64,000 nucleotides of DNA. It comes from Candidatus Eisenbergiella merdavium. GTDB taxonomy: Bacteria; Bacillota; Clostridia; Lachnospirales; Lachnospiraceae. The notes below the pieces were generated by a model that was not told where the DNA came from, ran no database searches, and saw nothing but the letters and a program-made list of their open reading frames with translations. Shown here in pieces: positions 1 through 64,000 of this stretch; within the stretch, counting starts at the first letter, position 1, and each line of letters starts with the position of its first letter. The stretch covers positions 1-64,000 of the forward strand of contig DWWS01000020.1 in the NCBI GenBank assembly GCA_019119595.1. The letters are read 5' to 3'. The position numbers and the translations under genes were made by a program.

Positions 1-431
1 ATCTTCAGCTCCTCCGGCAGGGTATCCGCCTGTGCCGCAAGGGAATGGTAGCGCGCCACCATGACCCGTTCGGGGCAGCCGCGAAACAGGGGGCATCCTC
101 CGTCCAGAGTGACGGACGACTGCTTGCCGTGCATCAGCCGCTTCGCATAGCCCACTCTGGCACCAAAGGCCGCGCAGATCGCCTGGTGTCCCAGACAGAC
201 GCCCAGAATGGGAAATTTTTCCCCGAGCCTGCGCACCGTTTCCATCAGAACGCCCGCATCCTCCGGCCTTCCCGGACCGGGGGAAAGGATGATGCGCGCC
301 GGAGCCATCCTTTCGATCTCCTCCACGGTCAGCTCGTCGTTGCGGATCACCCGGATATCCGGCTCGATCTCCCCGATGAGCTGATAGAGGTTATAGGAAA
401 AACTGTCATAGCTGTCAATGAGTAAAATCAC
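1..431 (-). CDS. trpG: Anthranilate synthase component II (glutamine amidotransferase), 3' end outside window
   Basis: The minus-strand frame starts at GTG (431-429) and stays open to the window edge, giving about 143 residues that begin [15 protein letters not shown]. It is a class I glutamine amidotransferase: it has the LSPGPGRPEDAG loop and the nucleophile-elbow GVCLGHQAI with the catalytic Cys; the C-terminal His/Glu part lies beyond the edge. TrpG releases ammonia from glutamine for TrpE to make anthranilate. The GTG start overlaps the trpE stop as GTGA (4 bp), which points to translational coupling and equal amounts of both subunits. The same family includes PabA, so dual use for para-aminobenzoate is possible, but the Trp T-box upstream favours tryptophan synthesis. 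Confidence 0.93.
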   Translation of the reverse strand, partial: MILLIDSYDSFSYNLYQLIGEIEPDIRVIRNDELTVEEIERMAPARIILSPGPGRPEDAGVLMETVRRLGEKFPILGVCLGHQAICAAFGARVGYAKRLMHGKQSSVTLDGGCPLFRGCPERVMVARYHSLAAQADTLPEELK

Positions 432-1894
432 AGATCCGCCTCCTTTGCCCGCTCCATGGCCTTCACCACCGCCTTCGCCTTGTTGATGCACTCCTCATAT
501 TCCTTCTCCGGAACCGAATCCGCAACGATCCCGGCCCCGCTTCTGACAAATACCTTCCCGCCTTTTTTATAGGCGATCCGGATCGCGATACAGGTGTCCA
601 TATTTCCCGCAAAATCAATATATCCGATGGCCCCGCCATAAATGCCCCGCTTGTTGTTCTCCAGCTCCCCGATCAGCTGGCAGGCCCGTATCTTCGGCGC
701 GCCGGACAGCGTTCCTGCGGGAAGCACCGCCTCCAGAGCATCCAGGGCGTCAAGCCCTTCCCTGATCGTCCCGCGCACCGTGGAGCCGATGTGCATCACG
801 TGGGAAAAACGTTCCACGCTGTGAAGCTTCTCCACCTGCACGCTTCCGAACGCGCTCACCTTTCCCAGATCGTTTCTTCCCAGATCCACCAGCATGTTGT
901 GCTCCGCCAGCTCCTTTTCATCGGAAAGAAGCTCCTGCTCCAGCGCCAGATCCTCCTCCACCGTCCGCCCTCTCGGCCTGGTTCCTGCCAGCGGGAAGGT
1001 GTGAAGCACGCCGTCCTCCAGCTTCACCAGTGTCTCCGGAGACGCCCCCGCCACCTCCACATCCGTTCCGGAAAAATAAAACATATACGGCGACGGATTC
1101 GTGGTACGCAGGACCCGGTAGGTGTTGAACAGACTTCCCTCGAAGGGCGCCTCCAGCCGGTTAGAAAGAACGATCTGAAAAATGTCCCCCTCCCGGATAT
1201 GTCCCTTCGCCGCCTCCACCATGCGGCAGAATTCCTGCTTTTCAAACAGCGGCTTCACCTCTCCCAGCAGATGCCCGCCCGGCTCCCGCTTCTTTTTTCC
1301 CGTCCGAAGCAGTCCGGCCAGCTGTTCCAGCTCCATGACCGCCCGGTTATAGGCCGTCTCCGGCTCCTCCAGGGACATGTTTGCGATCAGGACGATTTTC
1401 TGCCGGAAGTTATCAAAGGCGATCACCTTATCGAAAAGCATCAGATCCACGTCCTTAAAGCATTCCGTATCCTCCGCCCCCGTCCGCACCGCCGGCTCCC
1501 GGTAGCCCAGATAGTCGTAGGAAAAATATCCCACAAGCCCTCCGGTGAAGGAAGGCAGCCAGGAAAATCTCGGGCTTCTGTGATCCGCAAGCACCTGCCT
1601 GATGTAAGCGGAAGGATCTTCCGTGTAAAACCGGATGCTTCCCGCCTGCATCCAGCCGTCCCTGCAGGTGATCTCCAGCTTCGGGTCAAAGCCAAGGAAG
1701 GTGTAGCGCCCCCATGTCTCGTCCTGCCTGGCTGACTCCAGCAGATAGCAGTGGGTCGACACATTTTTCAAAATATCCAGCGCCTCGATGGGCGTGCAGA
1801 TATCCGACAGGATTTCGCAGGAAACCGGGAGCACCCGGTACTCTCCCTCACGCGCTATCCTTCTGATCTCATCCATTTCCGGTAAAATTTTCAT
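428..1894 (-). CDS. trpE: Anthranilate synthase component I
   Basis: This 488-residue chorismate-binding enzyme converts chorismate plus ammonia to anthranilate, the first committed step of tryptophan synthesis. The N-terminal part contains CYLLES, the LLES element of the tryptophan feedback site. The C-terminal catalytic part contains [16 protein letters not shown] and [18 protein letters not shown], all typical of TrpE. An ATG 12 bp further upstream is in frame, but the GGAGG ribosome site overlaps that ATG and lies 6 nt before the ATG at 1894, so 1894 is chosen. The gene is first in an operon with trpG and is controlled by the T-box at about 2155-2482. Between T-box and start lies a 230 bp run of palindromes. 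Confidence 0.95.
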
Positions 1895-1911
1895 CGTTTC
1901 CTCCATTCCGA

Positions 1912-2142
1912 AGCGCTTTAGCGCTGAGGAACGTGCGGAGAAATCGCGGATGCGATTTCTCCGCTACGCAAGGATACTTCGTATCCTGGGGATTTGTGAC
2001 GCTTCGGCACAAATCCCGATTGAAAAATGTGCTATCGAGCACATTTTTCAATCTTCGCCATTCCTGCTCATGCCGTCCTGCCTGGCAAATGTCGATAATC
2101 CTGCGCATGCGAGCATGCTCCGGCTTATCGCCGCTTGCCAGG
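1912..2142. repeat. Cluster of perfect palindromes between the trp T-box and trpE
   Basis: Six inverted repeats lie side by side: 1912-1925 (AGCGCT, TT loop), 1935-1964 (13 bp arms, GGAT loop), 1971-1987 (7 bp arms, TTC loop), 1989-2017 (10 bp arms), 2018-2053 (16 bp arms, ATCG loop) and 2081-2142 (8 bp outer arms, CCTGGCAA and TTGCCAGG, with inner pairs around GCATGCGAGCATGC). None is followed by a U-tract on the trp mRNA strand, so they do not look like terminators. They would be transcribed as a chain of stem-loops in the trpE leader. Similar stacks occur at 20379-20480 and elsewhere in the window. Confidence 0.85.
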
Positions 2143-2154
2143 GCTTTCATACGC

Positions 2155-2195
2155 AAAAAAACGTCCCTGACAGATAGATATCATCTGTCAAGGAC
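2155..2195 (-). terminator. T-box intrinsic terminator upstream of trpE
   Basis: On the minus strand a stem of about 14 bp (GTCCTTGACAGAT pairing with ATCTGTCAGGGAC) occupies 2163-2195 and is followed by seven T residues (2161-2155). It directly follows the T-box antiterminator sequence, the standard arrangement in which uncharged tRNA prevents the terminator from forming. Confidence 0.9.
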
Positions 2196-2482
2196 GAATC
2201 ATACAAAATATAATCCGCGGTGCCACCTTGAATTCACAGGAATGACCCTGTGCGCTTAGCGGGATACCAGCATATCCCCGGCAACTGACGTATGCCTCCA
2301 CGTTGCAGAATACTCTGTGATGGATTGCAGGCGGCTCTGCCGCCGCGGCTCACATTTGACTGCACCCTCAGCGGTCCATTTGACAACTTGTTTCTCACCT
2401 GACTCTCAGCGCCGCAGGCTCTCTGTAAAGGCATCATTGCCGTTATCTCCGCTTCAACGGTTTGGTGTATTAAATTGTTAAC
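2155..2482 (-). promoter_or_regulatory. Tryptophan-specific T-box leader (tRNA-Trp riboswitch)
   Basis: The minus strand at 2229-2215 reads AAGGTGGCACCGCGG, the conserved T-box antiterminator sequence. Upstream are the stem I elements AGAGAGC and GGTGAGA and then AAATGGACC, where TGG (2378-2376) followed by A fits the specifier codon position for tryptophan. The T-box bulge reads UGGC, which would pair with a GCCA acceptor end, the end expected for bacterial tRNA-Trp with discriminator G. The leader should therefore let trpEG be transcribed when uncharged tRNA-Trp accumulates. The 5' end is approximate and is set from the predicted promoter. Confidence 0.93.
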
Positions 2483-2511
2483 AGGTTACCACACTTATCT
2501 GGAGATGTCAA
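2483..2511 (-). promoter_or_regulatory. Predicted promoter of the trp T-box transcript
   Basis: On the minus strand a perfect -35 TTGACA (2511-2506) is followed after 17 bp by TAACCT (2488-2483), a weak -10. It sits just upstream of the start of the T-box leader. The -35 and spacing are good and the -10 is poor. Confidence 0.55.
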
Positions 2512-2554
2512 CCCGGAAGCGAAAATATTGGTATACCTATGGTAACTATTCAGC

Positions 2555-2580
2555 CAGGTCTGCGCATTTACTGCGCAGAC
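2555..2580. repeat. Palindrome downstream of the Rpn-family gene
   Basis: GGTCTGCGCA and its exact inverse TGCGCAGACC flank a short TTTAC loop between the Rpn-family gene and the trp promoter. No T-run follows on either strand, so a terminator role is uncertain. It belongs to the same short-loop palindrome class seen elsewhere in the window. Confidence 0.6.
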
Positions 2581-2638
2581 CGTACGAAAACACTTCGGTG
2601 GGGGAGCATCCGGCCATTCCGAACCGCCTGGGCAGACC

Positions 2639-3748
2639 TCATTCCCCTTTACCGGAAAACCATTCTGTTACAAGGGTCAGACTCACCCCTGTCGCTTCTG
2701 CGATTTTTCCGGCGGACATACCCATGGCGGAAAGGGAAAAGGCGATCTCTTTTCTCGCCTTCGCTTTTCCCTCTTCGATTCCTTCTTTGATTCCTTCTCT
2801 AAGCCCTTCTTTCTTTCCTTCCCTGATCCCTTCCAGTCTTCCGTCCTGGATCATTCCCTGGATTCCTCTGCACACATCGATTCCTCCTTTCGGCGTTGCG
2901 TATTCCTGTGTCCTCATTTTCCCAAGCTCCGGAGAATGCGTCAGCTCTGCCAGCGCGTCCACCGCTGTTTCTGAGACGTCTGTGAAATATTCCCGGTTTG
3001 CATTGATAAAATTGCCCAGTGCTTCCTTATCGTCCGCATATTTCCGGAAGCCGAAAACCGTGCGCAGCTCGCCGGTGTAGCTGCAGATCTCTTCATCCGT
3101 CATCCTGCAGACATCCAGAAGTCTGATCTCCAACTGTAAGGAATGGCTTGTTTGGGGGCCATCCTCAAACAGATCCGAAAGCCTCACCGGACCGTCCCAG
3201 GGCTCCTTTCCCCAGTAGAGCACCAGCGTCACACAGCGGGCAAGCCGATCTGTCTTCAAAAAGCGGCCCAGGTATTCTCCGGCCGTAAGCCCCGCCGGGA
3301 TATGCCTTTGGCCTTTCCCAATTCCCCACTCCGCATTGTGGCGTTCCCGGATCACCTGCATCTGGCGGGCATAATTGACAAAATCCAGCTCCAGCACGCG
3401 GAAAGGCATGGCATAATCGATTTCAGACTGATGCTCTATCCCGAAAACGGCAAAGCTGCTTCCGTTTTTCACGCTCTTGACCACGTCTCGGTACTGCACC
3501 AGAGAGATGCTGCCATCTCCCCTTGTAATACGGATGCGGGCCGTTTCCTTGATGTCCTCGTCCTGAAGCTCTTCGGCCGACAGGGGAGGCTCACAGGGCA
3601 GGGCGCGATTAAAAAGCTCAGCAAAATTTTCATTGTTTGTTTTGAACAGCAGCGTGGCGGCGGTATCCTTTTGCATCCCCTGTCCGGCGATCCTTCCGGT
3701 ATCCCTGTGCCTGCTGTGCTGCACATTCTCTTTTGTCTTTTCCTTCAA
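2639..3748 (-). CDS. Rpn family recombination-promoting nuclease / PD-(D/E)XK putative transposase
   Basis: This 369-residue protein has the core FGIEHQSEIDYAMPFRVLEL at about residues 105-125, which matches the PD-(D/E)XK core (a Glu-x-Gln active-site strand followed by DYAMP) of the Rpn/transposase_31-like family abundant in Lachnospiraceae. The C-terminus carries short degenerate repeats of the EGIREG, EGLREG, EGIKEG type, also usual for that family. Known Rpn proteins are DNA endonucleases that promote recombination. The start is TTG at 3748, preceded by AGGAG at 7 nt; an internal ATG (MQKDTAATLLF) is the alternative. No inverted repeats of an insertion sequence were seen around it, so it is probably a resident gene and not an active element. 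Confidence 0.8.
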   Translation of the reverse strand: MKEKTKENVQHSRHRDTGRIAGQGMQKDTAATLLFKTNNENFAELFNRALPCEPPLSAEELQDEDIKETARIRITRGDGSISLVQYRDVVKSVKNGSSFAVFGIEHQSEIDYAMPFRVLELDFVNYARQMQVIRERHNAEWGIGKGQRHIPAGLTAGEYLGRFLKTDRLARCVTLVLYWGKEPWDGPVRLSDLFEDGPQTSHSLQLEIRLLDVCRMTDEEICSYTGELRTVFGFRKYADDKEALGNFINANREYFTDVSETAVDALAELTHSPELGKMRTQEYATPKGGIDVCRGIQGMIQDGRLEGIREGKKEGLREGIKEGIEEGKAKARKEIAFSLSAMGMSAGKIAEATGVSLTLVTEWFSGKGE

Positions 3749-4244
3749 AGGCAGACTCCTTTCTGGGAAGCGGCTGAAACGCTTCCCGGCAGGAGCTCCG
3801 CTTCCATCTGCGGATCCCTTTTTTCAGAAAAACCGTCCGGAATGCTTCAGAAACTCCTGCCATCTTCAGTTTACAGTTTCTGTGGTGAAATAAAAGATTT
3901 CGCATAGAGTTTCCAGAATCGTCAGGGAACAGAAGATCTCTGTTCTGCCGAAAGCCGAACGGCTGTAATAAAGAAATTTATGCTAACTGAAGAATACCAC
4001 TTTTCGGACGGGCAGGCAAGCTTTTTATCAGCCTGTTTTTTCCTTCAAACCTCCTTCAAACCTGCCTGGATTCAGACCGAAACGCGCATCCTCCGTTCCT
4101 TTCTTCTGTTTCTACTATATCTTTTCCCGAACTTTTTCAAATGACTTTCACAATCTCACGCCCTCCGTTCCCCAAACGGCTCGGCCTGCCCTGCCAGCTG
4201 AGGCCGCATGCTTTCCGCCGCAGCCTCAGCGCCGCTTCCCGCCC
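3749..4244. other. Gene-free stretch upstream of the Rpn-family gene
   Basis: No convincing coding frame was found on either strand. On the minus strand TTGAAA (4140-4135) and TATAGT (4119-4114) with a 15 bp spacer may form a weak promoter for the Rpn-family gene, with a leader of over 350 nt. A small inverted repeat around GGAACAGA occurs near 3928-3946. Nothing else is supported. Confidence 0.4.
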
Positions 4245-5999
4245 TCACCCCCTCACGATCCCCGCGATCCAGTCGAACACGCCTTCCATATCCAGCCTGC
4301 CGAAGCCGAACGTCCGGTTCGGATAGCTCTGTGACGCATCCCTAGCCGCTCCCCGCACCAGCAGGTTGATCAGCCTGGTGCCGTTGATGTCCGGCTCATT
4401 TCCGTCCTGTACGCACCACTGCAGAAGCTGGGCGCAGCCCCCCGCCGCGATCGCGGCCGCCAGAGAGGTGCCGGAGGCGGTGGAGACCACCGCGCTTCCC
4501 CGGAGCGTTCCCGCCGCGACGGAGATATCCACACCGGGGGAGGAAAGCTCCGGCTTTATCCTCCCGTCCAGCGCGAAGCCCCTGCCTGAATTCACATAAA
4601 AGCTGTTATTTCGGCTGTTATAGGCGGATACGGAAAGCACATCCTGCGCATAAGCAGGAGAGGTCAGCGTGTTATCCGGGTTGGGACGCAAAAATTCCAC
4701 CGTTCCTTCCACAAACTGCCGGATGGGCAGCCACATGTGAAAAACGCCGTAGCCCGACGCCTCCTGCACCAGCCGGAACGTCCAGACGCCTGCCGCGGGC
4801 TCCTGAAGCCGGAGCACCGCCACCTCGCTTCCGGTGGTCAGGTCGTTGGTCTGATAGTCGATGCGGATCCTTGCCCGGCCGTAGATGAAGGAATATTCCA
4901 CCTCCCGCTCCAGACGGCTGCTGATGACCGGGATCTCCTCCCCGCCGGGCGAACGGACCATAACGGAAAAATAGGACGGCAGATCTCCCCATATCTCCAT
5001 CAGAAAGCCCCTCGTCCCTTCTCCCACCCGAAGCTCGATCTCCTCCGACTCTTGCCCCGAGATCGTTCCCGAATAATGGTGCGCCGTATTCCCCTCGTTT
5101 CCCCCTGAGACCACCACCACCCGGTTGATGTCCGATCCCACCTCGGCAAGGTAGCGAGAAAGCGCCGAATTTTCTCTGTGATCCCCGAAGCTCCGGCCGA
5201 TTCCCAGACAGATGCAGACCGGCCGGACAAAGGGTACGGCAAAGGAATCCAGATATTTCACCGCCAGGACGATATCGTTGGATTCATAGGCCGGAACGCC
5301 CTCCGGGATCAGGTAAAAATCCCGCAGATACTGCTTTGCCTGCTTCAGCTTCACCACCACGATATCCGCGTCCGGCGCAGCTCCCAGAAAATCCAGCCCG
5401 CCGTTTACGGCGCTCCCTGCGGCGGCCGAAGCCATCCTGGTTCCGTGGCCGTTTTCGTCCGTGACAGGCACCGTCTCCAGTGGATCAGCCCTGGAAAGCG
5501 CTTCGTCGATCTGCTCCCTGGTATACTCGCTGCCATAGAGAAAACCCTCCGGAGGCGTTCCCGTCTGGTCGGTCTGGTCCCAGATCGCCAGGATCCTGCT
5601 GCTCCCATCCTGCCTGCGAAACACCGGGCTGCGGTAATCGATCCCCGTATCCGCGAAGCCGATCACCACATTTCTTCCCGTAAGGAACAGCGGCTCTCCC
5701 TGAAGCGGCGTGATGCCGCTGGCATTTAACGGCTGCGGATCGAACTGCTGTCCCTGCGTTCCCCAAACGAATTCATCGGCCAGCCCGTACAGCTCCGTCA
5801 CATAGCGGTACTGATACCCGGAAAAAGAAAGCGGCGGCAGGTTTTCCCGGTTAAAATAAACCGAGTAAAGCCTGCCGCTCACCTGTACATAGCAGAAGGC
5901 ATCGCCGGACAGATCATCCGTCAGCGTGCCCTCCGGTAAAACATAATATGTTAAAAAATCCTGAAAATCCTCCGAAAGGATCATTTCCTTACAGGTCAT
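4245..5999 (-). CDS. S8 family serine peptidase (subtilase, clostridial Csp-like)
   Basis: This 584-residue subtilisin-family protease has all catalytic residues: Asp117 in GFADTGID, His185 in ENGHGTRMA, Ser512 in ASGTSLAAA, and Asn301 of the oxyanion hole in SGGNEGN. Residues of about 320-430 form an inserted beta-rich region between the Asn and Ser motifs, as in the Csp/bacillopeptidase-type subtilases of Clostridia. There is no signal peptide and no membrane segment, so it may act in the cytoplasm or be released by another route. The start ATG has CAGGAG at 8 nt. It lies next to clpX and htrA, a small cluster of proteolysis genes, but shares no obvious operon with them. The substrate is unknown; family members include the spore germination protease CspB, but that role is not shown here. 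Confidence 0.88.
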   Translation of the reverse strand: MTCKEMILSEDFQDFLTYYVLPEGTLTDDLSGDAFCYVQVSGRLYSVYFNRENLPPLSFSGYQYRYVTELYGLADEFVWGTQGQQFDPQPLNASGITPLQGEPLFLTGRNVVIGFADTGIDYRSPVFRRQDGSSRILAIWDQTDQTGTPPEGFLYGSEYTREQIDEALSRADPLETVPVTDENGHGTRMASAAAGSAVNGGLDFLGAAPDADIVVVKLKQAKQYLRDFYLIPEGVPAYESNDIVLAVKYLDSFAVPFVRPVCICLGIGRSFGDHRENSALSRYLAEVGSDINRVVVVSGGNEGNTAHHYSGTISGQESEEIELRVGEGTRGFLMEIWGDLPSYFSVMVRSPGGEEIPVISSRLEREVEYSFIYGRARIRIDYQTNDLTTGSEVAVLRLQEPAAGVWTFRLVQEASGYGVFHMWLPIRQFVEGTVEFLRPNPDNTLTSPAYAQDVLSVSAYNSRNNSFYVNSGRGFALDGRIKPELSSPGVDISVAAGTLRGSAVVSTASGTSLAAAIAAGGCAQLLQWCVQDGNEPDINGTRLINLLVRGAARDASQSYPNRTFGFGRLDMEGVFDWIAGIVRG

Positions 6000-6060
6000 T
6001 GCGGACGCTCCTGCTTTTTATATGTATTTTTACATATATATGATGCGTCCCGCCCCGCCG

Positions 6061-7674
6061 TTACCCGTTCGCCGAAGAGGCATGCTCCGGCAGCGCGTAA
6101 CCCGCTCCCCGGATCTCGATCATGGGGCCTCCCGTTCCTTCGATGTAGTTTTTCGTGATCGTCACCCTGCCAATGTTGTCGTCCTTGGGAATCTCATACA
6201 TGATATCCAGCATGAAATCCTCGATGATGGCTCGCAGCGCTCTTGCGCCCGTGTCCTTTTTCATCGCCTTTTCCGCGATTGCCTCCAGTGCGCTCTCGTC
6301 AAATTCCAGATCCACCTCATCCAACGCCAGCAGCTTATGGTACTGCTTGAGGATGGCGTTCTTAGGCTCCTTCAGGATGCGCACGAGCATTTCCTTCGTC
6401 AGTCCCTGCAGGGTGCAGACGATGGGAAGCCTTCCCAGAAATTCCGGAATCATGCCGAAATTCCGCAGATCCTCCACCGTCACCTTTGACAGGATATCCG
6501 GATCCTTATCATATTTATCCTTCAGCTCTCCGCCAAACCCCATGGTGGACTGCTTTGTGAGCCGCTGCTTGATCACGTTTTCCAGATCGGGGAAGGCTCC
6601 TCCGCAGATGAACAGGATATTCTTCGTGTTCACCGTGGCAAGCGGCACCATGGCGTTCTTGCTGTTTGCCCCAACGGGAACCTCCACCTCGCTTCCCTCC
6701 AGAAGCTTCAGCATTCCCTGCTGTACGGATTCCCCGCTCACATCCCGGGAGGTGGTGTTTTTCTTCTTCGCGATCTTGTCGATCTCATCGATGAAAATGA
6801 TGCCCTTCTCCGCGCGTTCCACATCGTTGTCCGCCGCGGCAAGGAGCTTGGATACCACGCTCTCGATGTCGTCTCCGATGTAGCCCGCCTCCGTCAGGCT
6901 GGTGGCGTCCGCGATGGCGAGCGGCACGTCCAGAAGCCTTGCCAGCGTTTTCACCAGATAGGTCTTTCCCGAACCGGTGGGCCCGATCATGAGGATATTG
7001 GACTTCTCGATCTCGATGTCGTCCATGGTATTCGTAGCCACCCGCTTGTAGTGGTTGTAGACCGCCACGGAAATGATCTTCTTCGCCTTTTCCTGTCCGA
7101 TCACGTACTCGTCCAGGCTGGCCCTGATCCTGTGTGGCGCGGGAATATTCTTAATGTTGAAAACAGGCTCCTCCGTCTTTTCCTTTTCCTTCGCCTTTTT
7201 CTTAATCTTCTGCTTGTTGGGGATCCCGCCGGTTCCCTGAAGGTCGGACAGATTGACAAAGCTGATGTTGGGATACCTGCCGTCCTTATTCATGTTGTTG
7301 AGCATGTTCATCAGCTGGGGATTGTTCAAAAGCCCCTGATAATCGTACTGGCTCACCGCGTCCATGGTGCGGTGCATGCAGTCGTCGCAGACACAGATGT
7401 TGTTGGGAAGATGATACATCTTCCCCGCCTTGCTCTCGGGCCTGCGGCAGATAAAGCACACGTCCTCGTACTTCTGCTCCTTATCATCCTTCTTTTCGTC
7501 CGTCCCGCCGGACTTTTCTCCATCCGCATCAGCCGCGTTCCCGCCGTCTGCCGTCTGCGCAGGCTTTCCGTCCTCCGGGCTGTCCGCGTTTCTTTCCGGT
7601 TCATCCGCCTGTCCGCTCTCTCCGGCGTTTACTTCATCCATTTTTTCATCTTCTCTATTTTCAAAATCGTTCAT
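6061..7674 (-). CDS. clpX: ClpX-type AAA+ unfoldase with extended N-terminus
   Basis: This 537-residue protein is a ClpX-family ATPase that would unfold substrates for ClpP. It has a zinc-binding motif with CFIC and CDDC (Cys73, 76, 96, 99), a Walker A GPTGSGKT (231-238), GYIGDD, Walker B IIFIDEIDK, and a sensor-2 TGARALR. Usual ClpX has about 420 residues. Here an acidic tail of about 65 residues precedes the zinc finger and a linker of about 75 residues ending in a Lys/Glu-rich stretch separates it from the AAA module. The ClpP-docking loop reads TMGFGG in place of the usual IGF. The start is the third of three in-frame ATGs (7695, 7680, 7674), because AAAGGA lies 6 nt before it. It may be a second ClpX paralog; clpP is not adjacent. 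Confidence 0.88.
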   Translation of the reverse strand: MNDFENREDEKMDEVNAGESGQADEPERNADSPEDGKPAQTADGGNAADADGEKSGGTDEKKDDKEQKYEDVCFICRRPESKAGKMYHLPNNICVCDDCMHRTMDAVSQYDYQGLLNNPQLMNMLNNMNKDGRYPNISFVNLSDLQGTGGIPNKQKIKKKAKEKEKTEEPVFNIKNIPAPHRIRASLDEYVIGQEKAKKIISVAVYNHYKRVATNTMDDIEIEKSNILMIGPTGSGKTYLVKTLARLLDVPLAIADATSLTEAGYIGDDIESVVSKLLAAADNDVERAEKGIIFIDEIDKIAKKKNTTSRDVSGESVQQGMLKLLEGSEVEVPVGANSKNAMVPLATVNTKNILFICGGAFPDLENVIKQRLTKQSTMGFGGELKDKYDKDPDILSKVTVEDLRNFGMIPEFLGRLPIVCTLQGLTKEMLVRILKEPKNAILKQYHKLLALDEVDLEFDESALEAIAEKAMKKDTGARALRAIIEDFMLDIMYEIPKDDNIGRVTITKNYIEGTGGPMIEIRGAGYALPEHASSANG

Positions 7675-7814
7675 TTTCATTCCTTTCCGCAGCATGAAGT
7701 CTGCCGCACGCCGCTTTTACAGGGCTGTTTTTATTATAAAACATGGCTTTCCCTCGCACAAGTGAACTTTCTATAAAAACTGTAAACAAACAATGCGGCA
7801 AAGCCTTTTCACCT

Positions 7815-7853
7815 GATCAAAAAAGGAACGGGTATCCAAATACCTGTTCCTTT
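7815..7853 (-). terminator. Intrinsic terminator after htrA
   Basis: On the minus strand AAAGGAACAGGTA pairs with TACCCGTTCCTTT around a TTTGGA loop and runs into six T residues. It lies about 90 bp after the htrA stop and ends that transcript before clpX. Confidence 0.85.
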
Positions 7854-7940
7854 CCGAATCGCGCCGCGCAAAGCGCGTTTTTCTTCTAATGATATCCGGT
7901 TCGGACGCTCTTTTTTCAGAACGTCCTGACCGTCTTTTTA

Positions 7941-9995
7941 CTACTCTGAGGCATTCATGGCTTCCTGCGAGGTCAGCGTTACGGTTCTTGTTTCCTCCGT
8001 ATAGCCCTCCGTCGGATTGCCGTGCATCACAGTGATCTCTATGGTTTCCCCGATCGCATAATACTGCATCGCGTTGAGCAGGTCCTCCTTGGTCGTCACG
8101 GTCATTCCGTTGATTCCCGTGATGATATCGCCCTTCACGATTCCGGCCGATTCCGCGCCGGTTCCCGCATAAACCTGAGCCACGTAAATGCCCTCCGGCA
8201 TTCCGTAGGCCTGCGCCATTGCGGAGGTCACATTGATACAGCTGATTCCAAGGTATCCTCTGTTTGCCTCGTCCAGCGCTTCTCTCGTCTCCTGATTCAT
8301 CAGCTGCTCGATCACAGGCTGCGCGGAGGAAATAGGGATCGCATAGCCCATTCCCTCAATAGCGTTTCCTCCAATTTTATTGGAATTAATTCCGATCACC
8401 TGACCGTTGATATCAAGCAGGGCACCGCCCGAGTTACCGGGATTGATGGCGGCGTCCGTCTGGATCATCGCGTTGCTGGTTCCGGTTTCACCCACCTCAA
8501 GGACACGATTCAGCGCGCTCACAACACCGGTCGTCACCGACTGGCCATAACCGAGCGCATTGCCGATGGCCACCACCGGCTCGCCCACCTTCAGGGAATC
8601 GGAATCCCCGATCTCCGCAATGGCGATGGCATCCCTGGTATCGCTCTCCACATTTTCAAGCTTCACGGCGACCACCGCCAGATCCATGGAAGGGCTCGTC
8701 CCCTTGACCAGAGCCTCTACGATGGAGTTATCAATGAAGCTCACATAAAGCTGAGTGGCATCCGCCACCACATGATTATTCGTCACGATCAGAAGCTCGT
8801 CGTCATTCTGGCCGATGATAATGCCGCTTCCGGCAGATTCCTGCTGCTGCTCATAGGTCTGTCCCCAGAAGCTCTCAACAGAGGTTACGGACTCGTTGGT
8901 AATCGCCACAATGGCGGGCATCACCCGTTCCACCATCTCCGTGACGTCCGTCACCACCATGCTGGTCGTTCCCTGCGTTACGGAAACCCCGTTTTGGGAA
9001 TCCGGAGCCTGCGCTTCCGCACTCTGGTCTTCCGAAACGGCAGGAACCGTTACCGAAACAGTCTCGTCCTGATATCCGCCAAGAGAGACTACCGCAAGAA
9101 AGCTGACGCCTGCGATCACACCGAAGCATACCGCGCTCACCAGCACTGCGAGCGCCTTTTTCCAAAACGGATTCCCGGGCTTTCCGGGCTTTTTCTCCTT
9201 TTGCCTTTTCTCCTTCTGCTTTCTTCCGGGATCGGCTCCGTAGCCGCCGTTTCCGGCGCCGTACTGATAATTTCCCTGACGGGACTGCCAGGCATTCTGA
9301 CTGCCATAGGCATCCCGGCCGCTGTAAGCGCCGTGGCCGTTCTGCGCGCCCGTTCCCTGCGCCGTATTCTGTGCGGCATTCCCCTGCCATGCGCCTGAAT
9401 TGCCTGTATATTGGCCGGCGCCGCCCTGCCATGCGCCTGTATATCCGTTATACTGGCCGGCATTTCCGTTCTGCCAGCCTCCGGCGTTCTGAGTGCCTCC
9501 ATTTTGAGCGCCTCCATTTTGGAAGCCTCCGCCCTGCCAGCTTCCATTTCCCTGCTGTGCTCCCGCATTCTGCGCGGCGCCGTCCTGCCTGAACGAACCC
9601 TGCCATGCCCCCGAAGCCTGCCGGGAAGCTCCGTTCTGCCAGCCGGCATACTGCTGATACGCTCCGCCCTGTCCGCTTCCATTGCTCTGTCCGCCGCTAT
9701 TCCAGACGCTTTGCTGTGCGGCATTCTGTTGCGCTGTATTACTCTGCTGTGCGGCACTGCTTTGCCGGGTATAGCCGCTCTGCTGCCTCTCACCGCTTTC
9801 ATCCGCCTTTTCGTTCTCCCGGACGGGAACCGCATTCTCCCCATTCTCGCCTGCACCGTCTGCGCTTTCCTGGGCATGCGCTGCGTCTTCCTGGGCATAC
9901 ACTGTACTTTCCTGGGCATGCGCTGCGTCTTCCCGGATGGACTGCGCCTGATTTTCTGCTTTATCTGTATTTCCGGAATAATCCTGATCAAACAT
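7941..9995 (-). CDS. htrA: HtrA/DegP-like membrane-anchored serine protease with Q/N/G-rich cytosolic tail
   Basis: This 684-residue protein has a single membrane segment at about 281-306, then an S1C trypsin-like domain with His408 (TNNHVVADA), Asp438 (SMDLAVVAV) and Ser522 (NPGNSGGAL), then one PDZ domain (about 590-670, GYLGISC to GINGMTV). It should degrade or refold damaged exported proteins at the outer face of the membrane. The cytosolic tail is unusual: about 255 residues of low complexity, rich in Gln, Asn, Gly and Ala, with repeated WQG, WQNG and GAWQG units, followed by a Lys-rich stretch at 258-272. The usual HtrA cytosolic tail is tens of residues. It is transcribed alone between its own promoter (10030-10058) and a terminator. 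Confidence 0.93.
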   Translation of the reverse strand: MFDQDYSGNTDKAENQAQSIREDAAHAQESTVYAQEDAAHAQESADGAGENGENAVPVRENEKADESGERQQSGYTRQSSAAQQSNTAQQNAAQQSVWNSGGQSNGSGQGGAYQQYAGWQNGASRQASGAWQGSFRQDGAAQNAGAQQGNGSWQGGGFQNGGAQNGGTQNAGGWQNGNAGQYNGYTGAWQGGAGQYTGNSGAWQGNAAQNTAQGTGAQNGHGAYSGRDAYGSQNAWQSRQGNYQYGAGNGGYGADPGRKQKEKRQKEKKPGKPGNPFWKKALAVLVSAVCFGVIAGVSFLAVVSLGGYQDETVSVTVPAVSEDQSAEAQAPDSQNGVSVTQGTTSMVVTDVTEMVERVMPAIVAITNESVTSVESFWGQTYEQQQESAGSGIIIGQNDDELLIVTNNHVVADATQLYVSFIDNSIVEALVKGTSPSMDLAVVAVKLENVESDTRDAIAIAEIGDSDSLKVGEPVVAIGNALGYGQSVTTGVVSALNRVLEVGETGTSNAMIQTDAAINPGNSGGALLDINGQVIGINSNKIGGNAIEGMGYAIPISSAQPVIEQLMNQETREALDEANRGYLGISCINVTSAMAQAYGMPEGIYVAQVYAGTGAESAGIVKGDIITGINGMTVTTKEDLLNAMQYYAIGETIEITVMHGNPTEGYTEETRTVTLTSQEAMNASE

Positions 9996-10029
9996 GACCG
10001 TTTCCTCTTTTCTCTGTTTTTATGTTCAG

Positions 10030-10058
10030 AGTATAGTATATCTGGTATTTGTGTTCAA
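10030..10058 (-). promoter_or_regulatory. Predicted htrA promoter
   Basis: TTGAAC (10058-10053) and TATACT (10035-10030) on the minus strand are separated by 17 bp and lie about 35 bp upstream of the htrA start. This is a good sigma-A type match. TATACT overlaps a second copy of itself at 10040-10035. Confidence 0.75.
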
Positions 10059-10144
10059 TTTGTGATAAAACGCTAAAAAATATAAAAAAGCCTTCCGCAT
10101 TTTCTATGAACGCTGTTTCTTCGTCCGCCCTTTTCGCACGTTTT

Positions 10145-11971
10145 CTATTCCACCGTCACCGACTTCGCCAGATTCCTGGGCTTATCCACGTCACAGCCCT
10201 TGCCGACGGCCACATAGTAGCTGAAAAGCTGCAGGGGGATGATGGCCAGGGAATTGGTGAAAAAGCGGTTGGTGATCGGGATATAGATCACATAGTCTGC
10301 GGCCTTCTCGATCTCCCGGTTTCCCTCGCAGGTGACAGCAAGCACAAAGGCTCCCCTTGATTTTACCTCCACCATGTTGCTGATGGTCTTCTGGTAGAGG
10401 GAGGGCTGGGTGGCGACAGCGGCCACCAGCGTCCCCTCCTCGATGAGGGAAATGGTGCCGTGCTTCAGCTCTCCTGCGGCGTAGGCCTCGGAATGGATAT
10501 AGGAAATCTCCTTCAGCTTAAGAGAGCCCTCCATGGAAATGGCATAATCGATGCCTCTGCCGATGAAAAAGACCTCCTTTGCGGCGATATAGCGATTGGC
10601 AAAGCGCTGGATCCGGTTTTTGTTGTTCAAAAGCAGCTCGATCTGATCCGGCAGGCGGCGCAGATCGCCCAGCATTTCGTCAAATTCCTCCTCCGTCACC
10701 GTATGGCGCACGCGGGCCAGCTTCATTGCCAGCAGATAGAGGGCGATGAGCTGGGCGCTGTAGGCCTTGGTGGTCGCCACAGCGATCTCCGGCCCGGCCC
10801 AGGTGTACATCACGTTATCCGCTTCGCGGGCGATGGAGCTTCCCACCACGTTCACGATGCCGAGCACCTTGAAGCCCCGTTTCTTTGCCTCCCGCAGGGC
10901 CGCGAGGGAATCCGCCGTCTCTCCGGACTGGCTGATCACGATCACCATGGCCCCGTCCTCCAGAATGGGATCCCGGTAGCGGAATTCGCTGGCAAGATCC
11001 ACCTCAACGGGGATCCTTGCCATCCCCTCCAGCACATATTTTCCGGTCACGCCCGCATGATAGGCGGAGCCGCAGGCCACGATGTGAATCTTCTTCACCT
11101 GACAGAGCTCCTCGTCGCTCATTCCAAGCTCCTCGATCACGATGTCGTTCTTTTTGATCCTGGGTCCGGCGGTATCCGCCACGGTCTTGGGCTGCTCATA
11201 CATTTCCTTGAGCATGAAATGCTCATATCCGGCCTTCTCCGCCGCCTCCGCGTCCCAGTCGATGGTCACGGACGGCTTCTCCAGCTCCTCCGCGTCCACG
11301 TTGTAAACATGAAAGCCCTCCTCGGAGAGGCGCACGATCTCCTGATTCTCGATGTAGGTCACGGTCCTGGTATAGCGCAGGATCGCGGGCACATCGGAGG
11401 CGATGAAGCAGCCCTCCCCGTTCTGTCCCACAATGAGCGGGCTGTCCTTCCTCACCGCAAACAGCTCTCCCGGGAAATCGGAAAACAGGATGCCCAGCGC
11501 GTAGGAGCCCTCCACCCGATGAAGCACCTTGGTGATGGCCTCCATGGGGTCGCCCTTATAATAGTAATCCAGCATGTGAGCTATCACCTCGGTATCCGTT
11601 TCCGAAATAAAATGATATCCCCTCTGCGTCAGCTTTTTGCGCAGCGCCATATAATTCTCAATGATGCCGTTGTGCACCACCGCGATGGTTTCCTTTTCAT
11701 TGAAATGCGGATGGGCGTTCACGTTGCTTGGCGCGCCGTGGGTGGCCCAGCGGGTGTGGCCGATCCCCACCGTCCCCGGCATGGTCGCACCATCATGAGT
11801 GAGCTCGCTTAAGGCCTTCAGCCTTCCCACGGATTTGGTGATATGGATCTTTTCTCCGTCGTATACCGCCATTCCCGCGGAGTCATATCCCCGGTACTCC
11901 AGCCTTGCCAGGCCGTCCAGAATGATGGGGGCCGCCTGACTTTTTCCGATGTAGCCTACAATTCCGCACAT
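10145..11971 (-). CDS. glmS: Glutamine-fructose-6-phosphate aminotransferase (isomerizing)
   Basis: This 608-residue enzyme makes glucosamine-6-phosphate from fructose-6-phosphate and glutamine, the entry to UDP-GlcNAc for peptidoglycan and surface glycans. The start is set so that the protein begins MCGIVGYIG, which exposes the catalytic Cys after Met removal; GGAGG lies 6 nt upstream. The N-terminal Ntn glutaminase has GIGHTRWATHG, and two SIS domains follow (HIVACGSAYHAG, SQSGETADS). The C-terminus ends DKPRNLAKSVTVE as in the family. The length is exactly typical. The 120 bp upstream is purine-rich with short repeats and shows no glmS ribozyme core. Its place next to a glycosyltransferase and the polysaccharide locus fits precursor supply. 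Confidence 0.97.
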   Translation of the reverse strand: MCGIVGYIGKSQAAPIILDGLARLEYRGYDSAGMAVYDGEKIHITKSVGRLKALSELTHDGATMPGTVGIGHTRWATHGAPSNVNAHPHFNEKETIAVVHNGIIENYMALRKKLTQRGYHFISETDTEVIAHMLDYYYKGDPMEAITKVLHRVEGSYALGILFSDFPGELFAVRKDSPLIVGQNGEGCFIASDVPAILRYTRTVTYIENQEIVRLSEEGFHVYNVDAEELEKPSVTIDWDAEAAEKAGYEHFMLKEMYEQPKTVADTAGPRIKKNDIVIEELGMSDEELCQVKKIHIVACGSAYHAGVTGKYVLEGMARIPVEVDLASEFRYRDPILEDGAMVIVISQSGETADSLAALREAKKRGFKVLGIVNVVGSSIAREADNVMYTWAGPEIAVATTKAYSAQLIALYLLAMKLARVRHTVTEEEFDEMLGDLRRLPDQIELLLNNKNRIQRFANRYIAAKEVFFIGRGIDYAISMEGSLKLKEISYIHSEAYAAGELKHGTISLIEEGTLVAAVATQPSLYQKTISNMVEVKSRGAFVLAVTCEGNREIEKAADYVIYIPITNRFFTNSLAIIPLQLFSYYVAVGKGCDVDKPRNLAKSVTVE

Positions 11972-12091
11972 AATTTCCTCCGTTCTGCCGCGCCGCGGCA
12001 CTCATATCTGCTCCGTTCTATCCGTTCTGTTCTATCCGTTTCGTTTCATCTGCTCCATCCTGTCCGCTCCGCCCTGTTTCCGTCCGGTCCG

Positions 12092-13027
12092 TCAGTACCT
12101 CTTTTTCCAAAAATCCCTGTTCATGCTGCAGCGAAGCACCATCCCCGCCGGAAGACTGCGGTAATGTTTTCCCAGAAAAAAGCCCAGATACCTTGCCCCG
12201 CAGTCTGCTACAAGCCGCAGCACCATCCAGGGCTTCCCGATGCCGCACAGGTGGGCGACCGTTTTTTTCACCATCCTCATCCCCTCCGATTCGGAGGAAA
12301 CGACGGAAAAGATCTCCGGATGCTGAGCCTGGGATACTCCGTTGTCAAAATTCCGGCGAAACTGTTCCTTTACCTTATAGCTGTGGGAATGATACACACA
12401 GGCGTCCGCCGCATAGGCGATCTTCCAGCCCGCCTTCACGGCTTTTGCCGCGTAGATCATATCCTCATTAAAAATAGTATGCTTCTCAAAGCCGCCCAGA
12501 CTCCGAAAAACGTCCTTCCGGTACATGGCACAGACATTGGAGCAGAAATAGGTCTTGATCCCCAGCTCGGAAAGCTGCTCCTGCCCCTTGACGCGGCTCT
12601 CCTCTGGATAGTTGAAGGCTCTGGTGTAGCGTTCGATCTCCCCGCTGCTCTCATCGGTGAGCTGTCTGGCGTAAGCCACGGCGATATCCTTATCCTGGCA
12701 AAGGGCGTCCCGCAGCCGTTCGATCAGAAAATCGTCCGCAGGCACCGCGTCGTCCGTCATGCACACAAACAGATCCGCACTGCTTTTCGCCGCCGCCAGA
12801 TCTCTCGTTCCTCCATGGTCAAATTCCCGCTTGGAAAGATGGTGTACCTCCGCCTCCGGATATCTCCGGGCAAAATCCGTCCCATGCAGGAATCCGTCAA
12901 AATATTTTTCTTCCGTATTCATGATGATGATGCGGTCCGCCTTCACACTCTGGCCGGACAGCCGTTTCATCAGCTCCAGAAATTTTTTCCCCGGCCGGTA
13001 GGTCGGGATGATCACGTCTATCTTCAT
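12092..13027 (-). CDS. GT2 family glycosyltransferase, rhamnosyltransferase-like
   Basis: This 311-residue protein has a GT-A fold: DVIIPTYRPGKKF at the N-terminus, a metal/nucleotide-binding acidic motif in FVCMTDDAVP (about 90), and FNEDMIYAAKA with the catalytic-base region near 187. It has no clear membrane span. Such proteins transfer an activated sugar, often rhamnose, to a lipid-linked glycan in the cytoplasm. The REFDHGGTRD segment is common in rhamnosyltransferases of polysaccharide loci. It lies between glmS and the LCP gene; a terminator separates it from the latter. Donor and acceptor cannot be read from the sequence. Confidence 0.85.
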   Translation of the reverse strand: MKIDVIIPTYRPGKKFLELMKRLSGQSVKADRIIIMNTEEKYFDGFLHGTDFARRYPEAEVHHLSKREFDHGGTRDLAAAKSSADLFVCMTDDAVPADDFLIERLRDALCQDKDIAVAYARQLTDESSGEIERYTRAFNYPEESRVKGQEQLSELGIKTYFCSNVCAMYRKDVFRSLGGFEKHTIFNEDMIYAAKAVKAGWKIAYAADACVYHSHSYKVKEQFRRNFDNGVSQAQHPEIFSVVSSESEGMRMVKKTVAHLCGIGKPWMVLRLVADCGARYLGFFLGKHYRSLPAGMVLRCSMNRDFWKKRY

Positions 13028-13075
13028 GCTGTCTTCCCCTCCTGGGCTCTCCCAAAGAGTCTTGAGCGCCTCTTA

Positions 13076-13107
13076 CAGAAAAAAAGGGGCCTGTTTCAGC
13101 CCCTTTG
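13076..13107 (-). terminator. Intrinsic terminator after the LCP gene
   Basis: Minus-strand AAAGGGGC and GCCCCTTT flank a TGAAACAG-type loop and are followed by a run of T residues. It lies 55 bp after the LCP stop and would separate that gene from the downstream glycosyltransferase. Confidence 0.88.
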
Positions 13108-13162
13108 CTCATTTCCGGCGGCGGCCCGGACAGCTCCGTGCCGCCGTCATTCAGGTTCTTTT

Positions 13163-14452
13163 TTAATATCCGGTATCGCTAGAAATCTTGGCGCTGTAGG
13201 ACTTCACCTGCTCGGAAGGCGTGTATTCCTCCTGCTCAAAAAGGAAATTGTGAAGCTTGATCACATTCGTTTCCAGGTTCACAGGAATAACACAGCTTCC
13301 CTTGCTTCCCAGAGTTCCGGTCGTACGGGTATCCTCAAACGGGAAGCCGTCCGTTGCGGTTACGGAATAATTCGCCACCTCGCCAAGCACACCCAAAATC
13401 TCCGTAGTGTCCAGATTGGTCGCCACATGAGGAAGCACACTGTCAAGCGCGGATTCCAGCTGGGGAAGCGAAGCAGTCTTCGCCTTATCCAGACAGGCGA
13501 GCAGCACGGTCCTCTGCCTCTCCGCCCGGCGGAAATCGTCGCCCGCGGTGGCACGGATCCGGCAGTAGGCAGTTGCCTGCATGCCGTCCAGGGTCTGAAG
13601 CCCTGCCTGCGTAACAGGCGTGTAATCGTCCGAGAGAACCACTTTGCTCTCCGTGCTGAACATACTCTTCTGATAATTGTTCAGATGCTTGATCTCCGCC
13701 TCTTCCACATTGATCTGCACGCCGCCAAGAGCATTTACAAGCTCGATCAGCCCGTTGAAGTTAATGCTGATATATTCTGTGATGTTCAGATCCAGATTCA
13801 TGTTCAGCATGAGAATAGCCTGCTCCGGGCCTCCGGCCGCATAGGCCGCGTTGCACTTATTGTAGGTGTCGTTGCTCAGATTCAGATAAGTATCACGGTA
13901 AACGCTGACCAGCTTCACCTCATTCGTATCCTGATTGATGGAAGCGATCATGATAGTATCGGAACGATTTCCCTTCTTCAGGTCGTCGTCCCTTGCATCC
14001 AGGCCAAACAGAGCGATGTTCCGGTATCCCTTCATGGTCTCGTTCTGTTCCACGCCGTCATTCATATTTTCCACGATCTGCCCCTCGTTGATGGTGATAT
14101 GCTGGACAGCGTCCTGCTTTCCCACCGCCCAGAGAACAAGGGCAAGCACCACCAGAGCGAGAATTTCCACGCCAAACAGGATGATCCGCTTTCTCTGCTT
14201 CTCCTTTTTTCTGCGCGCCTGGTTTCTTTTGCTTCCAGATCCTGAAGACGCGCGCATCCTGTCCTCTCCGGAATCCCTGCGGGAGGATGAGGACGATCTG
14301 CGGCTTGTGCCGGACGATCTGCGATCGTCGTCATACGCGCCGTAATCCGCCCGCGACGAACGGCGCTCTGTACCGGAAGTCCGCCGGCTCCCGCCTGACG
14401 AACCGCTTCCATTCGTTCTGCGGGTTCCTTCGTTTCTCGTTGATGATGCCAT
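13163..14452 (-). CDS. LCP (LytR-CpsA-Psr) family cell-wall glycopolymer ligase
   Basis: This 429-residue protein has one membrane span at about 90-110 and an extracytoplasmic LCP domain from about 141, with NIALFGLDARD, RSDTIMIAS, SVYRDTYL and RRAERQR, where the Arg and Asp residues bind polyprenyl pyrophosphate. LCP enzymes transfer finished glycans from undecaprenyl pyrophosphate to peptidoglycan. The cytosolic tail (1-89) is very rich in Ser and Arg and poorly conserved in type. AGGAG lies before the ATG. Its place within the polysaccharide genes suggests it attaches the glycan made by this locus. Confidence 0.92.
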   Translation of the reverse strand: MASSTRNEGTRRTNGSGSSGGSRRTSGTERRSSRADYGAYDDDRRSSGTSRRSSSSSRRDSGEDRMRASSGSGSKRNQARRKKEKQRKRIILFGVEILALVVLALVLWAVGKQDAVQHITINEGQIVENMNDGVEQNETMKGYRNIALFGLDARDDDLKKGNRSDTIMIASINQDTNEVKLVSVYRDTYLNLSNDTYNKCNAAYAAGGPEQAILMLNMNLDLNITEYISINFNGLIELVNALGGVQINVEEAEIKHLNNYQKSMFSTESKVVLSDDYTPVTQAGLQTLDGMQATAYCRIRATAGDDFRRAERQRTVLLACLDKAKTASLPQLESALDSVLPHVATNLDTTEILGVLGEVANYSVTATDGFPFEDTRTTGTLGSKGSCVIPVNLETNVIKLHNFLFEQEEYTPSEQVKSYSAKISSDTGY

Positions 14453-14478
14453 GTTTTCTCTCCTGTTTCTTTCAGATA

Positions 14479-15906
14479 CTAATACGCATTTTCATTGATA
14501 AACCCTTTAAAGAAGGTCAGAAAAAGGATCTTGATATCAAATGCCATGCTCCAGTTTTCGATATAGTAAATATCGTACTCAATCCTCTTACGGATGGAGG
14601 TATCTCCCCGATAGCCGTTTATCTGCGCCCATCCGGTCATTCCGGGCCGAACCTGATGCTTGATCATATAACGTGGGATCTCCTCCCGGAATTTTTCCAC
14701 AAACTGCGGACGCTCCGGCCGGGGGCCCACCAGGCTCATGTCTCCCTTCAGCACGTTAAAAAGCTGGGGAAGCTCGTCTATGCTCGTACGTCTCAGCAAG
14801 GCCCCTACCCTTGTGATCCTCGGATCTCCCTTTACCGTCCAGCCCTTCTTTTCCTCACCCGGCTGCTGCTGCCGCATGGTGCGGAATTTGTACATCATAA
14901 ATGGCTTATTGTGCAGGCCCACCCGCTCCTGTCTGAAGATCACCGGTCCGGGGCTCGTCGCCTTCACAAGGATCGCCACCACCAGAAGAAGCGGCGAAAT
15001 GAGGATCAATCCGAAAAAGGAACCCACAATATCCACGCAGCGCTTCGCGATGGCGCTCATCGTGTTGGTCAGCGGGACATACCGGATATTGATGACCGGA
15101 AGGCCCATCAGATCCTCCATATAGGGACGGCCGGGAATCAGGCTGTTGTAGTCCGGGATAAACTTGGTATGCACGCCGGACTTTTCACACAGATCCACCA
15201 GCTCCTCCAGGCGGTCGTAATCCTCCAGAGAAAGCGTGATCGCGATCTCGTCCAGCTTGTTTTCCGGCAGAATGTACAGAAGGTTGTTGATGGAGCCAAC
15301 CACCTTCACTCCCTTATAGGTTGCGCCTCTGGGAACCTTATCATCCAGAATTCCTCTTACCACATATCCCCATTGGGGATTGCTGTTGATCCTGTTGATA
15401 TATTCCTCCGTTGCCCTGGAATAGCCCACCAGAAGGATGTATTTGCGGTTATAGCCCTTTTTTCGCACAAAATGCAGGCAGTAACGGATAAATGCCCGCA
15501 TCAAGAGAGTGCTCACCGTATTGATCGCGGTAAACAGGGCCACCATGCCTCGGGAGAAATGCTGCAGCTGAAGCTGTCTCCAGTCGTTCGCCATGAACAG
15601 AATGGCCAGAAAAACGGTCATTCCCACGATATTCGCCTTGAACACGTTGAGGATTTCCGTCTCGTTCCTCTGCACCCTCTTTGGCGAATAAAGCTTAAAC
15701 CAGTAATAAAGGATCAGATATCCGGGCACAACAAAATACAGTGCGCTGAAATAGATTCCCATATCCAGCACACCTACCGGAGCACCTCCGTCATTTCTGT
15801 TTCTTCCGATCCACAGATACCACGCAAGTATATAGGAGCCTGCAATCACCAGCGCGTCCATTATAACATGCAGTCGGTTAAAATACTGCTGGTTATCCTT
15901 TATCAT
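14479..15906 (-). CDS. Polyprenyl-phosphate sugar-1-phosphate transferase (WbaP/CpsE type)
   Basis: This 475-residue protein starts glycan synthesis by moving a sugar-1-phosphate from a nucleotide sugar to undecaprenyl phosphate. The N-terminus has about four membrane spans and a Rossmann-like part (ILLVGYSRATEEYI, about 172-185). The C-terminal bacterial sugar transferase domain has KRCVDIVGSFFGL, SPGPVIFRQERVG, RTSIDELPQLFNVL with the Asp-Glu pair, and SLVGPRPERPQF. The C-terminal motif GMTGWAQINGYRGDT is typical. Its own promoter lies at 15938-15966, and the ribosome site is weak. The sugar donor cannot be decided; glucose, galactose or GlcNAc-type sugars are used by relatives. Confidence 0.93.
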   Translation of the reverse strand: MIKDNQQYFNRLHVIMDALVIAGSYILAWYLWIGRNRNDGGAPVGVLDMGIYFSALYFVVPGYLILYYWFKLYSPKRVQRNETEILNVFKANIVGMTVFLAILFMANDWRQLQLQHFSRGMVALFTAINTVSTLLMRAFIRYCLHFVRKKGYNRKYILLVGYSRATEEYINRINSNPQWGYVVRGILDDKVPRGATYKGVKVVGSINNLLYILPENKLDEIAITLSLEDYDRLEELVDLCEKSGVHTKFIPDYNSLIPGRPYMEDLMGLPVINIRYVPLTNTMSAIAKRCVDIVGSFFGLILISPLLLVVAILVKATSPGPVIFRQERVGLHNKPFMMYKFRTMRQQQPGEEKKGWTVKGDPRITRVGALLRRTSIDELPQLFNVLKGDMSLVGPRPERPQFVEKFREEIPRYMIKHQVRPGMTGWAQINGYRGDTSIRKRIEYDIYYIENWSMAFDIKILFLTFFKGFINENAY

Positions 15907-15937
15907 GGCTTCACCCGTTTCCCCATATACAACCTGT

Positions 15938-15966
15938 ATTGTACAATATTCGACTCAAAAGCACAA
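15938..15966 (-). promoter_or_regulatory. Predicted promoter of the sugar-phosphate transferase gene
   Basis: Minus-strand TTGTGC (15966-15961) and TACAAT (15943-15938) have a 17 bp spacer and lie 32 bp upstream of the start codon. Confidence 0.6.
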
Positions 15967-16000
15967 CTTAATTTTTCTTTATAATAGTTCACTCGTCTTC

Positions 16001-16019
16001 CGGCGTCAGGCAGACGCCG
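16001..16019. repeat. Short-loop palindrome after a glycosyltransferase gene
   Basis: CGGCGTC and its inverse GACGCCG flank an AGGCA loop just after the stop of the upstream glycosyltransferase. No T-run follows, so it is not a standard terminator. It may still slow transcription or protect the 3' end of the mRNA. Confidence 0.55.
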
Positions 16020-16029
16020 TACCCGCACG

Positions 16030-16989
16030 CTATATCCGCCGGAACATGTTGACCCACAGCTCAAGCTGTATCCTTATATAATTCCCAAGATTGCGTCCTT
16101 TGAAACGGACGCGGCGTTCCTTTGCCTGCGGCGAGGCACACAGCCGGATCCCTTCCAGCAGGCTTTTTCCGTAGGCTTTTCCATAGCCCTTTTTCAGGAA
16201 AAAGAGGGCTTTTATGAGAAAGCCAGCCAGCAGGAAGGGGCTGTTTATCAAAAGCTGCAGCGGCGGCATGTTTTTATAAATCAGATAAACGTTGTTCCTC
16301 GCGGAATAAAAGATCTTAAAATCGTTATACCTTGAGCCGCTGGTGGCGCTTCCCGCATGGAGCACCACGGCGGAGGGCTCGTAGCCGTTTTGAAATCCCA
16401 GAATGCGGGCGCGGTAGCCCAGATCCACATCCTCCAGATAGGCAAAATGAAGCTCATCGAAGCCTCCCGTCCGTTCCAGGGCGCTTTTCCGGTAGATTGC
16501 CGCTCCCGCGCAGGCGGAGAACACCCGTAGGGGAGCGTCATAGCGCGATGCGCTCTTTCCCTTCCCAACGGCATAAGCCCAGCCCAGGGCGCTGTAAAGA
16601 TCCCCCGCTCCATCCATGCGCTCAGGGGCTTTCAGATCCAACATACGGGCGGATACGGAAAACAGCCGCTCATCCTGCTCCATGCGCCGCTCCAGAGCGC
16701 TGATGCAGCCCGGCCTGACCACGGTATCGTTATTCAGAAGAAATACATAGGCCGTTCCGCTTTCCCGGATCCCTTCGTTGACCGCTGCGGAAAATCCTCT
16801 GTTTTCCGGGAAACGGATCAGGCGGATCCAGGGGAATTCCCTCTCCGCCTCGCTCTCGCTCCCATCTGACGAACCATTATCCACCACGATCACGCTGGGA
16901 CGCTCCTTCTCTGATGCCTCCAGGCTTCTCAGACAATCCGCCAGATATTTTTTCCCGTTATAATTGGGTATCACCACTGTGGTCTTCAA
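16030..16989 (-). CDS. GT2 family glycosyltransferase (WcaE/RfbN-type)
   Basis: This 319-residue protein begins MKTTVVIPNYNGKKYL and has VVDNGSSDGS (36-45), FLLNNDTVV with the DxD-like acidic motif (about 94-101), and HFAYLEDVDLGYRA (about 180), the EDVD base motif of rhamnosyltransferases. The C-terminal part has one or two weakly hydrophobic helices (LLINSPFLLAGFLIKALFFL) that may attach it to the membrane. It starts with TTG (16989-16987); GGAGG lies 8 nt upstream, which supports this choice. It lies 40 bp after the next glycosyltransferase gene in the same transcript. The donor is unknown; dTDP-rhamnose is likely because the rfb genes are in the same locus. Confidence 0.87.
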   Translation of the reverse strand: MKTTVVIPNYNGKKYLADCLRSLEASEKERPSVIVVDNGSSDGSESEAEREFPWIRLIRFPENRGFSAAVNEGIRESGTAYVFLLNNDTVVRPGCISALERRMEQDERLFSVSARMLDLKAPERMDGAGDLYSALGWAYAVGKGKSASRYDAPLRVFSACAGAAIYRKSALERTGGFDELHFAYLEDVDLGYRARILGFQNGYEPSAVVLHAGSATSGSRYNDFKIFYSARNNVYLIYKNMPPLQLLINSPFLLAGFLIKALFFLKKGYGKAYGKSLLEGIRLCASPQAKERRVRFKGRNLGNYIRIQLELWVNMFRRI

Positions 16990-17029
16990 TCCGTTTTCCT
17001 CCGCAGACAGGACTTTTCCTTTTCTGAGG

Positions 17030-18502
17030 CTACCGCGTTTCCTGAGTCCCGCGCATTTCCTGAGATTCCTGCATTTCCTGTGGGTCCCACAGGATCCGGC
17101 CGCCCGCTTCCCGCACGCTCCGGCAGAAGGCCAGACTGACCTGTACAGGATCCTCTCCCCGCCTCACCGCCTCCTGCGCCTGCTGAAGCTTTTCAGAAAG
17201 CCGGACGCCGTCTTCTGCAGCGTATCCCGCGCCGTCTTCCGCATCATATCCGGCCTCATATCCCGCGACATTCCCAGCGACTTCCCGCCAGCCTCCCTCC
17301 GCTTCCGCGCAGTCCCGCACCCGCAGGGCGCGCACATCCGCCGTCTCCACATCCTGCTGGAGCACGGCCCTGTGCATATAGCCGCTGAAACGGCGGGGCA
17401 GTCCGCTGTAACGCATGAGAGCCCCTCCGCCCTTTTCGTCCCTGTCATAGATCCCGCTGCGAAGCCGCCCGTGCCTGGGAGCGAGCGGGCGGGCCACAGC
17501 GGCCACATCCTTCCTGACCGTCAGAACATCGGGGAGGTAACGGATCCGGTAAAAGCCCAGATGCCTGGTATCCTCCACCTGCGCGCTCCAACCCTGCGCA
17601 GCGCAGAAATCCTCCAGCGCCCTCTTTCCCGCCTCGTAAGCATAACGCTTGCTTTCCGGATTGGAGGCCGTGGAGGTCTCATGGCATCTCCAATGGTACA
17701 AGACCTTCGGCACATGCACATAAGCCTCCTCCGGAACGCCGGAAAGCACCCCGGCGGCGGCACGGAGCACCAGATCATAATCCTGCGCGCCGTCGAAGCC
17801 GGGCCGTTCCTTCAGCTCCTGAAAAAAATCCGTCCTGAGCATCAGGAAATGACAGATATAGTTATTGGAAAGAAGCAGATCCAGATTAAAGTCCGTCTTC
17901 CGGTTCGGCTCATAAAAATGCTGCCCCGTTCCGTCGCACTTATCCTCGTCCGAATACAGAAGAACCGGGGAAATTCCCTTCTCTCCGCTCCGCCTCAGGG
18001 CACAGGCCATTTCATACAGGGAGTCGGGCGCAAGAAAATCGTCGTGATCCAAAAGTCCGGTGTAATCTCCCCGAACCTCCTTCAGCGCCGCATTTGTGTT
18101 TCCCGCGATTCCCAGATTTTCGGAAAGCTTCACATAGCGGATGCGCGTATCCCTGTAGCCTTTCACAACCCTTTCCACCGAGTCCGTGCTTCCTGCGTCC
18201 GCGATCACCAGCTCCCAGCTCCGCCAGCTCTGCTGCAGCATACTGTCAAGAAGCACCCGCAAGAATTCGGGCGGCGTCTCATAGGCCGGAACCACCACAG
18301 AAAAAAACGGCGGATTCTCCCAGCCTTCCGCTTCCCTTCTCTGCTTCAGAAGCTCCTCACCGGACGGAGGCTCATAGCGGTAGTCCCTCTGCCTGCTTTC
18401 CAGCAGGAGCCGCTCCGCCACAGCCCAGGCAGCAGCCGATATTCCGTTTCTTTTCAGATATCCAAGTGCGCGCTTCCAGCCCGCCCGGAGCCGTTTTATC
18501 AT
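17030..18502 (-). CDS. GT2 family glycosyltransferase, RgpF-like N-terminal half
   Basis: This 490-residue protein has a GT2 domain from about 68: FFSVVVPAYETPPEF, VIADAGSTDS, GDYTGLLDHDDFLAPD with the metal-binding acidic cluster, and PGFDGAQDYDLVLRA (about 258). The last 170 residues do not show a second complete GT domain and contain a run of imperfect VAGYEAGYDAEDGAGYAAEDG repeats, likely low complexity. A TTG 45 bp further upstream is in frame but has no ribosome site; ATG at 18502 has AGGA in place, so it is preferred. The C-terminus is rich in Glu and Gln with repeated METQ-like words (QEMQESQEMRGTQETR). Neighbours suggest it adds a sugar to the surface glycan. Confidence 0.82.
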   Translation of the reverse strand: MIKRLRAGWKRALGYLKRNGISAAAWAVAERLLLESRQRDYRYEPPSGEELLKQRREAEGWENPPFFSVVVPAYETPPEFLRVLLDSMLQQSWRSWELVIADAGSTDSVERVVKGYRDTRIRYVKLSENLGIAGNTNAALKEVRGDYTGLLDHDDFLAPDSLYEMACALRRSGEKGISPVLLYSDEDKCDGTGQHFYEPNRKTDFNLDLLLSNNYICHFLMLRTDFFQELKERPGFDGAQDYDLVLRAAAGVLSGVPEEAYVHVPKVLYHWRCHETSTASNPESKRYAYEAGKRALEDFCAAQGWSAQVEDTRHLGFYRIRYLPDVLTVRKDVAAVARPLAPRHGRLRSGIYDRDEKGGGALMRYSGLPRRFSGYMHRAVLQQDVETADVRALRVRDCAEAEGGWREVAGNVAGYEAGYDAEDGAGYAAEDGVRLSEKLQQAQEAVRRGEDPVQVSLAFCRSVREAGGRILWDPQEMQESQEMRGTQETR

Positions 18503-18637
18503 AGCTTTTCCTATCTGCGCCGCGAAAGGCACCTGCCTCACCCGCAACGTCTGTTTTCAGAAGGAGCCGGACAGACCGGCCCTTCCGTACAGACGTGCGG
18601 CGTGATGCAGATGCCCCCTCAGCATTGCGCCTTTTCT

Positions 18638-20362
18638 TTACTCAATAACAGCCTTCAGCTCTTCCGTCAGCTTCTCGTTCTTCTCCTGCGCATCCTCAAG
18701 GCTGCTTCCCTTCACGCCCATGTAGAACTTGATCTTGGGTTCGGTTCCGGAGGGCCTTGCGCAGCACCAGGAATCGTTGGTCAGGTCAAAATAGAGCACG
18801 TTTGACTCCGGCAGTCCCGTAGGGCTTTCCGCGCCGGTAGCCAGCTCCTTCGTCACACCGGAGGCATAGTCGCGCATCCGTACCACCTCCAGCTCACCGA
18901 AGCGAGTGGGCGGATTCTTTCTGAGCTGATCCATCATCTGCGCGATCTGTCTGGAGCCGTCGATTCCCTTCAGGGTGATGGTATAAAGGCTTTCCTTAAA
19001 GTAGCCATACTTCTCATACAGCTCCACCATCTGATCCCACAGGGTCTTTCCGTTCTTTTTGCACCATGCGGCGACCTCGCACAGGCACATCACCGCAACC
19101 ACGGCGTCCTTGTCCCTCGCGTGCGTTCCGGCCAGGCAGCCGTAGCTTTCCTCCAGGCCGAACACGTAATTATTGGAGCCGGTCTGCTCAAACAGCTTGA
19201 TCTGCTCTCCGATATATTTGAAGCCGGTCAGCACCTCGATCAGCTTCACGTTATAATCCGCAGCGATCGGATCCGCCATATTGGTGGTCACGATGGTCTT
19301 TACCATGGCAGGATTTTCCGGCATGGTTCCGGTGGCCGTCCGTTCTCTCAGAATATACTCCGCGATCAGCATGCCGGACATGTTTCCGGTAAAGGGTACG
19401 TATTCCCCGCTCTTCGTATCCAGCGCGTAGATACCGAGACGGTCCGCGTCCGGATCGGTGGCCATCACGATGTCCGCGTTCTTTTCCTTCGCCAGCTTCA
19501 GCGCCAGAGTGAATGCCTTGGGATCCTCAGGGTTAGGGTAATCCAGCGTGGTGAACGCGGGATCCGGAAGCTCCTGCTCAGGCACCACATAGACATGCTT
19601 GAAGCCCAGCTCGGAAAGCACCCGGCGTACCGGCTTGTTTCCGGTGCCGTGGAAGGGCGTGTACACGATTCTGATATCGTCCGCCATTTCCTGGATCACC
19701 TCGGGATGGATGATCTGCTTTTTCAGCTCCACCATGTAGGCGTCGTCAATCTCGGAACCGATCACCTGATACAGGCCCTCCTTCATGGCGTCTTCCTTCG
19801 CCATGGTCTTTACCGTATGGTAATCTGTCACCGCCTTCACCTCGGCGATGATCTCCTTATCCTTGGGAGAGGTCACCTGCGCGCCGTCCTCCCAGTATAC
19901 CTTGTAGCCGTTGTACTCCGGCGGATTGTGGCTGGCGGTCACAACGATTCCGGAAATGCAGCCCAGGGTGCGGAGCGCGAAGGAAAGCTCCGGGGTGGGA
20001 CGAAGCTCGTCGAACACATACGCTTTAATCCCGTTCGCCGCCAGGCACAGCGCAGCCTCATCCGCAAATTCCGGGGACATATAGCGGGAATCATAGGCGA
20101 TGGCAACGCCCTTCTTTTCTCCGCCCTGCTTAATGATGTAGTTGGCCAGTCCCTGCGTGGCCTTTCTCACCGTATAAATATTCATCCGGTTGGTGCCCGC
20201 GCCGATCACCCCGCGCAGTCCGCCCGTGCCGAATTCCAGCTCCTTATAGAACCGGTCCTCGATCTCCTTCTCGTTGCCCTCGATCGAAGCAAGCTCATCC
20301 TTCGTCTTCTGGTCAAAATAGGAATCCTCCAGCCAGAACCGATACTCGTCCATAAAGCTCAT
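18638..20362 (-). CDS. pgcA: Alpha-phosphoglucomutase / phosphomannomutase family enzyme
   Basis: This 574-residue enzyme interconverts hexose-6-phosphate and hexose-1-phosphate and so feeds glucose-1-phosphate to RfbA and UDP-glucose synthesis. The phosphoserine is Ser144 in TASHNPPEYNGYK, the metal loop is DPDADRLG (303-310), the sugar-binding loop is GLEESYG, and the phosphate-binding loop near the C-terminus is RPSGTEPKIKFY. The length fits the PgcA/PGM2 type of Firmicutes. AGGAGG precedes the ATG at 8 nt, and a palindrome (20379-20394) lies directly upstream of it. Its position among the glycosyltransferases supports a role in nucleotide-sugar supply. Confidence 0.93.
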   Translation of the reverse strand: MSFMDEYRFWLEDSYFDQKTKDELASIEGNEKEIEDRFYKELEFGTGGLRGVIGAGTNRMNIYTVRKATQGLANYIIKQGGEKKGVAIAYDSRYMSPEFADEAALCLAANGIKAYVFDELRPTPELSFALRTLGCISGIVVTASHNPPEYNGYKVYWEDGAQVTSPKDKEIIAEVKAVTDYHTVKTMAKEDAMKEGLYQVIGSEIDDAYMVELKKQIIHPEVIQEMADDIRIVYTPFHGTGNKPVRRVLSELGFKHVYVVPEQELPDPAFTTLDYPNPEDPKAFTLALKLAKEKNADIVMATDPDADRLGIYALDTKSGEYVPFTGNMSGMLIAEYILRERTATGTMPENPAMVKTIVTTNMADPIAADYNVKLIEVLTGFKYIGEQIKLFEQTGSNNYVFGLEESYGCLAGTHARDKDAVVAVMCLCEVAAWCKKNGKTLWDQMVELYEKYGYFKESLYTITLKGIDGSRQIAQMMDQLRKNPPTRFGELEVVRMRDYASGVTKELATGAESPTGLPESNVLYFDLTNDSWCCARPSGTEPKIKFYMGVKGSSLEDAQEKNEKLTEELKAVIE

Positions 20363-20378
20363 AACTACTCCTCCTTTG

Positions 20379-20480
20379 GCCGCCTAATGGCGGCATTGAT
20401 TTTCTGAGAAGAATCACGGAGTGATTCTTCCAGGAAAGCGCGAAGCGCTTTCCGCCTCTCCTTTCGCCGCCTCCGGCGGC
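20379..20480. repeat. Cluster of four short-loop palindromes upstream of pgcA
   Basis: Four perfect inverted repeats are stacked: 20379-20394 (GCCGCC, TAAT loop), 20409-20429 (AAGAATCAC, GGA loop), 20433-20453 (GGAAAGCGC, GAA loop) and 20466-20480 (GCCGCC, TCC loop). The first lies just upstream of the pgcA ribosome binding site. No T-run follows on the minus strand. The first and last share the same arms. Confidence 0.88.
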
Positions 20481-20512
20481 ATTTCATGATAATCTTATCT
20501 TACTACAAAACC

Positions 20513-22465
20513 TCAGACACGTAAAGAAAAGTCGCTCTTATCCAGGCTGAAATTGGGGTTGTAGTACGGATCCCCCGCCTCCAGCACGTCCTTCCATTTC
20601 TCCCGGAAGCGGGCGGATTCCTCGTTGTAGCGCCGGGCGGCCTCTCCGGTCAGGTCGGAGCCGCGGGAGGCGGACTCGTAATGGTAGGCCTCCGCGAAGG
20701 GAGTGAACACGTTCAGATATCCCAGCTTTCTCAGCTTCAGACAGAAATCCACGTCGTTTAAGGAAACTGCGAAGCTTTCGTCCAGGCCGTCCGCTTCCTC
20801 GTAAAGCGCCTTTTTCACCAGCAGGCAGGCTCCCGTCACGGCGCTCATGTTTTGGGCGTAGCAGAGGCGGCCCATGTATCCCAGATTTTCCCGCTTCTGG
20901 CGGTAGTGTACATGGCCCGCGGTGCGGTGGGTGCCCAAGCCGATGACCACACCGGCGTGCTGGATGGTCTTGTCAGGATAGTACAGCTTGCCTCCCACGG
21001 CTCCCACATCCGGGCGCTGGGCGTACATCAGAAGCTCCTCCATCCAGTTGACCGTGATGATCTGGATATCGTTGTTGAGAAGCAGCACATACTCGCCGGA
21101 GGCCTGGGACACGCCCAGGTTGTTGATGGCGGAATAATTGAAGGCCCCTTTGTAGGTGACGATCTTCACCGCCGGGTTGTTTGCCAGCTCCTCATAATAA
21201 GCGAAAATTTCCCGCGTCTCGCTGTTATTCTCCACCACGATGATCTCATAATTGTCATAGGTGGATTTCTCGATGATGGAGGTGATGCAGCGTCTCAGAT
21301 CCTCCACATGATCCTTGTTGGGAATGACGATGGAAATCTTCGGCTCCCCGATGATCTCGTAGGTGATCTTGAAAATGGTCTCAAAGGCCCTGGTGCTGGT
21401 GATCTTGAAGTTGGCAAAGCCGTGCCTTCTCAGATGATCCGCCACCGCGCCTCTTGCCGATTCCACCACGTAGGGCTTTGCCTCCACGCCGGAGGATACG
21501 CTTCCCGCGTGCTGTCTCCAGTAGTAAAGAAGCTTCGGCACATGAACCACGTTCCTGGCCCGGTCGGTCAGCCGCAGGATCATGTCGTGATCCTGGCTTC
21601 CGTCAAATTTGGTGCGGTACAGCTCCATTCCCTCCAGAAGCTTTTTGTCAAACATGCTGAAATGGCAGATATAGTTGTTGGCCCGCAGGTTGTCGATGGC
21701 ATAGTCCGGCTTGAAGTGCATGGTGATCATCTGATTCACGTCGCCGTTTTTAAAGGTCGCCTCGTCGCAGTAGACATAATCCGCGTCCTTCTCGTTGACC
21801 ACCTTCACATACTCATACAGCACGCAGGGATGCAGCAGGTCATCATGGTCGAAGGGAGCGATGAAGTCTCCCGTAGCAAGCTCCAGACACCGGTTGGTGT
21901 TCTCCGCAATCCCGCCGTTTTTTTCCAGTTTTTTATAAACGATCCGCTTATCCTTCGCCGCGTATTCCCTGCAGATCTCTCCCACGTAGGCGTGTTCGTC
22001 GTCGGAGCCGTCCGCAAGGCACAGCTCCCAGTTTTCATAGGTCTGCGCCTGCACGGAGCCGATCATCTCCCGCAGGAAATTCTCCGGCGTATTCCAGAGG
22101 GGCGTCAGGATGCTGATCCTGATCATCCGGTCAAACACCGCGTTCCTCTGGCGCTCCCGCTCCGCCTCGTCGGGAAAGCTTTCCGTGCCGTAATGGCACA
22201 TGGCTTTGCGCTCGTTGGACTTGTATTTCATCTTGGCGACCACGCCGGAAAGACTGCCGCAGTTTCTCACCCGGTCCACCTGCCGGATACAGAAGTGCAT
22301 GCACTTCCGAAACGGCGCGCTTGCCCTCCAGACCGGATTGTTCTTGATCCGGTCCAGCTTAAACTGCAGATCGTCCACCTGATCCTCCAGCTCGGCCACC
22401 CGGCCCGCCAGATAGGTGCTCTTGTATTTTTCCTGTTCGTAGGCTTCCCTGTAATCCTTATCCAT
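20513..22465 (-). CDS. Large two-domain GT2 glycosyltransferase (RgpF/rhamnan synthesis type)
   Basis: This 650-residue protein carries two GT2 modules. A coiled-coil start (residues about 10-45, YLAGRVAELEDQVDDLQFKL) precedes the first module (about 115-330: ISILTPLWNTPENF, GDFIAPFDHDDLLHP, KFDGSQDHDMIL). The second (about 380-610) has ISIVIPNKDHVEDL, YVLLLNNDIQI, SAVTGACLLVKK and SLNDVDFCLKL with the base-containing DVD. Such double enzymes build repeating polyrhamnose or similar chains in the cytoplasm, with each module adding one linkage. Its second module resembles that of the next gene closely, so the two likely arose by duplication. It is preceded by a 107 bp gap containing a CCGACTGA/TCAGTCGG stem-loop. 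Confidence 0.88.
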   Translation of the reverse strand: MDKDYREAYEQEKYKSTYLAGRVAELEDQVDDLQFKLDRIKNNPVWRASAPFRKCMHFCIRQVDRVRNCGSLSGVVAKMKYKSNERKAMCHYGTESFPDEAERERQRNAVFDRMIRISILTPLWNTPENFLREMIGSVQAQTYENWELCLADGSDDEHAYVGEICREYAAKDKRIVYKKLEKNGGIAENTNRCLELATGDFIAPFDHDDLLHPCVLYEYVKVVNEKDADYVYCDEATFKNGDVNQMITMHFKPDYAIDNLRANNYICHFSMFDKKLLEGMELYRTKFDGSQDHDMILRLTDRARNVVHVPKLLYYWRQHAGSVSSGVEAKPYVVESARGAVADHLRRHGFANFKITSTRAFETIFKITYEIIGEPKISIVIPNKDHVEDLRRCITSIIEKSTYDNYEIIVVENNSETREIFAYYEELANNPAVKIVTYKGAFNYSAINNLGVSQASGEYVLLLNNDIQIITVNWMEELLMYAQRPDVGAVGGKLYYPDKTIQHAGVVIGLGTHRTAGHVHYRQKRENLGYMGRLCYAQNMSAVTGACLLVKKALYEEADGLDESFAVSLNDVDFCLKLRKLGYLNVFTPFAEAYHYESASRGSDLTGEAARRYNEESARFREKWKDVLEAGDPYYNPNFSLDKSDFSLRV

Positions 22466-22495
22466 CCGTCCGCCTTTCCATTATCGCCCGCGCCG

Positions 22496-22530
22496 CCGAC
22501 TGAACCGCTCCTCGCTCTCCTCTCAGTCGG
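22496..22530. repeat. Inverted repeat between two large glycosyltransferase genes
   Basis: CCGACTGA (22496-22503) and TCAGTCGG (22523-22530) form an 8 bp stem with a 19 nt loop. No T-run follows. It could be an mRNA-processing or stabilising hairpin. Confidence 0.5.
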
Positions 22531-22572
22531 ATCGCGGTATCCGTCTGCCTCCTGTAGCAGCCGGGCTGTAGC

Positions 22573-24606
22573 TCAATACTCGATTTTCATGGTTTCCGCC
22601 GTCCACTGGTACAGCTTCTGTCTGGAGCAGCAGTCCTCCCAGAGGAAGCCGATCAGGTATTCGCCCTCCGGCAGGGCCTTTCTGGGAAAGCTTGCGCATA
22701 CGCCGGTGAGCGCCACCTGATGCTTCTCCAGATGTCCCAGGTTTTCCTGAATGTCCGGACGGTACTGCCGGTTCACGGAAAGCTTCCACACCGCTCCCGC
22801 CTCTTCCCCGGCGGGGCCGTCGCCCCGGCCCGCGGGCTTTAAGATCAGGTTGAAACGATACTGGCTGTTGTCCACCTGAAGGGCGTAGCACCAGCCCTGG
22901 ATGAAATAGTCGCCTTCCCCGCTTTTTCCCGTCTCCCACTTGCCAAGGTCGCCGGTAAATTCGATTCCCATGCGCAACACCTCGTTGCTCCATTCCGGGC
23001 GAAGCCCTTCCTTCAGGATCTCCGGCGCGATCCGATCCATCCGGTCCTCATATTCATAGCGGTTGCCCGCGTAAAATTCCTGGTCCAGCACGTCCTTCAC
23101 CAGATACCGGTGATAGTAGGGGTCCCTTCCATAGAGAGAAGGATGCAGCTCATACAGCAGGTTCAGCTCTCCGTGCAGCCGCTTCAGCTTCTCCACGCTG
23201 TCATCCAGCCCCCGGCTTAAGGACTCATGGTGATAAAGGGCCACGTCGTTTCTCACCACGTTCACATAGCCCATGTCGTACAGGCGGTAGCAGAAATCCA
23301 CATCGTTAAAGGCCACCCGTAGATCCTCGTTCAGCCCTCCGCTCTTTTCGTAAACCTCTTTTTTCACCATCAGACAGGCGCCCGTCACGCCGAGCACGTC
23401 GAAAGCCAGGCGGTTTCTGAGAAAATAGTAATCCGTCCGGTCGTCCCGAAACTGCAGCTTGTGGGCCGGGCCAAGCCGGATATTGGTGATCCCCGCGTGC
23501 TGGATGGCGCGGCTTGCCGGATAAAGAAGCTTCACGCCCACCGCTCCCACATGGGGAAGCTGAGCCTTTTCCACCATTTTTTCCAGCCAGTCCTCCTGGA
23601 TGATCTCGATGTCGTCGTTCAGGAGCAGGATATAATCCCCCTTCGCCAGAGCCGCTCCCATATTGCACATCCGGGAAAAATTGAACTCCATGGGCTCATA
23701 TACATAGCGGAACCGGCATCCCGGCTCCATCTGGGAAAGCATCCGCTCAATCCGCGCCCGGTTCTTCTCATTGCTGCCGTTATCGACCACGATGATCTCA
23801 AAATTCCGGTAGCTGCTGGCCTCCATGGCGGAATGGATGCAGGTGGAAAGCACGCCCGGATTGTCCTTGGAGGGGATCACGATGGAAACCATCCCCTCCG
23901 GAGAAAGGGGCCAGCCCCGCCGTATGTAAGCCGCTTCTTTCAGCGCCTCATATTCCTCTTCCATGCCGAAGGGTTCGATGGGTCTGCTTCCGTGGAAAAG
24001 CACGCTGTCCACATGCCCCGCCCCTGCCGTCTCCGACAGCTTCAGGCAGAGATCGTAAAGGTTTTTGTGCCAGTCATTTTCTCCCAGCCAGGAAACGCCA
24101 AGGGCCGCCTGCGTCCGCACGGCGAAAATGTTCCCGAAATAAAAATAAGAGATCAGCGTATCCGGCGACCAGTCCGGCTTCAGCCAGGGATTCGTCCTGC
24201 GGCCTCCGTTTTCGGGAAGGAGCTCGTCCTCGTCCCCGTAGGCCAGAACAGCCTCCGGATTTCTGGCAAAAAAGTCCGCAAAAAGCCTCTGCGCTTCCTC
24301 ATCCGGCCTTCCGCAGTCCGCATGGAAGACCAGGATATCCGCTTCCGTTCCGTCGCTCTCTCGTTTGTCTCCTGCGGCATCCTTTGTGGAAGCGGCATCC
24401 TTTATGGAAAAAGAAGCTCTGCAGGCGCCAAAGGGCACGCATTTTACGGTAAAAGAAGCCCCCTCCAGCGCGCGTCCCGCCCGCTCCTTTTCCTCTTTTC
24501 TGAGGATCCAGTCATGATAGCGCACGGTCTGCTCCCTGATCCTTGCTTCATATCTTGCCGTCTGTCTGCTCCGCATGGGGGCCTGCAGCATTTTCTTGAT
24601 GTTCAA
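22573..24606 (-). CDS. Large GT2 glycosyltransferase with degenerate first module
   Basis: This 677-residue protein has a complete GT2 module at about 238-490 (VSIVIPSKDNPGVL, YILLLNDDIEI, GVTGACLMVKKEVY, AFNDVDFCYRL). Residues about 85-215 resemble the second half of a GT2 module (ADILVFHADCG, VLAYGDEDELL, NPWLKPDWSPDTL) but lack its nucleotide-binding start, so the first module is likely non-catalytic. The last 110 residues form a beta-rich region of unknown role. The start is TTG (24606-24604) with AGGAG at 9 nt. It overlaps the stop of the methyltransferase-kinase gene as TTGA, so the two are translationally coupled. The close coupling suggests that chain elongation and capping proteins are made together. 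Confidence 0.86.
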   Translation of the reverse strand: MNIKKMLQAPMRSRQTARYEARIREQTVRYHDWILRKEEKERAGRALEGASFTVKCVPFGACRASFSIKDAASTKDAAGDKRESDGTEADILVFHADCGRPDEEAQRLFADFFARNPEAVLAYGDEDELLPENGGRRTNPWLKPDWSPDTLISYFYFGNIFAVRTQAALGVSWLGENDWHKNLYDLCLKLSETAGAGHVDSVLFHGSRPIEPFGMEEEYEALKEAAYIRRGWPLSPEGMVSIVIPSKDNPGVLSTCIHSAMEASSYRNFEIIVVDNGSNEKNRARIERMLSQMEPGCRFRYVYEPMEFNFSRMCNMGAALAKGDYILLLNDDIEIIQEDWLEKMVEKAQLPHVGAVGVKLLYPASRAIQHAGITNIRLGPAHKLQFRDDRTDYYFLRNRLAFDVLGVTGACLMVKKEVYEKSGGLNEDLRVAFNDVDFCYRLYDMGYVNVVRNDVALYHHESLSRGLDDSVEKLKRLHGELNLLYELHPSLYGRDPYYHRYLVKDVLDQEFYAGNRYEYEDRMDRIAPEILKEGLRPEWSNEVLRMGIEFTGDLGKWETGKSGEGDYFIQGWCYALQVDNSQYRFNLILKPAGRGDGPAGEEAGAVWKLSVNRQYRPDIQENLGHLEKHQVALTGVCASFPRKALPEGEYLIGFLWEDCCSRQKLYQWTAETMKIEY

Positions 24607-26672
24607 AACCAGTGTCTCCTTTTCAAATTCGAATCCAAAGCCGCCGCAGTCTCCTCCGGCATCCTGTTGATCTCAAATTCCAGCTCCAGGATCTCTCCTG
24701 CCTCTGCGTTTTCCTTTTCCAGGCGGATGTTGATGTTCGGGTCGTTGGTGTGGAAGAAAAAGACCGGCGTCTTCTCCCCCTTTCCCGTCAGCTCCCAGCC
24801 GTTCATGGCAAGAACCGCCTTATCCGAAAGATCCAGCTCCTTCCCGGAAAGATGCGCCGAGCGCATCCGGATGATGCAGGAGCATTCCGCAGGATCCACC
24901 CGCACGCCCCGCACGCCATCCTTTAAGGGAATGGAAAGGCGCATCATATCGGCGGCAACATAGCTGGGATACAGGTAATAAGAGTGCTCCGGACTGTAGC
25001 CGCGCCCGAAATCCTCGAAAATCTCCACGATGCTCCGCTCCACCTGGGAGAAAAAGGACTGCCAGGGCACCGCTCTCCGCCCCAGAAGCACGCGCATGTC
25101 AGAGATGGAAACCCGGTTGCCCGTCACCGCCTTCTGAAATCTCCTCTCTCTGGCCTTATAGCCCTCCGCCTTTTCCTCGCTGATGCCCAGCCGCTTTAAA
25201 AAGGGCTCCATGTCAAGGCTTTTTCTCCGGCCGTCTCCCATCTGGTAGCAGTACAGGGAACGGTAGGCCAGCGCCTCCATATCCACCCGCTCCTCGAAGG
25301 TCCACTCATAATCGATCAGATTCCAGCGTCCCTCCGGATCGATGAGGATATTTCCAAACACCAGGTCATAATCGGAAACCTCCATTTCCTGATGGGTGCG
25401 GATCTTTTGTACATATTCCTCAAACAGCTGATCGAAGCCCGCCTGATCCCCTGCCTCCAGGCGGTCGTCCAGCAGCTCCTCCAGCGTGCTTCCTTCCAGA
25501 TATTCCAGCCGGGCGCAGGGAAGCCCGTCCGGCTGTCTGACCAGCTCGCAGCGGTTCACATACAGCCCGCCCTCCTCATAGCGCTCCTTCAAGAGCCTGC
25601 CATAACGGGCGATATTCTCCACATGCTCCGCGGCTGCCGGGCTGTCCGGATATTTGAGCACCTGCTTTTTCCCCGCTCCATCCTGCGTGATATCCGTACG
25701 GATGGCGTAAATATCCGCACGGTCGTTGGAAAACTTGGAATAAATGGTTTCCGGCGCGGGCCCGGTGACAAGCAGATAGGAATTGCTGTACATGGGAAAG
25801 ATTCCTTCCCGGATCACCATATCGAAGGCGTTCTTTTCATCGAACAGAAGCAGCCTGTCCCCGTCAAAATTCCGGAGATTGCGGGAAAGCTCTCCCGGCC
25901 TGGGAAGCCTTCTGTCCGAATAGATCACATCCGCGAACTTATAGTCCGGATAGGGATAATAAAAATGATAATCGGAAACGCCGCAGGTCGCAAGCAGTCC
26001 CTCCAGCCCCTTCCTGGTGAAGGTGCGCACGCCGCCTCCCTCCGGGTAATCCTCGATCCCCGCGAAAAACTTCGCCAGATGATCCTCCTGACAGCCCGCC
26101 CAGTATTTCATCCCCATCTTGTTCTCGATGGCGATCACCAGGTTCCCACCCGGCTTCACATGCTTTAAGTTGATTTTAAGGAAATCCTCAAAGGGCGTCT
26201 TCGTGGGGATATAGCTCTGCCCGTATTCAAACACGCCGATCAGGAGCACATAGTCGTAGTCGCAGGGAAGATCCGGCTCGATATCCGTAAAATTCCCCAC
26301 ATGGATCGTCACATTGTCCCGCTCCTGATTGCGGATGGCGTTGATGGTGCTGCGCTTTTTGGACAGATCCACACAGGTGACGCTTCCCGCCTTTTCGGCG
26401 AGCACTCCCGTCACCGCTCCCATGCCGCTCCCCACCTCGAGCACCTTCGCGCTCTTATCCATGGGAAGCCAGGAAACGATATTCTCCCGCTGCGGCGACA
26501 GATGGTAAAAAACGGGCCAGCTCTTTTTTTCCTCGATCTGCTTCTGATAATCTCCGGCGGGATGGTTCCTCACGATCTCCAGGATCTCATCCTCCACCGT
26601 CCCGTCGCAGTAAAAATCCTCTCCCGGATAATGCGACAGCTCCAGCGTCACCTTCCCGATCTGCTCAGTCAT
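24603..26672 (-). CDS. Methyltransferase-kinase fusion, WbdD-like glycan chain terminator (predicted)
   Basis: This 689-residue protein joins a class I SAM-dependent methyltransferase (about 50-250; SAM loop KVLEVGSGMGAVTG at 77-90, acidic VDLS at 101-104) to an APH/kinase-like domain (about 300-480). In the latter, Lys340 (QVLKYP) could bind ATP, DYDLVFGN (434-441) matches the catalytic D-x4-N element, and NLIDYEW (451-457) the metal-binding Asp. The last 130 residues look beta-rich. In E. coli O9a, WbdD has the same order (methyltransferase then kinase) and ends chains by adding phosphate and methyl groups. The gene is 8 bp after wzt and overlaps the next glycosyltransferase. The capping role is inferred from architecture and neighbours; no long C-terminal coiled coil like that of WbdD is evident. 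Confidence 0.75.
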   Translation of the reverse strand: MTEQIGKVTLELSHYPGEDFYCDGTVEDEILEIVRNHPAGDYQKQIEEKKSWPVFYHLSPQRENIVSWLPMDKSAKVLEVGSGMGAVTGVLAEKAGSVTCVDLSKKRSTINAIRNQERDNVTIHVGNFTDIEPDLPCDYDYVLLIGVFEYGQSYIPTKTPFEDFLKINLKHVKPGGNLVIAIENKMGMKYWAGCQEDHLAKFFAGIEDYPEGGGVRTFTRKGLEGLLATCGVSDYHFYYPYPDYKFADVIYSDRRLPRPGELSRNLRNFDGDRLLLFDEKNAFDMVIREGIFPMYSNSYLLVTGPAPETIYSKFSNDRADIYAIRTDITQDGAGKKQVLKYPDSPAAAEHVENIARYGRLLKERYEEGGLYVNRCELVRQPDGLPCARLEYLEGSTLEELLDDRLEAGDQAGFDQLFEEYVQKIRTHQEMEVSDYDLVFGNILIDPEGRWNLIDYEWTFEERVDMEALAYRSLYCYQMGDGRRKSLDMEPFLKRLGISEEKAEGYKARERRFQKAVTGNRVSISDMRVLLGRRAVPWQSFFSQVERSIVEIFEDFGRGYSPEHSYYLYPSYVAADMMRLSIPLKDGVRGVRVDPAECSCIIRMRSAHLSGKELDLSDKAVLAMNGWELTGKGEKTPVFFFHTNDPNINIRLEKENAEAGEILELEFEINRMPEETAAALDSNLKRRHWF

Positions 26673-26680
26673 AGTACCTC

Positions 26681-28117
26681 CTACAGTTTCTTTTCATACT
26701 CCACGCGGACGTCCGATTCCATATCAAAGTATCCCACCGTATCATGATCCGAGATCACGGTCAGGTTGAGGATATCGTAAAGCCGGTGGTACACGGTGAA
26801 GGCGTCGCCCTCGTAGCCGGTCACGCCCAGGGAGAGCAGGTATTCCCCGCCCTGAAGGCGTACCTTCTGAGTGAAGGTGATGGAAAGCTCCTCCCCGGCC
26901 TTCACGCTCTCCAGAAAGCTTTTCTCCACCATGGTGTTGGTTCCCGTGATCTCCACGCCCTTGATGTTCTTGATGGAAAGGGCGAAGATGGGGGCCTGCA
27001 GATCCTTTTTGGCCCGCACTCTCATGTGCAGGGTGAAGGGATCCCCCTTCAGGATAGCCGAGGTGCGAAGCCCCGCCCCGTCCGTCATGTAGTATTCGAT
27101 GATCTCAGCCTCTTTGGTACCGTACTCCAGCGCCTGAACGTTGAGCCCGGGCGTCGGTGCGGGTGCGGAAGAAGCGCCTTTATCCGTGCCGCCCGTTTCC
27201 CGGGAAGCAGCCTTCCCTGTGCCATACGCCAAAACAGCATCCTCGGAAGCGCCATCCGCCAAAGCGCCGCCTGCCGAAGCCCCGGCAGCCTTTCCTTCCG
27301 TTTTTTCCGCAGCGGCCCTTCGGATGTCCTCATCCGCGGCAAGGTTTGCCTTTTTGTCCCCGGCGGGCAGCTCGTACTGGCCCACCAGCACCTGCTTGTA
27401 AATGTCGATCATGTCGCGGGGGCTTCCCTCACCCAGCTTCACGCCCTGGTTTAAAAGCACCGCTCTGTCACAGTATTTGCTGATCGCGCTTAAATCATGA
27501 CTGACGAAGAGGATGGTCTTTCCCTGCTTCTTAAATTCCTCGAATTTATGGTAGCATTTTGCCTGAAAAAACACGTCTCCCACGGAAAGGGCCTCATCCA
27601 CGATCAGGATCTCCGGATTGATATTGATGGCCACCGCGAAGGCAAGACGCACGAACATGCCGCTGGAATAGGTTTTCACCGGCTGATATACATAGTCCCC
27701 GATGTCCGCGAAGTCCAGAATATCCTGCAGCTTTTCATCGATCTCCTTTTCCGAAAAGCCGATCATGGTGCCGTTAAGATAGACGTTTTCAATGCCGTTG
27801 TATTCATAATTAAAGCCCGCGCCGAGCTCCAACAGGGCGGAAATGCGCCCGTTCACCTGCACGGTGCCGGAGGTGGGGTTGAGCACTCCGGTGATGATCT
27901 TCAAGATGGTGGACTTCCCGGAGCCGTTGGTTCCGATGATGCCCACGCATTCTCCCTGATGCACGTCCAGATCCACGTTGTTCAGGGCGAAATGCTCCCG
28001 GTAGCGCTTTTTTCTGGCAAGACCAAGCGAATCTATGAGCCTGTCCCTGTTGTGGTCGTACAGGCGGTATACCTTATTCAGTCCCTCCACATGGATGGCA
28101 AGCTGTTTTGTATCCAT
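26681..28117 (-). CDS. wzt: Polysaccharide ABC transporter ATPase with C-terminal glycan-binding domain
   Basis: This 478-residue protein drives export of a lipid-linked glycan. The ATPase domain (1-250) has Walker A GTNGSGKST (62-70), signature YSSGMFVRLAFA (150-161), Walker B ILIVDEAL (170-177) and H-loop SHD (His207). It also has the ELGAGFNYEY segment (97-106) that marks the Wzt/TagH family. After an Ala/Gly/Ser-rich linker of about 75 residues (255-328), residues about 335-478 form a Wzt C-terminal type beta-sandwich (DPFTLHMRVRAK, LSLGVTGYEGD). In O9a-type systems this domain binds the capped non-reducing end of the chain. TagH of teichoic acid export lacks such a domain. It lies between wzm and the methyltransferase-kinase gene. 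Confidence 0.9.
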   Translation of the reverse strand: MDTKQLAIHVEGLNKVYRLYDHNRDRLIDSLGLARKKRYREHFALNNVDLDVHQGECVGIIGTNGSGKSTILKIITGVLNPTSGTVQVNGRISALLELGAGFNYEYNGIENVYLNGTMIGFSEKEIDEKLQDILDFADIGDYVYQPVKTYSSGMFVRLAFAVAININPEILIVDEALSVGDVFFQAKCYHKFEEFKKQGKTILFVSHDLSAISKYCDRAVLLNQGVKLGEGSPRDMIDIYKQVLVGQYELPAGDKKANLAADEDIRRAAAEKTEGKAAGASAGGALADGASEDAVLAYGTGKAASRETGGTDKGASSAPAPTPGLNVQALEYGTKEAEIIEYYMTDGAGLRTSAILKGDPFTLHMRVRAKKDLQAPIFALSIKNIKGVEITGTNTMVEKSFLESVKAGEELSITFTQKVRLQGGEYLLSLGVTGYEGDAFTVYHRLYDILNLTVISDHDTVGYFDMESDVRVEYEKKL

Positions 28118-28128
28118 ATCGTTCCTTC

Positions 28129-29148
28129 CTACATGATGTCGGCAAAGTGCACCTTGAGGCGCTTATACACCAGCGCGCCGATACCGAACAGCACCACGGT
28201 GATGATCCAGAAGTACATGGTGGAATAAAAATCCTCCCAGAACCACTGCTGCCCGTAGATGGCGCTGCGGTAGCCCTCCACGATGTACACCAGCGGATTG
28301 ATCTTCAGAAGCATCTGCGCCGTTTCGCTCATCTGTCCGATGTTCCACAGAACAGGAGTCGCCCACATGCCGATCTGCATGCCGATGCCGATGATCTGCT
28401 GCAGGTCCCGGAAATAGACCACCACGGAGCAGGTGGTATAGCTGATGGCGAGCACCAGCACGAAGGTGCAGAAGCTGTAATAGAACACCTGCAGGGTATA
28501 CAGACTGGGGTAAAAGCCGTAGCAGGTCGATATAACGAGGAGCACGATCACGAAAAAGCCGTGGATAAAGGTGGCCGCTATGATCTTGATGATGGGAAGG
28601 ATACTGATCTTAAAGACCACCTTCTTCACCAGATATTCATACTCCAGAAGCGCCATCATGCCGCTGGTGAGCGCCTCGGAAAAATAGAACCAGGGAACAA
28701 GCCCGGCGGTCAGGAACACCAGGTAGGGAACCTCCACTCCCTTTCCCGCCAGCTCGATCTTCTGGGGCATGATCACCTGAAAGACCACGAAATACAGCGC
28801 CACCGTCACCACAGGCTGCACCATGGCCCAGAGCGCTCCCATATAGGAACCGGCGTAGCGCCGTTTGAAATCATTTTTCGCAAGCCGCCAGATCAGCCGC
28901 CGATTCGCGTAAAGCTCCTGCGGAAGCAGCGTGATCTTGTCGTAAAAACGGGCGAACACCAGGATCGCCGCAAGGATCAGCGCGCAGGCGATGATCTTTT
29001 TCAGAAGCTCGTCCGCCGGATCCGCCAGCGGATTATGGTAACACGCAATAATCACCCCCATGATCAGCATGATGAGGGTGAAAATGGCGATTCCCGTCTT
29101 TTTGCCAGGCAGCCTTCCAGCCGCCAAACCGTTTTTTTCTTTCTTCAT
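28129..29148 (-). CDS. wzm: Polysaccharide ABC transporter permease
   Basis: This 339-residue ABC-2 type permease forms the membrane channel that works with Wzt. After two N-terminal membrane spans (about 18-40 and 48-65), which are additional to the usual six-span core, the conserved start RLIWRLAKNDFKRRYAGSYMGALWA leads into the core domain, with WAMVQPVVTVALYFVVF, GLVPWFYFSEAL and NPLVYIVEGYRSAIYG. Wzm and TagG usually have about 260-280 residues, so the N-terminal extension is notable. A 7 bp stem-loop (29164-29189) lies directly upstream of the start. Only a weak ribosome site is present (GGTACGGGA). Its partners are wzt, 11 bp downstream, and the rfb genes upstream. Confidence 0.9.
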   Translation of the reverse strand: MKKEKNGLAAGRLPGKKTGIAIFTLIMLIMGVIIACYHNPLADPADELLKKIIACALILAAILVFARFYDKITLLPQELYANRRLIWRLAKNDFKRRYAGSYMGALWAMVQPVVTVALYFVVFQVIMPQKIELAGKGVEVPYLVFLTAGLVPWFYFSEALTSGMMALLEYEYLVKKVVFKISILPIIKIIAATFIHGFFVIVLLVISTCYGFYPSLYTLQVFYYSFCTFVLVLAISYTTCSVVVYFRDLQQIIGIGMQIGMWATPVLWNIGQMSETAQMLLKINPLVYIVEGYRSAIYGQQWFWEDFYSTMYFWIITVVLFGIGALVYKRLKVHFADIM

Positions 29149-29163
29149 TCCCGTACCTGTACC

Positions 29164-29189
29164 CCGGGGCCTTCGAAAGAAAGCCCCGG
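29164..29189. repeat. Stem-loop directly upstream of wzm
   Basis: CCGGGGC (29164-29170) and GCCCCGG (29183-29189) form a 7 bp stem about 15 bp upstream of the wzm start codon. On the mRNA it could affect wzm translation. No T-run follows. Confidence 0.5.
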
Positions 29190-29245
29190 AACCTGTTTGC
29201 TCTGTACCTGAAAATCTCTGCCGGAAGGCGCTGTCAGCCAGGCGC

Positions 29246-29818
29246 TCACGCCTTCTTTCTGCCGCCGTCCACAGCGTATTCCTTCAGGCCGCCCCATTTC
29301 TGATCCTTTTCAGAAAGGATCAGCTCCATCCCTTCAGGGATCGGCCACCTTACGCCGATCTCCGGGTCGTCCCACTTCAGGCCGCCTTCGTCGTTTGGAT
29401 GGTAAAAATCCGTACATTTATAGGCAAATTCCGCCTCATCGGAAAGCACTACAAAGCCGTGCGCAAAATGCTCCGGAACGAAAAACTGCTTCCTGTTTTC
29501 TGCGGATAAGAGCACTCCGTACCACTTTCCGAAGGTGGGAGATCCCTCCCTTAAATCCACCGCCACATCGAACACCTCGCCCTTTAAGACCCGCACCAGC
29601 TTCGCCTGAGGATATTCGATCTGAAAATGCAGCCCCCTGAGCACGCCCTTCTTCGAGGAGGACTGGTTATCCTGCACGAATACCTGATCGATTCCCGCCT
29701 CCTTATAGGCCTCATAATGATAGGTTTCGCAAAAATATCCCCGCTCATCCCCGAAAACTGCCGGGGTGATCACCTTCAGCCCCTCGATCTCACATGTTTC
29801 TACCGTTATCTTACCCAT
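29246..29818 (-). CDS. rfbC: dTDP-4-dehydrorhamnose 3,5-epimerase
   Basis: This 190-residue cupin enzyme epimerises dTDP-4-keto-6-deoxyglucose at C3 and C5 in dTDP-L-rhamnose synthesis. It shows DERGYFCETY (24-33), FVQDNQSSSKKGVLRGLHFQ (46-65) with the catalytic His in GLHFQ, GKWYGVLLSAEN and PEHFAHGFVVLSDEAEF. The length is typical. The ribosome site is weak: GGAGA lies 13 nt from the ATG. It follows rfbA by 98 bp and precedes wzm by 97 bp, the last of the three rfb genes. Confidence 0.95.
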   Translation of the reverse strand: MGKITVETCEIEGLKVITPAVFGDERGYFCETYHYEAYKEAGIDQVFVQDNQSSSKKGVLRGLHFQIEYPQAKLVRVLKGEVFDVAVDLREGSPTFGKWYGVLLSAENRKQFFVPEHFAHGFVVLSDEAEFAYKCTDFYHPNDEGGLKWDDPEIGVRWPIPEGMELILSEKDQKWGGLKEYAVDGGRKKA

Positions 29819-29916
29819 TCTGCTATCATGCTCTCCATTTCAAAAAATCATTTCAGGTAACAGCGTTTTCCCTGATGTTTCCTTTTTTTAAATCTATCCG
29901 CAAGCGCTCTCTGCTT

Positions 29917-30786
29917 TTAAAGCCCGTTCGCCACTTCCACCAGATATTTTCCGTAGTTGGTCTTCATCAGAGGCTCCGCCAGCTTCAGAAGCTGTTCCTT
30001 CGTGATGAAGCCGCGGCGGTAGGCGATCTCCTCAATGCAGGAAACATACAGCCCCTGCCGCTTCTGAACGGCCGCCACGTAGTCCGAGGCATCCAGCAGG
30101 GAATCGTGGCTTCCCGTATCCAGCCAGGCAAAGCCTCTGCCCAGCGTCTCCACCATCAGGTCGCCCCTGCGCAGGTACTCGTTGTTCACTGCGGTAATCT
30201 CCAGCTCTCCTCTGGCGGAGGGCTTTATGCTCTTCGCGATCTGCACCACATCGTTGTCATAGAAATAGAGGCCGGGAACCGCGAAATTGCTCTTTGGATG
30301 CTCCGGCTTTTCCTCGATGGAAAGAGCCCTTCCGTTTTCGTCAAATTCCACCACGCCGTACTCTCTCGGATCTCTCACATAATATCCGAAGATAGTGGCT
30401 CCCTTTTCTCTGGCAGCGACCGCACGCAGCACCTTTGAAAAGCTCTGTCCATAGAAAATATTATCCCCAAGCACCAGCGCCACGCGGTCCGATCCGATAA
30501 ACGGCTCTCCGATGAGAAACGCCTCTGCAAGCCCTCTCGGCTCCTCCTGCACCGCATAGGAAAGAGAAAGTCCAAGCTGCTCCCCGGTCCCAAACAGCTC
30601 CTGGAACACGGGCAGATCCCGCGGTGTGGAAATGATCAGGATCTCGCGGATATCCGCAAGCATCAGGGTGGAAAGGGGATAGTAGATCATGGGCTTGTCA
30701 TAAACCGGCATGATCTGCTTGGAAATCGCCTTGGTCAGCGGATACAGTCTGGTTCCGCTTCCTCCTGCAAGTATAATGCCCTTCAT
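29917..30786 (-). CDS. rfbA: Glucose-1-phosphate thymidylyltransferase
   Basis: This 289-residue enzyme joins dTTP and glucose-1-phosphate to dTDP-glucose, the first step of dTDP-L-rhamnose synthesis. It begins [18 protein letters not shown] with the nucleotide-binding loop, and shows [29 protein letters not shown] with the metal-binding Asp, and [17 protein letters not shown]. The length is typical for RmlA. AAAGGAGAG precedes the ATG. It lies 12 bp after rfbB, clearly in the same operon. Glucose-1-phosphate can come from the pgcA product in the same locus. Confidence 0.97.
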
Positions 30787-30798
30787 AATACTCTCCTT

Positions 30799-31884
30799 TT
30801 ATTTTCCGGTATGGTACATTTCCTCATAGTATTTCTGATAGTCGCCGCTGGTCACGTTCTTCATCCAGTCCTCATGCTCGAAATACCAGGCAATGGTCTT
30901 TTTGATGCCCTCAGCGAACATGGTCTCCGGCTCCCAGCCGATCTCCGCCCGGATCTTGTCCGGCGCGATGGCGTAGCGGCGGTCATGGCCCTTGCGGTCC
31001 TCCACATAGGTGATCAGCTCCTCGCTCACAAGAGCCTTCCTGGGATCGGAATCCGGAAGCATCTCGCGAAGGGTGTCGATGATGATATGGATGATCTCGA
31101 TATTCTGCTTTTCGTTGTGGCCGCCCACGTTATAGGTTTCAAACAGCCTGCCCTTCTCCTGCACCATGTCGATGGCCTTGGCGTGATCCTCCACAAACAG
31201 CCAGTCGCGCACATTTTTTCCGTCTCCGTAAACGGGGAGCTTCTTCCCATGAAGCGCGTTGTTAATGATCAGCGGAATCAGCTTCTCCGGGAACTGATAG
31301 GGGCCGTAGTTGTTGGAGCAGTTGGTGATGTTCGCCGGGAAATGGTAGGTATCCATATAGGCCTTCACCAGCATGTCGGAGCTGGCCTTGCTGGCGGAAT
31401 AGGGACTGTGGGGTGCGTAGGGCGTGGTCTCATAGAAATATTCGCCCTCATTCTCCAGGGAGCCGTAAACCTCGTCCGTGGAAACGTGAAGGAATTTCTT
31501 CCCCTCCTGAAAGCTTCCGTCCTCCTTCTCCCAGGCCGCCTTCGCGCAGTTGAGCATCACCGCCGTGCCAAGCACGTTGGTCTGCACGAAGATCTCCGGG
31601 TTTTTGATGCTTCTGTCCACATGGCTCTCCGCCGCGAAATGCACCACCCGATCGATGTCGTTTTCCGCAAAGATCTTTTCAATGGCCTCCTTATCGCAGA
31701 TATCAGCGCGGATGAAGGTATAGTTGTCCCTTCCCTCCACGTCCTTCAGATTTTCCAGGTTGCCCGCATAGGTCAGGGCATCCACATTGATGATGCGGAT
31801 CTCATCCCCGTACTTTCTGAACATGTAATGAATATAATTTGAGCCGATAAATCCGGCTCCGCCCGTTACCAGATAGGTTCTCAT
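30799..31884 (-). CDS. rfbB: dTDP-glucose 4,6-dehydratase
   Basis: This 361-residue short-chain dehydrogenase-type enzyme makes dTDP-4-keto-6-deoxyglucose. It begins MRTYLVTGGAGFIGSNYIHY with the NAD-binding glycine loop and has HFAAESHVDRSI, STDEVYGSL, PYSASKASSDML with the Tyr/Lys pair, and NCSNNYGPYQFPEKLIP. A frame extends 48 bp further upstream, but GGAGG lies 6 nt before the ATG at 31884 and the NAD loop starts right there. It is the first gene of rfbB-rfbA-rfbC behind a promoter at 31923-31951. No rfbD (the final reductase) follows in this window. Confidence 0.96.
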   Translation of the reverse strand: MRTYLVTGGAGFIGSNYIHYMFRKYGDEIRIINVDALTYAGNLENLKDVEGRDNYTFIRADICDKEAIEKIFAENDIDRVVHFAAESHVDRSIKNPEIFVQTNVLGTAVMLNCAKAAWEKEDGSFQEGKKFLHVSTDEVYGSLENEGEYFYETTPYAPHSPYSASKASSDMLVKAYMDTYHFPANITNCSNNYGPYQFPEKLIPLIINNALHGKKLPVYGDGKNVRDWLFVEDHAKAIDMVQEKGRLFETYNVGGHNEKQNIEIIHIIIDTLREMLPDSDPRKALVSEELITYVEDRKGHDRRYAIAPDKIRAEIGWEPETMFAEGIKKTIAWYFEHEDWMKNVTSGDYQKYYEEMYHTGK

Positions 31885-31922
31885 ATTTTCCTCCATTTTT
31901 TCAGACTTTTCCATTTTGTAAT

Positions 31923-31951
31923 AGTATAACACATAATTCCTGATTTACCAA
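31923..31951 (-). promoter_or_regulatory. Predicted promoter of the rfbBAC-wzm-wzt operon
   Basis: Minus-strand TTGGTA (31951-31946) and TATACT (31928-31923) are 17 bp apart, 38 bp upstream of the rfbB start. No strong terminator is seen between here and pgcA, so the transcript may run through rfb, wzm-wzt and the glycosyltransferases. Confidence 0.7.
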
Positions 31952-31968
31952 ACAAAACCTGCCGGACT

Positions 31969-34900
31969 TTAATATCCGAGGTAACTGATGTTCAGATCCA
32001 CGTTTCCGCTGATGCCGTCGATCCTTCCCGTGCTGGAATACTGCCACAGCTCATACCTGCCGTTATAGGTGGGAGCGGCAGCGTACTGGGCCAGCCAGAT
32101 GTTATAGCCTCCGAAGCTTCCGGTATTCATTTCGCTTCCCAGCCAGTTCTTGTTGGCGTAAACGCCCGCGGTGTAGCCGCTGTCCTGAACGGTCTTGCAG
32201 AAGGCCTGTACCACCTCGGTACGCTCCGCGCTGCTTAAGCCGTCCGCTCTGCCTCCCGCCGCCTCCACATCGATAAATACCGGATAAGAGATCTTATAGC
32301 CGGAGATCCTTGAGATCGCTGCCGAGGCCTCCTCTACGGCCTCCACCCCGTTTACAGCCTGGGAAAAATAATAGACTCCCACCTTCAGCCCGGCCGCCGT
32401 GGCTCCCTGAATGTTTTCCTTAAACTTGGGATCATCCACCATTACCCCCGTTGCGGAGCCTCTGTAGCCGCAGCGGATGATGGCGAAGGACACGCCGGAA
32501 TTTTTCACCTTTTCCCAGTCAATGCTTCCGTTATGCTTGGACACATCGATGCCGAGGACGCCGGAGCCTGTGCTTAACGCGCCGTCTTCTCCGAACTCAT
32601 ACGAAACGCCCTGGATGACCTGCGTTCCCGTCACCCTGTTTCCGTCCCTGTCAAAGTAATATCGCTTTCCGTCTATGGTCTGCCAGCCGGTATATTTGTA
32701 TTCCACGCTGTCGTTCAGGCGGTAGAATACGTCGTACTTATAATAGTCGGCGACCACCGCTTCCACATATTTTCCGTCCTCCGTTTTGATGTAAAGCTGT
32801 CTGCCGTCCTTATCCTTTAAAGGAGTTTTGGTATCCTCCTCCGCCTTTGTGCCCGTCACCGTCACCTCGCAGGTCGCCTTCCTGGAGGTATCCTCGCTGC
32901 TGCATGCCGTAATGGTAGCCGTTCCCGCCTTCACCGCCGTAATAGTCCCGTTTCCATGCTCCGTCAGACTCACGACGGAAGGATCGGAGGTGGACCACAA
33001 ACAGCCCGTATAGCCGGTAGTATCGATATGCGGATTCAGCTTCAGGGTTTCCCCCACCTTCAGCGTCACCTTCGTCTGATCCAGACTGATGCCCTTTACC
33101 TCAGCGGCCTCAACGGTGAGCTTTGCCGTTCCCGTCCGGGTCTGTCCATCCAAAAAGGTCACCTTCACTGTCAGCTCCGTCGTTCCGGAGCGGATCGCCT
33201 TTATGCTCCCGTCCCCGTCCACCGTGGCGTATTTGGTATCCGCAATGGAAAAGCTCCGGGAGGAAACGCTTCCTGTGATCTTCACATCGGCTGCCTTTGT
33301 TTCTCCTGCGGTGATCCTCATTTCATTCACCGTCAGGGAATCAGTCGTATCCCCGGTCACCTTTACGGATACCGTGGCCGTATGGCCGCCGTCCTCTGTT
33401 TTCACGGTGATAACGGCGCTTCCCTCTCCCCGAAAGGAAACATGGCCGTTTCCGTCCACATCCGCCACGCTGCCGTTATCGGAGGAAAAGCTCACATTCT
33501 TGTTGGAAGCGTTATCCGGGCTGACCGTCACGCTGATGCTCCCGCTCTCTCCCACTCTGCCTTCCAGGCTTGAGGGATTAACGGAAACGCCCGTCGCCTT
33601 TACCGTCTGCGGAGCCGTCTCCGCTGGAGGCTGTGTCTCTGTCTCCACCGGCTGTGTCGGGGCTTCCGCAGTCTGGCTTTCGCTTTCCTCCGGCTTATTT
33701 TCCGATTCTGCGGGTTTGGATTCCGTTTCCTCCGATTTGGATTCCGTTTCTGTGGGCCGGGTTTCCGTCTCCTTAGGCTGGGTTTCTGTCTCCGCCGGCC
33801 CGATTTCCGTTTCCTTGGCTTGGGGTTCCGTTTCTGCGGGCTGAGCTTCGGTCAGGCCCGACGTTTTCAGAAGGCTTCCGTCCTCCCGGACTCCCGCAAA
33901 ACGGGCGAAGGACAGCTTCGCCGTCTGAGAGGGGTCCGGAATATCCTCCTTCTTCACCTCTATGTACAGGCCGCCCTCGTCCCCAATGGGCGTCCGGGTG
34001 GATTCCACCCACTCCACCGTATCCTGCAGGACGGATTCCACCTCCGCTTTGATCTCCGTATCCTCCGCCGCCGCGTTTACCTCCGCTTCGCTCTTGATCT
34101 CGTCCTCGACGTCGATCTTTTCATATGCGATCTTATCCTTCACCGTTACGCTCTGCGCGCTCTCCGGCAGGACATGGCCCTCCAGCCCCTCAGGTCCTGT
34201 GACCTCCACCGTATAGCTTCCTCCGGGAATATCCGTCAGATAAATGATCCCGTCCTCATCCTCATCCGTTTTCTGACGGCTCCCGTCCGGACCTGTGATC
34301 GTCACTTCAAAAGCAATATACGGAATCAGCTTTCCCGTCTTCCGATTGACGAACTTGATCTTCAGATCCTTCTCCACGGAGGTCATATTCAGGCCCACCT
34401 GAACCTCGGAAACAACGTCCTTCTCCTCATACTCCGTTTCCACGCTCTCCGCCGCCTGCTGTCTGGCAAGCAGCCCGTCCGCGACGGCAAGGAAGGTATT
34501 CTCATCCGCAACCCGGATCCGGGAAAGCTCCTCTCCCACCGCTGCAAAGGACGCCACCTGCTGCTCCTGGGCCCTGGCGGACAGGACAAAGCTGAAGGTA
34601 AATACGGCGAAAAGACAGACCGCCGCCCCCGTCAGGCCGATCACTCTGTCCAGGGCTGAAAGCTCTCTCAAAAAAGAAGAAGATCCGTTTTCCCTCCTGC
34701 GCTTTTTTCCCCGTGCCTGAATGTTTCCTTTATATTTATGAAAATCGCTTTCTGCCGGCCGGGAACTCCTTTCGAAATCCGCCTGCCGCTTTTGGAGAGA
34801 GCTTTTTTTATGGCTCCCGGCTGACAGGCCGCCGCGCTTATGCGCGCTGGCTTCTTTTCCCGCTGTTTTCTTCCGCTCTTCCGCCCGCTCTCCCCGGTCT

Positions 34901-35256
34901 GTTTTCCCGCTTCGGGATGTTCCGGCTTCCCGCTTCGGCTTCCCGCTCTGGGGCGCTCCGGCTTCCCGCTTCGGCTTCCCGCTCCGGACTGCCGCCCTTT
35001 CAGGCGCGGCGTCCCCGCGGGCGGGAACAGGCCGGGTCCGGAGGGCGCCCTCCGGCTCTCTCTTTTCCGGGCCGCCCGGTGCCTCCTCATAGCCGTCTTC
35101 CTCCGGGAAGGCCTCCAGGCCGGAAAGCTGTGCCGCGGTTTCCGAAAGATCCTGTGTCTCCTCAAAATCATCCTCGCTGATCTCCCAGCCCTGCGCAAAG
35201 GCACGCTGCAAATCATCGGTGTTTTTCGACATTTCTTCCTGGTCCTTCTGTGTCAT
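31969..35256 (-). CDS. Membrane-anchored GH25 muramidase with Big_2-type domains
   Basis: This 1095-residue protein should cut peptidoglycan at the cell surface. In order: a Lys/Arg/Glu-rich cytosolic tail (1-203) with repeated SGKPKREAG units, one membrane span (about 204-227), a Cna-B/SpaA-like beta domain (about 297-380), a Pro/Glu/Thr-rich linker (about 470-550), Ig-like Big_2-type domains (about 553-635, 640-715, 718-801), a short segment with WQTIDGKRYYFDRDGN like a cell-wall-binding repeat (about 855-890), and a GH25 domain (900-1095) with Asp904 (GIDVSKHNG) and FIDVE (Asp996, Glu998). Its own promoter is at 35310-35339. Retention by a membrane anchor differs from phage or secreted lysozymes and fits wall remodelling during glycan attachment. 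Confidence 0.9.
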   Translation of the reverse strand: MTQKDQEEMSKNTDDLQRAFAQGWEISEDDFEETQDLSETAAQLSGLEAFPEEDGYEEAPGGPEKREPEGALRTRPVPARGDAAPERAAVRSGKPKREAGAPQSGKPKREAGTSRSGKTDRGERAEERKKTAGKEASAHKRGGLSAGSHKKSSLQKRQADFERSSRPAESDFHKYKGNIQARGKKRRRENGSSSFLRELSALDRVIGLTGAAVCLFAVFTFSFVLSARAQEQQVASFAAVGEELSRIRVADENTFLAVADGLLARQQAAESVETEYEEKDVVSEVQVGLNMTSVEKDLKIKFVNRKTGKLIPYIAFEVTITGPDGSRQKTDEDEDGIIYLTDIPGGSYTVEVTGPEGLEGHVLPESAQSVTVKDKIAYEKIDVEDEIKSEAEVNAAAEDTEIKAEVESVLQDTVEWVESTRTPIGDEGGLYIEVKKEDIPDPSQTAKLSFARFAGVREDGSLLKTSGLTEAQPAETEPQAKETEIGPAETETQPKETETRPTETESKSEETESKPAESENKPEESESQTAEAPTQPVETETQPPAETAPQTVKATGVSVNPSSLEGRVGESGSISVTVSPDNASNKNVSFSSDNGSVADVDGNGHVSFRGEGSAVITVKTEDGGHTATVSVKVTGDTTDSLTVNEMRITAGETKAADVKITGSVSSRSFSIADTKYATVDGDGSIKAIRSGTTELTVKVTFLDGQTRTGTAKLTVEAAEVKGISLDQTKVTLKVGETLKLNPHIDTTGYTGCLWSTSDPSVVSLTEHGNGTITAVKAGTATITACSSEDTSRKATCEVTVTGTKAEEDTKTPLKDKDGRQLYIKTEDGKYVEAVVADYYKYDVFYRLNDSVEYKYTGWQTIDGKRYYFDRDGNRVTGTQVIQGVSYEFGEDGALSTGSGVLGIDVSKHNGSIDWEKVKNSGVSFAIIRCGYRGSATGVMVDDPKFKENIQGATAAGLKVGVYYFSQAVNGVEAVEEASAAISRISGYKISYPVFIDVEAAGGRADGLSSAERTEVVQAFCKTVQDSGYTAGVYANKNWLGSEMNTGSFGGYNIWLAQYAAAPTYNGRYELWQYSSTGRIDGISGNVDLNISYLGY

Positions 35257-35565
35257 TTATCTCTCCCGTTTTTACCCGAAACAGCTCATCTCCTGCACAA
35301 TGTAGGGACAGTATAGCACAGGAGGCTTTCCCTCTTCAACAGCGCTTTCCCGGTTTTCGCCGTTTTCCTGCCCATCCGGACAGCAGCCGTACACACCCGG
35401 AAGCGCTGTCGGGACGTTTTTCCCCTTCTGTCAGGGGAGCGCGCTGCAACTCTTAATTTTCTCTTAAGATTTCCAGGATACGCGAAAAGGGCGCACAAAC
35501 CGCAGCCCTGACTGTCTCTTTTTGTCGAACGCTTTTTCTTGCCGGAGAAGGAGGGATGTGCCAAA
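35257..35565. other. Divergent intergenic region upstream of the GH25 gene
   Basis: It holds the GH25 promoter at 35310-35339 (separate entry) and an inverted repeat CTTAA/TTAAG near 35453-35470. No coding frame and no clear plus-strand promoter for the zinc-ribbon gene were found in the remaining sequence. Confidence 0.5.
35310..35339 (-). promoter_or_regulatory. Predicted promoter of the GH25 muramidase gene
   Basis: Minus-strand TTGAAG (35339-35334) and TATACT (35315-35310) have an 18 bp spacer, 54 bp upstream of the start codon. Confidence 0.65.
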
Positions 35566-35955
35566 ATGAGAAAAAAGAGGAAAAAGGAAGCCGTTCATTC
35601 ACCAAATTCAGGAGGTAAAGAAACTGCCATGATGTACATCCATTACTGCAAATACTGTCGGCGCATCCACATTCTCAACGGTCATAAGCTCTACTGCCCC
35701 GCCTGCAGCGGAAAGCTTTCAGAGCTGGACATTTCCTATATGAAATATGTCAATCTGACCCGGGAGGAACGCCGCGCTCTCAAGGAAAAATGCGCCGATG
35801 AAAGGCTGCTGCGCGAGCTTTCCGCAGAATATCCAAGGAGAGGCGGGGCCAGATGGTTCCAACACGCAGAACCGGTACGGCCGGCCGGCGCTACAGATAG
35901 TAAAGCAGCATCCCGGCCAGAATACAGCCCACACCTGCAAGTTTCCGTTTCGTGA
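35566..35955 (+). CDS. Small zinc-ribbon-like protein of unknown function
   Basis: This gene encodes up to 129 residues with two Cys pairs, CKYC and CPAC, spaced like a zinc ribbon (CKYCRRIHILNGHKLYCPAC). A charged helix follows (LTREERRALKEKCADERLLREL). Two starts compete: ATG at 35566 with GGAGAAGGAGG at about 10 nt, or ATG at 35629 with AGGAGG at 13 nt, which would begin at MMYIHYCKYC. The tail overlaps the convergent EamA gene by 65 bp and looks non-conserved, so the protein may originally have ended earlier. No family name is recognised. Similar small zinc-ribbon proteins exist in Clostridia, but no function is claimed. Confidence 0.6.
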   Translation: MRKKRKKEAVHSPNSGGKETAMMYIHYCKYCRRIHILNGHKLYCPACSGKLSELDISYMKYVNLTREERRALKEKCADERLLRELSAEYPRRGGARWFQHAEPVRPAGATDSKAASRPEYSPHLQVSVS

Positions 35956-36268
35956 TCCGTTCCGCAAAAAAAAGGCGGCTGAGGAAGAGAACGAATACAT
36001 AGCCAAAGGATTCCATCACCGGGCCGTTCAGAAAGGACAGGCCCCTCAGCCCGCAGATATTCAGCACGGTGGAGCAGACGAGCAGGAAGTAGCCGCCCAG
36101 CACCCAGACGTTTAAATACTCCCGGATCAGAGAGGGCCAGGAGCGCATCGCCCCTTTTTTCAGTAAAACCTGGGAAAAGGAAGCCGCAAGCACCCCGGCC
36201 AGCAGAAAACCATAGTAAACAAATCCGGTTCCCCGAAAAAAAACCACCGCGAAATCGCCTTCACCCAT
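35891..36268 (-). CDS. Half-size EamA/SMR-like membrane protein, second of a pair
   Basis: This 125-residue protein has four predicted membrane helices (VYYGFLLAGVLAASFSQVLL, VWVLGGYFLLVCSTVLNICG, VMESFGYVFVLFLSRLFF, AGVGCILAGMLLYYL). The helix motif ASFSQVLLKKGA resembles the first helix of ArnE/ArnF and SMR-type proteins. The frame extends upstream, but the ATG at 36268 has GGAGGGG at 9 nt. It overlaps the stop of the previous gene within ATGGGTGA, so the two are coupled. Paired four-helix proteins of this type act as heterodimers; ArnE/F flip undecaprenyl-phosphate-aminoarabinose. A flippase role here is inferred only. Confidence 0.8.
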   Translation of the reverse strand: MGEGDFAVVFFRGTGFVYYGFLLAGVLAASFSQVLLKKGAMRSWPSLIREYLNVWVLGGYFLLVCSTVLNICGLRGLSFLNGPVMESFGYVFVLFLSRLFFAERITKRKLAGVGCILAGMLLYYL

Positions 36269-36698
36269 TGCTCTGCCCCTCCTTCCCGCTGTCTCCGGCG
36301 CCCCTGCCGGAGGCGGCACTTTCTTCTCCATCCGATCTGTCCTGTCGGTCATTTCCGCCGTTGACGATCAGAGTTCCCGCGATCACAAGTCCGACGCCGA
36401 CGATATTTTTCACCGTAACGCGGTCATGGAACAGCACGACCGCCCACAGCATGGACCAAAGAAGGGCCATCGCCCGGTTGGTATAAGCCACGGACAGCTC
36501 GAACTTTTTAATCATCTGCTGCCACAGCAGGGCGTAGATCCCGAGGATCACAAGCTCCATCAGATAAAAGAACAGGAAACGGGCGGAAAACGGTTCCTGC
36601 CCGCTCGCCAGCTTTGCCATTACGCTGGAAAGGGTATAAATGACGATCACCGCCTGCAGGATCAGGATATCCTTCAGCCTGAGCTTCTCCTTTCGCAT
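36261..36698 (-). CDS. Half-size EamA/SMR-like membrane protein, first of a pair
   Basis: This 145-residue protein has four helices (ILQAVIVIYTLSSVMAKLA, FLFFYLMELVILGIYALL, ALLWSMLWAVVLFHD, IVGVGLVIAGTLIV) and a hydrophilic Asp/Arg/Gly-rich C-terminal tail. It lacks the second half of a full ten-helix EamA transporter, which the coupled downstream gene appears to supply. The start at 36698 is chosen over an ATG 27 bp upstream because GGAGG lies 7 nt before it. The pair may flip a polyprenyl-phosphate sugar for the membrane glycosyltransferases in this region, since those need a flippase and no gtrA is present in the window. Confidence 0.8.
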   Translation of the reverse strand: MRKEKLRLKDILILQAVIVIYTLSSVMAKLASGQEPFSARFLFFYLMELVILGIYALLWQQMIKKFELSVAYTNRAMALLWSMLWAVVLFHDRVTVKNIVGVGLVIAGTLIVNGGNDRQDRSDGEESAASGRGAGDSGKEGQSNG

Positions 36699-36893
36699 AT
36701 TAACCTCCATGCCAGTCCGGAGCACCGCAGATCCTGCCCTGCCCCGGTCATTTTTTCAATCCCATACACCATAACACAGAACCCTTCATAATTCAAATAT
36801 TTCAGCCTGTCTCCGTACTTGTTACGGTTCACTGGCAAGACAGCAGGCTGTAACCCGTATTTCTTATAAAAAAATGAAAAATCCGTTACTCCG

Positions 36894-36923
36894 TGGACAG
36901 GCCGGGGGAAGAAATGGTAATAT
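36894..36923 (+). promoter_or_regulatory. Possible promoter of the SGNH-fold gene
   Basis: TGGACA (36894-36899) and TAATAT (36918-36923) are 18 bp apart, about 98 bp upstream of the start codon. Both boxes have mismatches. Confidence 0.45.
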
Positions 36924-37020
36924 AGAAAGCGGATCAGGAAGGACGGCCTCTGCAGGCCAGCGGGACCAGCCTGCCTGTAAAAGCCGGAATTTATTTTTTG
37001 AAAGAAAAGAGATTAAAAAT

Positions 37021-38226
37021 ATGACAGACAGGATCAGACAGTCCGGAAAGCCGGATAAAACCAGGCTTTCCGGCGACAGCATCCTCCCTTCCGACGACGA
37101 GCTGCTGGAGGATGCTTTTTTCCCGGATGAAGAAACGGCTTCCCGTACCACAGACCGAAGCAGCCGTTCCCGGCGTTCGGCTTCATCCGCGGGTACGGCG
37201 CGCCGCCGGAAAACCGGCAGGAAAAGGAGCGCGGGCCGCAGCTCATCCCGCTCTTCCTCCCGCGGCAAAAAACGCCGCAGGAGCCGGCAGGATTATATTC
37301 ACCTTGCTCTTCTTGCGGTAATCCTTCTGATGTTTCTGAGCGCTGCCATACGGCTGATCCTCTGGAATATCGGCGAGGATTCCGGATATGATCCCAACGC
37401 GGATACCTCCGAATTTGACACCGAGCCTCAGGACTATATTCAGCCGATGGATGCCAGCCTGCTTGAGGGACATGAGGACGACGGCATCAATACCATCGTC
37501 TGCCTGGGGAACGCCCCCTTTTCGGATGAGCGGGGAAGCGCCGGGCTGGCGGAGAAGATCGGAGAAAAATGTGACGCCACCGTTTACAACTGTGCCTTCC
37601 CGGATTCCTATCTTTCCATGAAATATACGGAATACACCGACAGCTATCCGCAGGACGCCATGAGCCTGTACCTGGTCACGGCTTCCCTGTGCGGCCAGGA
37701 TTTCACTCTGATGGAGCACGCGGCCGGACTGGCAGAGGATGCGCAGGGTACGAAGGAGGCGCTTGATACGCTGAAAAGCGTGGACTTTTCCGTTGTTGAC
37801 ATGATCGTGATCATGTATGATCTGAGCGATTACATGGACGGCCGCCCGGTGATGGACGAAAACAACGATATCAACCTGATCACCTGGAACGGAGCGCTGA
37901 ACGCCTCCATCCGGCTGATCCAGCAGACCTATCCTCATATCCGGATCGTCGTCCTCTCTCCCGCCTACGGCCAGTATACCGACGGGAGCGGGAACCCGGT
38001 CAACCCGGACACGGAGGATCTTGGAAACGGCACTCTCCCCGATTATGTGCTTCATGAGATCGACGTAGCCATGGCAAACGGGGTCAGCATTCTGGACAAC
38101 TACTACGGCTCGGTAACCGAAAACCAGGCGGAAGAATGCCTGACGGAAGGCTACCGCCTGAATGAAGCGGGCCGGGAGCGGATCGCACAGCGGTTTGCGG
38201 AGAAGATTTTCCTGATAAAGAAATAA
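37021..38226 (+). CDS. Membrane-anchored SGNH-fold protein lacking catalytic residues (predicted pseudoenzyme)
   Basis: This 401-residue protein has a Ser/Arg-rich basic cytosolic tail (1-90), one membrane span (about 92-114) and an extracytoplasmic SGNH-like domain. It aligns by eye with the SGNH lipoprotein at 47765-48823: TIVCLGNAPFSDERG against IVVFGDSIWDMDRG, MYDLSDY against YGLNDY, LSPAYGQY against ISPTYCQF, and EGYRLNEAG against DGVHLTESG. So Ser becomes Ala165, the Asn of block III becomes Ser269, and the catalytic His becomes Arg379. It is therefore unlikely to be an active esterase. Translation starts at 37021; an upstream frame exists without support. A terminator follows at 38234-38275. 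Confidence 0.78.
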   Translation: MTDRIRQSGKPDKTRLSGDSILPSDDELLEDAFFPDEETASRTTDRSSRSRRSASSAGTARRRKTGRKRSAGRSSSRSSSRGKKRRRSRQDYIHLALLAVILLMFLSAAIRLILWNIGEDSGYDPNADTSEFDTEPQDYIQPMDASLLEGHEDDGINTIVCLGNAPFSDERGSAGLAEKIGEKCDATVYNCAFPDSYLSMKYTEYTDSYPQDAMSLYLVTASLCGQDFTLMEHAAGLAEDAQGTKEALDTLKSVDFSVVDMIVIMYDLSDYMDGRPVMDENNDINLITWNGALNASIRLIQQTYPHIRIVVLSPAYGQYTDGSGNPVNPDTEDLGNGTLPDYVLHEIDVAMANGVSILDNYYGSVTENQAEECLTEGYRLNEAGRERIAQRFAEKIFLIKK

Positions 38227-38233
38227 ATATAAA

Positions 38234-38275
38234 GCCGGACGGATTTCCCTTTTCCCAAATCCGCCCGGCCTTTTC
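38234..38275. terminator. Bidirectional terminator between convergent genes
   Basis: GCCGG-A-CGGATTT (38234-38246) pairs with AAATCCG-CC-CGGC, with T residues after the stem on the plus strand and a T-rich tail on the minus strand. It lies between the SGNH-fold gene and the convergent gene at 38306. Confidence 0.8.
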
Positions 38276-38305
38276 TGACTGCCCGCTTTCCGGTTCGGCT
38301 TCTTT

Positions 38306-39067
38306 TCATCCCTTTTTCCAAATCGGCACATCCGTATTCCGGAACACATCGTAGCCGCCGATCTCTCCGATTTTTTCCAGCCCGTATTCCGACGGCTCTC
38401 CCTCCGTCGGCCTGGCCTTGTTCAGGATCAGATACTGCACCCCGTAATCATCCAGAAGCTCCGCCACCAGATCGATCGGAATCGTTTCGGCCTCCATCAG
38501 CGCGTAGATGGGATGCTCTCTGTGATCCCAGCTCGCAACCAGCATATCGCGGCCGTAAGGCATCTGAATTTCCGAGGTGTACTGTCTGATATACTGGATC
38601 AGCTCAGAAGGAAATACCGCCCAGACGCGCTCCTCATCCTCCGCCGGCATGATCAGGTCGCAGATCGCCGGCACCTCAGCGGGAAGATGATAACGATTCT
38701 CCGCTCTGGATACATTCACGTTTTCATACACGCAGCTCCCCCCAAGAATGCACACCGCAGCCAGCAAAATCAGCCCGATCCGCGTATGCTTTCCGATCAG
38801 CCTCACGCCGGCGTACGCGGTCAACACCGTCATGGGAAGAAGCCACAGAATACGGTAATAGGTTCCCGCCTCCTCCACCCGATTCATCACCGCCTTAAAC
38901 AGCGGGAAAAAGAACAGAATCAGCGTTACCGCTGAGGTTTCCAGCAGTACCAGCCGCACCCTCCGGTCTTTTTCCACAGCAAGCAGATAGATCAGCGCCG
39001 CCAGGAACAGAAACGGATAGATTCCGTTTCCGCTGTAGTCCAAAAATATTGTCAGGATTTCTCTCAT
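38306..39067 (-). CDS. Membrane protein with extracytoplasmic C-terminal domain, unknown function
   Basis: This 253-residue protein has about four membrane helices in its first half (YPFLFLAALIYLLAV, AVTLILFFFPLFKAV, ILWLLPMTVLTAYAGV, IGLILLAAVCILGGSCVY) followed by a soluble domain of about 130 residues (from VYENVNVSRAENRYH) containing DLVAELLDDYGVQYLILNKA. This C-terminal layout resembles the end of membrane glycosyltransferases that carry an extracytoplasmic domain, so it may be the C-terminal half of a split protein whose N-terminal half is the next upstream gene (39151-40335). Its ATG has AGAGGTAA upstream. It is last in the MBOAT operon. No family name is recognised. Confidence 0.72.
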   Translation of the reverse strand: MREILTIFLDYSGNGIYPFLFLAALIYLLAVEKDRRVRLVLLETSAVTLILFFFPLFKAVMNRVEEAGTYYRILWLLPMTVLTAYAGVRLIGKHTRIGLILLAAVCILGGSCVYENVNVSRAENRYHLPAEVPAICDLIMPAEDEERVWAVFPSELIQYIRQYTSEIQMPYGRDMLVASWDHREHPIYALMEAETIPIDLVAELLDDYGVQYLILNKARPTEGEPSEYGLEKIGEIGGYDVFRNTDVPIWKKG

Positions 39068-39150
39068 GATTACCTCTTTTTTTCCGCGCGGCCTTCAGGA
39101 TTTCAGTCTACCGCGCTTAACGCTCCGCCCGCGCCCATAAGCCGCCGGGA

Positions 39151-40335
39151 TCAAAGAAAGGCCACCGCCGCATAAATTCCCAGATAGATCATTCCGGGAA
39201 TACAGACAGCGGCAAGCGGGAACAGCCAGCCGGGCCGTTTCTGCCGGACCGCAAGCACCAGCCCGGCAACGGCGATGAAAAGAGCGAGCAGAAAAGCCCC
39301 CATCGTGGTCGCCATGGCCGCCGTCACGCTGTTTGCCGCCATCAAAAGCCACCAGCCCGCCTGCTTTTTTCCCTTCTGTTCCCCGTCTGTTCCCGTTTTC
39401 CAAAGCTGAAGAAGCGCCCAGACAGCGGTAAGCAGCACCAGGTTGCAGAGGACGGATTTTCCCTGCCAGGTCCGCATCAGGAAAAAGGTCGCGTTCGTAT
39501 AGATCGAAGTATTTCCGAAAATCTGAAGCAGGCTTACCAGAATCAGAAAGACCGCCGTTTTCCGCCCCTCGCCGTGAAACAGCCGCATGCCGATCCGGAA
39601 ATAGACCAGATAGGTGAGCGGAAGCAGCACCAGCGGAAGCACGCTGTGCGCAATGATGGCCGGATGGATTCCCGTCACTCTGGCTAGATAGGCCTCCCAA
39701 ATGGGAAGCGCGGCAAGCGCATGGCGGTAATCCAGCGCGGTGCTTAAGCCTGTATACGGCAGGATCCGGTAAAGCACGTCCGTCTGCTCCGCGATAACGG
39801 ACTGCGCCACATAATAGGCATCGTCCCCGTCAAAAAACTCATGGGTGTAGGCCATATACATCTGGAACAGAATCAGTCCCACGGCAAGCGCCCAGTAAAG
39901 CGTCGTTTCCACAGACGGCTTTTTTCGCCTTTCCATCAGCGCGCGCCCGTCCTCAGCCATTCCCCGAAGCACGGGGAAACCGAATATCAGTCCGGCACAG
40001 GACAGGATCGCAAGCAGGATGGAATAAATGGTCACGATCCTGGGGAAGCCCCAGTTTTCAAAAAGAATGACGGGAACCGCCACAAGCTGGAACACCGCAA
40101 GCATGAGCACGAAGCCCGCCGCGTAGACCGCCGCCGGGCAGACGCTCACGGCTCTTCGTCCCCACAGAAGCCTTCCGATTCCGGAAGCTCCCTTTTTTTC
40201 TCCCGCCGTTTTCTTTTCACCGGCCTGCTCCCCATGCCACGCCGCCTGCTCCCCCGGCATCGCAAGAGCGGGAAGCAGACCGATACAGAACGGAGCCGCG
40301 ATCAAAACCGCAAACGCAGCCAACAGTCCAATCAT
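39151..40335 (-). CDS. Multi-pass membrane protein (possible GT-C-like or DUF6077-type)
   Basis: This 394-residue protein has about ten membrane helices and a Lys/Gly-rich loop at about 40-55. An acidic loop after the fourth helix, THEFFDGDDAYYVAQS, resembles the Asp/Glu-containing first loop of GT-C glycosyltransferases. The C-terminus ends within a membrane helix, as if the protein continues in the separate gene at 38306. Together the two have the layout of one GT-C-like protein. The start at 40335 has GGAGG at 6 nt. The 5' sequence AAAGCGCTTCGGATTGGAGG matches that in front of trpE almost exactly. It follows the DltD-like gene by 33 bp in the same operon. Confidence 0.7.
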   Translation of the reverse strand: MIGLLAAFAVLIAAPFCIGLLPALAMPGEQAAWHGEQAGEKKTAGEKKGASGIGRLLWGRRAVSVCPAAVYAAGFVLMLAVFQLVAVPVILFENWGFPRIVTIYSILLAILSCAGLIFGFPVLRGMAEDGRALMERRKKPSVETTLYWALAVGLILFQMYMAYTHEFFDGDDAYYVAQSVIAEQTDVLYRILPYTGLSTALDYRHALAALPIWEAYLARVTGIHPAIIAHSVLPLVLLPLTYLVYFRIGMRLFHGEGRKTAVFLILVSLLQIFGNTSIYTNATFFLMRTWQGKSVLCNLVLLTAVWALLQLWKTGTDGEQKGKKQAGWWLLMAANSVTAAMATTMGAFLLALFIAVAGLVLAVRQKRPGWLFPLAAVCIPGMIYLGIYAAVAFL

Positions 40336-40368
40336 GATTTCCTCCAATCCGAAGCGCTTTTGCTTCGT

Positions 40369-41430
40369 CTATTCATACCAGTTATCATAAATCGCCTCAT
40401 AATCATAGGTGGACGCAAGGTCAGCCAGATCGGCAAACACCTCTCCGCAGTTTTCCGGCGTCAGCTCACACGCCCCGCTCGCGAAGCATTCCACGATATA
40501 CCGGCAGACATCCGCATGGTAGTGGGTGTAATCCGCGTAATTATTCAGATCGCAGACGATATCCCTCTGGTTCTGAAAACAGAATACACGCACATTTTCA
40601 TAGGAAAGCAGGCGGCTGGTCACATACTCCAGCTCGGCGATCTCCGCATCCAGCTGCTTCTGACGCATCACGTCATTCCAGTACAGGATGCTGTAGGGCG
40701 GATAAAAGAAAATAAATTCCGTCTCCGGATGCTCCTCGATATAAGGGCAGATATTATGGTCCAGGTTGGCCGCCGCCCCGGAAAGGAAAATGTCCTCCGG
40801 CATTTCCTCCTCCGCTTCCTCTACAGGCTCATAATACATCAGCACATTCGCCTTGGTATAATACTGATCCGTCCACCAGGGCTTGTAAAGCTGCGTCCAG
40901 TCCGTCCGTTCCTCCGCATCCACCAGCGGCTTCAGGATATAATTGAGCAGAACGTCCTTATTAAAAACATACTGGATGTTGTTGAACGGATTTTTATCGT
41001 ACAGATATTCCGGAATGGGATATTTGGTCGCGTTGATATCCGCAGACAGCGTGTTCTGGTCAAGAGCCATAAAAACCGTCTTTACCCCATCCTTTTTGGC
41101 GTCGAAGATGATCTCCATGATATTGGCCTCGTCCTTCGGAAGCGCCCCGTTATAGCTCAGCTTCACCGTATTCAGCCCCAGCACCTCGTTAAACCAGTCG
41201 GTATCGAAGCTGGCCGTCATGGAGGAGCCAAGCAGCACGCTGTCATACTCCAGATGCCTGGCCATCCCGGGATTCTGGGAAAGCTGGTTGTCCACCTTGT
41301 ATGGGTACCCCTCCAGCGGACCGTGATACTGGAAAAACGGGTCCACAATAAGGACGAGGGCCGTTACCGCAAGCAGGCCTGCGGCCAGGGCTGCGCAGAA
41401 AAGAAGCAGCCATTTCCTGTACTGATTCAT
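40369..41430 (-). CDS. DltD/AlgJ-like SGNH partner protein of the MBOAT acyltransferase
   Basis: This 353-residue protein has one N-terminal membrane helix (about 8-30, LLLFCAALAAGLLAVTALVLIV) and an extracytoplasmic domain with VLLGSSMTASFDTDWF (65-80), where the GSS element holds the likely nucleophile Ser, and a C-terminal DYTHYHADV with a D-x-x-H pair. It thus fits the SGNH-type acyl-transfer partners found with MBOAT proteins, such as DltD or AlgJ/AlgX. The same frame stays open another 273 bp upstream through a tandem repeat, but the ATG at 41430 has AGGAG at 7 nt and begins the signal-anchor. The MBOAT gene lies upstream in the same transcript. The transferred acyl group is probably acetyl, but this is unproven. 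Confidence 0.78.
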   Translation of the reverse strand: MNQYRKWLLLFCAALAAGLLAVTALVLIVDPFFQYHGPLEGYPYKVDNQLSQNPGMARHLEYDSVLLGSSMTASFDTDWFNEVLGLNTVKLSYNGALPKDEANIMEIIFDAKKDGVKTVFMALDQNTLSADINATKYPIPEYLYDKNPFNNIQYVFNKDVLLNYILKPLVDAEERTDWTQLYKPWWTDQYYTKANVLMYYEPVEEAEEEMPEDIFLSGAAANLDHNICPYIEEHPETEFIFFYPPYSILYWNDVMRQKQLDAEIAELEYVTSRLLSYENVRVFCFQNQRDIVCDLNNYADYTHYHADVCRYIVECFASGACELTPENCGEVFADLADLASTYDYEAIYDNWYE

Positions 41431-41460
41431 GTGTGTTCTCCTGATAATGATTGATAGGCG

Positions 41461-41751
41461 GGCGGTTTGCCGCCGGCTCTCTCGCTTCCCTCCACCCCGC
41501 CGGGCACGCTCGACTCCGCTTCGCTCCGTCTCGCTTTGCGGCTGTCGCCGCATAGCCGGAGGGCAATGCCGGCCGGACGGCAAGCCGCTGGCGGTTTGCC
41601 TCCCGCGTTCCCGACCTCCACTCCGCCGGGCACGCTCGACTCCGCTTCGCTCCGTCTCGCTTTGCGGCTGTCGCCGCATAGCCGGAGGGCAATGCAGACC
41701 CAAGGGAAAGTCGCCTGCGGCGGTTTTCCCTTGGGCTGATTGCCCTCCGGC
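41461..41751. repeat. Tandem repeat of about 126 bp with inverted partial copy, between MBOAT and DltD-like genes
   Basis: A 73 bp block at 41497-41569 is repeated without change at 41623-41695 (offset 126 bp), and GGCGGTTTGCC precedes each copy. A palindrome follows at about 41700-41732, with arms CCCAAGGGAAA and TTTCCCTTGGG around an inner CGCC/GGCG. The end of the repeat (GCCGGAGGGCAAT) returns inverted at 41739-41751 as ATTGCCCTCCGGC. The block is GC-rich and open in one minus-strand frame, but it codes for no recognisable protein. It fills most of the 338 bp gap in the operon. Confidence 0.9.
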
Positions 41752-41768
41752 TGCCCGGCTCGTAGCTT

Positions 41769-43271
41769 TTAAAAGTTAAAATACAAAAAGCTGCTTACTC
41801 CGGCGAGGGAGAGGATGCACCAGAGGAGGAGGCAGGCGGTGAGGAGGGCGTTTGCGGGGCGGGGGCGGAAGCGGGCTGCGCACTGACCGGCGTTGGGAGC
41901 CAAAAATATGACCAGCAGAGTGCCAAGGGTGATGGCAGCCGGAAGGTACAGCTCGCTGTAGGGAAGGCTGTCCAGGCGGAGGAGCTTGATGACGTACCAG
42001 AACTCGTCCAGGTTGAAGCCCTCGGTCAGAGAGGCGGAGGGGAGGGCGATTCCTCCCGCAAACAGTCTGCGGAATACGGCAAATGCCTGTCTCATGGTTT
42101 CGGAACGGAAAAAAACGCAGGCGAAGCTGTAATAGCAGAAGGTGAACAGGGTCCCTGCCGCGGCATACAGACGGGAAAGCCTCCTGCCGCCGCCCTGTTT
42201 GGGATGGTCCTTCCGGTATAGCTGCCAGGCGCGGGTAACGATATAGAGGACGCCCTGCGCCGCTCCCCAGGTCACAAAGGTCCAGCCTGCGCCGTGCCAG
42301 ATGCCGCTCAGCAGAAAGACGAGGATCAGATTCGCATACATGCGCGCCCTGCCCTTCCGGTTCCCGCCTAGGGGAATATATACATACTGGCGAAAGAAAC
42401 GGTTCAGAGTGATGTGCCACCTTCTCCAAAATTCAATGATATTGACCGCTTTATAGGGGGAATCAAAGTTTACGGGAATCTCCATTCCAAACATCCATGC
42501 CAGTCCGCGGGCCATATCGCAGTAGCCGCTGAAATCAAAATAAAGCTGAATGGAATAAAAGAAGATCAGCAGCAGGCTGTCCACAGAGGAAAGGGCGGGG
42601 ATATTGGAATATCCCCAGTCCACCGCCAGGCCAAAGGTATCCGCCACCAGCACCTTTTTTACCATGCCTAACGTAAACAGGCTGATGCCTGCGGTAAATC
42701 TTTCCAGATCCGGCTTTTTCTTTCCGATCTGTGCAAACTGAGGCAGCATTTCGCTCTGGCTCACGATGGGGCCGGCGATCAGCTGGGGAAAAAAAGAGAC
42801 GAAAAGGGCATAGTCAGAAAAGGAACAGCCGCTCACCTCTCCCCGGTATGCGTCCACCACAAAGCCGATCTGCTGAAAGGTAAAAAAACTGATTCCCAGC
42901 GGGAGCAGAATGCCCTTCAGCACAAAGGAGGTTCCGAAGGCTGCGTTCACATTTTCCACAAAAAAATCATAATACTTGAAATAAAACAGAACGGCCAGAT
43001 TGCCGGCCACGCCGAAGATCATAACAGGCCTTCGCCATCCGGGACGCTTTTTCTCAGCCAGCGCCATCCCCCGGTAAACCGCGTAGTTGAACAGAATGCT
43101 ACCCACCATGATCAGCAGATAGACAGGATTAAAATATCCGTAAAACCACAACGAAAAGCCTGTCAGCCACAGTCTGGCAGGCAGGCCCTTTCCCCGGTGT
43201 GCAAGCAGATAAAAACCGCCCAGACAGAGGGGAAGGAACAGGAAAATAAAGATATAGGAATTAAACAGCAT
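41769..43271 (-). CDS. MBOAT family membrane-bound O-acyltransferase (AlgI/DltB-like)
   Basis: This 500-residue protein has about eleven membrane helices and the MBOAT signatures FWRRWHITLNRFFRQYVYIPLGG (His286) and SGIWHGAGWTFVTWGA (active-site His326). Family members move acyl groups across the membrane to cell-surface polysaccharides, usually with an SGNH/DltD-type partner, here 40369-41430. The frame has 66 more bases upstream, but GGAGAGG stands 4 nt before the ATG at 43271, where the first helix begins (MLFNSYIFIFLFLPL). A promoter is predicted at 43368-43396. AlgI-type length suggests transfer of acetyl groups; the acceptor is unknown and may be the glycan made by the nearby locus. Confidence 0.93.
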   Translation of the reverse strand: MLFNSYIFIFLFLPLCLGGFYLLAHRGKGLPARLWLTGFSLWFYGYFNPVYLLIMVGSILFNYAVYRGMALAEKKRPGWRRPVMIFGVAGNLAVLFYFKYYDFFVENVNAAFGTSFVLKGILLPLGISFFTFQQIGFVVDAYRGEVSGCSFSDYALFVSFFPQLIAGPIVSQSEMLPQFAQIGKKKPDLERFTAGISLFTLGMVKKVLVADTFGLAVDWGYSNIPALSSVDSLLLIFFYSIQLYFDFSGYCDMARGLAWMFGMEIPVNFDSPYKAVNIIEFWRRWHITLNRFFRQYVYIPLGGNRKGRARMYANLILVFLLSGIWHGAGWTFVTWGAAQGVLYIVTRAWQLYRKDHPKQGGGRRLSRLYAAAGTLFTFCYYSFACVFFRSETMRQAFAVFRRLFAGGIALPSASLTEGFNLDEFWYVIKLLRLDSLPYSELYLPAAITLGTLLVIFLAPNAGQCAARFRPRPANALLTACLLLWCILSLAGVSSFLYFNF

Positions 43272-43367
43272 AGGTCCTCTCCAAATACGTTTTTCCGTGA
43301 AGGCCCGGTCGGCAAACACGGACGGCAGTCCTGACAAAGCCGGGCTGCCGCCTGGTATGACCTTTTT

Positions 43368-43396
43368 AGTTTAGACTATCCTTGATCTTTTGACAA
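43368..43396 (-). promoter_or_regulatory. Predicted promoter of the MBOAT operon
   Basis: Minus-strand TTGTCA (43396-43391) and TAAACT (43373-43368) have a 17 bp spacer, about 97 bp upstream of the MBOAT start. It would drive the MBOAT, DltD-like and two membrane-protein genes. Confidence 0.65.
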
Positions 43397-43418
43397 GCAG
43401 GAATTTCCTGCCGCTGCT

Positions 43419-44777
43419 TTACAGCTTTTCAGGCCGCTGCTCTATCCAGTACAGCTCTGCCAGCTCACCCTCCTGCTGTGCCAGGAAGGAAACGGTAAGC
43501 TCCGCTTTTCCGGAAAGCCCTTCCAGAAGGCCTCTTGCCCGAAGCACGTTTGCATCGGCGTCTTCCGTTTTCTGCCCCGTTTCCGGCGCAAAGGCGATCC
43601 TGGCCTTCTCCTCCCCGTTTACTGAAAGGATGGCTGTTCCGGCCTGAAGTGCCCGTATTCCAAGCTCGATTTCCCAATTCCGTGCATTTTCTCCATATCC
43701 GAAATCCCGGAAGGAAACGCTGCATCCGGACGTGATATTCACCATAGGATAGAGGCCGTCTTTTTCCGTAAAATAAGCGCCTCCAAGCACCTGACAGCCG
43801 TAAGCCGCATCCAGCCGCTCCGTGGGATCAAGCGCATCGCCAAAGCCCGTGGAGGTCATACGAGCCTGGGCGATCACCGCGTTTTTCTCATCCACCCGAA
43901 TGCGCTCCACCCTGGCTCTCCTGTTGTATTTCCGGTTTCCGGAGGAGCCGTGATAAAACACATACCACTGGTCCTTAATCTTGATGACGGAGCCATGGTT
44001 GTTCCAGGAGCTGGGATCCACGCCGGTATTGTCGATGATGGTTCCTCTGTATTCGTAGGGCCCGTATATGTTTTTGCTCACCGCGTAATCCAGCTTCGTC
44101 GGCGCCCCGCCGCGATTGGGATATTCCTTTGTATATTCGCTGGCATAAACCAGACAGTAATAGTCTCCGAGCTTTCTCAGGGACGAGCCCTCGTGAAAGC
44201 CCTGCATGCCGTCCTCATGGGAGATCAGCGCCTCCGCATAGGTGGTCTCGTCCAGCGTGCACATATCGTCCCTGAGCTTTGCCATATGGCAGTTTCCCTG
44301 CCCCCAGGTATAATAATACTCCTCCCCATCCTGCAGGACGGACGGATCGATCCCGGAAATCGGCTCACCGTTCATGCATATCTGTCTGGCATCCGTAAAG
44401 GGTCCGTAAGGCGTCCGGCTCCTCGCCACTCCCTCCGAGCCGTCAGAAAGGCAGAAATACAGATAATACCAGCCGTTCCGCTCCACCACGTCCGGCGCCC
44501 ACAGAAGCCCGTCCGACCAGGGCACCCCGTCCGTGATCCCTTCATCCGCATACTCATCCGTGGAGGCCAGCGCCGGTCCGTGATCCGTCCAGCGGCTCAG
44601 ATCCTCAATATCGGCAGAATATACATGATACTTGTGACAGCAGTATTCTCCTCCGAACACATCCTTCGATCCATACAGGTATACCCTGCCCTCGAATACC
44701 TTCGGTTCCCCGTCCGGGATATAAATATTCAAAGGCAGAAAGGGATTATGAAATCCCGTTGCACAGGTCTTTTCCAT
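43419..44777 (-). CDS. GH43 family glycoside hydrolase
   Basis: This 452-residue protein has a five-bladed propeller fold signature: HNPFLPLNIYIPDGEP near the N-terminus with the likely base Asp, LLWAPDVV with the transition-state Asp, and GFHEGSSLRKLGDYY with the acid Glu. A C-terminal region (about 355-452) looks like a beta-sandwich accessory domain (VSFRDFGYGENARNWEIELGI). Members cut arabinose- or xylose-containing glycans. It has no signal peptide, so it should act in the cytoplasm on imported oligosaccharides. The start at 44777 has AAAGGAG at 7 nt; a longer frame to 44864 crosses the promoter and is rejected. It is divergent from malY with overlapping promoters. Confidence 0.88.
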   Translation of the reverse strand: MEKTCATGFHNPFLPLNIYIPDGEPKVFEGRVYLYGSKDVFGGEYCCHKYHVYSADIEDLSRWTDHGPALASTDEYADEGITDGVPWSDGLLWAPDVVERNGWYYLYFCLSDGSEGVARSRTPYGPFTDARQICMNGEPISGIDPSVLQDGEEYYYTWGQGNCHMAKLRDDMCTLDETTYAEALISHEDGMQGFHEGSSLRKLGDYYCLVYASEYTKEYPNRGGAPTKLDYAVSKNIYGPYEYRGTIIDNTGVDPSSWNNHGSVIKIKDQWYVFYHGSSGNRKYNRRARVERIRVDEKNAVIAQARMTSTGFGDALDPTERLDAAYGCQVLGGAYFTEKDGLYPMVNITSGCSVSFRDFGYGENARNWEIELGIRALQAGTAILSVNGEEKARIAFAPETGQKTEDADANVLRARGLLEGLSGKAELTVSFLAQQEGELAELYWIEQRPEKL

Positions 44778-44835
44778 AGCATTCTCCTTTCGCATCAGCT
44801 CCGGCCGGCCCGGCCGGACGCAAGGTCTCTTATTT

Positions 44836-44864
44836 GTAATAACATTATAATTGATAAGTGTCAA
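44836..44864 (-). promoter_or_regulatory. Predicted GH43 promoter
   Basis: Minus-strand TTGACA (44864-44859) and TATTAC (44841-44836) are 17 bp apart, 58 bp upstream of the start. Its -35 box lies inside the spacer of the divergent malY promoter, so the two likely compete. Confidence 0.6.
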
Positions 44865-44880
44865 TCGCGAATGCTATAAT
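44851..44880 (+). promoter_or_regulatory. Predicted malY/patB promoter
   Basis: TTGATA (44851-44856) and a perfect TATAAT (44875-44880) are 18 bp apart, about 67 bp upstream of the malY start. It overlaps the GH43 promoter on the other strand. Confidence 0.75.
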
Positions 44881-44947
44881 GAACACAGACATCATACACA
44901 GATTGCCGCCTCTGCCAGACAAACGGGCGGCGCAAAGGAGAAAGACG

Positions 44948-46150
44948 ATGAAATACGATTTCACATCCATTATTGACAGACGCGGAAGGGACGCTATCGC
45001 GGTGGATCTCATTCCCTTTCCGGACGCCTCCATTCAGGAAGGCTTCTCCCGCATCCCCATGTGGGTGGCTGACATGAATTTTGCCACGGCTCCCACCATT
45101 CAGGAAGCCGTCATCGAACGCACAAAGCATCCGGCCTTCGGATATTTTGAACCCACGGACGAATATTACAGCAGCATCATCTCCTGGCAGAAAACGAGAA
45201 ACGGCGTGGAAGGGCTGACCAGGGAAGAAATCGGCTATGAGAACGGCGTGCTCGGCTGCGTCGCCTCCGCCCTGCAGGCCTTTACCGCACCCGGAGAGGC
45301 CGTCCTTCTGCACGCTCCCACCTATATCGGTTTTACCGGAACGCTGCAGAATAACGGAAGGAAAATCATTTTGAGCGACCTGAAGCAGGATGAAAACGGC
45401 GTGTGGCGGATGGACTATGAAGACATGGACCGGAAGATCAAAGAAAACCACATCCATTTCGCCGTCTTCTGTTCCCCTCACAACCCCTGCGGACGCGTCT
45501 GGGAGCTGGAAGAGATCCAGGCCGCCATGGAGGTTTACCGGAAAAACGACTGCGTGGTCATCTCCGATGAGATCTGGTCCGATCTGACCCTTGCCGGCCA
45601 TAAACACATACCCACCCAGTCCGTGAGCGAGGATGCCAAAAACAGGACCATCGCCATCTACGCGCCCTCCAAGACCTTTAACCTGGCCGGCCTGATCGGC
45701 TCCTATCATATCATTTACAACCCGTATCTGAGGGACCGGGTGCGTAAGCAGTCCGGCCTGAGCCATTACAACAGCATGAACGTGCTGTCCATGCACGCTC
45801 TCATCGGCGCCTACCGCCCGGAAGGGCAGGAATGGCTGGACGAGCTGAGGGAGGTCCTGACGGAAAACGTGGATTATGCCTACAATTATATCTGCGAAAA
45901 CTTCCAGGGCGTAAAGCTGGCAAAGCCGGAAGGAACCTACATGCTTTATCTGGACTGCAAGGAATGGTGTGAAAGCCATAAGATGACCATGGACGAGCTG
46001 ATCCGCGCCGGCATCTCCGTCGGCGTCGTCTGGCAGGACGGCCGCCCGTTCAACCGCCCGTGGGCCATCCGCATGAATCTGGCCGTTCCTTTTTCCCTGG
46101 TGAAGGAGGCCATGGATAGACTGGATCGGTTTGTGTTTAACAGACGCTGA
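44948..46150 (+). CDS. patB: MalY/PatB family PLP-dependent aminotransferase / cystathionine beta-lyase
   Basis: This 400-residue fold-type I enzyme has the PLP Lys242 in YAPSKTFNLAG, Asp207 in VISDEIW, and FCSPHNPCGRVW (174-185). The N-terminus PMWVADMNFATAP is typical of the MalY/PatB group, which splits cystathionine and related C-S bonds. The start at 44948 has AAGGAG at 7 nt; an upstream frame crossing the promoter is rejected. It is one of three plus-strand genes and appears monocistronic. No methionine-pathway genes are adjacent, so its exact substrate is open. Confidence 0.9.
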   Translation: MKYDFTSIIDRRGRDAIAVDLIPFPDASIQEGFSRIPMWVADMNFATAPTIQEAVIERTKHPAFGYFEPTDEYYSSIISWQKTRNGVEGLTREEIGYENGVLGCVASALQAFTAPGEAVLLHAPTYIGFTGTLQNNGRKIILSDLKQDENGVWRMDYEDMDRKIKENHIHFAVFCSPHNPCGRVWELEEIQAAMEVYRKNDCVVISDEIWSDLTLAGHKHIPTQSVSEDAKNRTIAIYAPSKTFNLAGLIGSYHIIYNPYLRDRVRKQSGLSHYNSMNVLSMHALIGAYRPEGQEWLDELREVLTENVDYAYNYICENFQGVKLAKPEGTYMLYLDCKEWCESHKMTMDELIRAGISVGVVWQDGRPFNRPWAIRMNLAVPFSLVKEAMDRLDRFVFNRR

Positions 46151-46185
46151 CGCGGCCTGCCCTTTCCTTTTTCCGCAGTAGTTTT

Positions 46186-46223
46186 CCCGCAGGAGAACGG
46201 CTTTCGGCCGATTCCCCTGCGGG
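46186..46223. terminator. Hairpin between convergent genes, possible terminator
   Basis: CCCGCAGG (46186-46193) pairs with CCTGCGGG (46216-46223), with further pairing inside (GAA/TTC, CGG/CCG). The stem is strong, but no clean T-run follows on either strand; only CTTCTTTC trails on the plus strand. It lies after malY and the convergent small gene. Confidence 0.5.
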
Positions 46224-46254
46224 AGCTGACGGCTTCTTTCGAAAATATGCTTCT

Positions 46255-46473
46255 TTAGAAAATATGTTTGATCTCCTCTTTAGCTACCCCGTATTTCCTG
46301 CAGAAAAGCGCAAGATCCTCTTCCCCGGCAATCAGCATCACCTCCTGAAGCTTCCCTCCCTCATCCAGAAAGCCCGCCACCGTTTCTCCGGTGCAGATGC
46401 TGCTCTTCAAGACGGGCTGCTGCCCGTCGTAGGTATGCTCCTGCGTTTTCTCTTTCTTATGAAACAGCCTCAT
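46255..46473 (-). CDS. Small conserved protein of unknown function (72 residues)
   Basis: This protein begins MRLFHKKEKTQEHTYD and contains PVLKSSICTGETVAGFLDE, EVMLIAGEEDLALF and CRKYGVAKEEI. I recall short proteins with the same PVLxCSICxGExVAGF pattern in many Lachnospiraceae, some labelled aspartate dehydrogenase by automated pipelines; that label is not supported by size, since a real aspartate dehydrogenase has about 260 residues. The ATG at 46473 has GAGGAGGAG upstream and is preferred to an earlier in-frame ATG. No membrane segment or catalytic motif is seen. No function is claimed. Confidence 0.65.
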   Translation of the reverse strand: MRLFHKKEKTQEHTYDGQQPVLKSSICTGETVAGFLDEGGKLQEVMLIAGEEDLALFCRKYGVAKEEIKHIF

Positions 46474-46531
46474 CTGCTCCTCCTCTTGCGGCTTCGCCCG
46501 CTTTCCGACAAATTCATATTCCATCCGTTCC

Positions 46532-47737
46532 TTATGTGAAGGATATTCTTGCTTTCTGCATTGTCCGCAGTGTCTGTTCCGCCAAAATCACCAGAATCAG
46601 CACATAGAGAACGGCGTATAACATACCAGAGGAGCCCATTGCCGGAACCGGATAGGCTACGAATACCAGAGAAAAAAGAACCGCATAAGCATAATCCAGC
46701 TTCCGCCAGACGCTGCGGCCGTACATTTCATTCAAGAAGCACAAAAACGGGATGACCCAGTAGATCAGGCAGTAGGTTCCGCTTGCAGACACGAAAATGA
46801 TCATAAGACTGGTAAGAAGCGCCGTCGTCTGCCAGCATTTCCGGTTCAGGAAGCTGAGAAGAAGAACCGCGCCCAGATACAGAACGGACAAAATCCTCCC
46901 CATCAGATGTCCCTGCGCCAGTCCCAGACCAAGCGCTTCAGCAATCCTTCCGCAAAGTCCGGCTATCGTGATCCCTGTCGTTCCGCTCCCCACAGCAGAT
47001 ATATTCCGAAGAAAGATCTGAAAGCCATCCAGTCCCTGAAAGAAAATGAATGGGAAAACAAAAAAGAATATCCCGTACAGAATCAGGCGCAGCGCTTCCT
47101 TATATCTTTTTTCCGCTAGGTACATAACACCGAATATGGCGGGGTAAAGTTTCAGCCCCGCGGCTACGGCAATCAGCAACAGAGCCGCTTCCCGCCGTGC
47201 CTTCTCTTCGGAATCCTTAAGCGTCATCGCATACATCAGCAGGATCAGCACCAGCTGCGACATATTGCCACGCTCAATCGCCAGCCAAAACGGATAGGAG
47301 CAAAACAACAGAAGAGCCAGGAGCCTTTTGGCCGCTGGTTGCCGGACCGAAAGCAGCCGTTCCAGAGCGAAAACAAAAAAAAGGGCAAACAGCGCCGTCA
47401 GCATGCAGATGACCAGCATGCCGGAGGCGCTGACAGCCAGCTCTTCCGGAGCGCCTATATTATCCAGATACAGAACCCTTGAGATCAGATAATAAAAACA
47501 ATAGGCCAGCGGTGGAAAGCAGGCATGCATTCCCTCCTCATACACCAGCTCCAGCCCCAGATAAAACCGTCTGACATGATCAAAAAAATCTGTAAAGCGG
47601 CTGAAGTCATACACGATATTCTCGAGGAAACTCCCCCGGGAGAGGATAAGGGATGCCGCCTGAGTAAAAAATCCAATGCCAAGCACAGAATATGCAGTCA
47701 GTACAGGAGTGATCTTTACCTTTCTGCCAGACTTCAT
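46532..47737 (-). CDS. GT87-like (DUF2029) membrane glycosyltransferase
   Basis: This 401-residue protein has about ten membrane helices. The first outer loop has FSRFTDFFDHVRRF with acidic residues, then PPLAYCFYYLISRVLYL; a later loop has AIERGNMSQLVLILLM and VAAGLKLYPAIFGVMYL, typical of the GT87/DUF2029 group in which polyprenyl-phosphate sugars serve as donors. It would add a sugar, usually mannose or a pentose, to a surface glycan on the outer face of the membrane. It lies 27 bp after the SGNH lipoprotein gene in a likely operon. AAGGTAGG precedes the ATG. Donor and acceptor are unknown. Confidence 0.8.
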   Translation of the reverse strand: MKSGRKVKITPVLTAYSVLGIGFFTQAASLILSRGSFLENIVYDFSRFTDFFDHVRRFYLGLELVYEEGMHACFPPLAYCFYYLISRVLYLDNIGAPEELAVSASGMLVICMLTALFALFFVFALERLLSVRQPAAKRLLALLLFCSYPFWLAIERGNMSQLVLILLMYAMTLKDSEEKARREAALLLIAVAAGLKLYPAIFGVMYLAEKRYKEALRLILYGIFFFVFPFIFFQGLDGFQIFLRNISAVGSGTTGITIAGLCGRIAEALGLGLAQGHLMGRILSVLYLGAVLLLSFLNRKCWQTTALLTSLMIIFVSASGTYCLIYWVIPFLCFLNEMYGRSVWRKLDYAYAVLFSLVFVAYPVPAMGSSGMLYAVLYVLILVILAEQTLRTMQKARISFT

Positions 47738-47764
47738 CGAAACCTACCTTCTTTCGTGACCTGA

Positions 47765-48823
47765 TTAGTAGTAGATGGAATTTCCGGATACCTCACCGGG
47801 CTTTCCATATTTCAGGCAGCTCGATACCGCCTTTGCATATAGATTCCTTCCCGATTCCGTCAGATGTACGCCGTCTTCCAAATACTCATCGGCAGTATAA
47901 ATATTGATTCCCATTGTGCTATACGCATCAATATAAAGCGTATTTTTCATCTCTGCAACATTCCGGCAGGCATTTGCATAATCGGTCAGCGTTCCTTCTC
48001 CGTAATCCTTCATATTACTGTCCGTTACCATATAGCCGTTCTCGTAGAACTGGCAATATGTCGGAGAAATGAGCAGAAACTGCGCATTTGGACTTACTCC
48101 CTTTAACAGCTCAAGCGCATTATTCAGCGCTCCCGTATAGCCATGAGGATCATAGGTATCGCCGCCTGATTTGGCAATCGGCGCCCCGGAAAAATAATCA
48201 TTGAGCCCGTATGCAATGATATAGTAATCCACTGCCGCAGGATCGATGTTTCGGATTACGCCTCCGGCCGGATATCCCTCAAGGAAATTCGTATCAACCA
48301 GTCCGCTCATCACATAACACATTCCCGTTAACGAAGTGGAATCCCAGGTCTCATAATTGACGTCCGATTCCCCCTCCTTCAGCGTAGCTCTGCTTCCTCC
48401 GATCGCGCAATTATAGACATCCGCATTCATAAACTCCGCAACCTGGGCCGCAATACCCTTTTCTCCCCTGTCCATATCCCAGATACTGTCCCCGAAAACC
48501 ACTATATTCAGCCTCTCTTCCTGAGGCTGCTCTTCCTCCGTCTGTATCTCCTGTTCCGTTTCCGGCTGCTGTGTTTCCGCCGCCTGTGTTTCTTCCGGCA
48601 GGGTCTCTGTCGGCTGTGTTTCCGCCGCAAGATACTGCTCCAGCTGCGCTCTCAGCTGCGCATTTTCTTCCTCTAAAGCCTGAATACGCGCCTGAAGCTC
48701 CGCTTCTCCTGTTTCCTGCTCCGTTTCTGCTATCTCTGTTCTTTCTCCGCATGCTGTTAAAGTCATTATTGCAATGCAAAGGATTGCCAGCAGCCCACGA
48801 ATTTCTTTTGAAAAAAACTTCAT
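47765..48823 (-). CDS. SGNH/GDSL hydrolase lipoprotein
   Basis: This 352-residue protein has a lipoprotein signal (LTAC, Cys25), a coiled coil (about 35-68), a Glu/Gln/Thr/Pro-rich linker (about 68-103) and an SGNH hydrolase domain. All blocks are present: GDS (Ser113), Gly142 in CAIGGSRA, Asn208 in YGLNDY, and Asp317 and His320 in EDGVHL. It should remove or transfer acyl groups at the cell surface. It has its own promoter at 48880-48908 and precedes a GT87-like gene. It is the active counterpart of the catalytic-residue-free protein at 37021-38226. Its neighbours suggest it edits acyl groups added by the MBOAT systems of the locus. Confidence 0.9.
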   Translation of the reverse strand: MKFFSKEIRGLLAILCIAIMTLTACGERTEIAETEQETGEAELQARIQALEEENAQLRAQLEQYLAAETQPTETLPEETQAAETQQPETEQEIQTEEEQPQEERLNIVVFGDSIWDMDRGEKGIAAQVAEFMNADVYNCAIGGSRATLKEGESDVNYETWDSTSLTGMCYVMSGLVDTNFLEGYPAGGVIRNIDPAAVDYYIIAYGLNDYFSGAPIAKSGGDTYDPHGYTGALNNALELLKGVSPNAQFLLISPTYCQFYENGYMVTDSNMKDYGEGTLTDYANACRNVAEMKNTLYIDAYSTMGINIYTADEYLEDGVHLTESGRNLYAKAVSSCLKYGKPGEVSGNSIYY

Positions 48824-48879
48824 CCCGCATCCTCCTGCCCTATGTCATGCTCTCATTTCCATACACAATTACAGCATAC

Positions 48880-48908
48880 AGTATATTCCAACTTTTCCCC
48901 TGATTCAA
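48880..48908 (-). promoter_or_regulatory. Predicted promoter of the SGNH lipoprotein gene
   Basis: Minus-strand TTGAAT (48908-48903) and TATACT (48885-48880) are 17 bp apart, 57 bp upstream of the start. Confidence 0.7.
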
Positions 48909-48967
48909 TAATATTCATAAAATCTTAAGCATCCATTTGTCGCAGTTTGATCCCAATATTTTTACCA

Positions 48968-50524
48968 TTATTTATAGTTTGTCACCTCAAACAGAATCGT
49001 ATTCGTAAGAAATTTTTCTTCCAGCGTATAGCCACGCTCCCGCAGAGCCTCAGTCAGCGTATTTTCATGACCGATGGACAGGTAAAAATGCTCCGGCGGC
49101 TGTCCGTCCCAGGCGTCGCTGAAGAATTCCCAATATTCCTGCGGATCATAAACATCTTCCACGTTTTCATATTCAAACAGGATATTATCCCAATATTCCT
49201 CCCGGAACCGGCCGTCATGGGTCAGGTAGTAGGTAAAGCTGGGCGCTTCGCCGAAAACCACGTAGGTCGGGCTTTCATAGCCCTCCTGCTCATACCAGAT
49301 GCGCACCACGCTTCTGGTATCGCTTTTTACATCAAAAATACTGATCCGGTAAAAGCCGTATGCACAATATCCGAGCAAAACGAGCAGAAAAGCTCCCAGC
49401 GCCCCCTGATATGCCAGCCTTTTCCAGGACACCTTCAGCAGCTTAAGCAGACCAAAGGCCTCGTTTGCCAGGCAGACGGTCAGGACGCTCCAGACGGGAA
49501 GCAGAAACAGGCTGTAGCGGTTTCCGAAATCCCCGTAGGCATAGATTCCGGAGCGTACAAGCGCGTAATAGATCAACCATATCGCGATACAGCTTGCCAG
49601 GAAATCGTTGAACTCTCTGTTTTTCCGGAAACGGACGGAGAGAACGGCGATCAGGGCAGCGGCCGGAAGCGCCAGCGCAAAGACCGGCTCAAATCTGGTT
49701 TTGGACTCCGTAAACAGCCACTGGGCGGTGGTAAGGAGCGTTTTGAAAAAATCATACAGGATATTATTTTTTTCAAAGGCCACCGTATAGTAATTTACGC
49801 TCTGGTTCATCTCCATCTGAATGCGGAACAGAAGAAAATACAGCGGCAGCCCGAAGACAGCTCCGGCCGCTATGTAGATCAGGGCCACCTTTACGCACAG
49901 CTTCCTGCTTTCCCTCTGCCTCCAGGCGCGGACAAAAAGGCTGACCGCCAGCGGCAGGATGCCTAACACCGCACCGTACTGCGTATACAGGAGCACCACG
50001 GAAACCGCTGTGAACCAGATGATATTTTTCAGAGTCAGATTCCGGAGGGTCCGGAAATACAGATACAGAAGCCAGTACAGCAGCATGAGCATCATGTTGT
50101 ATTCCGCGGCTTCCTTTACATAATAGCTCAGTTCATAGATAAAGGAGCTGACAAAAACGGAAAGGGCCGCCGCCTGCCAGCCTGCGAGCTCCCTGACGCA
50201 GGCATACAGCCCCAGCATGCCAAGGACTCCGAACACCACGCCGCTGAACCGGAACCACCATTCCGATTCGCCGAACAACAGCCACACGTGCATGACGAGA
50301 TTGTAGAGCGGAGGCTGAAAGCTGTTGGTCTGCAGCCGCTCATACAGATTACTGCACAGACTGACGCCACGGATCTGCCCTGTCAGGTACTTTGAGTAAT
50401 AAAACTCGATCATTTCATCGTACCACAGCGGCGTATCCGTCAGCTTATAAAGCGACATGAGCAGAAAAACAAGCAGCACGCCGCCAAGAACCAGATATTC
50501 CTTTTTCTGAATTTTTTTCAGCAT
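48968..50524 (-). CDS. GT-C fold membrane glycosyltransferase (GT39/ArnT-like)
   Basis: This 518-residue protein has about ten to eleven membrane helices. The first outer loop reads TPLWYDEMIEFYYSKYLTG, the acidic loop (Asp-Glu) that GT39/GT83-type enzymes use for polyprenyl-phosphate donors, followed by SFQPPLYNLVMHVWLLFGESEWWFR. The C-terminal 130 residues form an outer soluble domain (SIFDVKSDTRSVVRIWYEQEG, PTYVVFGEAPSFTYYLTH). The gene follows the GT2 gene at 50569 by 44 bp, and a GT2 enzyme making a polyprenyl-phosphate sugar is the usual partner. The sugar is not predictable. Confidence 0.83.
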   Translation of the reverse strand: MLKKIQKKEYLVLGGVLLVFLLMSLYKLTDTPLWYDEMIEFYYSKYLTGQIRGVSLCSNLYERLQTNSFQPPLYNLVMHVWLLFGESEWWFRFSGVVFGVLGMLGLYACVRELAGWQAAALSVFVSSFIYELSYYVKEAAEYNMMLMLLYWLLYLYFRTLRNLTLKNIIWFTAVSVVLLYTQYGAVLGILPLAVSLFVRAWRQRESRKLCVKVALIYIAAGAVFGLPLYFLLFRIQMEMNQSVNYYTVAFEKNNILYDFFKTLLTTAQWLFTESKTRFEPVFALALPAAALIAVLSVRFRKNREFNDFLASCIAIWLIYYALVRSGIYAYGDFGNRYSLFLLPVWSVLTVCLANEAFGLLKLLKVSWKRLAYQGALGAFLLVLLGYCAYGFYRISIFDVKSDTRSVVRIWYEQEGYESPTYVVFGEAPSFTYYLTHDGRFREEYWDNILFEYENVEDVYDPQEYWEFFSDAWDGQPPEHFYLSIGHENTLTEALRERGYTLEEKFLTNTILFEVTNYK

Positions 50525-50568
50525 TTATCTCCCCGTACTCTCCCCGAAGCCATCCGTCCGGCTGCGGT

Positions 50569-51501
50569 TCATTTTCTTTCGCTGTTCTTTTGAATTTCGT
50601 ACAGTCTCATCTCAAAGTCCCGCCGCTCCTTCACGCCCAGGTTATGAAGGATCAGTCCGGAAAAAACGGACTGGATCGCCGCGAGCTCCACGAAGCCGCA
50701 GACGATCAGGGTCGGGAATTTATCCACCATGCCCGTCTCAAGGAAGTCGATCAGCACCGGGATGAAAAAGACCGCCGAGATCACCGTAAGCAGCACCGCA
50801 AGGCCGGCAAAGAAGGTCAGCGGCTTATACTGGCGGAACATCCGAAGGATCGTCCCCAGCACCCGCAGACCGTCCGAATAGGTGTTGAGCTTGGATTCGC
50901 TCCCCTCCGGGCGGTCCCTGTAATCCACCACCACATTGTCCACCTGCATGTTGTTGTATACCGCATGGATGGTCATTTCCGTCTCGATCTCAAAGCCCTT
51001 GGAAAGGACGGGGAAGCTTTTAACGAACTGGTAGCTGAACGCACGGTATCCGGTCATAATATCCTGAATCTCGGAATGGAAGAGCAGATTGATGCTCTTT
51101 TTTACCAGGCTGTTTCCCATGTTGTGGAAGGGACGCTTGTTTTCCTCATAGTAGGTGGACGAAAGCCGGTCCCCCACCACCATGTCGGCTTCCTCAAGGA
51201 GCACCTTTTCTGCCATCTTTCCCGCGCATTCCAGCGGATAGGTGTCGTCCGCGTCCACCATGATATAGCACTCCGCGTCGATCTCCCGGAACATTCTCCG
51301 GATGACGTTTCCTTTTCCCTGCTTCCGCTCCCGCCGAACCACGGCGCCGGCCTTTTGGGCAAGCGGAACGGAACGGTCCGTAGAATTGTTGTCATATACA
51401 TAGACCACCGCATCCGGCAGCGCCCGCCTCGCGTCCGCCACCACCTTTTCGATGGTTTTTTCCTCGTTATAACAGGGTATCAGCACCGCGATCCTGTCCA
51501 T
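50569..51501 (-). CDS. Polyprenyl-phosphate glycosyltransferase, GT2 (DPM1/GtrB-related)
   Basis: This 310-residue protein has a GT2 domain (RIAVLIPCYNEEKTI, YVYDNNSTDRS, IMVDADDTYPLE with the DADD metal motif, DIMTGYRAFSYQF) and two C-terminal membrane helices (about 230-285, FFAGLAVLLTVISAVFFIPVL and FVELAAIQSVFSGLILHNLG). These enzymes transfer a sugar from a nucleotide donor to undecaprenyl phosphate for use outside the cell by GT-C enzymes, here probably the next gene. AGGAGG precedes the ATG. It starts 12 bp after the MBOAT gene and probably shares its transcript. Confidence 0.9.
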   Translation of the reverse strand: MDRIAVLIPCYNEEKTIEKVVADARRALPDAVVYVYDNNSTDRSVPLAQKAGAVVRRERKQGKGNVIRRMFREIDAECYIMVDADDTYPLECAGKMAEKVLLEEADMVVGDRLSSTYYEENKRPFHNMGNSLVKKSINLLFHSEIQDIMTGYRAFSYQFVKSFPVLSKGFEIETEMTIHAVYNNMQVDNVVVDYRDRPEGSESKLNTYSDGLRVLGTILRMFRQYKPLTFFAGLAVLLTVISAVFFIPVLIDFLETGMVDKFPTLIVCGFVELAAIQSVFSGLILHNLGVKERRDFEMRLYEIQKNSERK

Positions 51502-51513
51502 ACCTTTTTCCTC

Positions 51514-53079
51514 CTAGAACCCCTGATAAATAAACTCTGCCGCGCTGTAGTCCGGTCCGTAGTTTCCCAGCAGGATCACGTAAAACAGCAGCGCGTACCA
51601 GATGATCCAGCGTACCGGCAGGCTTTTCTTCCCGATCCGTTCCCGCACGGAGCCCTTCTCCTGCATGAGGGACACCGCAAGCAGCATCAGAAGGGACACC
51701 GCCGCAATGGTAAATTCAATCCAGTCCAGCCCGAGCGTGAAGATGGAGCCGTTGATGAGAATGGCCGGATTGAAGGTGGAAACCGCCCCCTTCAGCATGG
51801 CAAGCGCCGCGCCCACGCTGTCCGCCCGGAAAAACACAAAGCCGATGTTTACCAGGAAGAAGGTGCGCAGGATCCGCAGACGGTCCACCCATTTCGCCTT
51901 CGGATCGATGCCGAACCTGGCCATTCCTTTCGCATATACAGGCTCAAGCAGCTCCCCGCAGACGATATAGGCCCAGTGCAGGAGTCCGGAGCCGATGACG
52001 TACTTCCAGTCCCCGCCGTGCCAGACGCCCACCGCGAACCACAGAAGAAACATTCCCGCAAACGTGGTGAGCTGCTTTCCCTTCTTTTTCCCGAATCTGG
52101 CCCGCAGGCTTTTTCCCAGCTTTGTGAACGGGGCGGAACGGAGGATGGGATAAAACACATACTCCTTCATCCACACGCCCAGCGTGATGTGCCATCTGCG
52201 CCAGTATTCGGCTATGGTTCTGGAGAAAAACGGACGTTCAAAATTTTCCGGAAGCCTCAGACCGAAGGTCTGGGCGATGCCCAGCGAAATATCCATCCCG
52301 CCGGAAAAGTTGGTATAAAGCTGAAAGGCGAAGGCCACCGTGCCGATCCAGATATAGAGCCCCGGATACTGCGCATAGTTTCCGTAAACGGTGTCCACGA
52401 TCTGCCCCATCCGCTCCGAGATTACCAGCACCTTGAAAAAGCCCCACAGCATACGCTGCATGCCGCGCGTCACCTGCACATAATCAAAGGGATGCGGCTC
52501 ATAGAGCTGGTCTGCGTCCTCCCGGAACCTGAGGATCGGGCCGGAAAGCATACAAGGGAAAAACATGCCGTACAAGGCCAGCTTCGCGGGATTTTTCAGG
52601 GGTTTTGCAATCTCAAAGTACACATCCACCACGTAGCCGATCAGCGTGAGGGAATAATAAGAAATCCCCAGCGGAACCAGCCAGCTCAGTCCGGCAAGCA
52701 ACCCGTCTCCTCCCCCCAAAAGCGAGGCCACGGCGTTCACCGTATTGATCCCAAAGTTGATGTATTTCAGCAAAAACAAAGCGCCAACGTTGACTGCGAT
52801 CACGCCGATCAGCGCCCGCCGGCACATCCGCTGCGGATCCTTTCCCAGCTTCTTCAGCTCCTCTGACCGTTCCCTGACCCGAACCATCCGGCGGATGCCT
52901 GCCTGACATACAAGCACGGCGGCAGCCGGATAAAAGATCAGAAAGCCGTTATCGGAAAAAAGATAATAAAGAAGACTGGCCAGGAGGAGAATCACCCACT
53001 GGCCTTTCTTCGGCACGATATAATAGATCAGCAGCACAAGCGCATAGAACAGCAGAAAATAAAAGGATGTGACGCTCAA
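51514..53079 (-). CDS. MBOAT family O-acyltransferase of the FkbH-ACP cassette
   Basis: This 521-residue protein has about eleven membrane helices and MBOAT signatures EYWRRWHITLGVWMKEYVFYP (His297) and GVWHGGDWKYVIGSG (active-site His354). Like DltB it could receive an acyl group from a carrier protein in the cytoplasm and pass it across the membrane. It starts with TTG (53079-53077); AAGGA lies 9 nt upstream. The gene for an acyl carrier protein lies 21 bp upstream and the FkbH-like gene before that, so a carrier-bound hydroxyacyl group is the likely substrate. It is a different branch from the AlgI-like MBOAT at 41769-43271. Confidence 0.92.
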   Translation of the reverse strand: MSVTSFYFLLFYALVLLIYYIVPKKGQWVILLLASLLYYLFSDNGFLIFYPAAAVLVCQAGIRRMVRVRERSEELKKLGKDPQRMCRRALIGVIAVNVGALFLLKYINFGINTVNAVASLLGGGDGLLAGLSWLVPLGISYYSLTLIGYVVDVYFEIAKPLKNPAKLALYGMFFPCMLSGPILRFREDADQLYEPHPFDYVQVTRGMQRMLWGFFKVLVISERMGQIVDTVYGNYAQYPGLYIWIGTVAFAFQLYTNFSGGMDISLGIAQTFGLRLPENFERPFFSRTIAEYWRRWHITLGVWMKEYVFYPILRSAPFTKLGKSLRARFGKKKGKQLTTFAGMFLLWFAVGVWHGGDWKYVIGSGLLHWAYIVCGELLEPVYAKGMARFGIDPKAKWVDRLRILRTFFLVNIGFVFFRADSVGAALAMLKGAVSTFNPAILINGSIFTLGLDWIEFTIAAVSLLMLLAVSLMQEKGSVRERIGKKSLPVRWIIWYALLFYVILLGNYGPDYSAAEFIYQGF

Positions 53080-53100
53080 CGTTTCCGTTCCTTTCCTTCG

Positions 53101-53343
53101 TCAGTCGATCTGGCTCAGAATGATATCGACCATCTCTCCCACATTCTTCATGGAAACCACCTGTCCCATGTTGAACTTCACGCCGAATTCCTGCTCCACC
53201 GCAGCGATCAGATTGATGTGCTCCAGAGAATCCCAGCCGTCCACATCCTCCGAGGTGGTGTCGTCGTTCACCACTATGCTCTCATCATCGAACACATCCT
53301 GAAACACGCCGTTTAAGGTTTCGTATACTTCTTCTCTTGTCAT
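53101..53343 (-). CDS. Acyl carrier protein
   Basis: This 80-residue four-helix protein carries WDSLEHINLI, in which Ser39 is the attachment site of phosphopantetheine. It is not the fatty acid ACP, since it lies between the FkbH-like and MBOAT genes instead of a fatty acid locus and has FNMGQVVSMKNVGEMV in place of the usual helix 3. Its length is normal. GGAGG precedes the ATG. It likely carries a small acyl unit made or loaded by the FkbH-like protein and hands it to the MBOAT protein. Confidence 0.95.
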   Translation of the reverse strand: MTREEVYETLNGVFQDVFDDESIVVNDDTTSEDVDGWDSLEHINLIAAVEQEFGVKFNMGQVVSMKNVGEMVDIILSQID

Positions 53344-53367
53344 AATAACCTCCGTTCTTTTCCGTTC

Positions 53368-55203
53368 TCAGTTCTGATTTTCTATTTCGATATAACGGTT
53401 CTTCTTTTCATAATCCGCCGAAATATCGAATTTCCAAACGCTCCCGCTTTCGTCCTCCCGCAGCCTTTCAAAGCCCTGCAGCCCGTAAAAATCCCGAACC
53501 ATGCCGTTCTTCGCGGTGGGATAATAATAGCCGTAGATCCTGCGGATCCCCCGCTCCAGACATTTTTCCACAAGCACATCCATCATGGCGTATTCCATAT
53601 CCCGCTTCAGGACACGGCAGCTCATCAGCCACAGATCCAGGTGAAGGGCCTTTTCGCCTTCCCCCGCTTTCCCGGCCGGTTCCGGCACCGCCATTTCCGC
53701 CGGCCCCTCATGGCCGATCAGCACCGTCACCACACCGTTGTCCCCGAACTTGTCCTCCAGCTTTCCGTACAGCGTGATGCAGGCGGGGTCGCCCGCCGCT
53801 TCCTCGATCTGCGTCTGGGTGTAGCGCCTGGTCGTCAGGTTGAACTGATTGCTCTTGTTGGTGAGCTGGGCGATCCTCGCCATATAAAGCGCCTCAAAGG
53901 GGCGGATCAAAGCCTTCATCTTCAGGGATTCCAGATAGGCTCCATAATCCGTAAAGCTGTTCTGCTGCGCCGCGCGCATGGCGTTGGCCCGGTACATCTC
54001 GTTTCTTTTCCTGTCGTCCTCGGAAAGGGACGTTACCTCAAAATAACCGTTATGATCCAGCACACGGATATACTGCTCCGGCGAACCGATCTCGGGAACC
54101 GCGGTTCCTTCCGCCTGGGTGCGCACAATCTCCCGTTCCGCAGGATTATCGTCCGCGAACACCAGGCTGTCCGGCAGAATATTCATTTCCTTCGCTATTG
54201 TCAGAATATTCTCGCTTTTGGGCTCCCAGTTCGCCTTTATCAGAATAAAGTCCTCCGGCTTCAGAACGCCGTCCGGGTGGTTCAGCCCTGCCAGCGCGTT
54301 TTCCTCCTCATTCTTGGACGCCACGTTCAGCATGATTCCGATATCCTTCTGCGCCTTCACATAGGACTGAAATTCCGAGTATACCTGACCCATGGAGGTT
54401 TCCTGCCCGATCTGCAGGTTCTCCACACCGTCGTCTCCGACGATGCCGCCCCACAGCGTATTATCCAGATCCAGCACCAGGGATTTTTTGTTCTTTCCGA
54501 AAATGGACTTGATGATGTTGGACACGTTCAGCGCAAGCCAGGGAATCGCCTTCAGGCACAGCGCATATTTGTACATGTGCCAGTAAAAGGGATCCGACCA
54601 GGCGTCAAGTCCGTAGGCCGCCGCCTGATAACAGATATCGTTGATGAAAAAATTCTCCGTGCCGCCGGCATATTCCGCGAACCTCTCGTTCAGCCGCCGC
54701 ACGAAGGCCGTCCGTCCTCCCGGATTCACCCCGTCCTGGTTGCCGAGAAGCCGGTAAAAGGGCTCCTCCATGTTATTCTGGATCACCGGGCAGTTCCACC
54801 TCTGCCGAATCCGCTCCCACATGGCCTGAAAATGTCCGAACTGCTCCTCCAGCGCCGCGTCCGCCGCGGACCTGTCCCAGCCTGGCGCGGGCCAGGCCGT
54901 GATGTTGCGGCTGCTGGTGTGAATGTAGATGATATCCGGTTCAAACGCATCCAGCCTTTCGTTTCCGAACATCGCGTCCTGCCAGTACTGGCCGTACTCC
55001 GACTCGTAAAACACGGGCTCGATCCCCTGATTCAGCAAAAACAGCTCCAGGATCCGGATCACATCATGGGTGGTGCTCCCGCCTAAAACGGCGATCCGTT
55101 TCCGCATGCGCACGGAGCCGTCCCCAAGGAGCTCCTTTCTGATATGCTTTGATTTTTTCAGTATATATTCCGGATCAAACGGATACTCCAAATCCTGCCG
55201 CAT
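53368..55203 (-). CDS. FkbH-like HAD-IIIC protein with N-terminal SGNH-like and C-terminal GNAT-like domains
   Basis: This 611-residue protein has a HAD-IIIC domain (241-385) with LVLDLDNTLWGGIVGDDG (Asp245, Asp247), SKNEEENAL and FADDNPAERE. Residues about 35-215 resemble an SGNH-like fold (IAVLGGSTTHDVIRIL) and about 425-605 a GNAT-like fold (LTNKSNQFNLTTRRYTQTQI, MSCRVLKRDMEYAMM). FkbH proteins take 1,3-bisphosphoglycerate, remove phosphate and load the glyceryl group on an ACP; the related BF1531 of Bacteroides comes from a capsule locus. The ACP gene lies 24 bp downstream. A glyceryl or similar hydroxyacyl product is inferred. AAAAGGAG precedes the ATG. Confidence 0.88.
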   Translation of the reverse strand: MRQDLEYPFDPEYILKKSKHIRKELLGDGSVRMRKRIAVLGGSTTHDVIRILELFLLNQGIEPVFYESEYGQYWQDAMFGNERLDAFEPDIIYIHTSSRNITAWPAPGWDRSAADAALEEQFGHFQAMWERIRQRWNCPVIQNNMEEPFYRLLGNQDGVNPGGRTAFVRRLNERFAEYAGGTENFFINDICYQAAAYGLDAWSDPFYWHMYKYALCLKAIPWLALNVSNIIKSIFGKNKKSLVLDLDNTLWGGIVGDDGVENLQIGQETSMGQVYSEFQSYVKAQKDIGIMLNVASKNEEENALAGLNHPDGVLKPEDFILIKANWEPKSENILTIAKEMNILPDSLVFADDNPAEREIVRTQAEGTAVPEIGSPEQYIRVLDHNGYFEVTSLSEDDRKRNEMYRANAMRAAQQNSFTDYGAYLESLKMKALIRPFEALYMARIAQLTNKSNQFNLTTRRYTQTQIEEAAGDPACITLYGKLEDKFGDNGVVTVLIGHEGPAEMAVPEPAGKAGEGEKALHLDLWLMSCRVLKRDMEYAMMDVLVEKCLERGIRRIYGYYYPTAKNGMVRDFYGLQGFERLREDESGSVWKFDISADYEKKNRYIEIENQN

Positions 55204-55296
55204 GAAAAACTCCTTTTATAAGGAAAAGTAAACGCGGGCCGATGATGCCCGTCCGCTTCGTCCTTTAGCATACCACATTTCTCCAGAGGCCGCAAT

Positions 55297-56766
55297 TTAA
55301 TATTCCGTCCAGCCCTCCCTGGGGACGCCGGATACGCTGTTTAAGCCGTAGTATGTCGCGTAGGCCACATTCACCCAGTAGCCGGGATCCTCTTCAATAT
55401 CGGAGTTGTACCCGTCGCTGTATTTTGTCTCAAAATCCGGCCGGAGCATGGGAACCGTCACATCCTCAGCCCCCTCCGCCGCCTTCCGGGCAAGATAGGC
55501 GTCTCTCTCGTTGTATTCCCTCCAGATCCTTCCCAGGTCCGCTCCGCTGTCCATGTAGGTAAAAAACATGATGAGAAGCATTACGGAGATCAGCCCTGTT
55601 TTCAGACTGGCAAAGACCGCCTCCTTCTCCGATACGTCCACAAAAAACTGAACTACCGCGACGGTGAGGAACACTCCCGCTCCAAAATAAGCCCTTGCCT
55701 GCGGCTCCGGCGTCAGAACCAGCGCGCAGCAGGTGGCGACAAAAACAAAAAACCAAAGAATGCCGTTCCGGGAACAGGCCCACAGGGCTCTCCAGCTTTT
55801 TTTCTGATAATAAACAATGATGAACAAAAGGAGGCCGATGATCAGAAGGAGCAGAAAATTCTCCCGCACAGCAAGGGTGATCTTCTGAAACCGCGCCAGA
55901 TATCCCACCAGCCCGGAATGCTCCTCCTCCGGCTGTGCCTGGGCACGGACGGCGTTTCCGGGCGCCAGCACCATGAAAGCAAGGCCGACCAGATTTCCCA
56001 ACAGCCCCGTAACCATCCACAGTCTTGCGGCAAATCCGCTTCTCTTTTCCACAGCTCCCGGCTGTTTTTCCTCCTCAGCCACATCCACAGCCGCAGCCCC
56101 GGCCGTGCCCCGCTTCCTGTCATACAGGAAAAAGCCAAGACACAGAAGCACCATGAGCAGGCCGCCGCCGGAGGAATTCTCGTTGCACCACCCCGCAGCG
56201 ACGCCGGAAACGGGAAGCAGAGCCGTCCACAGCAGGGGATGCTTCAGACTGTCCGCGCGCTTCAGCCCATAGCGGTACAGAGTGACGAACCCCATGATGA
56301 TGACCGAGCCCCACAGATAATTGCAGGCCCCCGTCTCCCAAAGAACCGTCTGCCGGAACACCACCCCGAACATCCATATGAGCAGATTCACCAGCAGATA
56401 CACCGGTACGTCGTACCTTTTCTTATGCTCCACATTCCAGTAGATCAGCAGGGTGAGCAGAACGAACACGGCGGAATTCGCCACGTTGAACACCATCTTG
56501 TCCATCAGCAGAAAAAAACGCAGGATCATATGAGAGAGCGACCTCCCCGTCCACGTCATATACTGGGTATATTCCTGCGTGAACAGCTCCCCTATGGAGG
56601 ACGCCTCCGAAACCGTTTTGGAATAAAACAGATCGTCCGTCATCATGGGAGTCAGCACGTTGAAAATAAAGATCAGGACAAAGGACGCGCAGACCAGCAG
56701 ACAAAAGGCCAGCCGCCTTCCCGCCTCCAGATCTCTGCCCCCTTTTCTCTCGAAAGCATTCTTCAT
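55297..56766 (-). CDS. Multi-pass membrane protein, DUF6056-like (possible GT-C glycosyltransferase)
   Basis: This 489-residue protein has about eleven membrane helices. The first outer loop (TPMMTDDLFYSKTVSEASS) has an Asp-Asp pair, and the next segment (TQYMTWTGRSLSHMILRFFL) and GACNYLWGSVIIMGFVTLYRYGL also occur in the paralogs at 58716-60194 and 61664-63178. This arrangement is typical of GT-C-like serotype conversion or glycan decoration proteins. The family name is from memory and uncertain. Its start overlaps the ChbG-like stop (ATGA), so these two are coupled. Donor and acceptor are unknown. Confidence 0.75.
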   Translation of the reverse strand: MKNAFERKGGRDLEAGRRLAFCLLVCASFVLIFIFNVLTPMMTDDLFYSKTVSEASSIGELFTQEYTQYMTWTGRSLSHMILRFFLLMDKMVFNVANSAVFVLLTLLIYWNVEHKKRYDVPVYLLVNLLIWMFGVVFRQTVLWETGACNYLWGSVIIMGFVTLYRYGLKRADSLKHPLLWTALLPVSGVAAGWCNENSSGGGLLMVLLCLGFFLYDRKRGTAGAAAVDVAEEEKQPGAVEKRSGFAARLWMVTGLLGNLVGLAFMVLAPGNAVRAQAQPEEEHSGLVGYLARFQKITLAVRENFLLLLIIGLLLFIIVYYQKKSWRALWACSRNGILWFFVFVATCCALVLTPEPQARAYFGAGVFLTVAVVQFFVDVSEKEAVFASLKTGLISVMLLIMFFTYMDSGADLGRIWREYNERDAYLARKAAEGAEDVTVPMLRPDFETKYSDGYNSDIEEDPGYWVNVAYATYYGLNSVSGVPREGWTEY

Positions 56767-57680
56767 TGTAAATCCTCATCGCAAAGGGACATGACCGCTT
56801 CATATTCCACATGCCGTCCCTCTGACACATGAAATTCATTTGCGCCGTGATTGCAGAATTCCTCTCCAAGCTCCTGCGCCAGGACCGTTCCCGGATGGAA
56901 CAGGATCTCCAGCCTCCGCCCTCTCTTTTCCGCCCGCTCCTTCATGCCGGGAAGCAGCCTTTTCACCCGTTTTTCATCCATACGCCCGCTCATCACCACG
57001 CCCCATAAGAACATGGGCTCATTTTCCTTCTGCCAGGACGGATGATTCCGGGCGACCGTCTTTTCCATTTCAGGCGAAAGAATATTCAGGATCATATTTT
57101 TCACCCAATTTACGGGCCGCCAGGTTTTCCACAGCCCGGCCTCTTTCAGGAACGGAAGGACCGGCTCCTTCGTCACACGGATGTATTCCGTGGGATAATG
57201 CCTCTCCACGATCACCTCCAGAAGCGCCCAGTATACAACAGGAATCATCTGCGTGTGCTGATGCCCGTCAAACCTCAGAGGCACATCCCTCCCAAAAGCC
57301 TCCAGGAACCGCTCCGTCTGCGCCGCGATCTCCTCCTTCAGCTCCTTTTTCAGGGGAAGAAACAGCTTCGGCGTATAGTTCCACTTAAAAAGCGTTCCCC
57401 AGCTTATGTTAAAATACCCGTTTCTATCCACCAGATGTGGCACCTTATCCGGATCCGCCGCACAATGTCCCTCCATAAAGTTCAGATGCACCGTCAGCGT
57501 TGGCTTTTTGGGGAAGCTGTCATATTCCGCCCTCAGCTTTGCCGCATACGCCTCAAAGCAGGACATATTCGTAAGCACGCTGATCCCGTCCAGCCTTCCC
57601 GCCCGAAGACAGCTTAAGATATCCTCCGAGGAATGAGGGGATATGGCGTAATCATCCGCATGTATTTCAATCTGAGCCAT
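56763..57680 (-). CDS. ChbG/HpnK (YdjC) family carbohydrate deacetylase
   Basis: This 305-residue enzyme has the metal-binding HADDYAIS at 7-14 (Asp9, Asp10), VHLNFMEGHC at about 73 and RFDGHQHTQMIP at about 136, which supply the His ligands of the family. YdjC proteins remove acetyl groups from N-acetylated sugars, such as chitobiose or the bacteriohopanetetrol-linked GlcNAc. Here it could deacetylate a polyprenyl-linked amino sugar made by the GtrB-like gene, with which it overlaps by 14 bp. GAGGAAA precedes the ATG. The presence of a deacetylase suggests that a free amino sugar is part of the final product. Confidence 0.87.
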   Translation of the reverse strand: MAQIEIHADDYAISPHSSEDILSCLRAGRLDGISVLTNMSCFEAYAAKLRAEYDSFPKKPTLTVHLNFMEGHCAADPDKVPHLVDRNGYFNISWGTLFKWNYTPKLFLPLKKELKEEIAAQTERFLEAFGRDVPLRFDGHQHTQMIPVVYWALLEVIVERHYPTEYIRVTKEPVLPFLKEAGLWKTWRPVNWVKNMILNILSPEMEKTVARNHPSWQKENEPMFLWGVVMSGRMDEKRVKRLLPGMKERAEKRGRRLEILFHPGTVLAQELGEEFCNHGANEFHVSEGRHVEYEAVMSLCDEDLQ

Positions 57681-58665
57681 TGCTGTTTTCCTCTTCCCGG
57701 CGCTCTCCCTCTTTCCAGATAAAGGACTCTACAATATATCTGGGCCGCGCCTTTGTTTCCAGATAAATCTTTCCCACGTATTCTCCCACGATCCCAAGAG
57801 AAAAGATCGTCAGCCCTCCCATGAGAAGGGATACCACCAGGGAAGTGGTATAGCCGGGCACATTCCGTCCCAGGAACCAGTCCGCAATGCAGTAGACGAT
57901 CATGCAGAAGCTGAACACGCTGACCAGAAAGCCCAGGACGGTGATCAGCTGGATCGGCCGGGTGCTCATGGAGGTGATGCCGTCCGTCGCAAGAGTCATC
58001 ATCTTGCGGAAGGTATATTTTGAGGTTCCTGCCTCTCTCTCCTTCACGTCGAAGTAGACCACGTCCGACTGAAAGCCCATGGTAGGGATCAGCCCCCTGA
58101 GGAACAGGTTGACCTCCTTATATTCCGCCAGCGCATCCAGCGCCTTTTTTGACAGAAGGCGGTAATCCGCATGGTTGCTCATCACCTTACAGCCAAGCAG
58201 ATGCATCAGCCCGTAAAAGGCATTCGCCGTCATTTTCTTAAAGAAGCCGTCCGTATTTCTGTCGTTCCGGATCCCGTACACGATCTCGCAGCCCGCCTGA
58301 TAGCGCTCTAAAAATTGGTCCAGCGCCTCGATATCCTGCTGCAGATCCGCGTCGATGGTAACCGCAATGTCCGCATGCTGCCTTGCCGCCATCATCCCCG
58401 CCAGGATCGCGCTCTGATGCCCGTAATTGCGGGAGAAGCTCAAGCCGGCAAAGGCCGGATCCGCTTCGCACAGCCCATGGATGATCCGCCAGGTCCCGTC
58501 CCTGCTTCCGTCGTTGACGAAAAGGATCTTGCTCTGCGGCGAAACCTTTCCTTCCTCCATCAGCCTTTTCAGTTTTTCCCGCATCACCTGCGCGCTGTGG
58601 GGGAGAGCCTCCTCCTCGTTGTAGCAGGGGACTACTAGATATAGGGTGTTTGGTCTGTTGCTCAT
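57667..58665 (-). CDS. GtrB-like polyprenyl-phosphate glycosyltransferase
   Basis: This 332-residue GT2 protein has YLVVPCYNEEEALP, ILFVNDGSRDGTW, AVTIDADLQQD and RLLSKKALDAL, with two C-terminal membrane helices (VLGFLVSVFSFCMIVYCIADW, LVVSLLMGGLTIFSLGIVGEYVG). It matches the GtrB/YfdH group that makes undecaprenyl-phosphate-glucose or a related sugar phosphate. The C-terminus YLETKARPRYIVES is typical. GAAGGA precedes the ATG. A palindrome (58693-58710) separates it from the upstream paralogous membrane-protein gene. Its partner may be one of the three membrane proteins, as in gtrABC clusters; gtrA is absent here. Confidence 0.92.
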   Translation of the reverse strand: MSNRPNTLYLVVPCYNEEEALPHSAQVMREKLKRLMEEGKVSPQSKILFVNDGSRDGTWRIIHGLCEADPAFAGLSFSRNYGHQSAILAGMMAARQHADIAVTIDADLQQDIEALDQFLERYQAGCEIVYGIRNDRNTDGFFKKMTANAFYGLMHLLGCKVMSNHADYRLLSKKALDALAEYKEVNLFLRGLIPTMGFQSDVVYFDVKEREAGTSKYTFRKMMTLATDGITSMSTRPIQLITVLGFLVSVFSFCMIVYCIADWFLGRNVPGYTTSLVVSLLMGGLTIFSLGIVGEYVGKIYLETKARPRYIVESFIWKEGERREEENSNGSD

Positions 58666-58692
58666 TTTCAGTTCCTTCCTGGTCTATCTATT

Positions 58693-58710
58693 CCGACCAA
58701 GCCTGGTCGG
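58693..58710. repeat. Palindrome upstream of the gtrB-like gene
   Basis: CCGACCA and TGGTCGG flank an AGCC loop about 30 bp upstream of the start codon. A second short pair (ACGG/CCGT) abuts it and overlaps the stop codon of the upstream gene. It has the same short-loop form as the other stacks. Confidence 0.7.
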
Positions 58711-58715
58711 ACGGA

Positions 58716-60194
58716 TCAACCGTCCTTCTTTTCCAAAACGGTCACCTTATCTTTTCGAAAATACATTTTTGCTCCGAAGTGCCACTGATCAATATCATCC
58801 CTCGAGGTAAGGAGCAGGGAATCCTTCGGAACGGCTTCGATCACCGCTTCTTTTCCGTCTTCCTTCAGGATCTGAATATTATCCCATGCCGCCTTTCCAA
58901 ACTCCTCAGCCGTTCCATCGCTCAATTCCTTTGCCGCAAGAACCGACGTGAAACGCTGCGGCTCAGCGACGGCCGTTAATGCGAAGCTAAAGACAAATAC
59001 TGCCAACACTCCGTAAAACCAGATTCCTTCTCTGTTGTTCAGGCAGCTTGAACACGTTCCTTCCGGAACCTTTTCCCGCTCCTGTACGTTTTTCACATAC
59101 CACCCCACTACATAGAACAGATTTAGCATGAAAAGAAGCACATACATGGCGAAAACGATATTCTGTACTCTGCCGATGTTTACTGTGTGCACCGCGAAAT
59201 CCGAAGGGGTAAACATGGATGAAAACAGACAGAAGCTGACGCCGGCAATCAGTCCCGGAAGCGGGAACCGGAAGCGGAGCTGCCTTGCCATCCTCAGCAT
59301 GACCGGCATCAGCAGAAGGCTTATCAGAAGCACCGTTTCGTCCGTCCATTCTCCGATATAAAAGAACCCGTAATAAAAAGAACGCAGTATGGACATGACC
59401 GGATTGGAGGGCTCTCCGGACAATCCCTGCCTCAGCCAGTTGCCCGGTGCAAGGATATTGATTCCAAACGCCAGCGTTTGAAACGCAAACGGCACAGCCA
59501 CACACCAGAGTCTGGTTCTTCTTTTCAGAATCAAAAGAACCAGAACGGCTCCTCCCAGACACACAAATGCAAGCAGCGCTGTCACCAGATTCCCGCCGCC
59601 AATCATAAAAGCAAGCAGAAGGCTGAAAACAAATCTCAGCTTTCCTGCCTTTTCTGTCTGTAAATTTTTCAGGATCAGCCCTGCCAGAATCAACACGAAG
59701 CACCACGGCACGATATAATGGACGGCTCCATTGTACCAATAAAAGGCTGCGGGCTTACAGCGTATTTCCTGAACTGTCAGCCACAGAACCGCCACGGAAA
59801 AAATAACCCGGCAGCTTCCATCCGTTCCCCTCAATAGATACATCAGGAAAAAAAGCGTTGAAAATGTAAGCAGTCCAGACATAAAAAAAGGAACCACCGC
59901 GTAAAAACGCTCTCCCCATATACCAGGCTGAAGGGACATCAGAAAAATGCTGGAAAATGTTCCCTGCCAGTCCATATACGCTTCCGAAACCGCCGCACAT
60001 GCCCCCTTCAGCACCTCCAGAATGGAATGGTTGTCCACCCATGCAAGCCTGGTATGCCAGGAATAACTCCAATCGTCCGCCTGTGGATATGCGTACACAG
60101 AAGCCGCAAAAACGGGCAGCAGACTAAATATATAAGCGATCGCGGACAAGACAGCAATCATCTTCAAAGATAAAAGCTTTTTTAAAGCATTCAT
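58716..60194 (-). CDS. Multi-pass membrane protein, DUF6056-like, paralog B
   Basis: This 492-residue protein has about eleven membrane helices and a first outer loop with YPQADDWSYSWHTRLAWVDN. It is clearly a paralog of the protein at 61664-63178: both share SILEV or SMLEV, DWQGTF or GWNGDWF, and FYWYNGAVHYIVPW or MYWYVGATHYMLPY. The C-terminus has an outer soluble part (about 385-492, AKELSDGTAEEFGKAAWDN, WHFGAKMYFRKDKVTVL). The likely role is glycosyl transfer to a surface glycan from a polyprenyl-linked donor. AAGGAATG precedes the ATG. It lies directly upstream of the gtrB-like gene. Confidence 0.78.
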   Translation of the reverse strand: MNALKKLLSLKMIAVLSAIAYIFSLLPVFAASVYAYPQADDWSYSWHTRLAWVDNHSILEVLKGACAAVSEAYMDWQGTFSSIFLMSLQPGIWGERFYAVVPFFMSGLLTFSTLFFLMYLLRGTDGSCRVIFSVAVLWLTVQEIRCKPAAFYWYNGAVHYIVPWCFVLILAGLILKNLQTEKAGKLRFVFSLLLAFMIGGGNLVTALLAFVCLGGAVLVLLILKRRTRLWCVAVPFAFQTLAFGINILAPGNWLRQGLSGEPSNPVMSILRSFYYGFFYIGEWTDETVLLISLLLMPVMLRMARQLRFRFPLPGLIAGVSFCLFSSMFTPSDFAVHTVNIGRVQNIVFAMYVLLFMLNLFYVVGWYVKNVQEREKVPEGTCSSCLNNREGIWFYGVLAVFVFSFALTAVAEPQRFTSVLAAKELSDGTAEEFGKAAWDNIQILKEDGKEAVIEAVPKDSLLLTSRDDIDQWHFGAKMYFRKDKVTVLEKKDG

Positions 60195-60277
60195 TTCACA
60201 TTCCTTTATAATCTTTCTGTTATAGACGTGTCAATCATAGCATTCTGTCCCAAAAGCGTCAAGCATTCTTATCTCTG

Positions 60278-61579
60278 CTATCCACGTCTGTCAAGCCGTT
60301 TTTTCTTCTCTGCGGAAAAGCTCAAAACTTCCATCATAATTCCTGCTGCAAATGCCGTGCTTCCCAGATTTCGATAGCTGTACCAATAGCACCATAGAGA
60401 GTGGGACTTCAGAAGAGCAATCCACAAACAGGGAATCAGACATAAAATCGCAAAAGGCAGGCATAAAAGAAACATTCTTCTGTTAAGCCCGAAGATTACT
60501 TTTTTTTCATAAAAAATAAATACTGCAGCCCCCAGAAGAATATATGGCCATCTTAACAGCACTTTTATATTTTTCCATAAAACCTGCAGAGAACTCAGCA
60601 TATCCCCATTTTCCTGAACGGCTTTGCCGGAATGTACGTTTACCCTTCCAAAAGCCTCCGCTATGACATTAACATCAAGAATGATACTGCCTATAATCCA
60701 CTTACCGGCCCACATTCCCACATAACCCAATCCCCAGCACAATCCCCATTTTACTATGTTCAAAATTTTTTCCTTCCAGTCTTTCTCATCTAAGAACAAG
60801 GCAGCGGAAGCCGGAACTACAAAAGCCGCTATGGGATATGTGAGGAAATCAAAGTACGCCACTCCAATTCCCACTAAAGTAAAGAAAAAGTAAATTCTAT
60901 TGTCGGCCAGTATTTTTTCACCATATCTGACCAAAACAAGCAACGAAAACAAAACAATGTAATAAATGGAAGAGAACTGCAGCGACATGGCTGTTGCAAC
61001 CGGATTCACAACTGCCACAAACAACCCTAATGGGACGATAATGCTATCCAATTTTCTCCTTACCAATTCGCGCAGCAGCAACAACAGAACAAATACTTGC
61101 ACGATCATGTTCAAAACACGAATATCCGCATAATCCATAAGAAGCAGTAAAGGCTTCAAATACAGCATATAGCCGTGCCAATACCGGTCATAATTGCTCT
61201 CTCCATCTGGAAGGATGCCATCCCATAAATAATTCTTCAGAACAACACATTTTGAGTTTTCCCCTTTTATCGTAGCATGCGGAACTGCAGCCGCCTGCTG
61301 CAACGGACCAAGAGTATCCGTTTCATGAATTGCCCCCAGAAGCATGATCGCATCCGTTTCGTTATCCAACTGGGTGGATTTATATCCCTGTACCTGCTGA
61401 GGATAAACGCTTTCCGTATAAAATATATCTATAGAACTGGCGACATGTTCCTTCATAACTTCTGTAGGAAGCATAAATATCAACGTCAGGGCAAGCATTC
61501 CAGCCACAACGGCTCCCAAAATCAAAACGCAAAGCTGCGCCGTTAACCGAATTCCTTTTCTGACAGCATCTATTTGCAT
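60278..61579 (-). CDS. Multi-pass membrane protein, unknown function
   Basis: This 433-residue protein has one N-terminal membrane helix (about 15-36), an outer loop of about 110 residues (YTESVYPQQVQGYKSTQLDNE, YLWDGILPDGESNYDRYWHGY) and then about nine helices. The order of elements resembles GtrC-like glucosyltransferases that use a polyprenyl-phosphate sugar, but no family motif is clear. Base composition looks AT-richer than that of genes before 60 kb. It lies between the two paralogous membrane proteins. The ribosome site is weak (GGTGTAGGC). Confidence 0.65.
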   Translation of the reverse strand: MQIDAVRKGIRLTAQLCVLILGAVVAGMLALTLIFMLPTEVMKEHVASSIDIFYTESVYPQQVQGYKSTQLDNETDAIMLLGAIHETDTLGPLQQAAAVPHATIKGENSKCVVLKNYLWDGILPDGESNYDRYWHGYMLYLKPLLLLMDYADIRVLNMIVQVFVLLLLLRELVRRKLDSIIVPLGLFVAVVNPVATAMSLQFSSIYYIVLFSLLVLVRYGEKILADNRIYFFFTLVGIGVAYFDFLTYPIAAFVVPASAALFLDEKDWKEKILNIVKWGLCWGLGYVGMWAGKWIIGSIILDVNVIAEAFGRVNVHSGKAVQENGDMLSSLQVLWKNIKVLLRWPYILLGAAVFIFYEKKVIFGLNRRMFLLCLPFAILCLIPCLWIALLKSHSLWCYWYSYRNLGSTAFAAGIMMEVLSFSAEKKKRLDRRG

Positions 61580-61663
61580 AGCCTACACCATCCCTTTCAC
61601 AATCCCCTGAATTTCTCATCATACAATGCCGTATACCTTTGCTTATCTCATTTCATAATCCGA

Positions 61664-63178
61664 TTATGGCTCTGTCATCACTACTTTTTTCTTACCGTAA
61701 AAATCCCGTACCACACGATTAGTAAACGCATTTTCGTCCGTCGTTACCGGCATATGCATCAATGGGCCTTGCTCAGGATTAATCGGGACCAGATATGCCT
61801 CCTTTATAGAATCATCCAACAGAATATCCATCTGCGATCTGATCTGTTCTCTAAAATCCTCAGCCTGGCCGCTGCTCACGTACTCATATACCCGCCGATC
61901 CACACAGTTACCCAGCCAACCGCGATTCAACAGAACTAAAATCCCTGCTGCCACCACCACAGGAAGCAGAATCCTGTAATGATATTTTTCCTTTAAAAAC
62001 TGCAATAAACATCTGGACTGCATTCCGCTTTTTATTTTTACACAGATCCATCCCTCACAATACAGGATTGCCATGACAGATACAACAAGGAATGTAAAAT
62101 ATTGAATTGTTTCCGGGCCTAATGATATTTCTATAGTGTCATACATCTCTGAATAAACCTCGGGAGCAAACATGGCACTGTAAAATCCATACATTACGAT
62201 AACAAAAAGCAACGGCATTGGATATTTCCAGGTATATTTCTCCACAGTCTTGCCCATAGATTCCAAGCCGAAGGCAGCGATCAAAAACAACAGGACAAAC
62301 ACCAGTGTTTTTTCCTGCGCCCATCTGCCAATTATTATCACACCCCTTCGCAGAGATTCATATATGGTATATACAGCCCGAGACAGATCAAAGCCAAACG
62401 CTTCCCCTCCGCGCACCTGATTGCCTGGTGCTTTGCACTGAATAATGAAGCCCGTCAGACATACCAAAAAAGGCAAAATCAGCCAAAGAACCTTTTTTCG
62501 ATCCGCCTGAAATGACAAGGCTCCTGCAATCACAAGAAACATAAGAAGTAAAAGGCTGGTAAAATAGCTGCTTCCGCCCACCATAAAAGCGCAGAGTGTT
62601 AATCCCGCCAAATATCTTTTTCTTCCCGTCCGCAAAAATTTAGACACACAGACAAGCCCAACCAGCCCAGCCGCATAGGGAAGCATATAATGAGTTGCTC
62701 CAACATACCAGTACATGCCGATCGCAGTACTGGGAATAAATTGATAGCATGCAATCAGAAGCCACGATGTATAAATAAGCCAGTCAGAAAGCGGCATACC
62801 AATCCGTTTAATACACACTTCATGCATAAAATAGAAGGTCGCCGAAATTACGGCAGCCGTCATGATAAACGGCACGATCCAGAATGAATACGGTACAAAA
62901 ACCTCAGGCATTAACGAAAAAAGAAAGGTTGTAAACCAATCCCCATTCCACCCCACATAATTTCTCTTTACTGTTTCAATAGCCGCCATGAATACTTCAA
63001 GCATAGAATGGCTCTCTATCCACGCCGCATGCGTCAACGCACTGTACCCATAGTCATCTCCGCTTGGTCTCGCGTAAAAGGCCAGATACCATATAGGGAG
63101 CATACTGATTCCGAAAATACCCAAAGACAATGCGGCAATACACTTACTATTCGTTAATTTTCCAAGCATCTTTTTCAT
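61664..63178 (-). CDS. Multi-pass membrane protein, DUF6056-like, paralog A
   Basis: This 504-residue protein has about eleven membrane helices; the first outer loop is YARPSGDDYGYSALTHAAWIES with the acidic pair. It aligns along its length with 58716-60194, including the helix patterns and the outer C-terminal domain (about 418-504, GQAEDFREQIRSQMDI, DSIKEAYLVPINPEQGPLMH). The DNA looks AT-richer than its paralog, so the two did not arise by a recent local duplication. TGAGG precedes the ATG. It starts 7 bp after the acyltransferase gene and probably shares its transcript. Confidence 0.78.
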   Translation of the reverse strand: MKKMLGKLTNSKCIAALSLGIFGISMLPIWYLAFYARPSGDDYGYSALTHAAWIESHSMLEVFMAAIETVKRNYVGWNGDWFTTFLFSLMPEVFVPYSFWIVPFIMTAAVISATFYFMHEVCIKRIGMPLSDWLIYTSWLLIACYQFIPSTAIGMYWYVGATHYMLPYAAGLVGLVCVSKFLRTGRKRYLAGLTLCAFMVGGSSYFTSLLLLMFLVIAGALSFQADRKKVLWLILPFLVCLTGFIIQCKAPGNQVRGGEAFGFDLSRAVYTIYESLRRGVIIIGRWAQEKTLVFVLLFLIAAFGLESMGKTVEKYTWKYPMPLLFVIVMYGFYSAMFAPEVYSEMYDTIEISLGPETIQYFTFLVVSVMAILYCEGWICVKIKSGMQSRCLLQFLKEKYHYRILLPVVVAAGILVLLNRGWLGNCVDRRVYEYVSSGQAEDFREQIRSQMDILLDDSIKEAYLVPINPEQGPLMHMPVTTDENAFTNRVVRDFYGKKKVVMTEP

Positions 63179-63185
63179 AATAACC

Positions 63186-64000
63186 TCACAGCAGTCTTTT
63201 TATTCCCGGAATCCTTTTCAGCAATATCGTATATGCCAGCGCCAACAAAAAACTGCCTATCACGTAGCAAGAACAGGCCACAATGCCAATTGACTTTTCC
63301 GTAAGATACAGATACAGCGGAAGAAGCTGTATGCGAGTGAACTGTTCCAGAAGGTAGATTCCCAAAACGCAACTTCCAATAAAAAGCACCAGTGATTCCA
63401 ACCAGCGTGGCAGACGATATCGAGAGCAAAGCCATCTGATACAGAAAAATATCCCAAGCGTAAGAATAGGAGATAAGAGTCCAATGCAGGCTTGATCGTA
63501 TATGCCAGTCTGATGGTAATCCCATACTATAATGCCGGTTGCTACAGCTATTTCCAACATAAGGCCTCCAGCAATCGCAAGGCACTGCCGTTTTCCTATT
63601 GTTTCTATTTGTATCCTGTTTCCCAGAAAATAGCCGGACAGAACATAAAAAGAATAAATATTTATCAGATACAGATTATCGTTTATCTGAATCCCTGTAA
63701 CCTTTTCCAATATCTGTATCCCTATACCGGCAAATAGCTGCAGTAGCAACAGATATAGAAATTCTCTATTTTCCAGGCTCTCCGCAAGCTTTCTTAAGAA
63801 CGGCAGCACGATTAATACGCCAAGATACAAATACAAATACCAGAAAGACTCCTGAACTGAGCCTTGCAGGAACCTTCTCAAGAAATCCATAACTGAAGCT
63901 CCGGTGTTTCTGCCTCTGGCAACCGCAATTACATAATAAAATACAGAAAATATAAATAAAACGGAAGCGATTCGAAAAATACGCTTCTGGTATATTTCTT
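63186..64000 (-). CDS. Acyltransferase-3 family membrane acyltransferase, 5' end outside window
   Basis: The minus-strand frame is open to the window edge, giving at least 271 residues that begin EIYQKRIFRIASVLFIF and end GIKRLL; the internal ATG at 63890 is not the start. The segments FWYLYLYLGVLIVLPFLRKL, INIYSFYVLSGYFLG and GIYLLEQFTRI fit the middle and C-terminal helices of OafA/NolL-type acyltransferases, which add acetyl or succinyl groups to surface sugars. The conserved N-terminal catalytic motif lies beyond the edge. It is upstream of the three membrane proteins in the same direction. Confidence 0.82.
   Translation of the reverse strand, partial: EIYQKRIFRIASVLFIFSVFYYVIAVARGRNTGASVMDFLRRFLQGSVQESFWYLYLYLGVLIVLPFLRKLAESLENREFLYLLLLQLFAGIGIQILEKVTGIQINDNLYLINIYSFYVLSGYFLGNRIQIETIGKRQCLAIAGGLMLEIAVATGIIVWDYHQTGIYDQACIGLLSPILTLGIFFCIRWLCSRYRLPRWLESLVLFIGSCVLGIYLLEQFTRIQLLPLYLYLTEKSIGIVACSCYVIGSFLLALAYTILLKRIPGIKRLL

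Follow-up and report, generated by a model that had tools for sequence, protein, structure and literature searches.

A candidate methyltransferase-kinase chain terminator beside Wzm/Wzt genes in a Lachnospiraceae glycan cluster, and a possible ruler on the neighbouring glycosyltransferase

The window, a stretch of 64,000 nucleotides from Candidatus Eisenbergiella merdavium, contains a gene cluster encoded on the minus strand. A sequence-only reading had placed a permease, an ATPase and a methyltransferase-kinase fusion side by side at 24603-29148, and three adjacent minus-strand ORFs were indeed found there. The first encodes a Wzm-type ABC permease of 339 aa (28129-29148), as had been proposed (ABC2_membrane PF01061, E 3.5e-15). 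It ends 11 nt ahead of wzt, which encodes an ATPase of 478 aa with a C-terminal carbohydrate-binding domain (26681-28117; ABC_tran and Wzt_C). The third ORF (24603-26672) encodes a protein of 689 aa that is the proposed chain terminator, with a methyltransferase, a kinase and a beta domain according to HMM, AlphaFold2 and Foldseek results. It shares a four nucleotide overlap with a GT2 glycosyltransferase gene (22573-24606; PF00535, E 1e-21). Also on the minus strand are the gene for a twin GT2 protein of 650 aa, a polymerase candidate (20513-22465; two Glycos_transf_2 stretches, E 4.2e-43), two more GT2 genes together with a phosphoglucomutase-type gene (16030-20362; Pfam profile matches), and a gene for an enzyme of the undecaprenyl-phosphate glucose phosphotransferase type, which would serve initiation (14479-15906; TIGR03023, 510.6 bits, cut-off 410.75). 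Both further elements of the earlier reading, the rfbC-, rfbA- and rfbB-like ORFs of a dTDP-rhamnose route (29246-31932; named after that reading and by eye) and a gene for an LCP-family glycopolymer transferase (13163-14452; PF03816, E 2.5e-34), lie within the same-strand cluster. The LCP gene, which is found near the end of the cluster in 7/7 fused-type loci examined, is the one feature that suggests attachment of the glycan to peptidoglycan.

The N-terminal part of the 689-aa protein (residues about 1-305; 25758-26672) is a class I methyltransferase by profile matches and Foldseek. Pfam methyltransferase families matched residues 78-178 (best E 7.7e-8), and the predicted SAM loop is present as E79-V-G81-S-G83-M-G85 (26418-26438), an E/DxGxGxG motif as in O7-type terminators. 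The Pfam search yielded no family match past residue 230, so that the earlier interpretation of the C-terminal part as a kinase lacked profile support; it is backed by structure prediction. Residues 308-689 were modelled with AlphaFold2 (mean pLDDT 87.5, pTM 0.56) and compared with the PDB using Foldseek, and 48 of the 50 matches listed were kinases by title. The best among these 50 was PRPK (E 2.9e-6), and the other two were unnamed chains of large complexes (7wu0_v and 9fqr_Xt). The predicted kinase domain (residues about 309-530; 25083-25748) follows the methyltransferase and, with about 222 residues, is of O7-type size. Seven of its residues, K340, H350, D436, N441, D454, E456 and W457, are invariant in 14/14 rows of alignment A6, which includes the window, and in 13/13 rows of alignment A5. 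On the basis of predicted fold and conserved residues, the idea that the kinase is not real was rejected. When the model of the whole protein was used, WbdD was retrieved at rank 2 (4ax8, 489 columns) and rank 11 (4azw, 459 columns), while the other 48 matches listed were methyltransferases by title or name. A beta-rich domain follows at residues about 548-671 (24660-25031; local HMM, 150 bits; model strands). As had been claimed, a WbdD-style C-terminal coiled coil is missing, with none predicted in the 689-aa protein by a COILS-type score, and the twin GT2 is absent from this polypeptide and encoded by a separate gene (ORFs, Pfam).

By layout, the closest characterised relative is the terminator ORF6 of Klebsiella pneumoniae O7, not WbdD. 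According to the available part of its description, ORF6-O7 comprises a methyltransferase, a 223-residue kinase, an Ig-like CBM, a coil and a GT2-GT2 pair, and was experimentally shown to phosphorylate the terminal sugar and then to methylate the phosphate; some orthologs lack the GT2-GT2 part, and orthologs are named there from alpha- and gammaproteobacteria and cyanobacteria (PMC11231755). As far as this description goes, the window protein shares with ORF6-O7 the order of a methyltransferase and a kinase of about 220 residues without profile match, followed by a further domain that is beta-rich here and Ig-like there, as well as ABC-dependent export and a twin GT2 partner. By our own boundaries the kinase measures about 222 residues, compared with 223, and the catalytic Asp is at position 436 versus 441. 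Unlike in ORF6-O7, the coil and the GTs form a separate protein and the terminator has no coil; and unlike in K. pneumoniae O7, the locus belongs to a Gram-positive lineage and includes an LCP gene.

ORF6-O7 is placed closer than WbdD because WbdD chains were not among the phmmer and hmmsearch matches in the PDB and because a Pseudomonas asturiensis plasmid protein of O7 layout (L073) could be aligned. This protein, which adjoins ABC genes and ends in GT2 domains, was used as a stand-in for the ORF6-O7 sequence and aligned with the kinase/beta profile over 338 columns (E 6.7e-7). Residues 548-671 align to it as well, and the position of the beta-rich domain corresponds to that of the Ig-like CBM in ORF6-O7. 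A COILS segment was not found in the P. asturiensis protein, even at 0.2. The kinase of a Citrobacter plasmid protein could barely be aligned (E 0.035). Like WbdD of E. coli O9a (PMC3482155), the window protein has a methyltransferase followed by a eukaryotic-type kinase fold in the predicted models; unlike WbdD, it has an additional beta domain and no C-terminal coiled coil, and 4ax8 superposes poorly overall (rmsd 15.3). Direct membership in the WbdD family was rejected, in view of the absent sequence match and coil. For the proposed WbdD/Wzt-like capping, the fold, the conserved residues and the co-occurrence favour both the parts and the logic of a cap that is then recognised by Wzt, whereas the closest characterised relative by layout is the O7 terminator.

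The C-terminal glycan-binding domain predicted for Wzt matched Wzt_C at residues 330-466 (26720-27130; PF14524, E 2.2e-40), and a genome profile search placed Wzt_C at the same position. The best PDB sequence match of Wzt was 8dku (E 2.1e-80), with a second aligned stretch over the C-terminal domain (22.5 bits). The NBD is kin to that of the TagGH/TarGH teichoic acid exporters: TagH models were its best NCBIfam matches, below their cut-offs, and matches to solved TarH and TagH chains were confined to the NBD. TagH is not known to have a Wzt_C domain. ABC NBD and Wzt_C were both present in 19/20 members of alignment A7 (window included). The contrast with TagGH-type export and Gram-positive practice drawn by the sequence-only reading was overstated, both in view of this kinship and because capping and Wzm/Wzt export have already been proposed for Gram-positive S-layer glycans in the available parts of two reports (PMC2943079, PMC6254364). 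In Geobacillus stearothermophilus, a methyl cap made by WsaE on an S-layer rhamnan was proposed as the Wzt ligand; the system is similarly Gram-positive, with wzm and wzt adjoining the capping gene, but the available text names no kinase and an oligosaccharyltransferase moves the glycan to the S-layer protein (PMC2943079). In the SLCT-11 strain Ox247 of Clostridium difficile, the S-layer glycan bears a modified phosphate at its non-reducing end and was likened by the authors to O9a; this system shares the Gram-positive host and ABC export and differs in its S-layer target, and the text available assigns no genes to the capping (PMC6254364).

Genome searches revealed that the set of kinase/terminator and Wzm/Wzt recurs in Clostridia. 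At a threshold of 1e-3, the kinase profile matched in at least 27 of 391 genomes, and these counts are lower bounds because only the first 4 to 6 candidates per genome were scored. Strong kinase loci were defined by E < 1e-25 (n=19), and some weak matches (e.g. G000:C21, G116 and G347) were excluded because they were driven by the beta domain alone. Of the Wzt genes listed, all 17 that lie no more than 10 kb from a strong kinase match have Wzt_C, compared with 57/119 others (Fisher p 1.2e-5, kinship ignored); two of the 19 strong loci had no listed Wzt within 10 kb. The arrangement was not uniform. In G006 (L067) the methyltransferase-kinase gene adjoins a Wzt of 244 aa without Wzt_C, in L058 and L059 further genes separate wzt from the methyltransferase/kinase pair, and no gene of L063 was flagged as a methyltransferase. 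L066, with two kinase fragments and no methyltransferase, was not used. In this analysis, relatives outside Bacillota come from three plasmid records, and a pattern search of viral contigs yielded six pattern matches, none of them a relative.

The sequence-only reading had suspected a different ruler, and this gained support from the neighbouring twin GT2 protein. Its N-terminal residues 3-43 (22337-22459, minus strand) are predicted to form a coiled coil (COILS-type score 0.94, with a re-entered matrix), the sole one among 13 cluster proteins scored, followed by the motif WRASAPFR at residues 46-53 (22307-22330; motif search). In the clade of the window, 0/22 terminators reached a coil score of 0.8, with weaker scores within the kinase in L008 (0.73) and L011 (0.54), whereas 19/20 twin GTs have a coil of about 40 residues at the N-terminus. 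The single miss is L002, in which part of the coil is missing; L003 and L005 were excluded as their twin GT gene is not in the available DNA. These 20 cases are not independent, because the coil shift was probably a single event within one clade. The motif W[KR]x[STA]xPx[RK], a pattern composed after inspection of the sequences, occurs at the start of the twin GT2 protein in 20/20 clade loci. Among 457 proteins it had 23 matches, compared with none in one shuffle; 20 are at the GT N-terminus, two in kinase proteins past the beta domain (L014 and L061), and one between kinase and GT (L016).

The coil tally covered 35 loci, 22 from the clade and 13 others. In 7/13 outside loci the coil is on the kinase protein, after the kinase, and 0/8 stand-alone twin-GT proteins outside the clade reached 0.8. 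The other six (L016, with the motif only, L058, L059, L060, L062, and L064 with a score of 0.61) have no coil of at least 0.8 on either protein; in L058 one was found in a different beta-domain protein. Three loci were kept outside the tally: a coil follows the kinase in L067 (0.96) and L074 (0.89) and is absent from L073.

From gene content and predicted domains, we infer that a surface sugar chain probably receives a phosphate-methyl cap ahead of export. The WcaJ-type enzyme would initiate a polyprenol-linked, probably rhamnose-containing glycan, which the GT2 proteins would then extend in the cytoplasm. Growth would be stopped by the 24603-26672 protein, whose kinase domain would phosphorylate the non-reducing terminal sugar and whose methyltransferase domain would then methylate the terminal phosphate, as in ORF6-O7. 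The C-terminal domain of Wzt would bind the capped end, Wzm/Wzt would export the chain, and the LCP protein would join it to peptidoglycan. The distance between terminator and polymerase would set the chain length, and the spacer in this lineage would be the N-terminal coil of the twin GT2, not a terminator tail. According to the available text of PMC11231755, the terminating enzyme of the Klebsiella and E. coli systems sits at the far end of a coiled coil in its own protein. Capping, whatever the ruler, we consider quite likely; the whole account, including the ruler, falls a little short of an even chance.

What looks new is the location of the ruler: the measuring part may have shifted from the capping enzyme to the chain-building enzyme. 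Tentatively, we suggest that in Lachnospiraceae the coil and the W[KR]x[STA]xPx[RK] end moved from the terminator to the polymerase N-terminus, after refusion of split methyltransferase and kinase genes; length control would then act in trans, on a glycan linked to the wall of a Gram-positive bacterium of the gut. With the coil on the polymerase, ruler and terminator would be uncoupled and clean swaps possible, and methyl-phosphate capping would be extended to possibly wall-linked glycans of gut Clostridia. To our knowledge, little is known about chain lengths and host recognition of such glycans. A literature search of open-licence papers found no report of this module in Lachnospiraceae; a census of terminators and CBMs, reportedly by Mann, Kimber and Whitfield (2019, Glycobiology), may already include such loci.

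The account could fail at the ruler while capping and its recognition by Wzt hold: chain length would then reflect how fast polymerisation and capping proceed, and the GT2 coil would merely tether the protein to the membrane or to itself. With about 40 residues the coil is short, oligomerisation or membrane docking could be its only role, and strong coils are missing from both proteins in the six outside loci mentioned above. The positions of coil and motif speak against this reading, which we regard as unlikely but worth keeping in mind: all 23 motif matches lie at the GT N-terminus, past the beta domain of a kinase protein, or between kinase and GT, and among 30 GT loci the coil precedes the GT region in 9/9 clade loci versus 1/21 others, although these 21 are no clean control because at least six sit in kinase loci of other layouts. 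The single non-clade case, L084, is a methyltransferase-like-coil-GT fusion.

Capping itself would be in doubt if the enzyme decorated repeat units or a side branch with phosphate or methyl groups and Wzt_C bound the repeat. Sequence cannot reveal the position of a cap, and the 57 Wzt genes with Wzt_C but no such kinase nearby fit this reading. It is nevertheless improbable, as domain order and the wzm-wzt neighbourhood match those of the O7 terminator, whose function was demonstrated (PMC11231755, available part), and none of the listed Wzt proteins near a strong kinase match lacks Wzt_C. In a further variant, the protein would add just a methyl cap, like WbdD of E. coli O8 or WsaE, and its kinase domain would have no activity. 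In favour of this, the kinase part has 21-28% identity to the L015 row, versus 44-57% for the methyltransferase, and in the Citrobacter relative the second Asp is replaced, with E in place of D454 (FEREW versus IDYEW). We consider this variant very improbable, as K340, D436, N441 and D454 are all among the residues invariant in both alignments.

The 689-aa protein proposed as chain terminator (24603-26672) is encoded in a cluster whose genes all lie on the minus strand. The order begins with rfbB-, rfbA-, and rfbC-like ORFs, followed by wzm (28129-29148), wzt (26681-28117), and the 689-aa protein gene. Only 11 and 8 nt separate these last three genes, which suggests that they are on one transcript. 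A GT2 gene overlaps the 689-aa protein gene by 4 nt, and then come the twin GT2 gene (20513-22465), encoding the polymerase candidate, a phosphoglucomutase-type gene, two GT2 genes, the gene for a WcaJ-type initiating enzyme, and, last, an LCP gene (13163-14452). Homologues of the 689-aa protein in six assemblies titled Eisenbergiella and one uncultured Lachnospiraceae assembly were 89-93% identical, and those of E. tayi and E. porci were 73-74% identical.

A methyltransferase was found at the N-terminus of the 689-aa protein; past residue 230, neither a Pfam (E up to 0.1) nor an NCBIfam (E up to 0.01) family was matched. Searching the PDB with a profile of the C-terminal part yielded weak matches (best E 0.13), 13 of 14 being protein kinases. 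AlphaFold2 models were built from sequences of the window and its relatives, using 20 rows for the whole protein (mean pLDDT 84.7, pTM 0.72) and 14 rows for residues 308-689 (mean pLDDT 87.5, pTM 0.56). With the latter model, 48 of the best 50 Foldseek rows were kinases by title, PRPK being at the top (E 2.9e-6), and the other two were unnamed chains from large complexes. K340, H350, D436, N441, D454, E456, and W457 were invariant in the 14 rows and also in 13 more divergent rows, some rows being common to both sets. The Foldseek matches and the invariant residues thus uphold a predicted kinase fold and, with it, the methyltransferase-kinase fusion claimed by the sequence-only reading. The likeness to WbdD, the E. 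coli O9a terminator, was borne out in part: with the whole-protein model, the WbdD entries 4ax8 and 4azw ranked 2 (E 5.5e-10, 489 columns) and 11 (E 2.9e-9, 459 columns), the remaining 48 of the best 50 rows being methyltransferases by title or name, but with an rmsd of 15.3 to 4ax8 the domains do not match it as a single rigid unit.

We also compared the protein with the published description of ORF6-O7, the Klebsiella pneumoniae O7 terminator. The consulted parts of that report (PMC11231755) state that ORF6-O7 puts methyl-phosphate on position 3 of the terminal rhamnose, based on an in-vitro reaction, NMR, and a D441A mutant. They give its layout as methyltransferase, unannotated 223-residue kinase, Ig-like CBM, coiled coil, and GT2-GT2, and name orthologs from alpha- and gammaproteobacteria and cyanobacteria. 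The 689-aa protein shares the methyltransferase and kinase features; its beta domain may or may not be of the Ig class, and the coil on the same chain is absent. We therefore class it as a variant of the O7 family. As to predicted capping, it quite probably works like an O7-type terminator. The full account, in which O7-type capping is combined with a ruler, is proposed tentatively and may well not hold in its entirety.

Coils were predicted using a COILS-type score. No coil was found in the 689-aa protein, as had been read from the sequence; among the 13 cluster proteins scored, the twin GT2 had the sole coil, at residues 3-43 (0.94), which is the proposed ruler. With the cut set to 0.8, the coil table covered 35 loci, namely the 22 of the window's clade, which have a fused methyltransferase-kinase gene, and 13 others. 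None of the 22 clade terminators reached the cut, L008 (0.73) and L011 (0.54) having sub-threshold scores inside the kinase. The twin GT gene was present at 20 of these 22 loci, and 19 of the 20 proteins had an N-terminal coil. Outside the clade, a coil was found on seven kinase proteins (L014, L015, L017, L049, L061, L063, L065) and on none of eight stand-alone twin-GT proteins. L016, L058, L059, L060, L062, and L064 had no coil of at least 0.8 on the kinase protein or twin GT; L064 scored 0.61, and L058 has a coil in another beta-domain protein. The nearest coil-less GT (824 bits), in L065, adjoins a kinase-coil-GT fusion. In a set of 30 GT loci, the GT region was preceded by a coil in all nine from the window's clade versus 1 of 21 others, the single case (L084) being a methyltransferase-like-coil-GT protein. 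This protein (G252:C3:183872-185803 and upstream; 930 aa) combines a start that by eye resembles a methyltransferase with a coiled coil of 99 residues and twin GT2, and is apparently another terminator-ruler-polymerase fusion.

Directly after the coil position, all 20 twin GT proteins of the clade carry W[KR]x[STA]xPx[RK], a pattern written after inspecting the sequences. It matched 23 times in 457 proteins versus 0 in one shuffle: at 20 GT N-termini, downstream of the beta domain in the kinase proteins of L014 and L061, and between kinase and GT in L016, where it occurs without a coil.

The first relatives set, from a search with the 689-aa protein, comprised 17 loci; in four (L014-L017), methyltransferase and kinase are separate adjoining genes, and the L016 kinase forms one protein with the twin GT2. 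Of 391 Clostridia genomes, at least 27 matched the kinase profile at E 1e-3, and 19 of these, the window's own among them, were below 1e-25 (strong kinase loci). Scoring of 20 stretches with local profiles gave wzm, wzt, methyltransferase, kinase as the usual gene order, interrupted by extra genes in L058 and L059; the methyltransferase of L063 was not flagged by these profiles, and ABC genes were not seen in the fetched stretches of L065 and L066. A tree of the methyltransferase (37 rows) grouped the 22 fused rows from the window's clade, all of them, together (99/96) within a grade of split genes; five more fused rows fell outside, and two state changes were needed. The tree was rooted at the midpoint, and long branches (L060, L067, L017, L061, and L073/L074 with L067) render its deep part unsure. 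The simplest history would be a fusion that was split and later restored, the coil staying on the polymerase.

The C-terminal domain of the ATPase, which had been assigned to the Wzt glycan-binding type, was indeed recognized as Pfam Wzt_C (residues 330-466, E 2.2e-40). The best PDB sequence match of Wzt was 8dku ('ABC transporter'), which we take to be Aquifex Wzt, with 250 bits for the NBD stretch and 22.5 bits for the C-terminal stretch. Among the 391 genomes, at least 70 contained Wzt_C, and at least 136 Wzt-type matches were listed (cut-off E 1e-50). Wzt_C was present in 17 of 17 listed Wzt genes that had a strong kinase match within 10 kb and in 57 of the remaining 119 (Fisher p 1.2e-5, kinship ignored). 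Counting against this link, two of the 19 strong kinase loci (in G113 and G293) had no listed Wzt within 10 kb. Of 20 Wzt proteins from such kinase loci, 19 had Wzt_C, the exception presumably being that of L067, where the methyltransferase-kinase gene adjoins a 244-aa Wzt; its genome, G006, had no Wzt_C in the genome search. L067 (G006:C119:361-3794), which also speaks against the link, is a weaker kinase match whose methyltransferase-kinase gene has a coil and is cut by the contig end.

The window's own genome carries two further Wzt genes with Wzt_C (G000:C21:20579-21895, L069; 32099-33493, L070), followed by genes with a methyltransferase-like start by eye, of 1152 and 371 aa, respectively. 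The 371-aa protein shares the C-terminal beta domain of the 689-aa protein (33.8 bits) and has no kinase match. The Wzt at 43906-44706, which lacks Wzt_C, likewise has a methyltransferase-like gene after it, and therefore such a neighbour alone is no mark of capping.

Capping before export in Gram-positives has already been proposed and is hence not new. The consulted parts of PMC2943079 describe a 2-O-methyl cap added by WsaE in Geobacillus stearothermophilus and predict that Wzt binds it; those of PMC6254364 describe a Clostridium difficile Ox247 S-layer glycan whose non-reducing end carries a modified phosphate, a feature that the authors liken to O9a. The papers covered by our literature search did not describe the gene module, its LCP context, or the position of the coil. 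An LCP search in 10 genomes, with location on the same contig inferred from coordinates, placed the best match no more than 0.8 kb from where the fetched stretch ends at 7 of 7 fused-type loci (L001, L006, L007, L008, L010, L012, L013); no LCP gene was seen at L015-L017. Linkage of the glycan to peptidoglycan is therefore plausible for the window's clade only.

A tblastn search of plasmids with P0001 matched three records: residues 52-465 aligned at 27% in Pseudomonas asturiensis, residues 21-313 at 30% in Citrobacter braakii, and residues 66-180 at 33% in Deinococcus. The P. asturiensis protein (L073, 1457 aa) is preceded by ABC permease and ATPase genes and resembles GT2 at its C-terminal end. 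Its alignment with the kinase/beta profile spans 338 columns (E 6.7e-7, hhalign probability 92); it had no coil by the COILS-type score, and RRLAAPLR at 809 resembles the motif. The C. braakii protein (L074) matched the kinase profile weakly (E 0.035, probability 1.5) and lacks the second Asp, since FEREW replaces IDYEW; its cluster contains rfbBACD, ABC genes, and GTs. Both are plasmid-borne Wzm/Wzt and methyltransferase-kinase-like clusters, the C. braakii plasmid being typed as conjugative, and they are a possible route of spread.

Elsewhere in the window, a 1095-aa ORF (31969-35256) by eye combines a long region rich in TET/TES with Ig-like repeats and an end resembling lysozyme, and a repeated stretch (41243-41779, by eye) in overlapping ORFs of both strands lies close to where the 40369-41703 ORF has its N-terminus.
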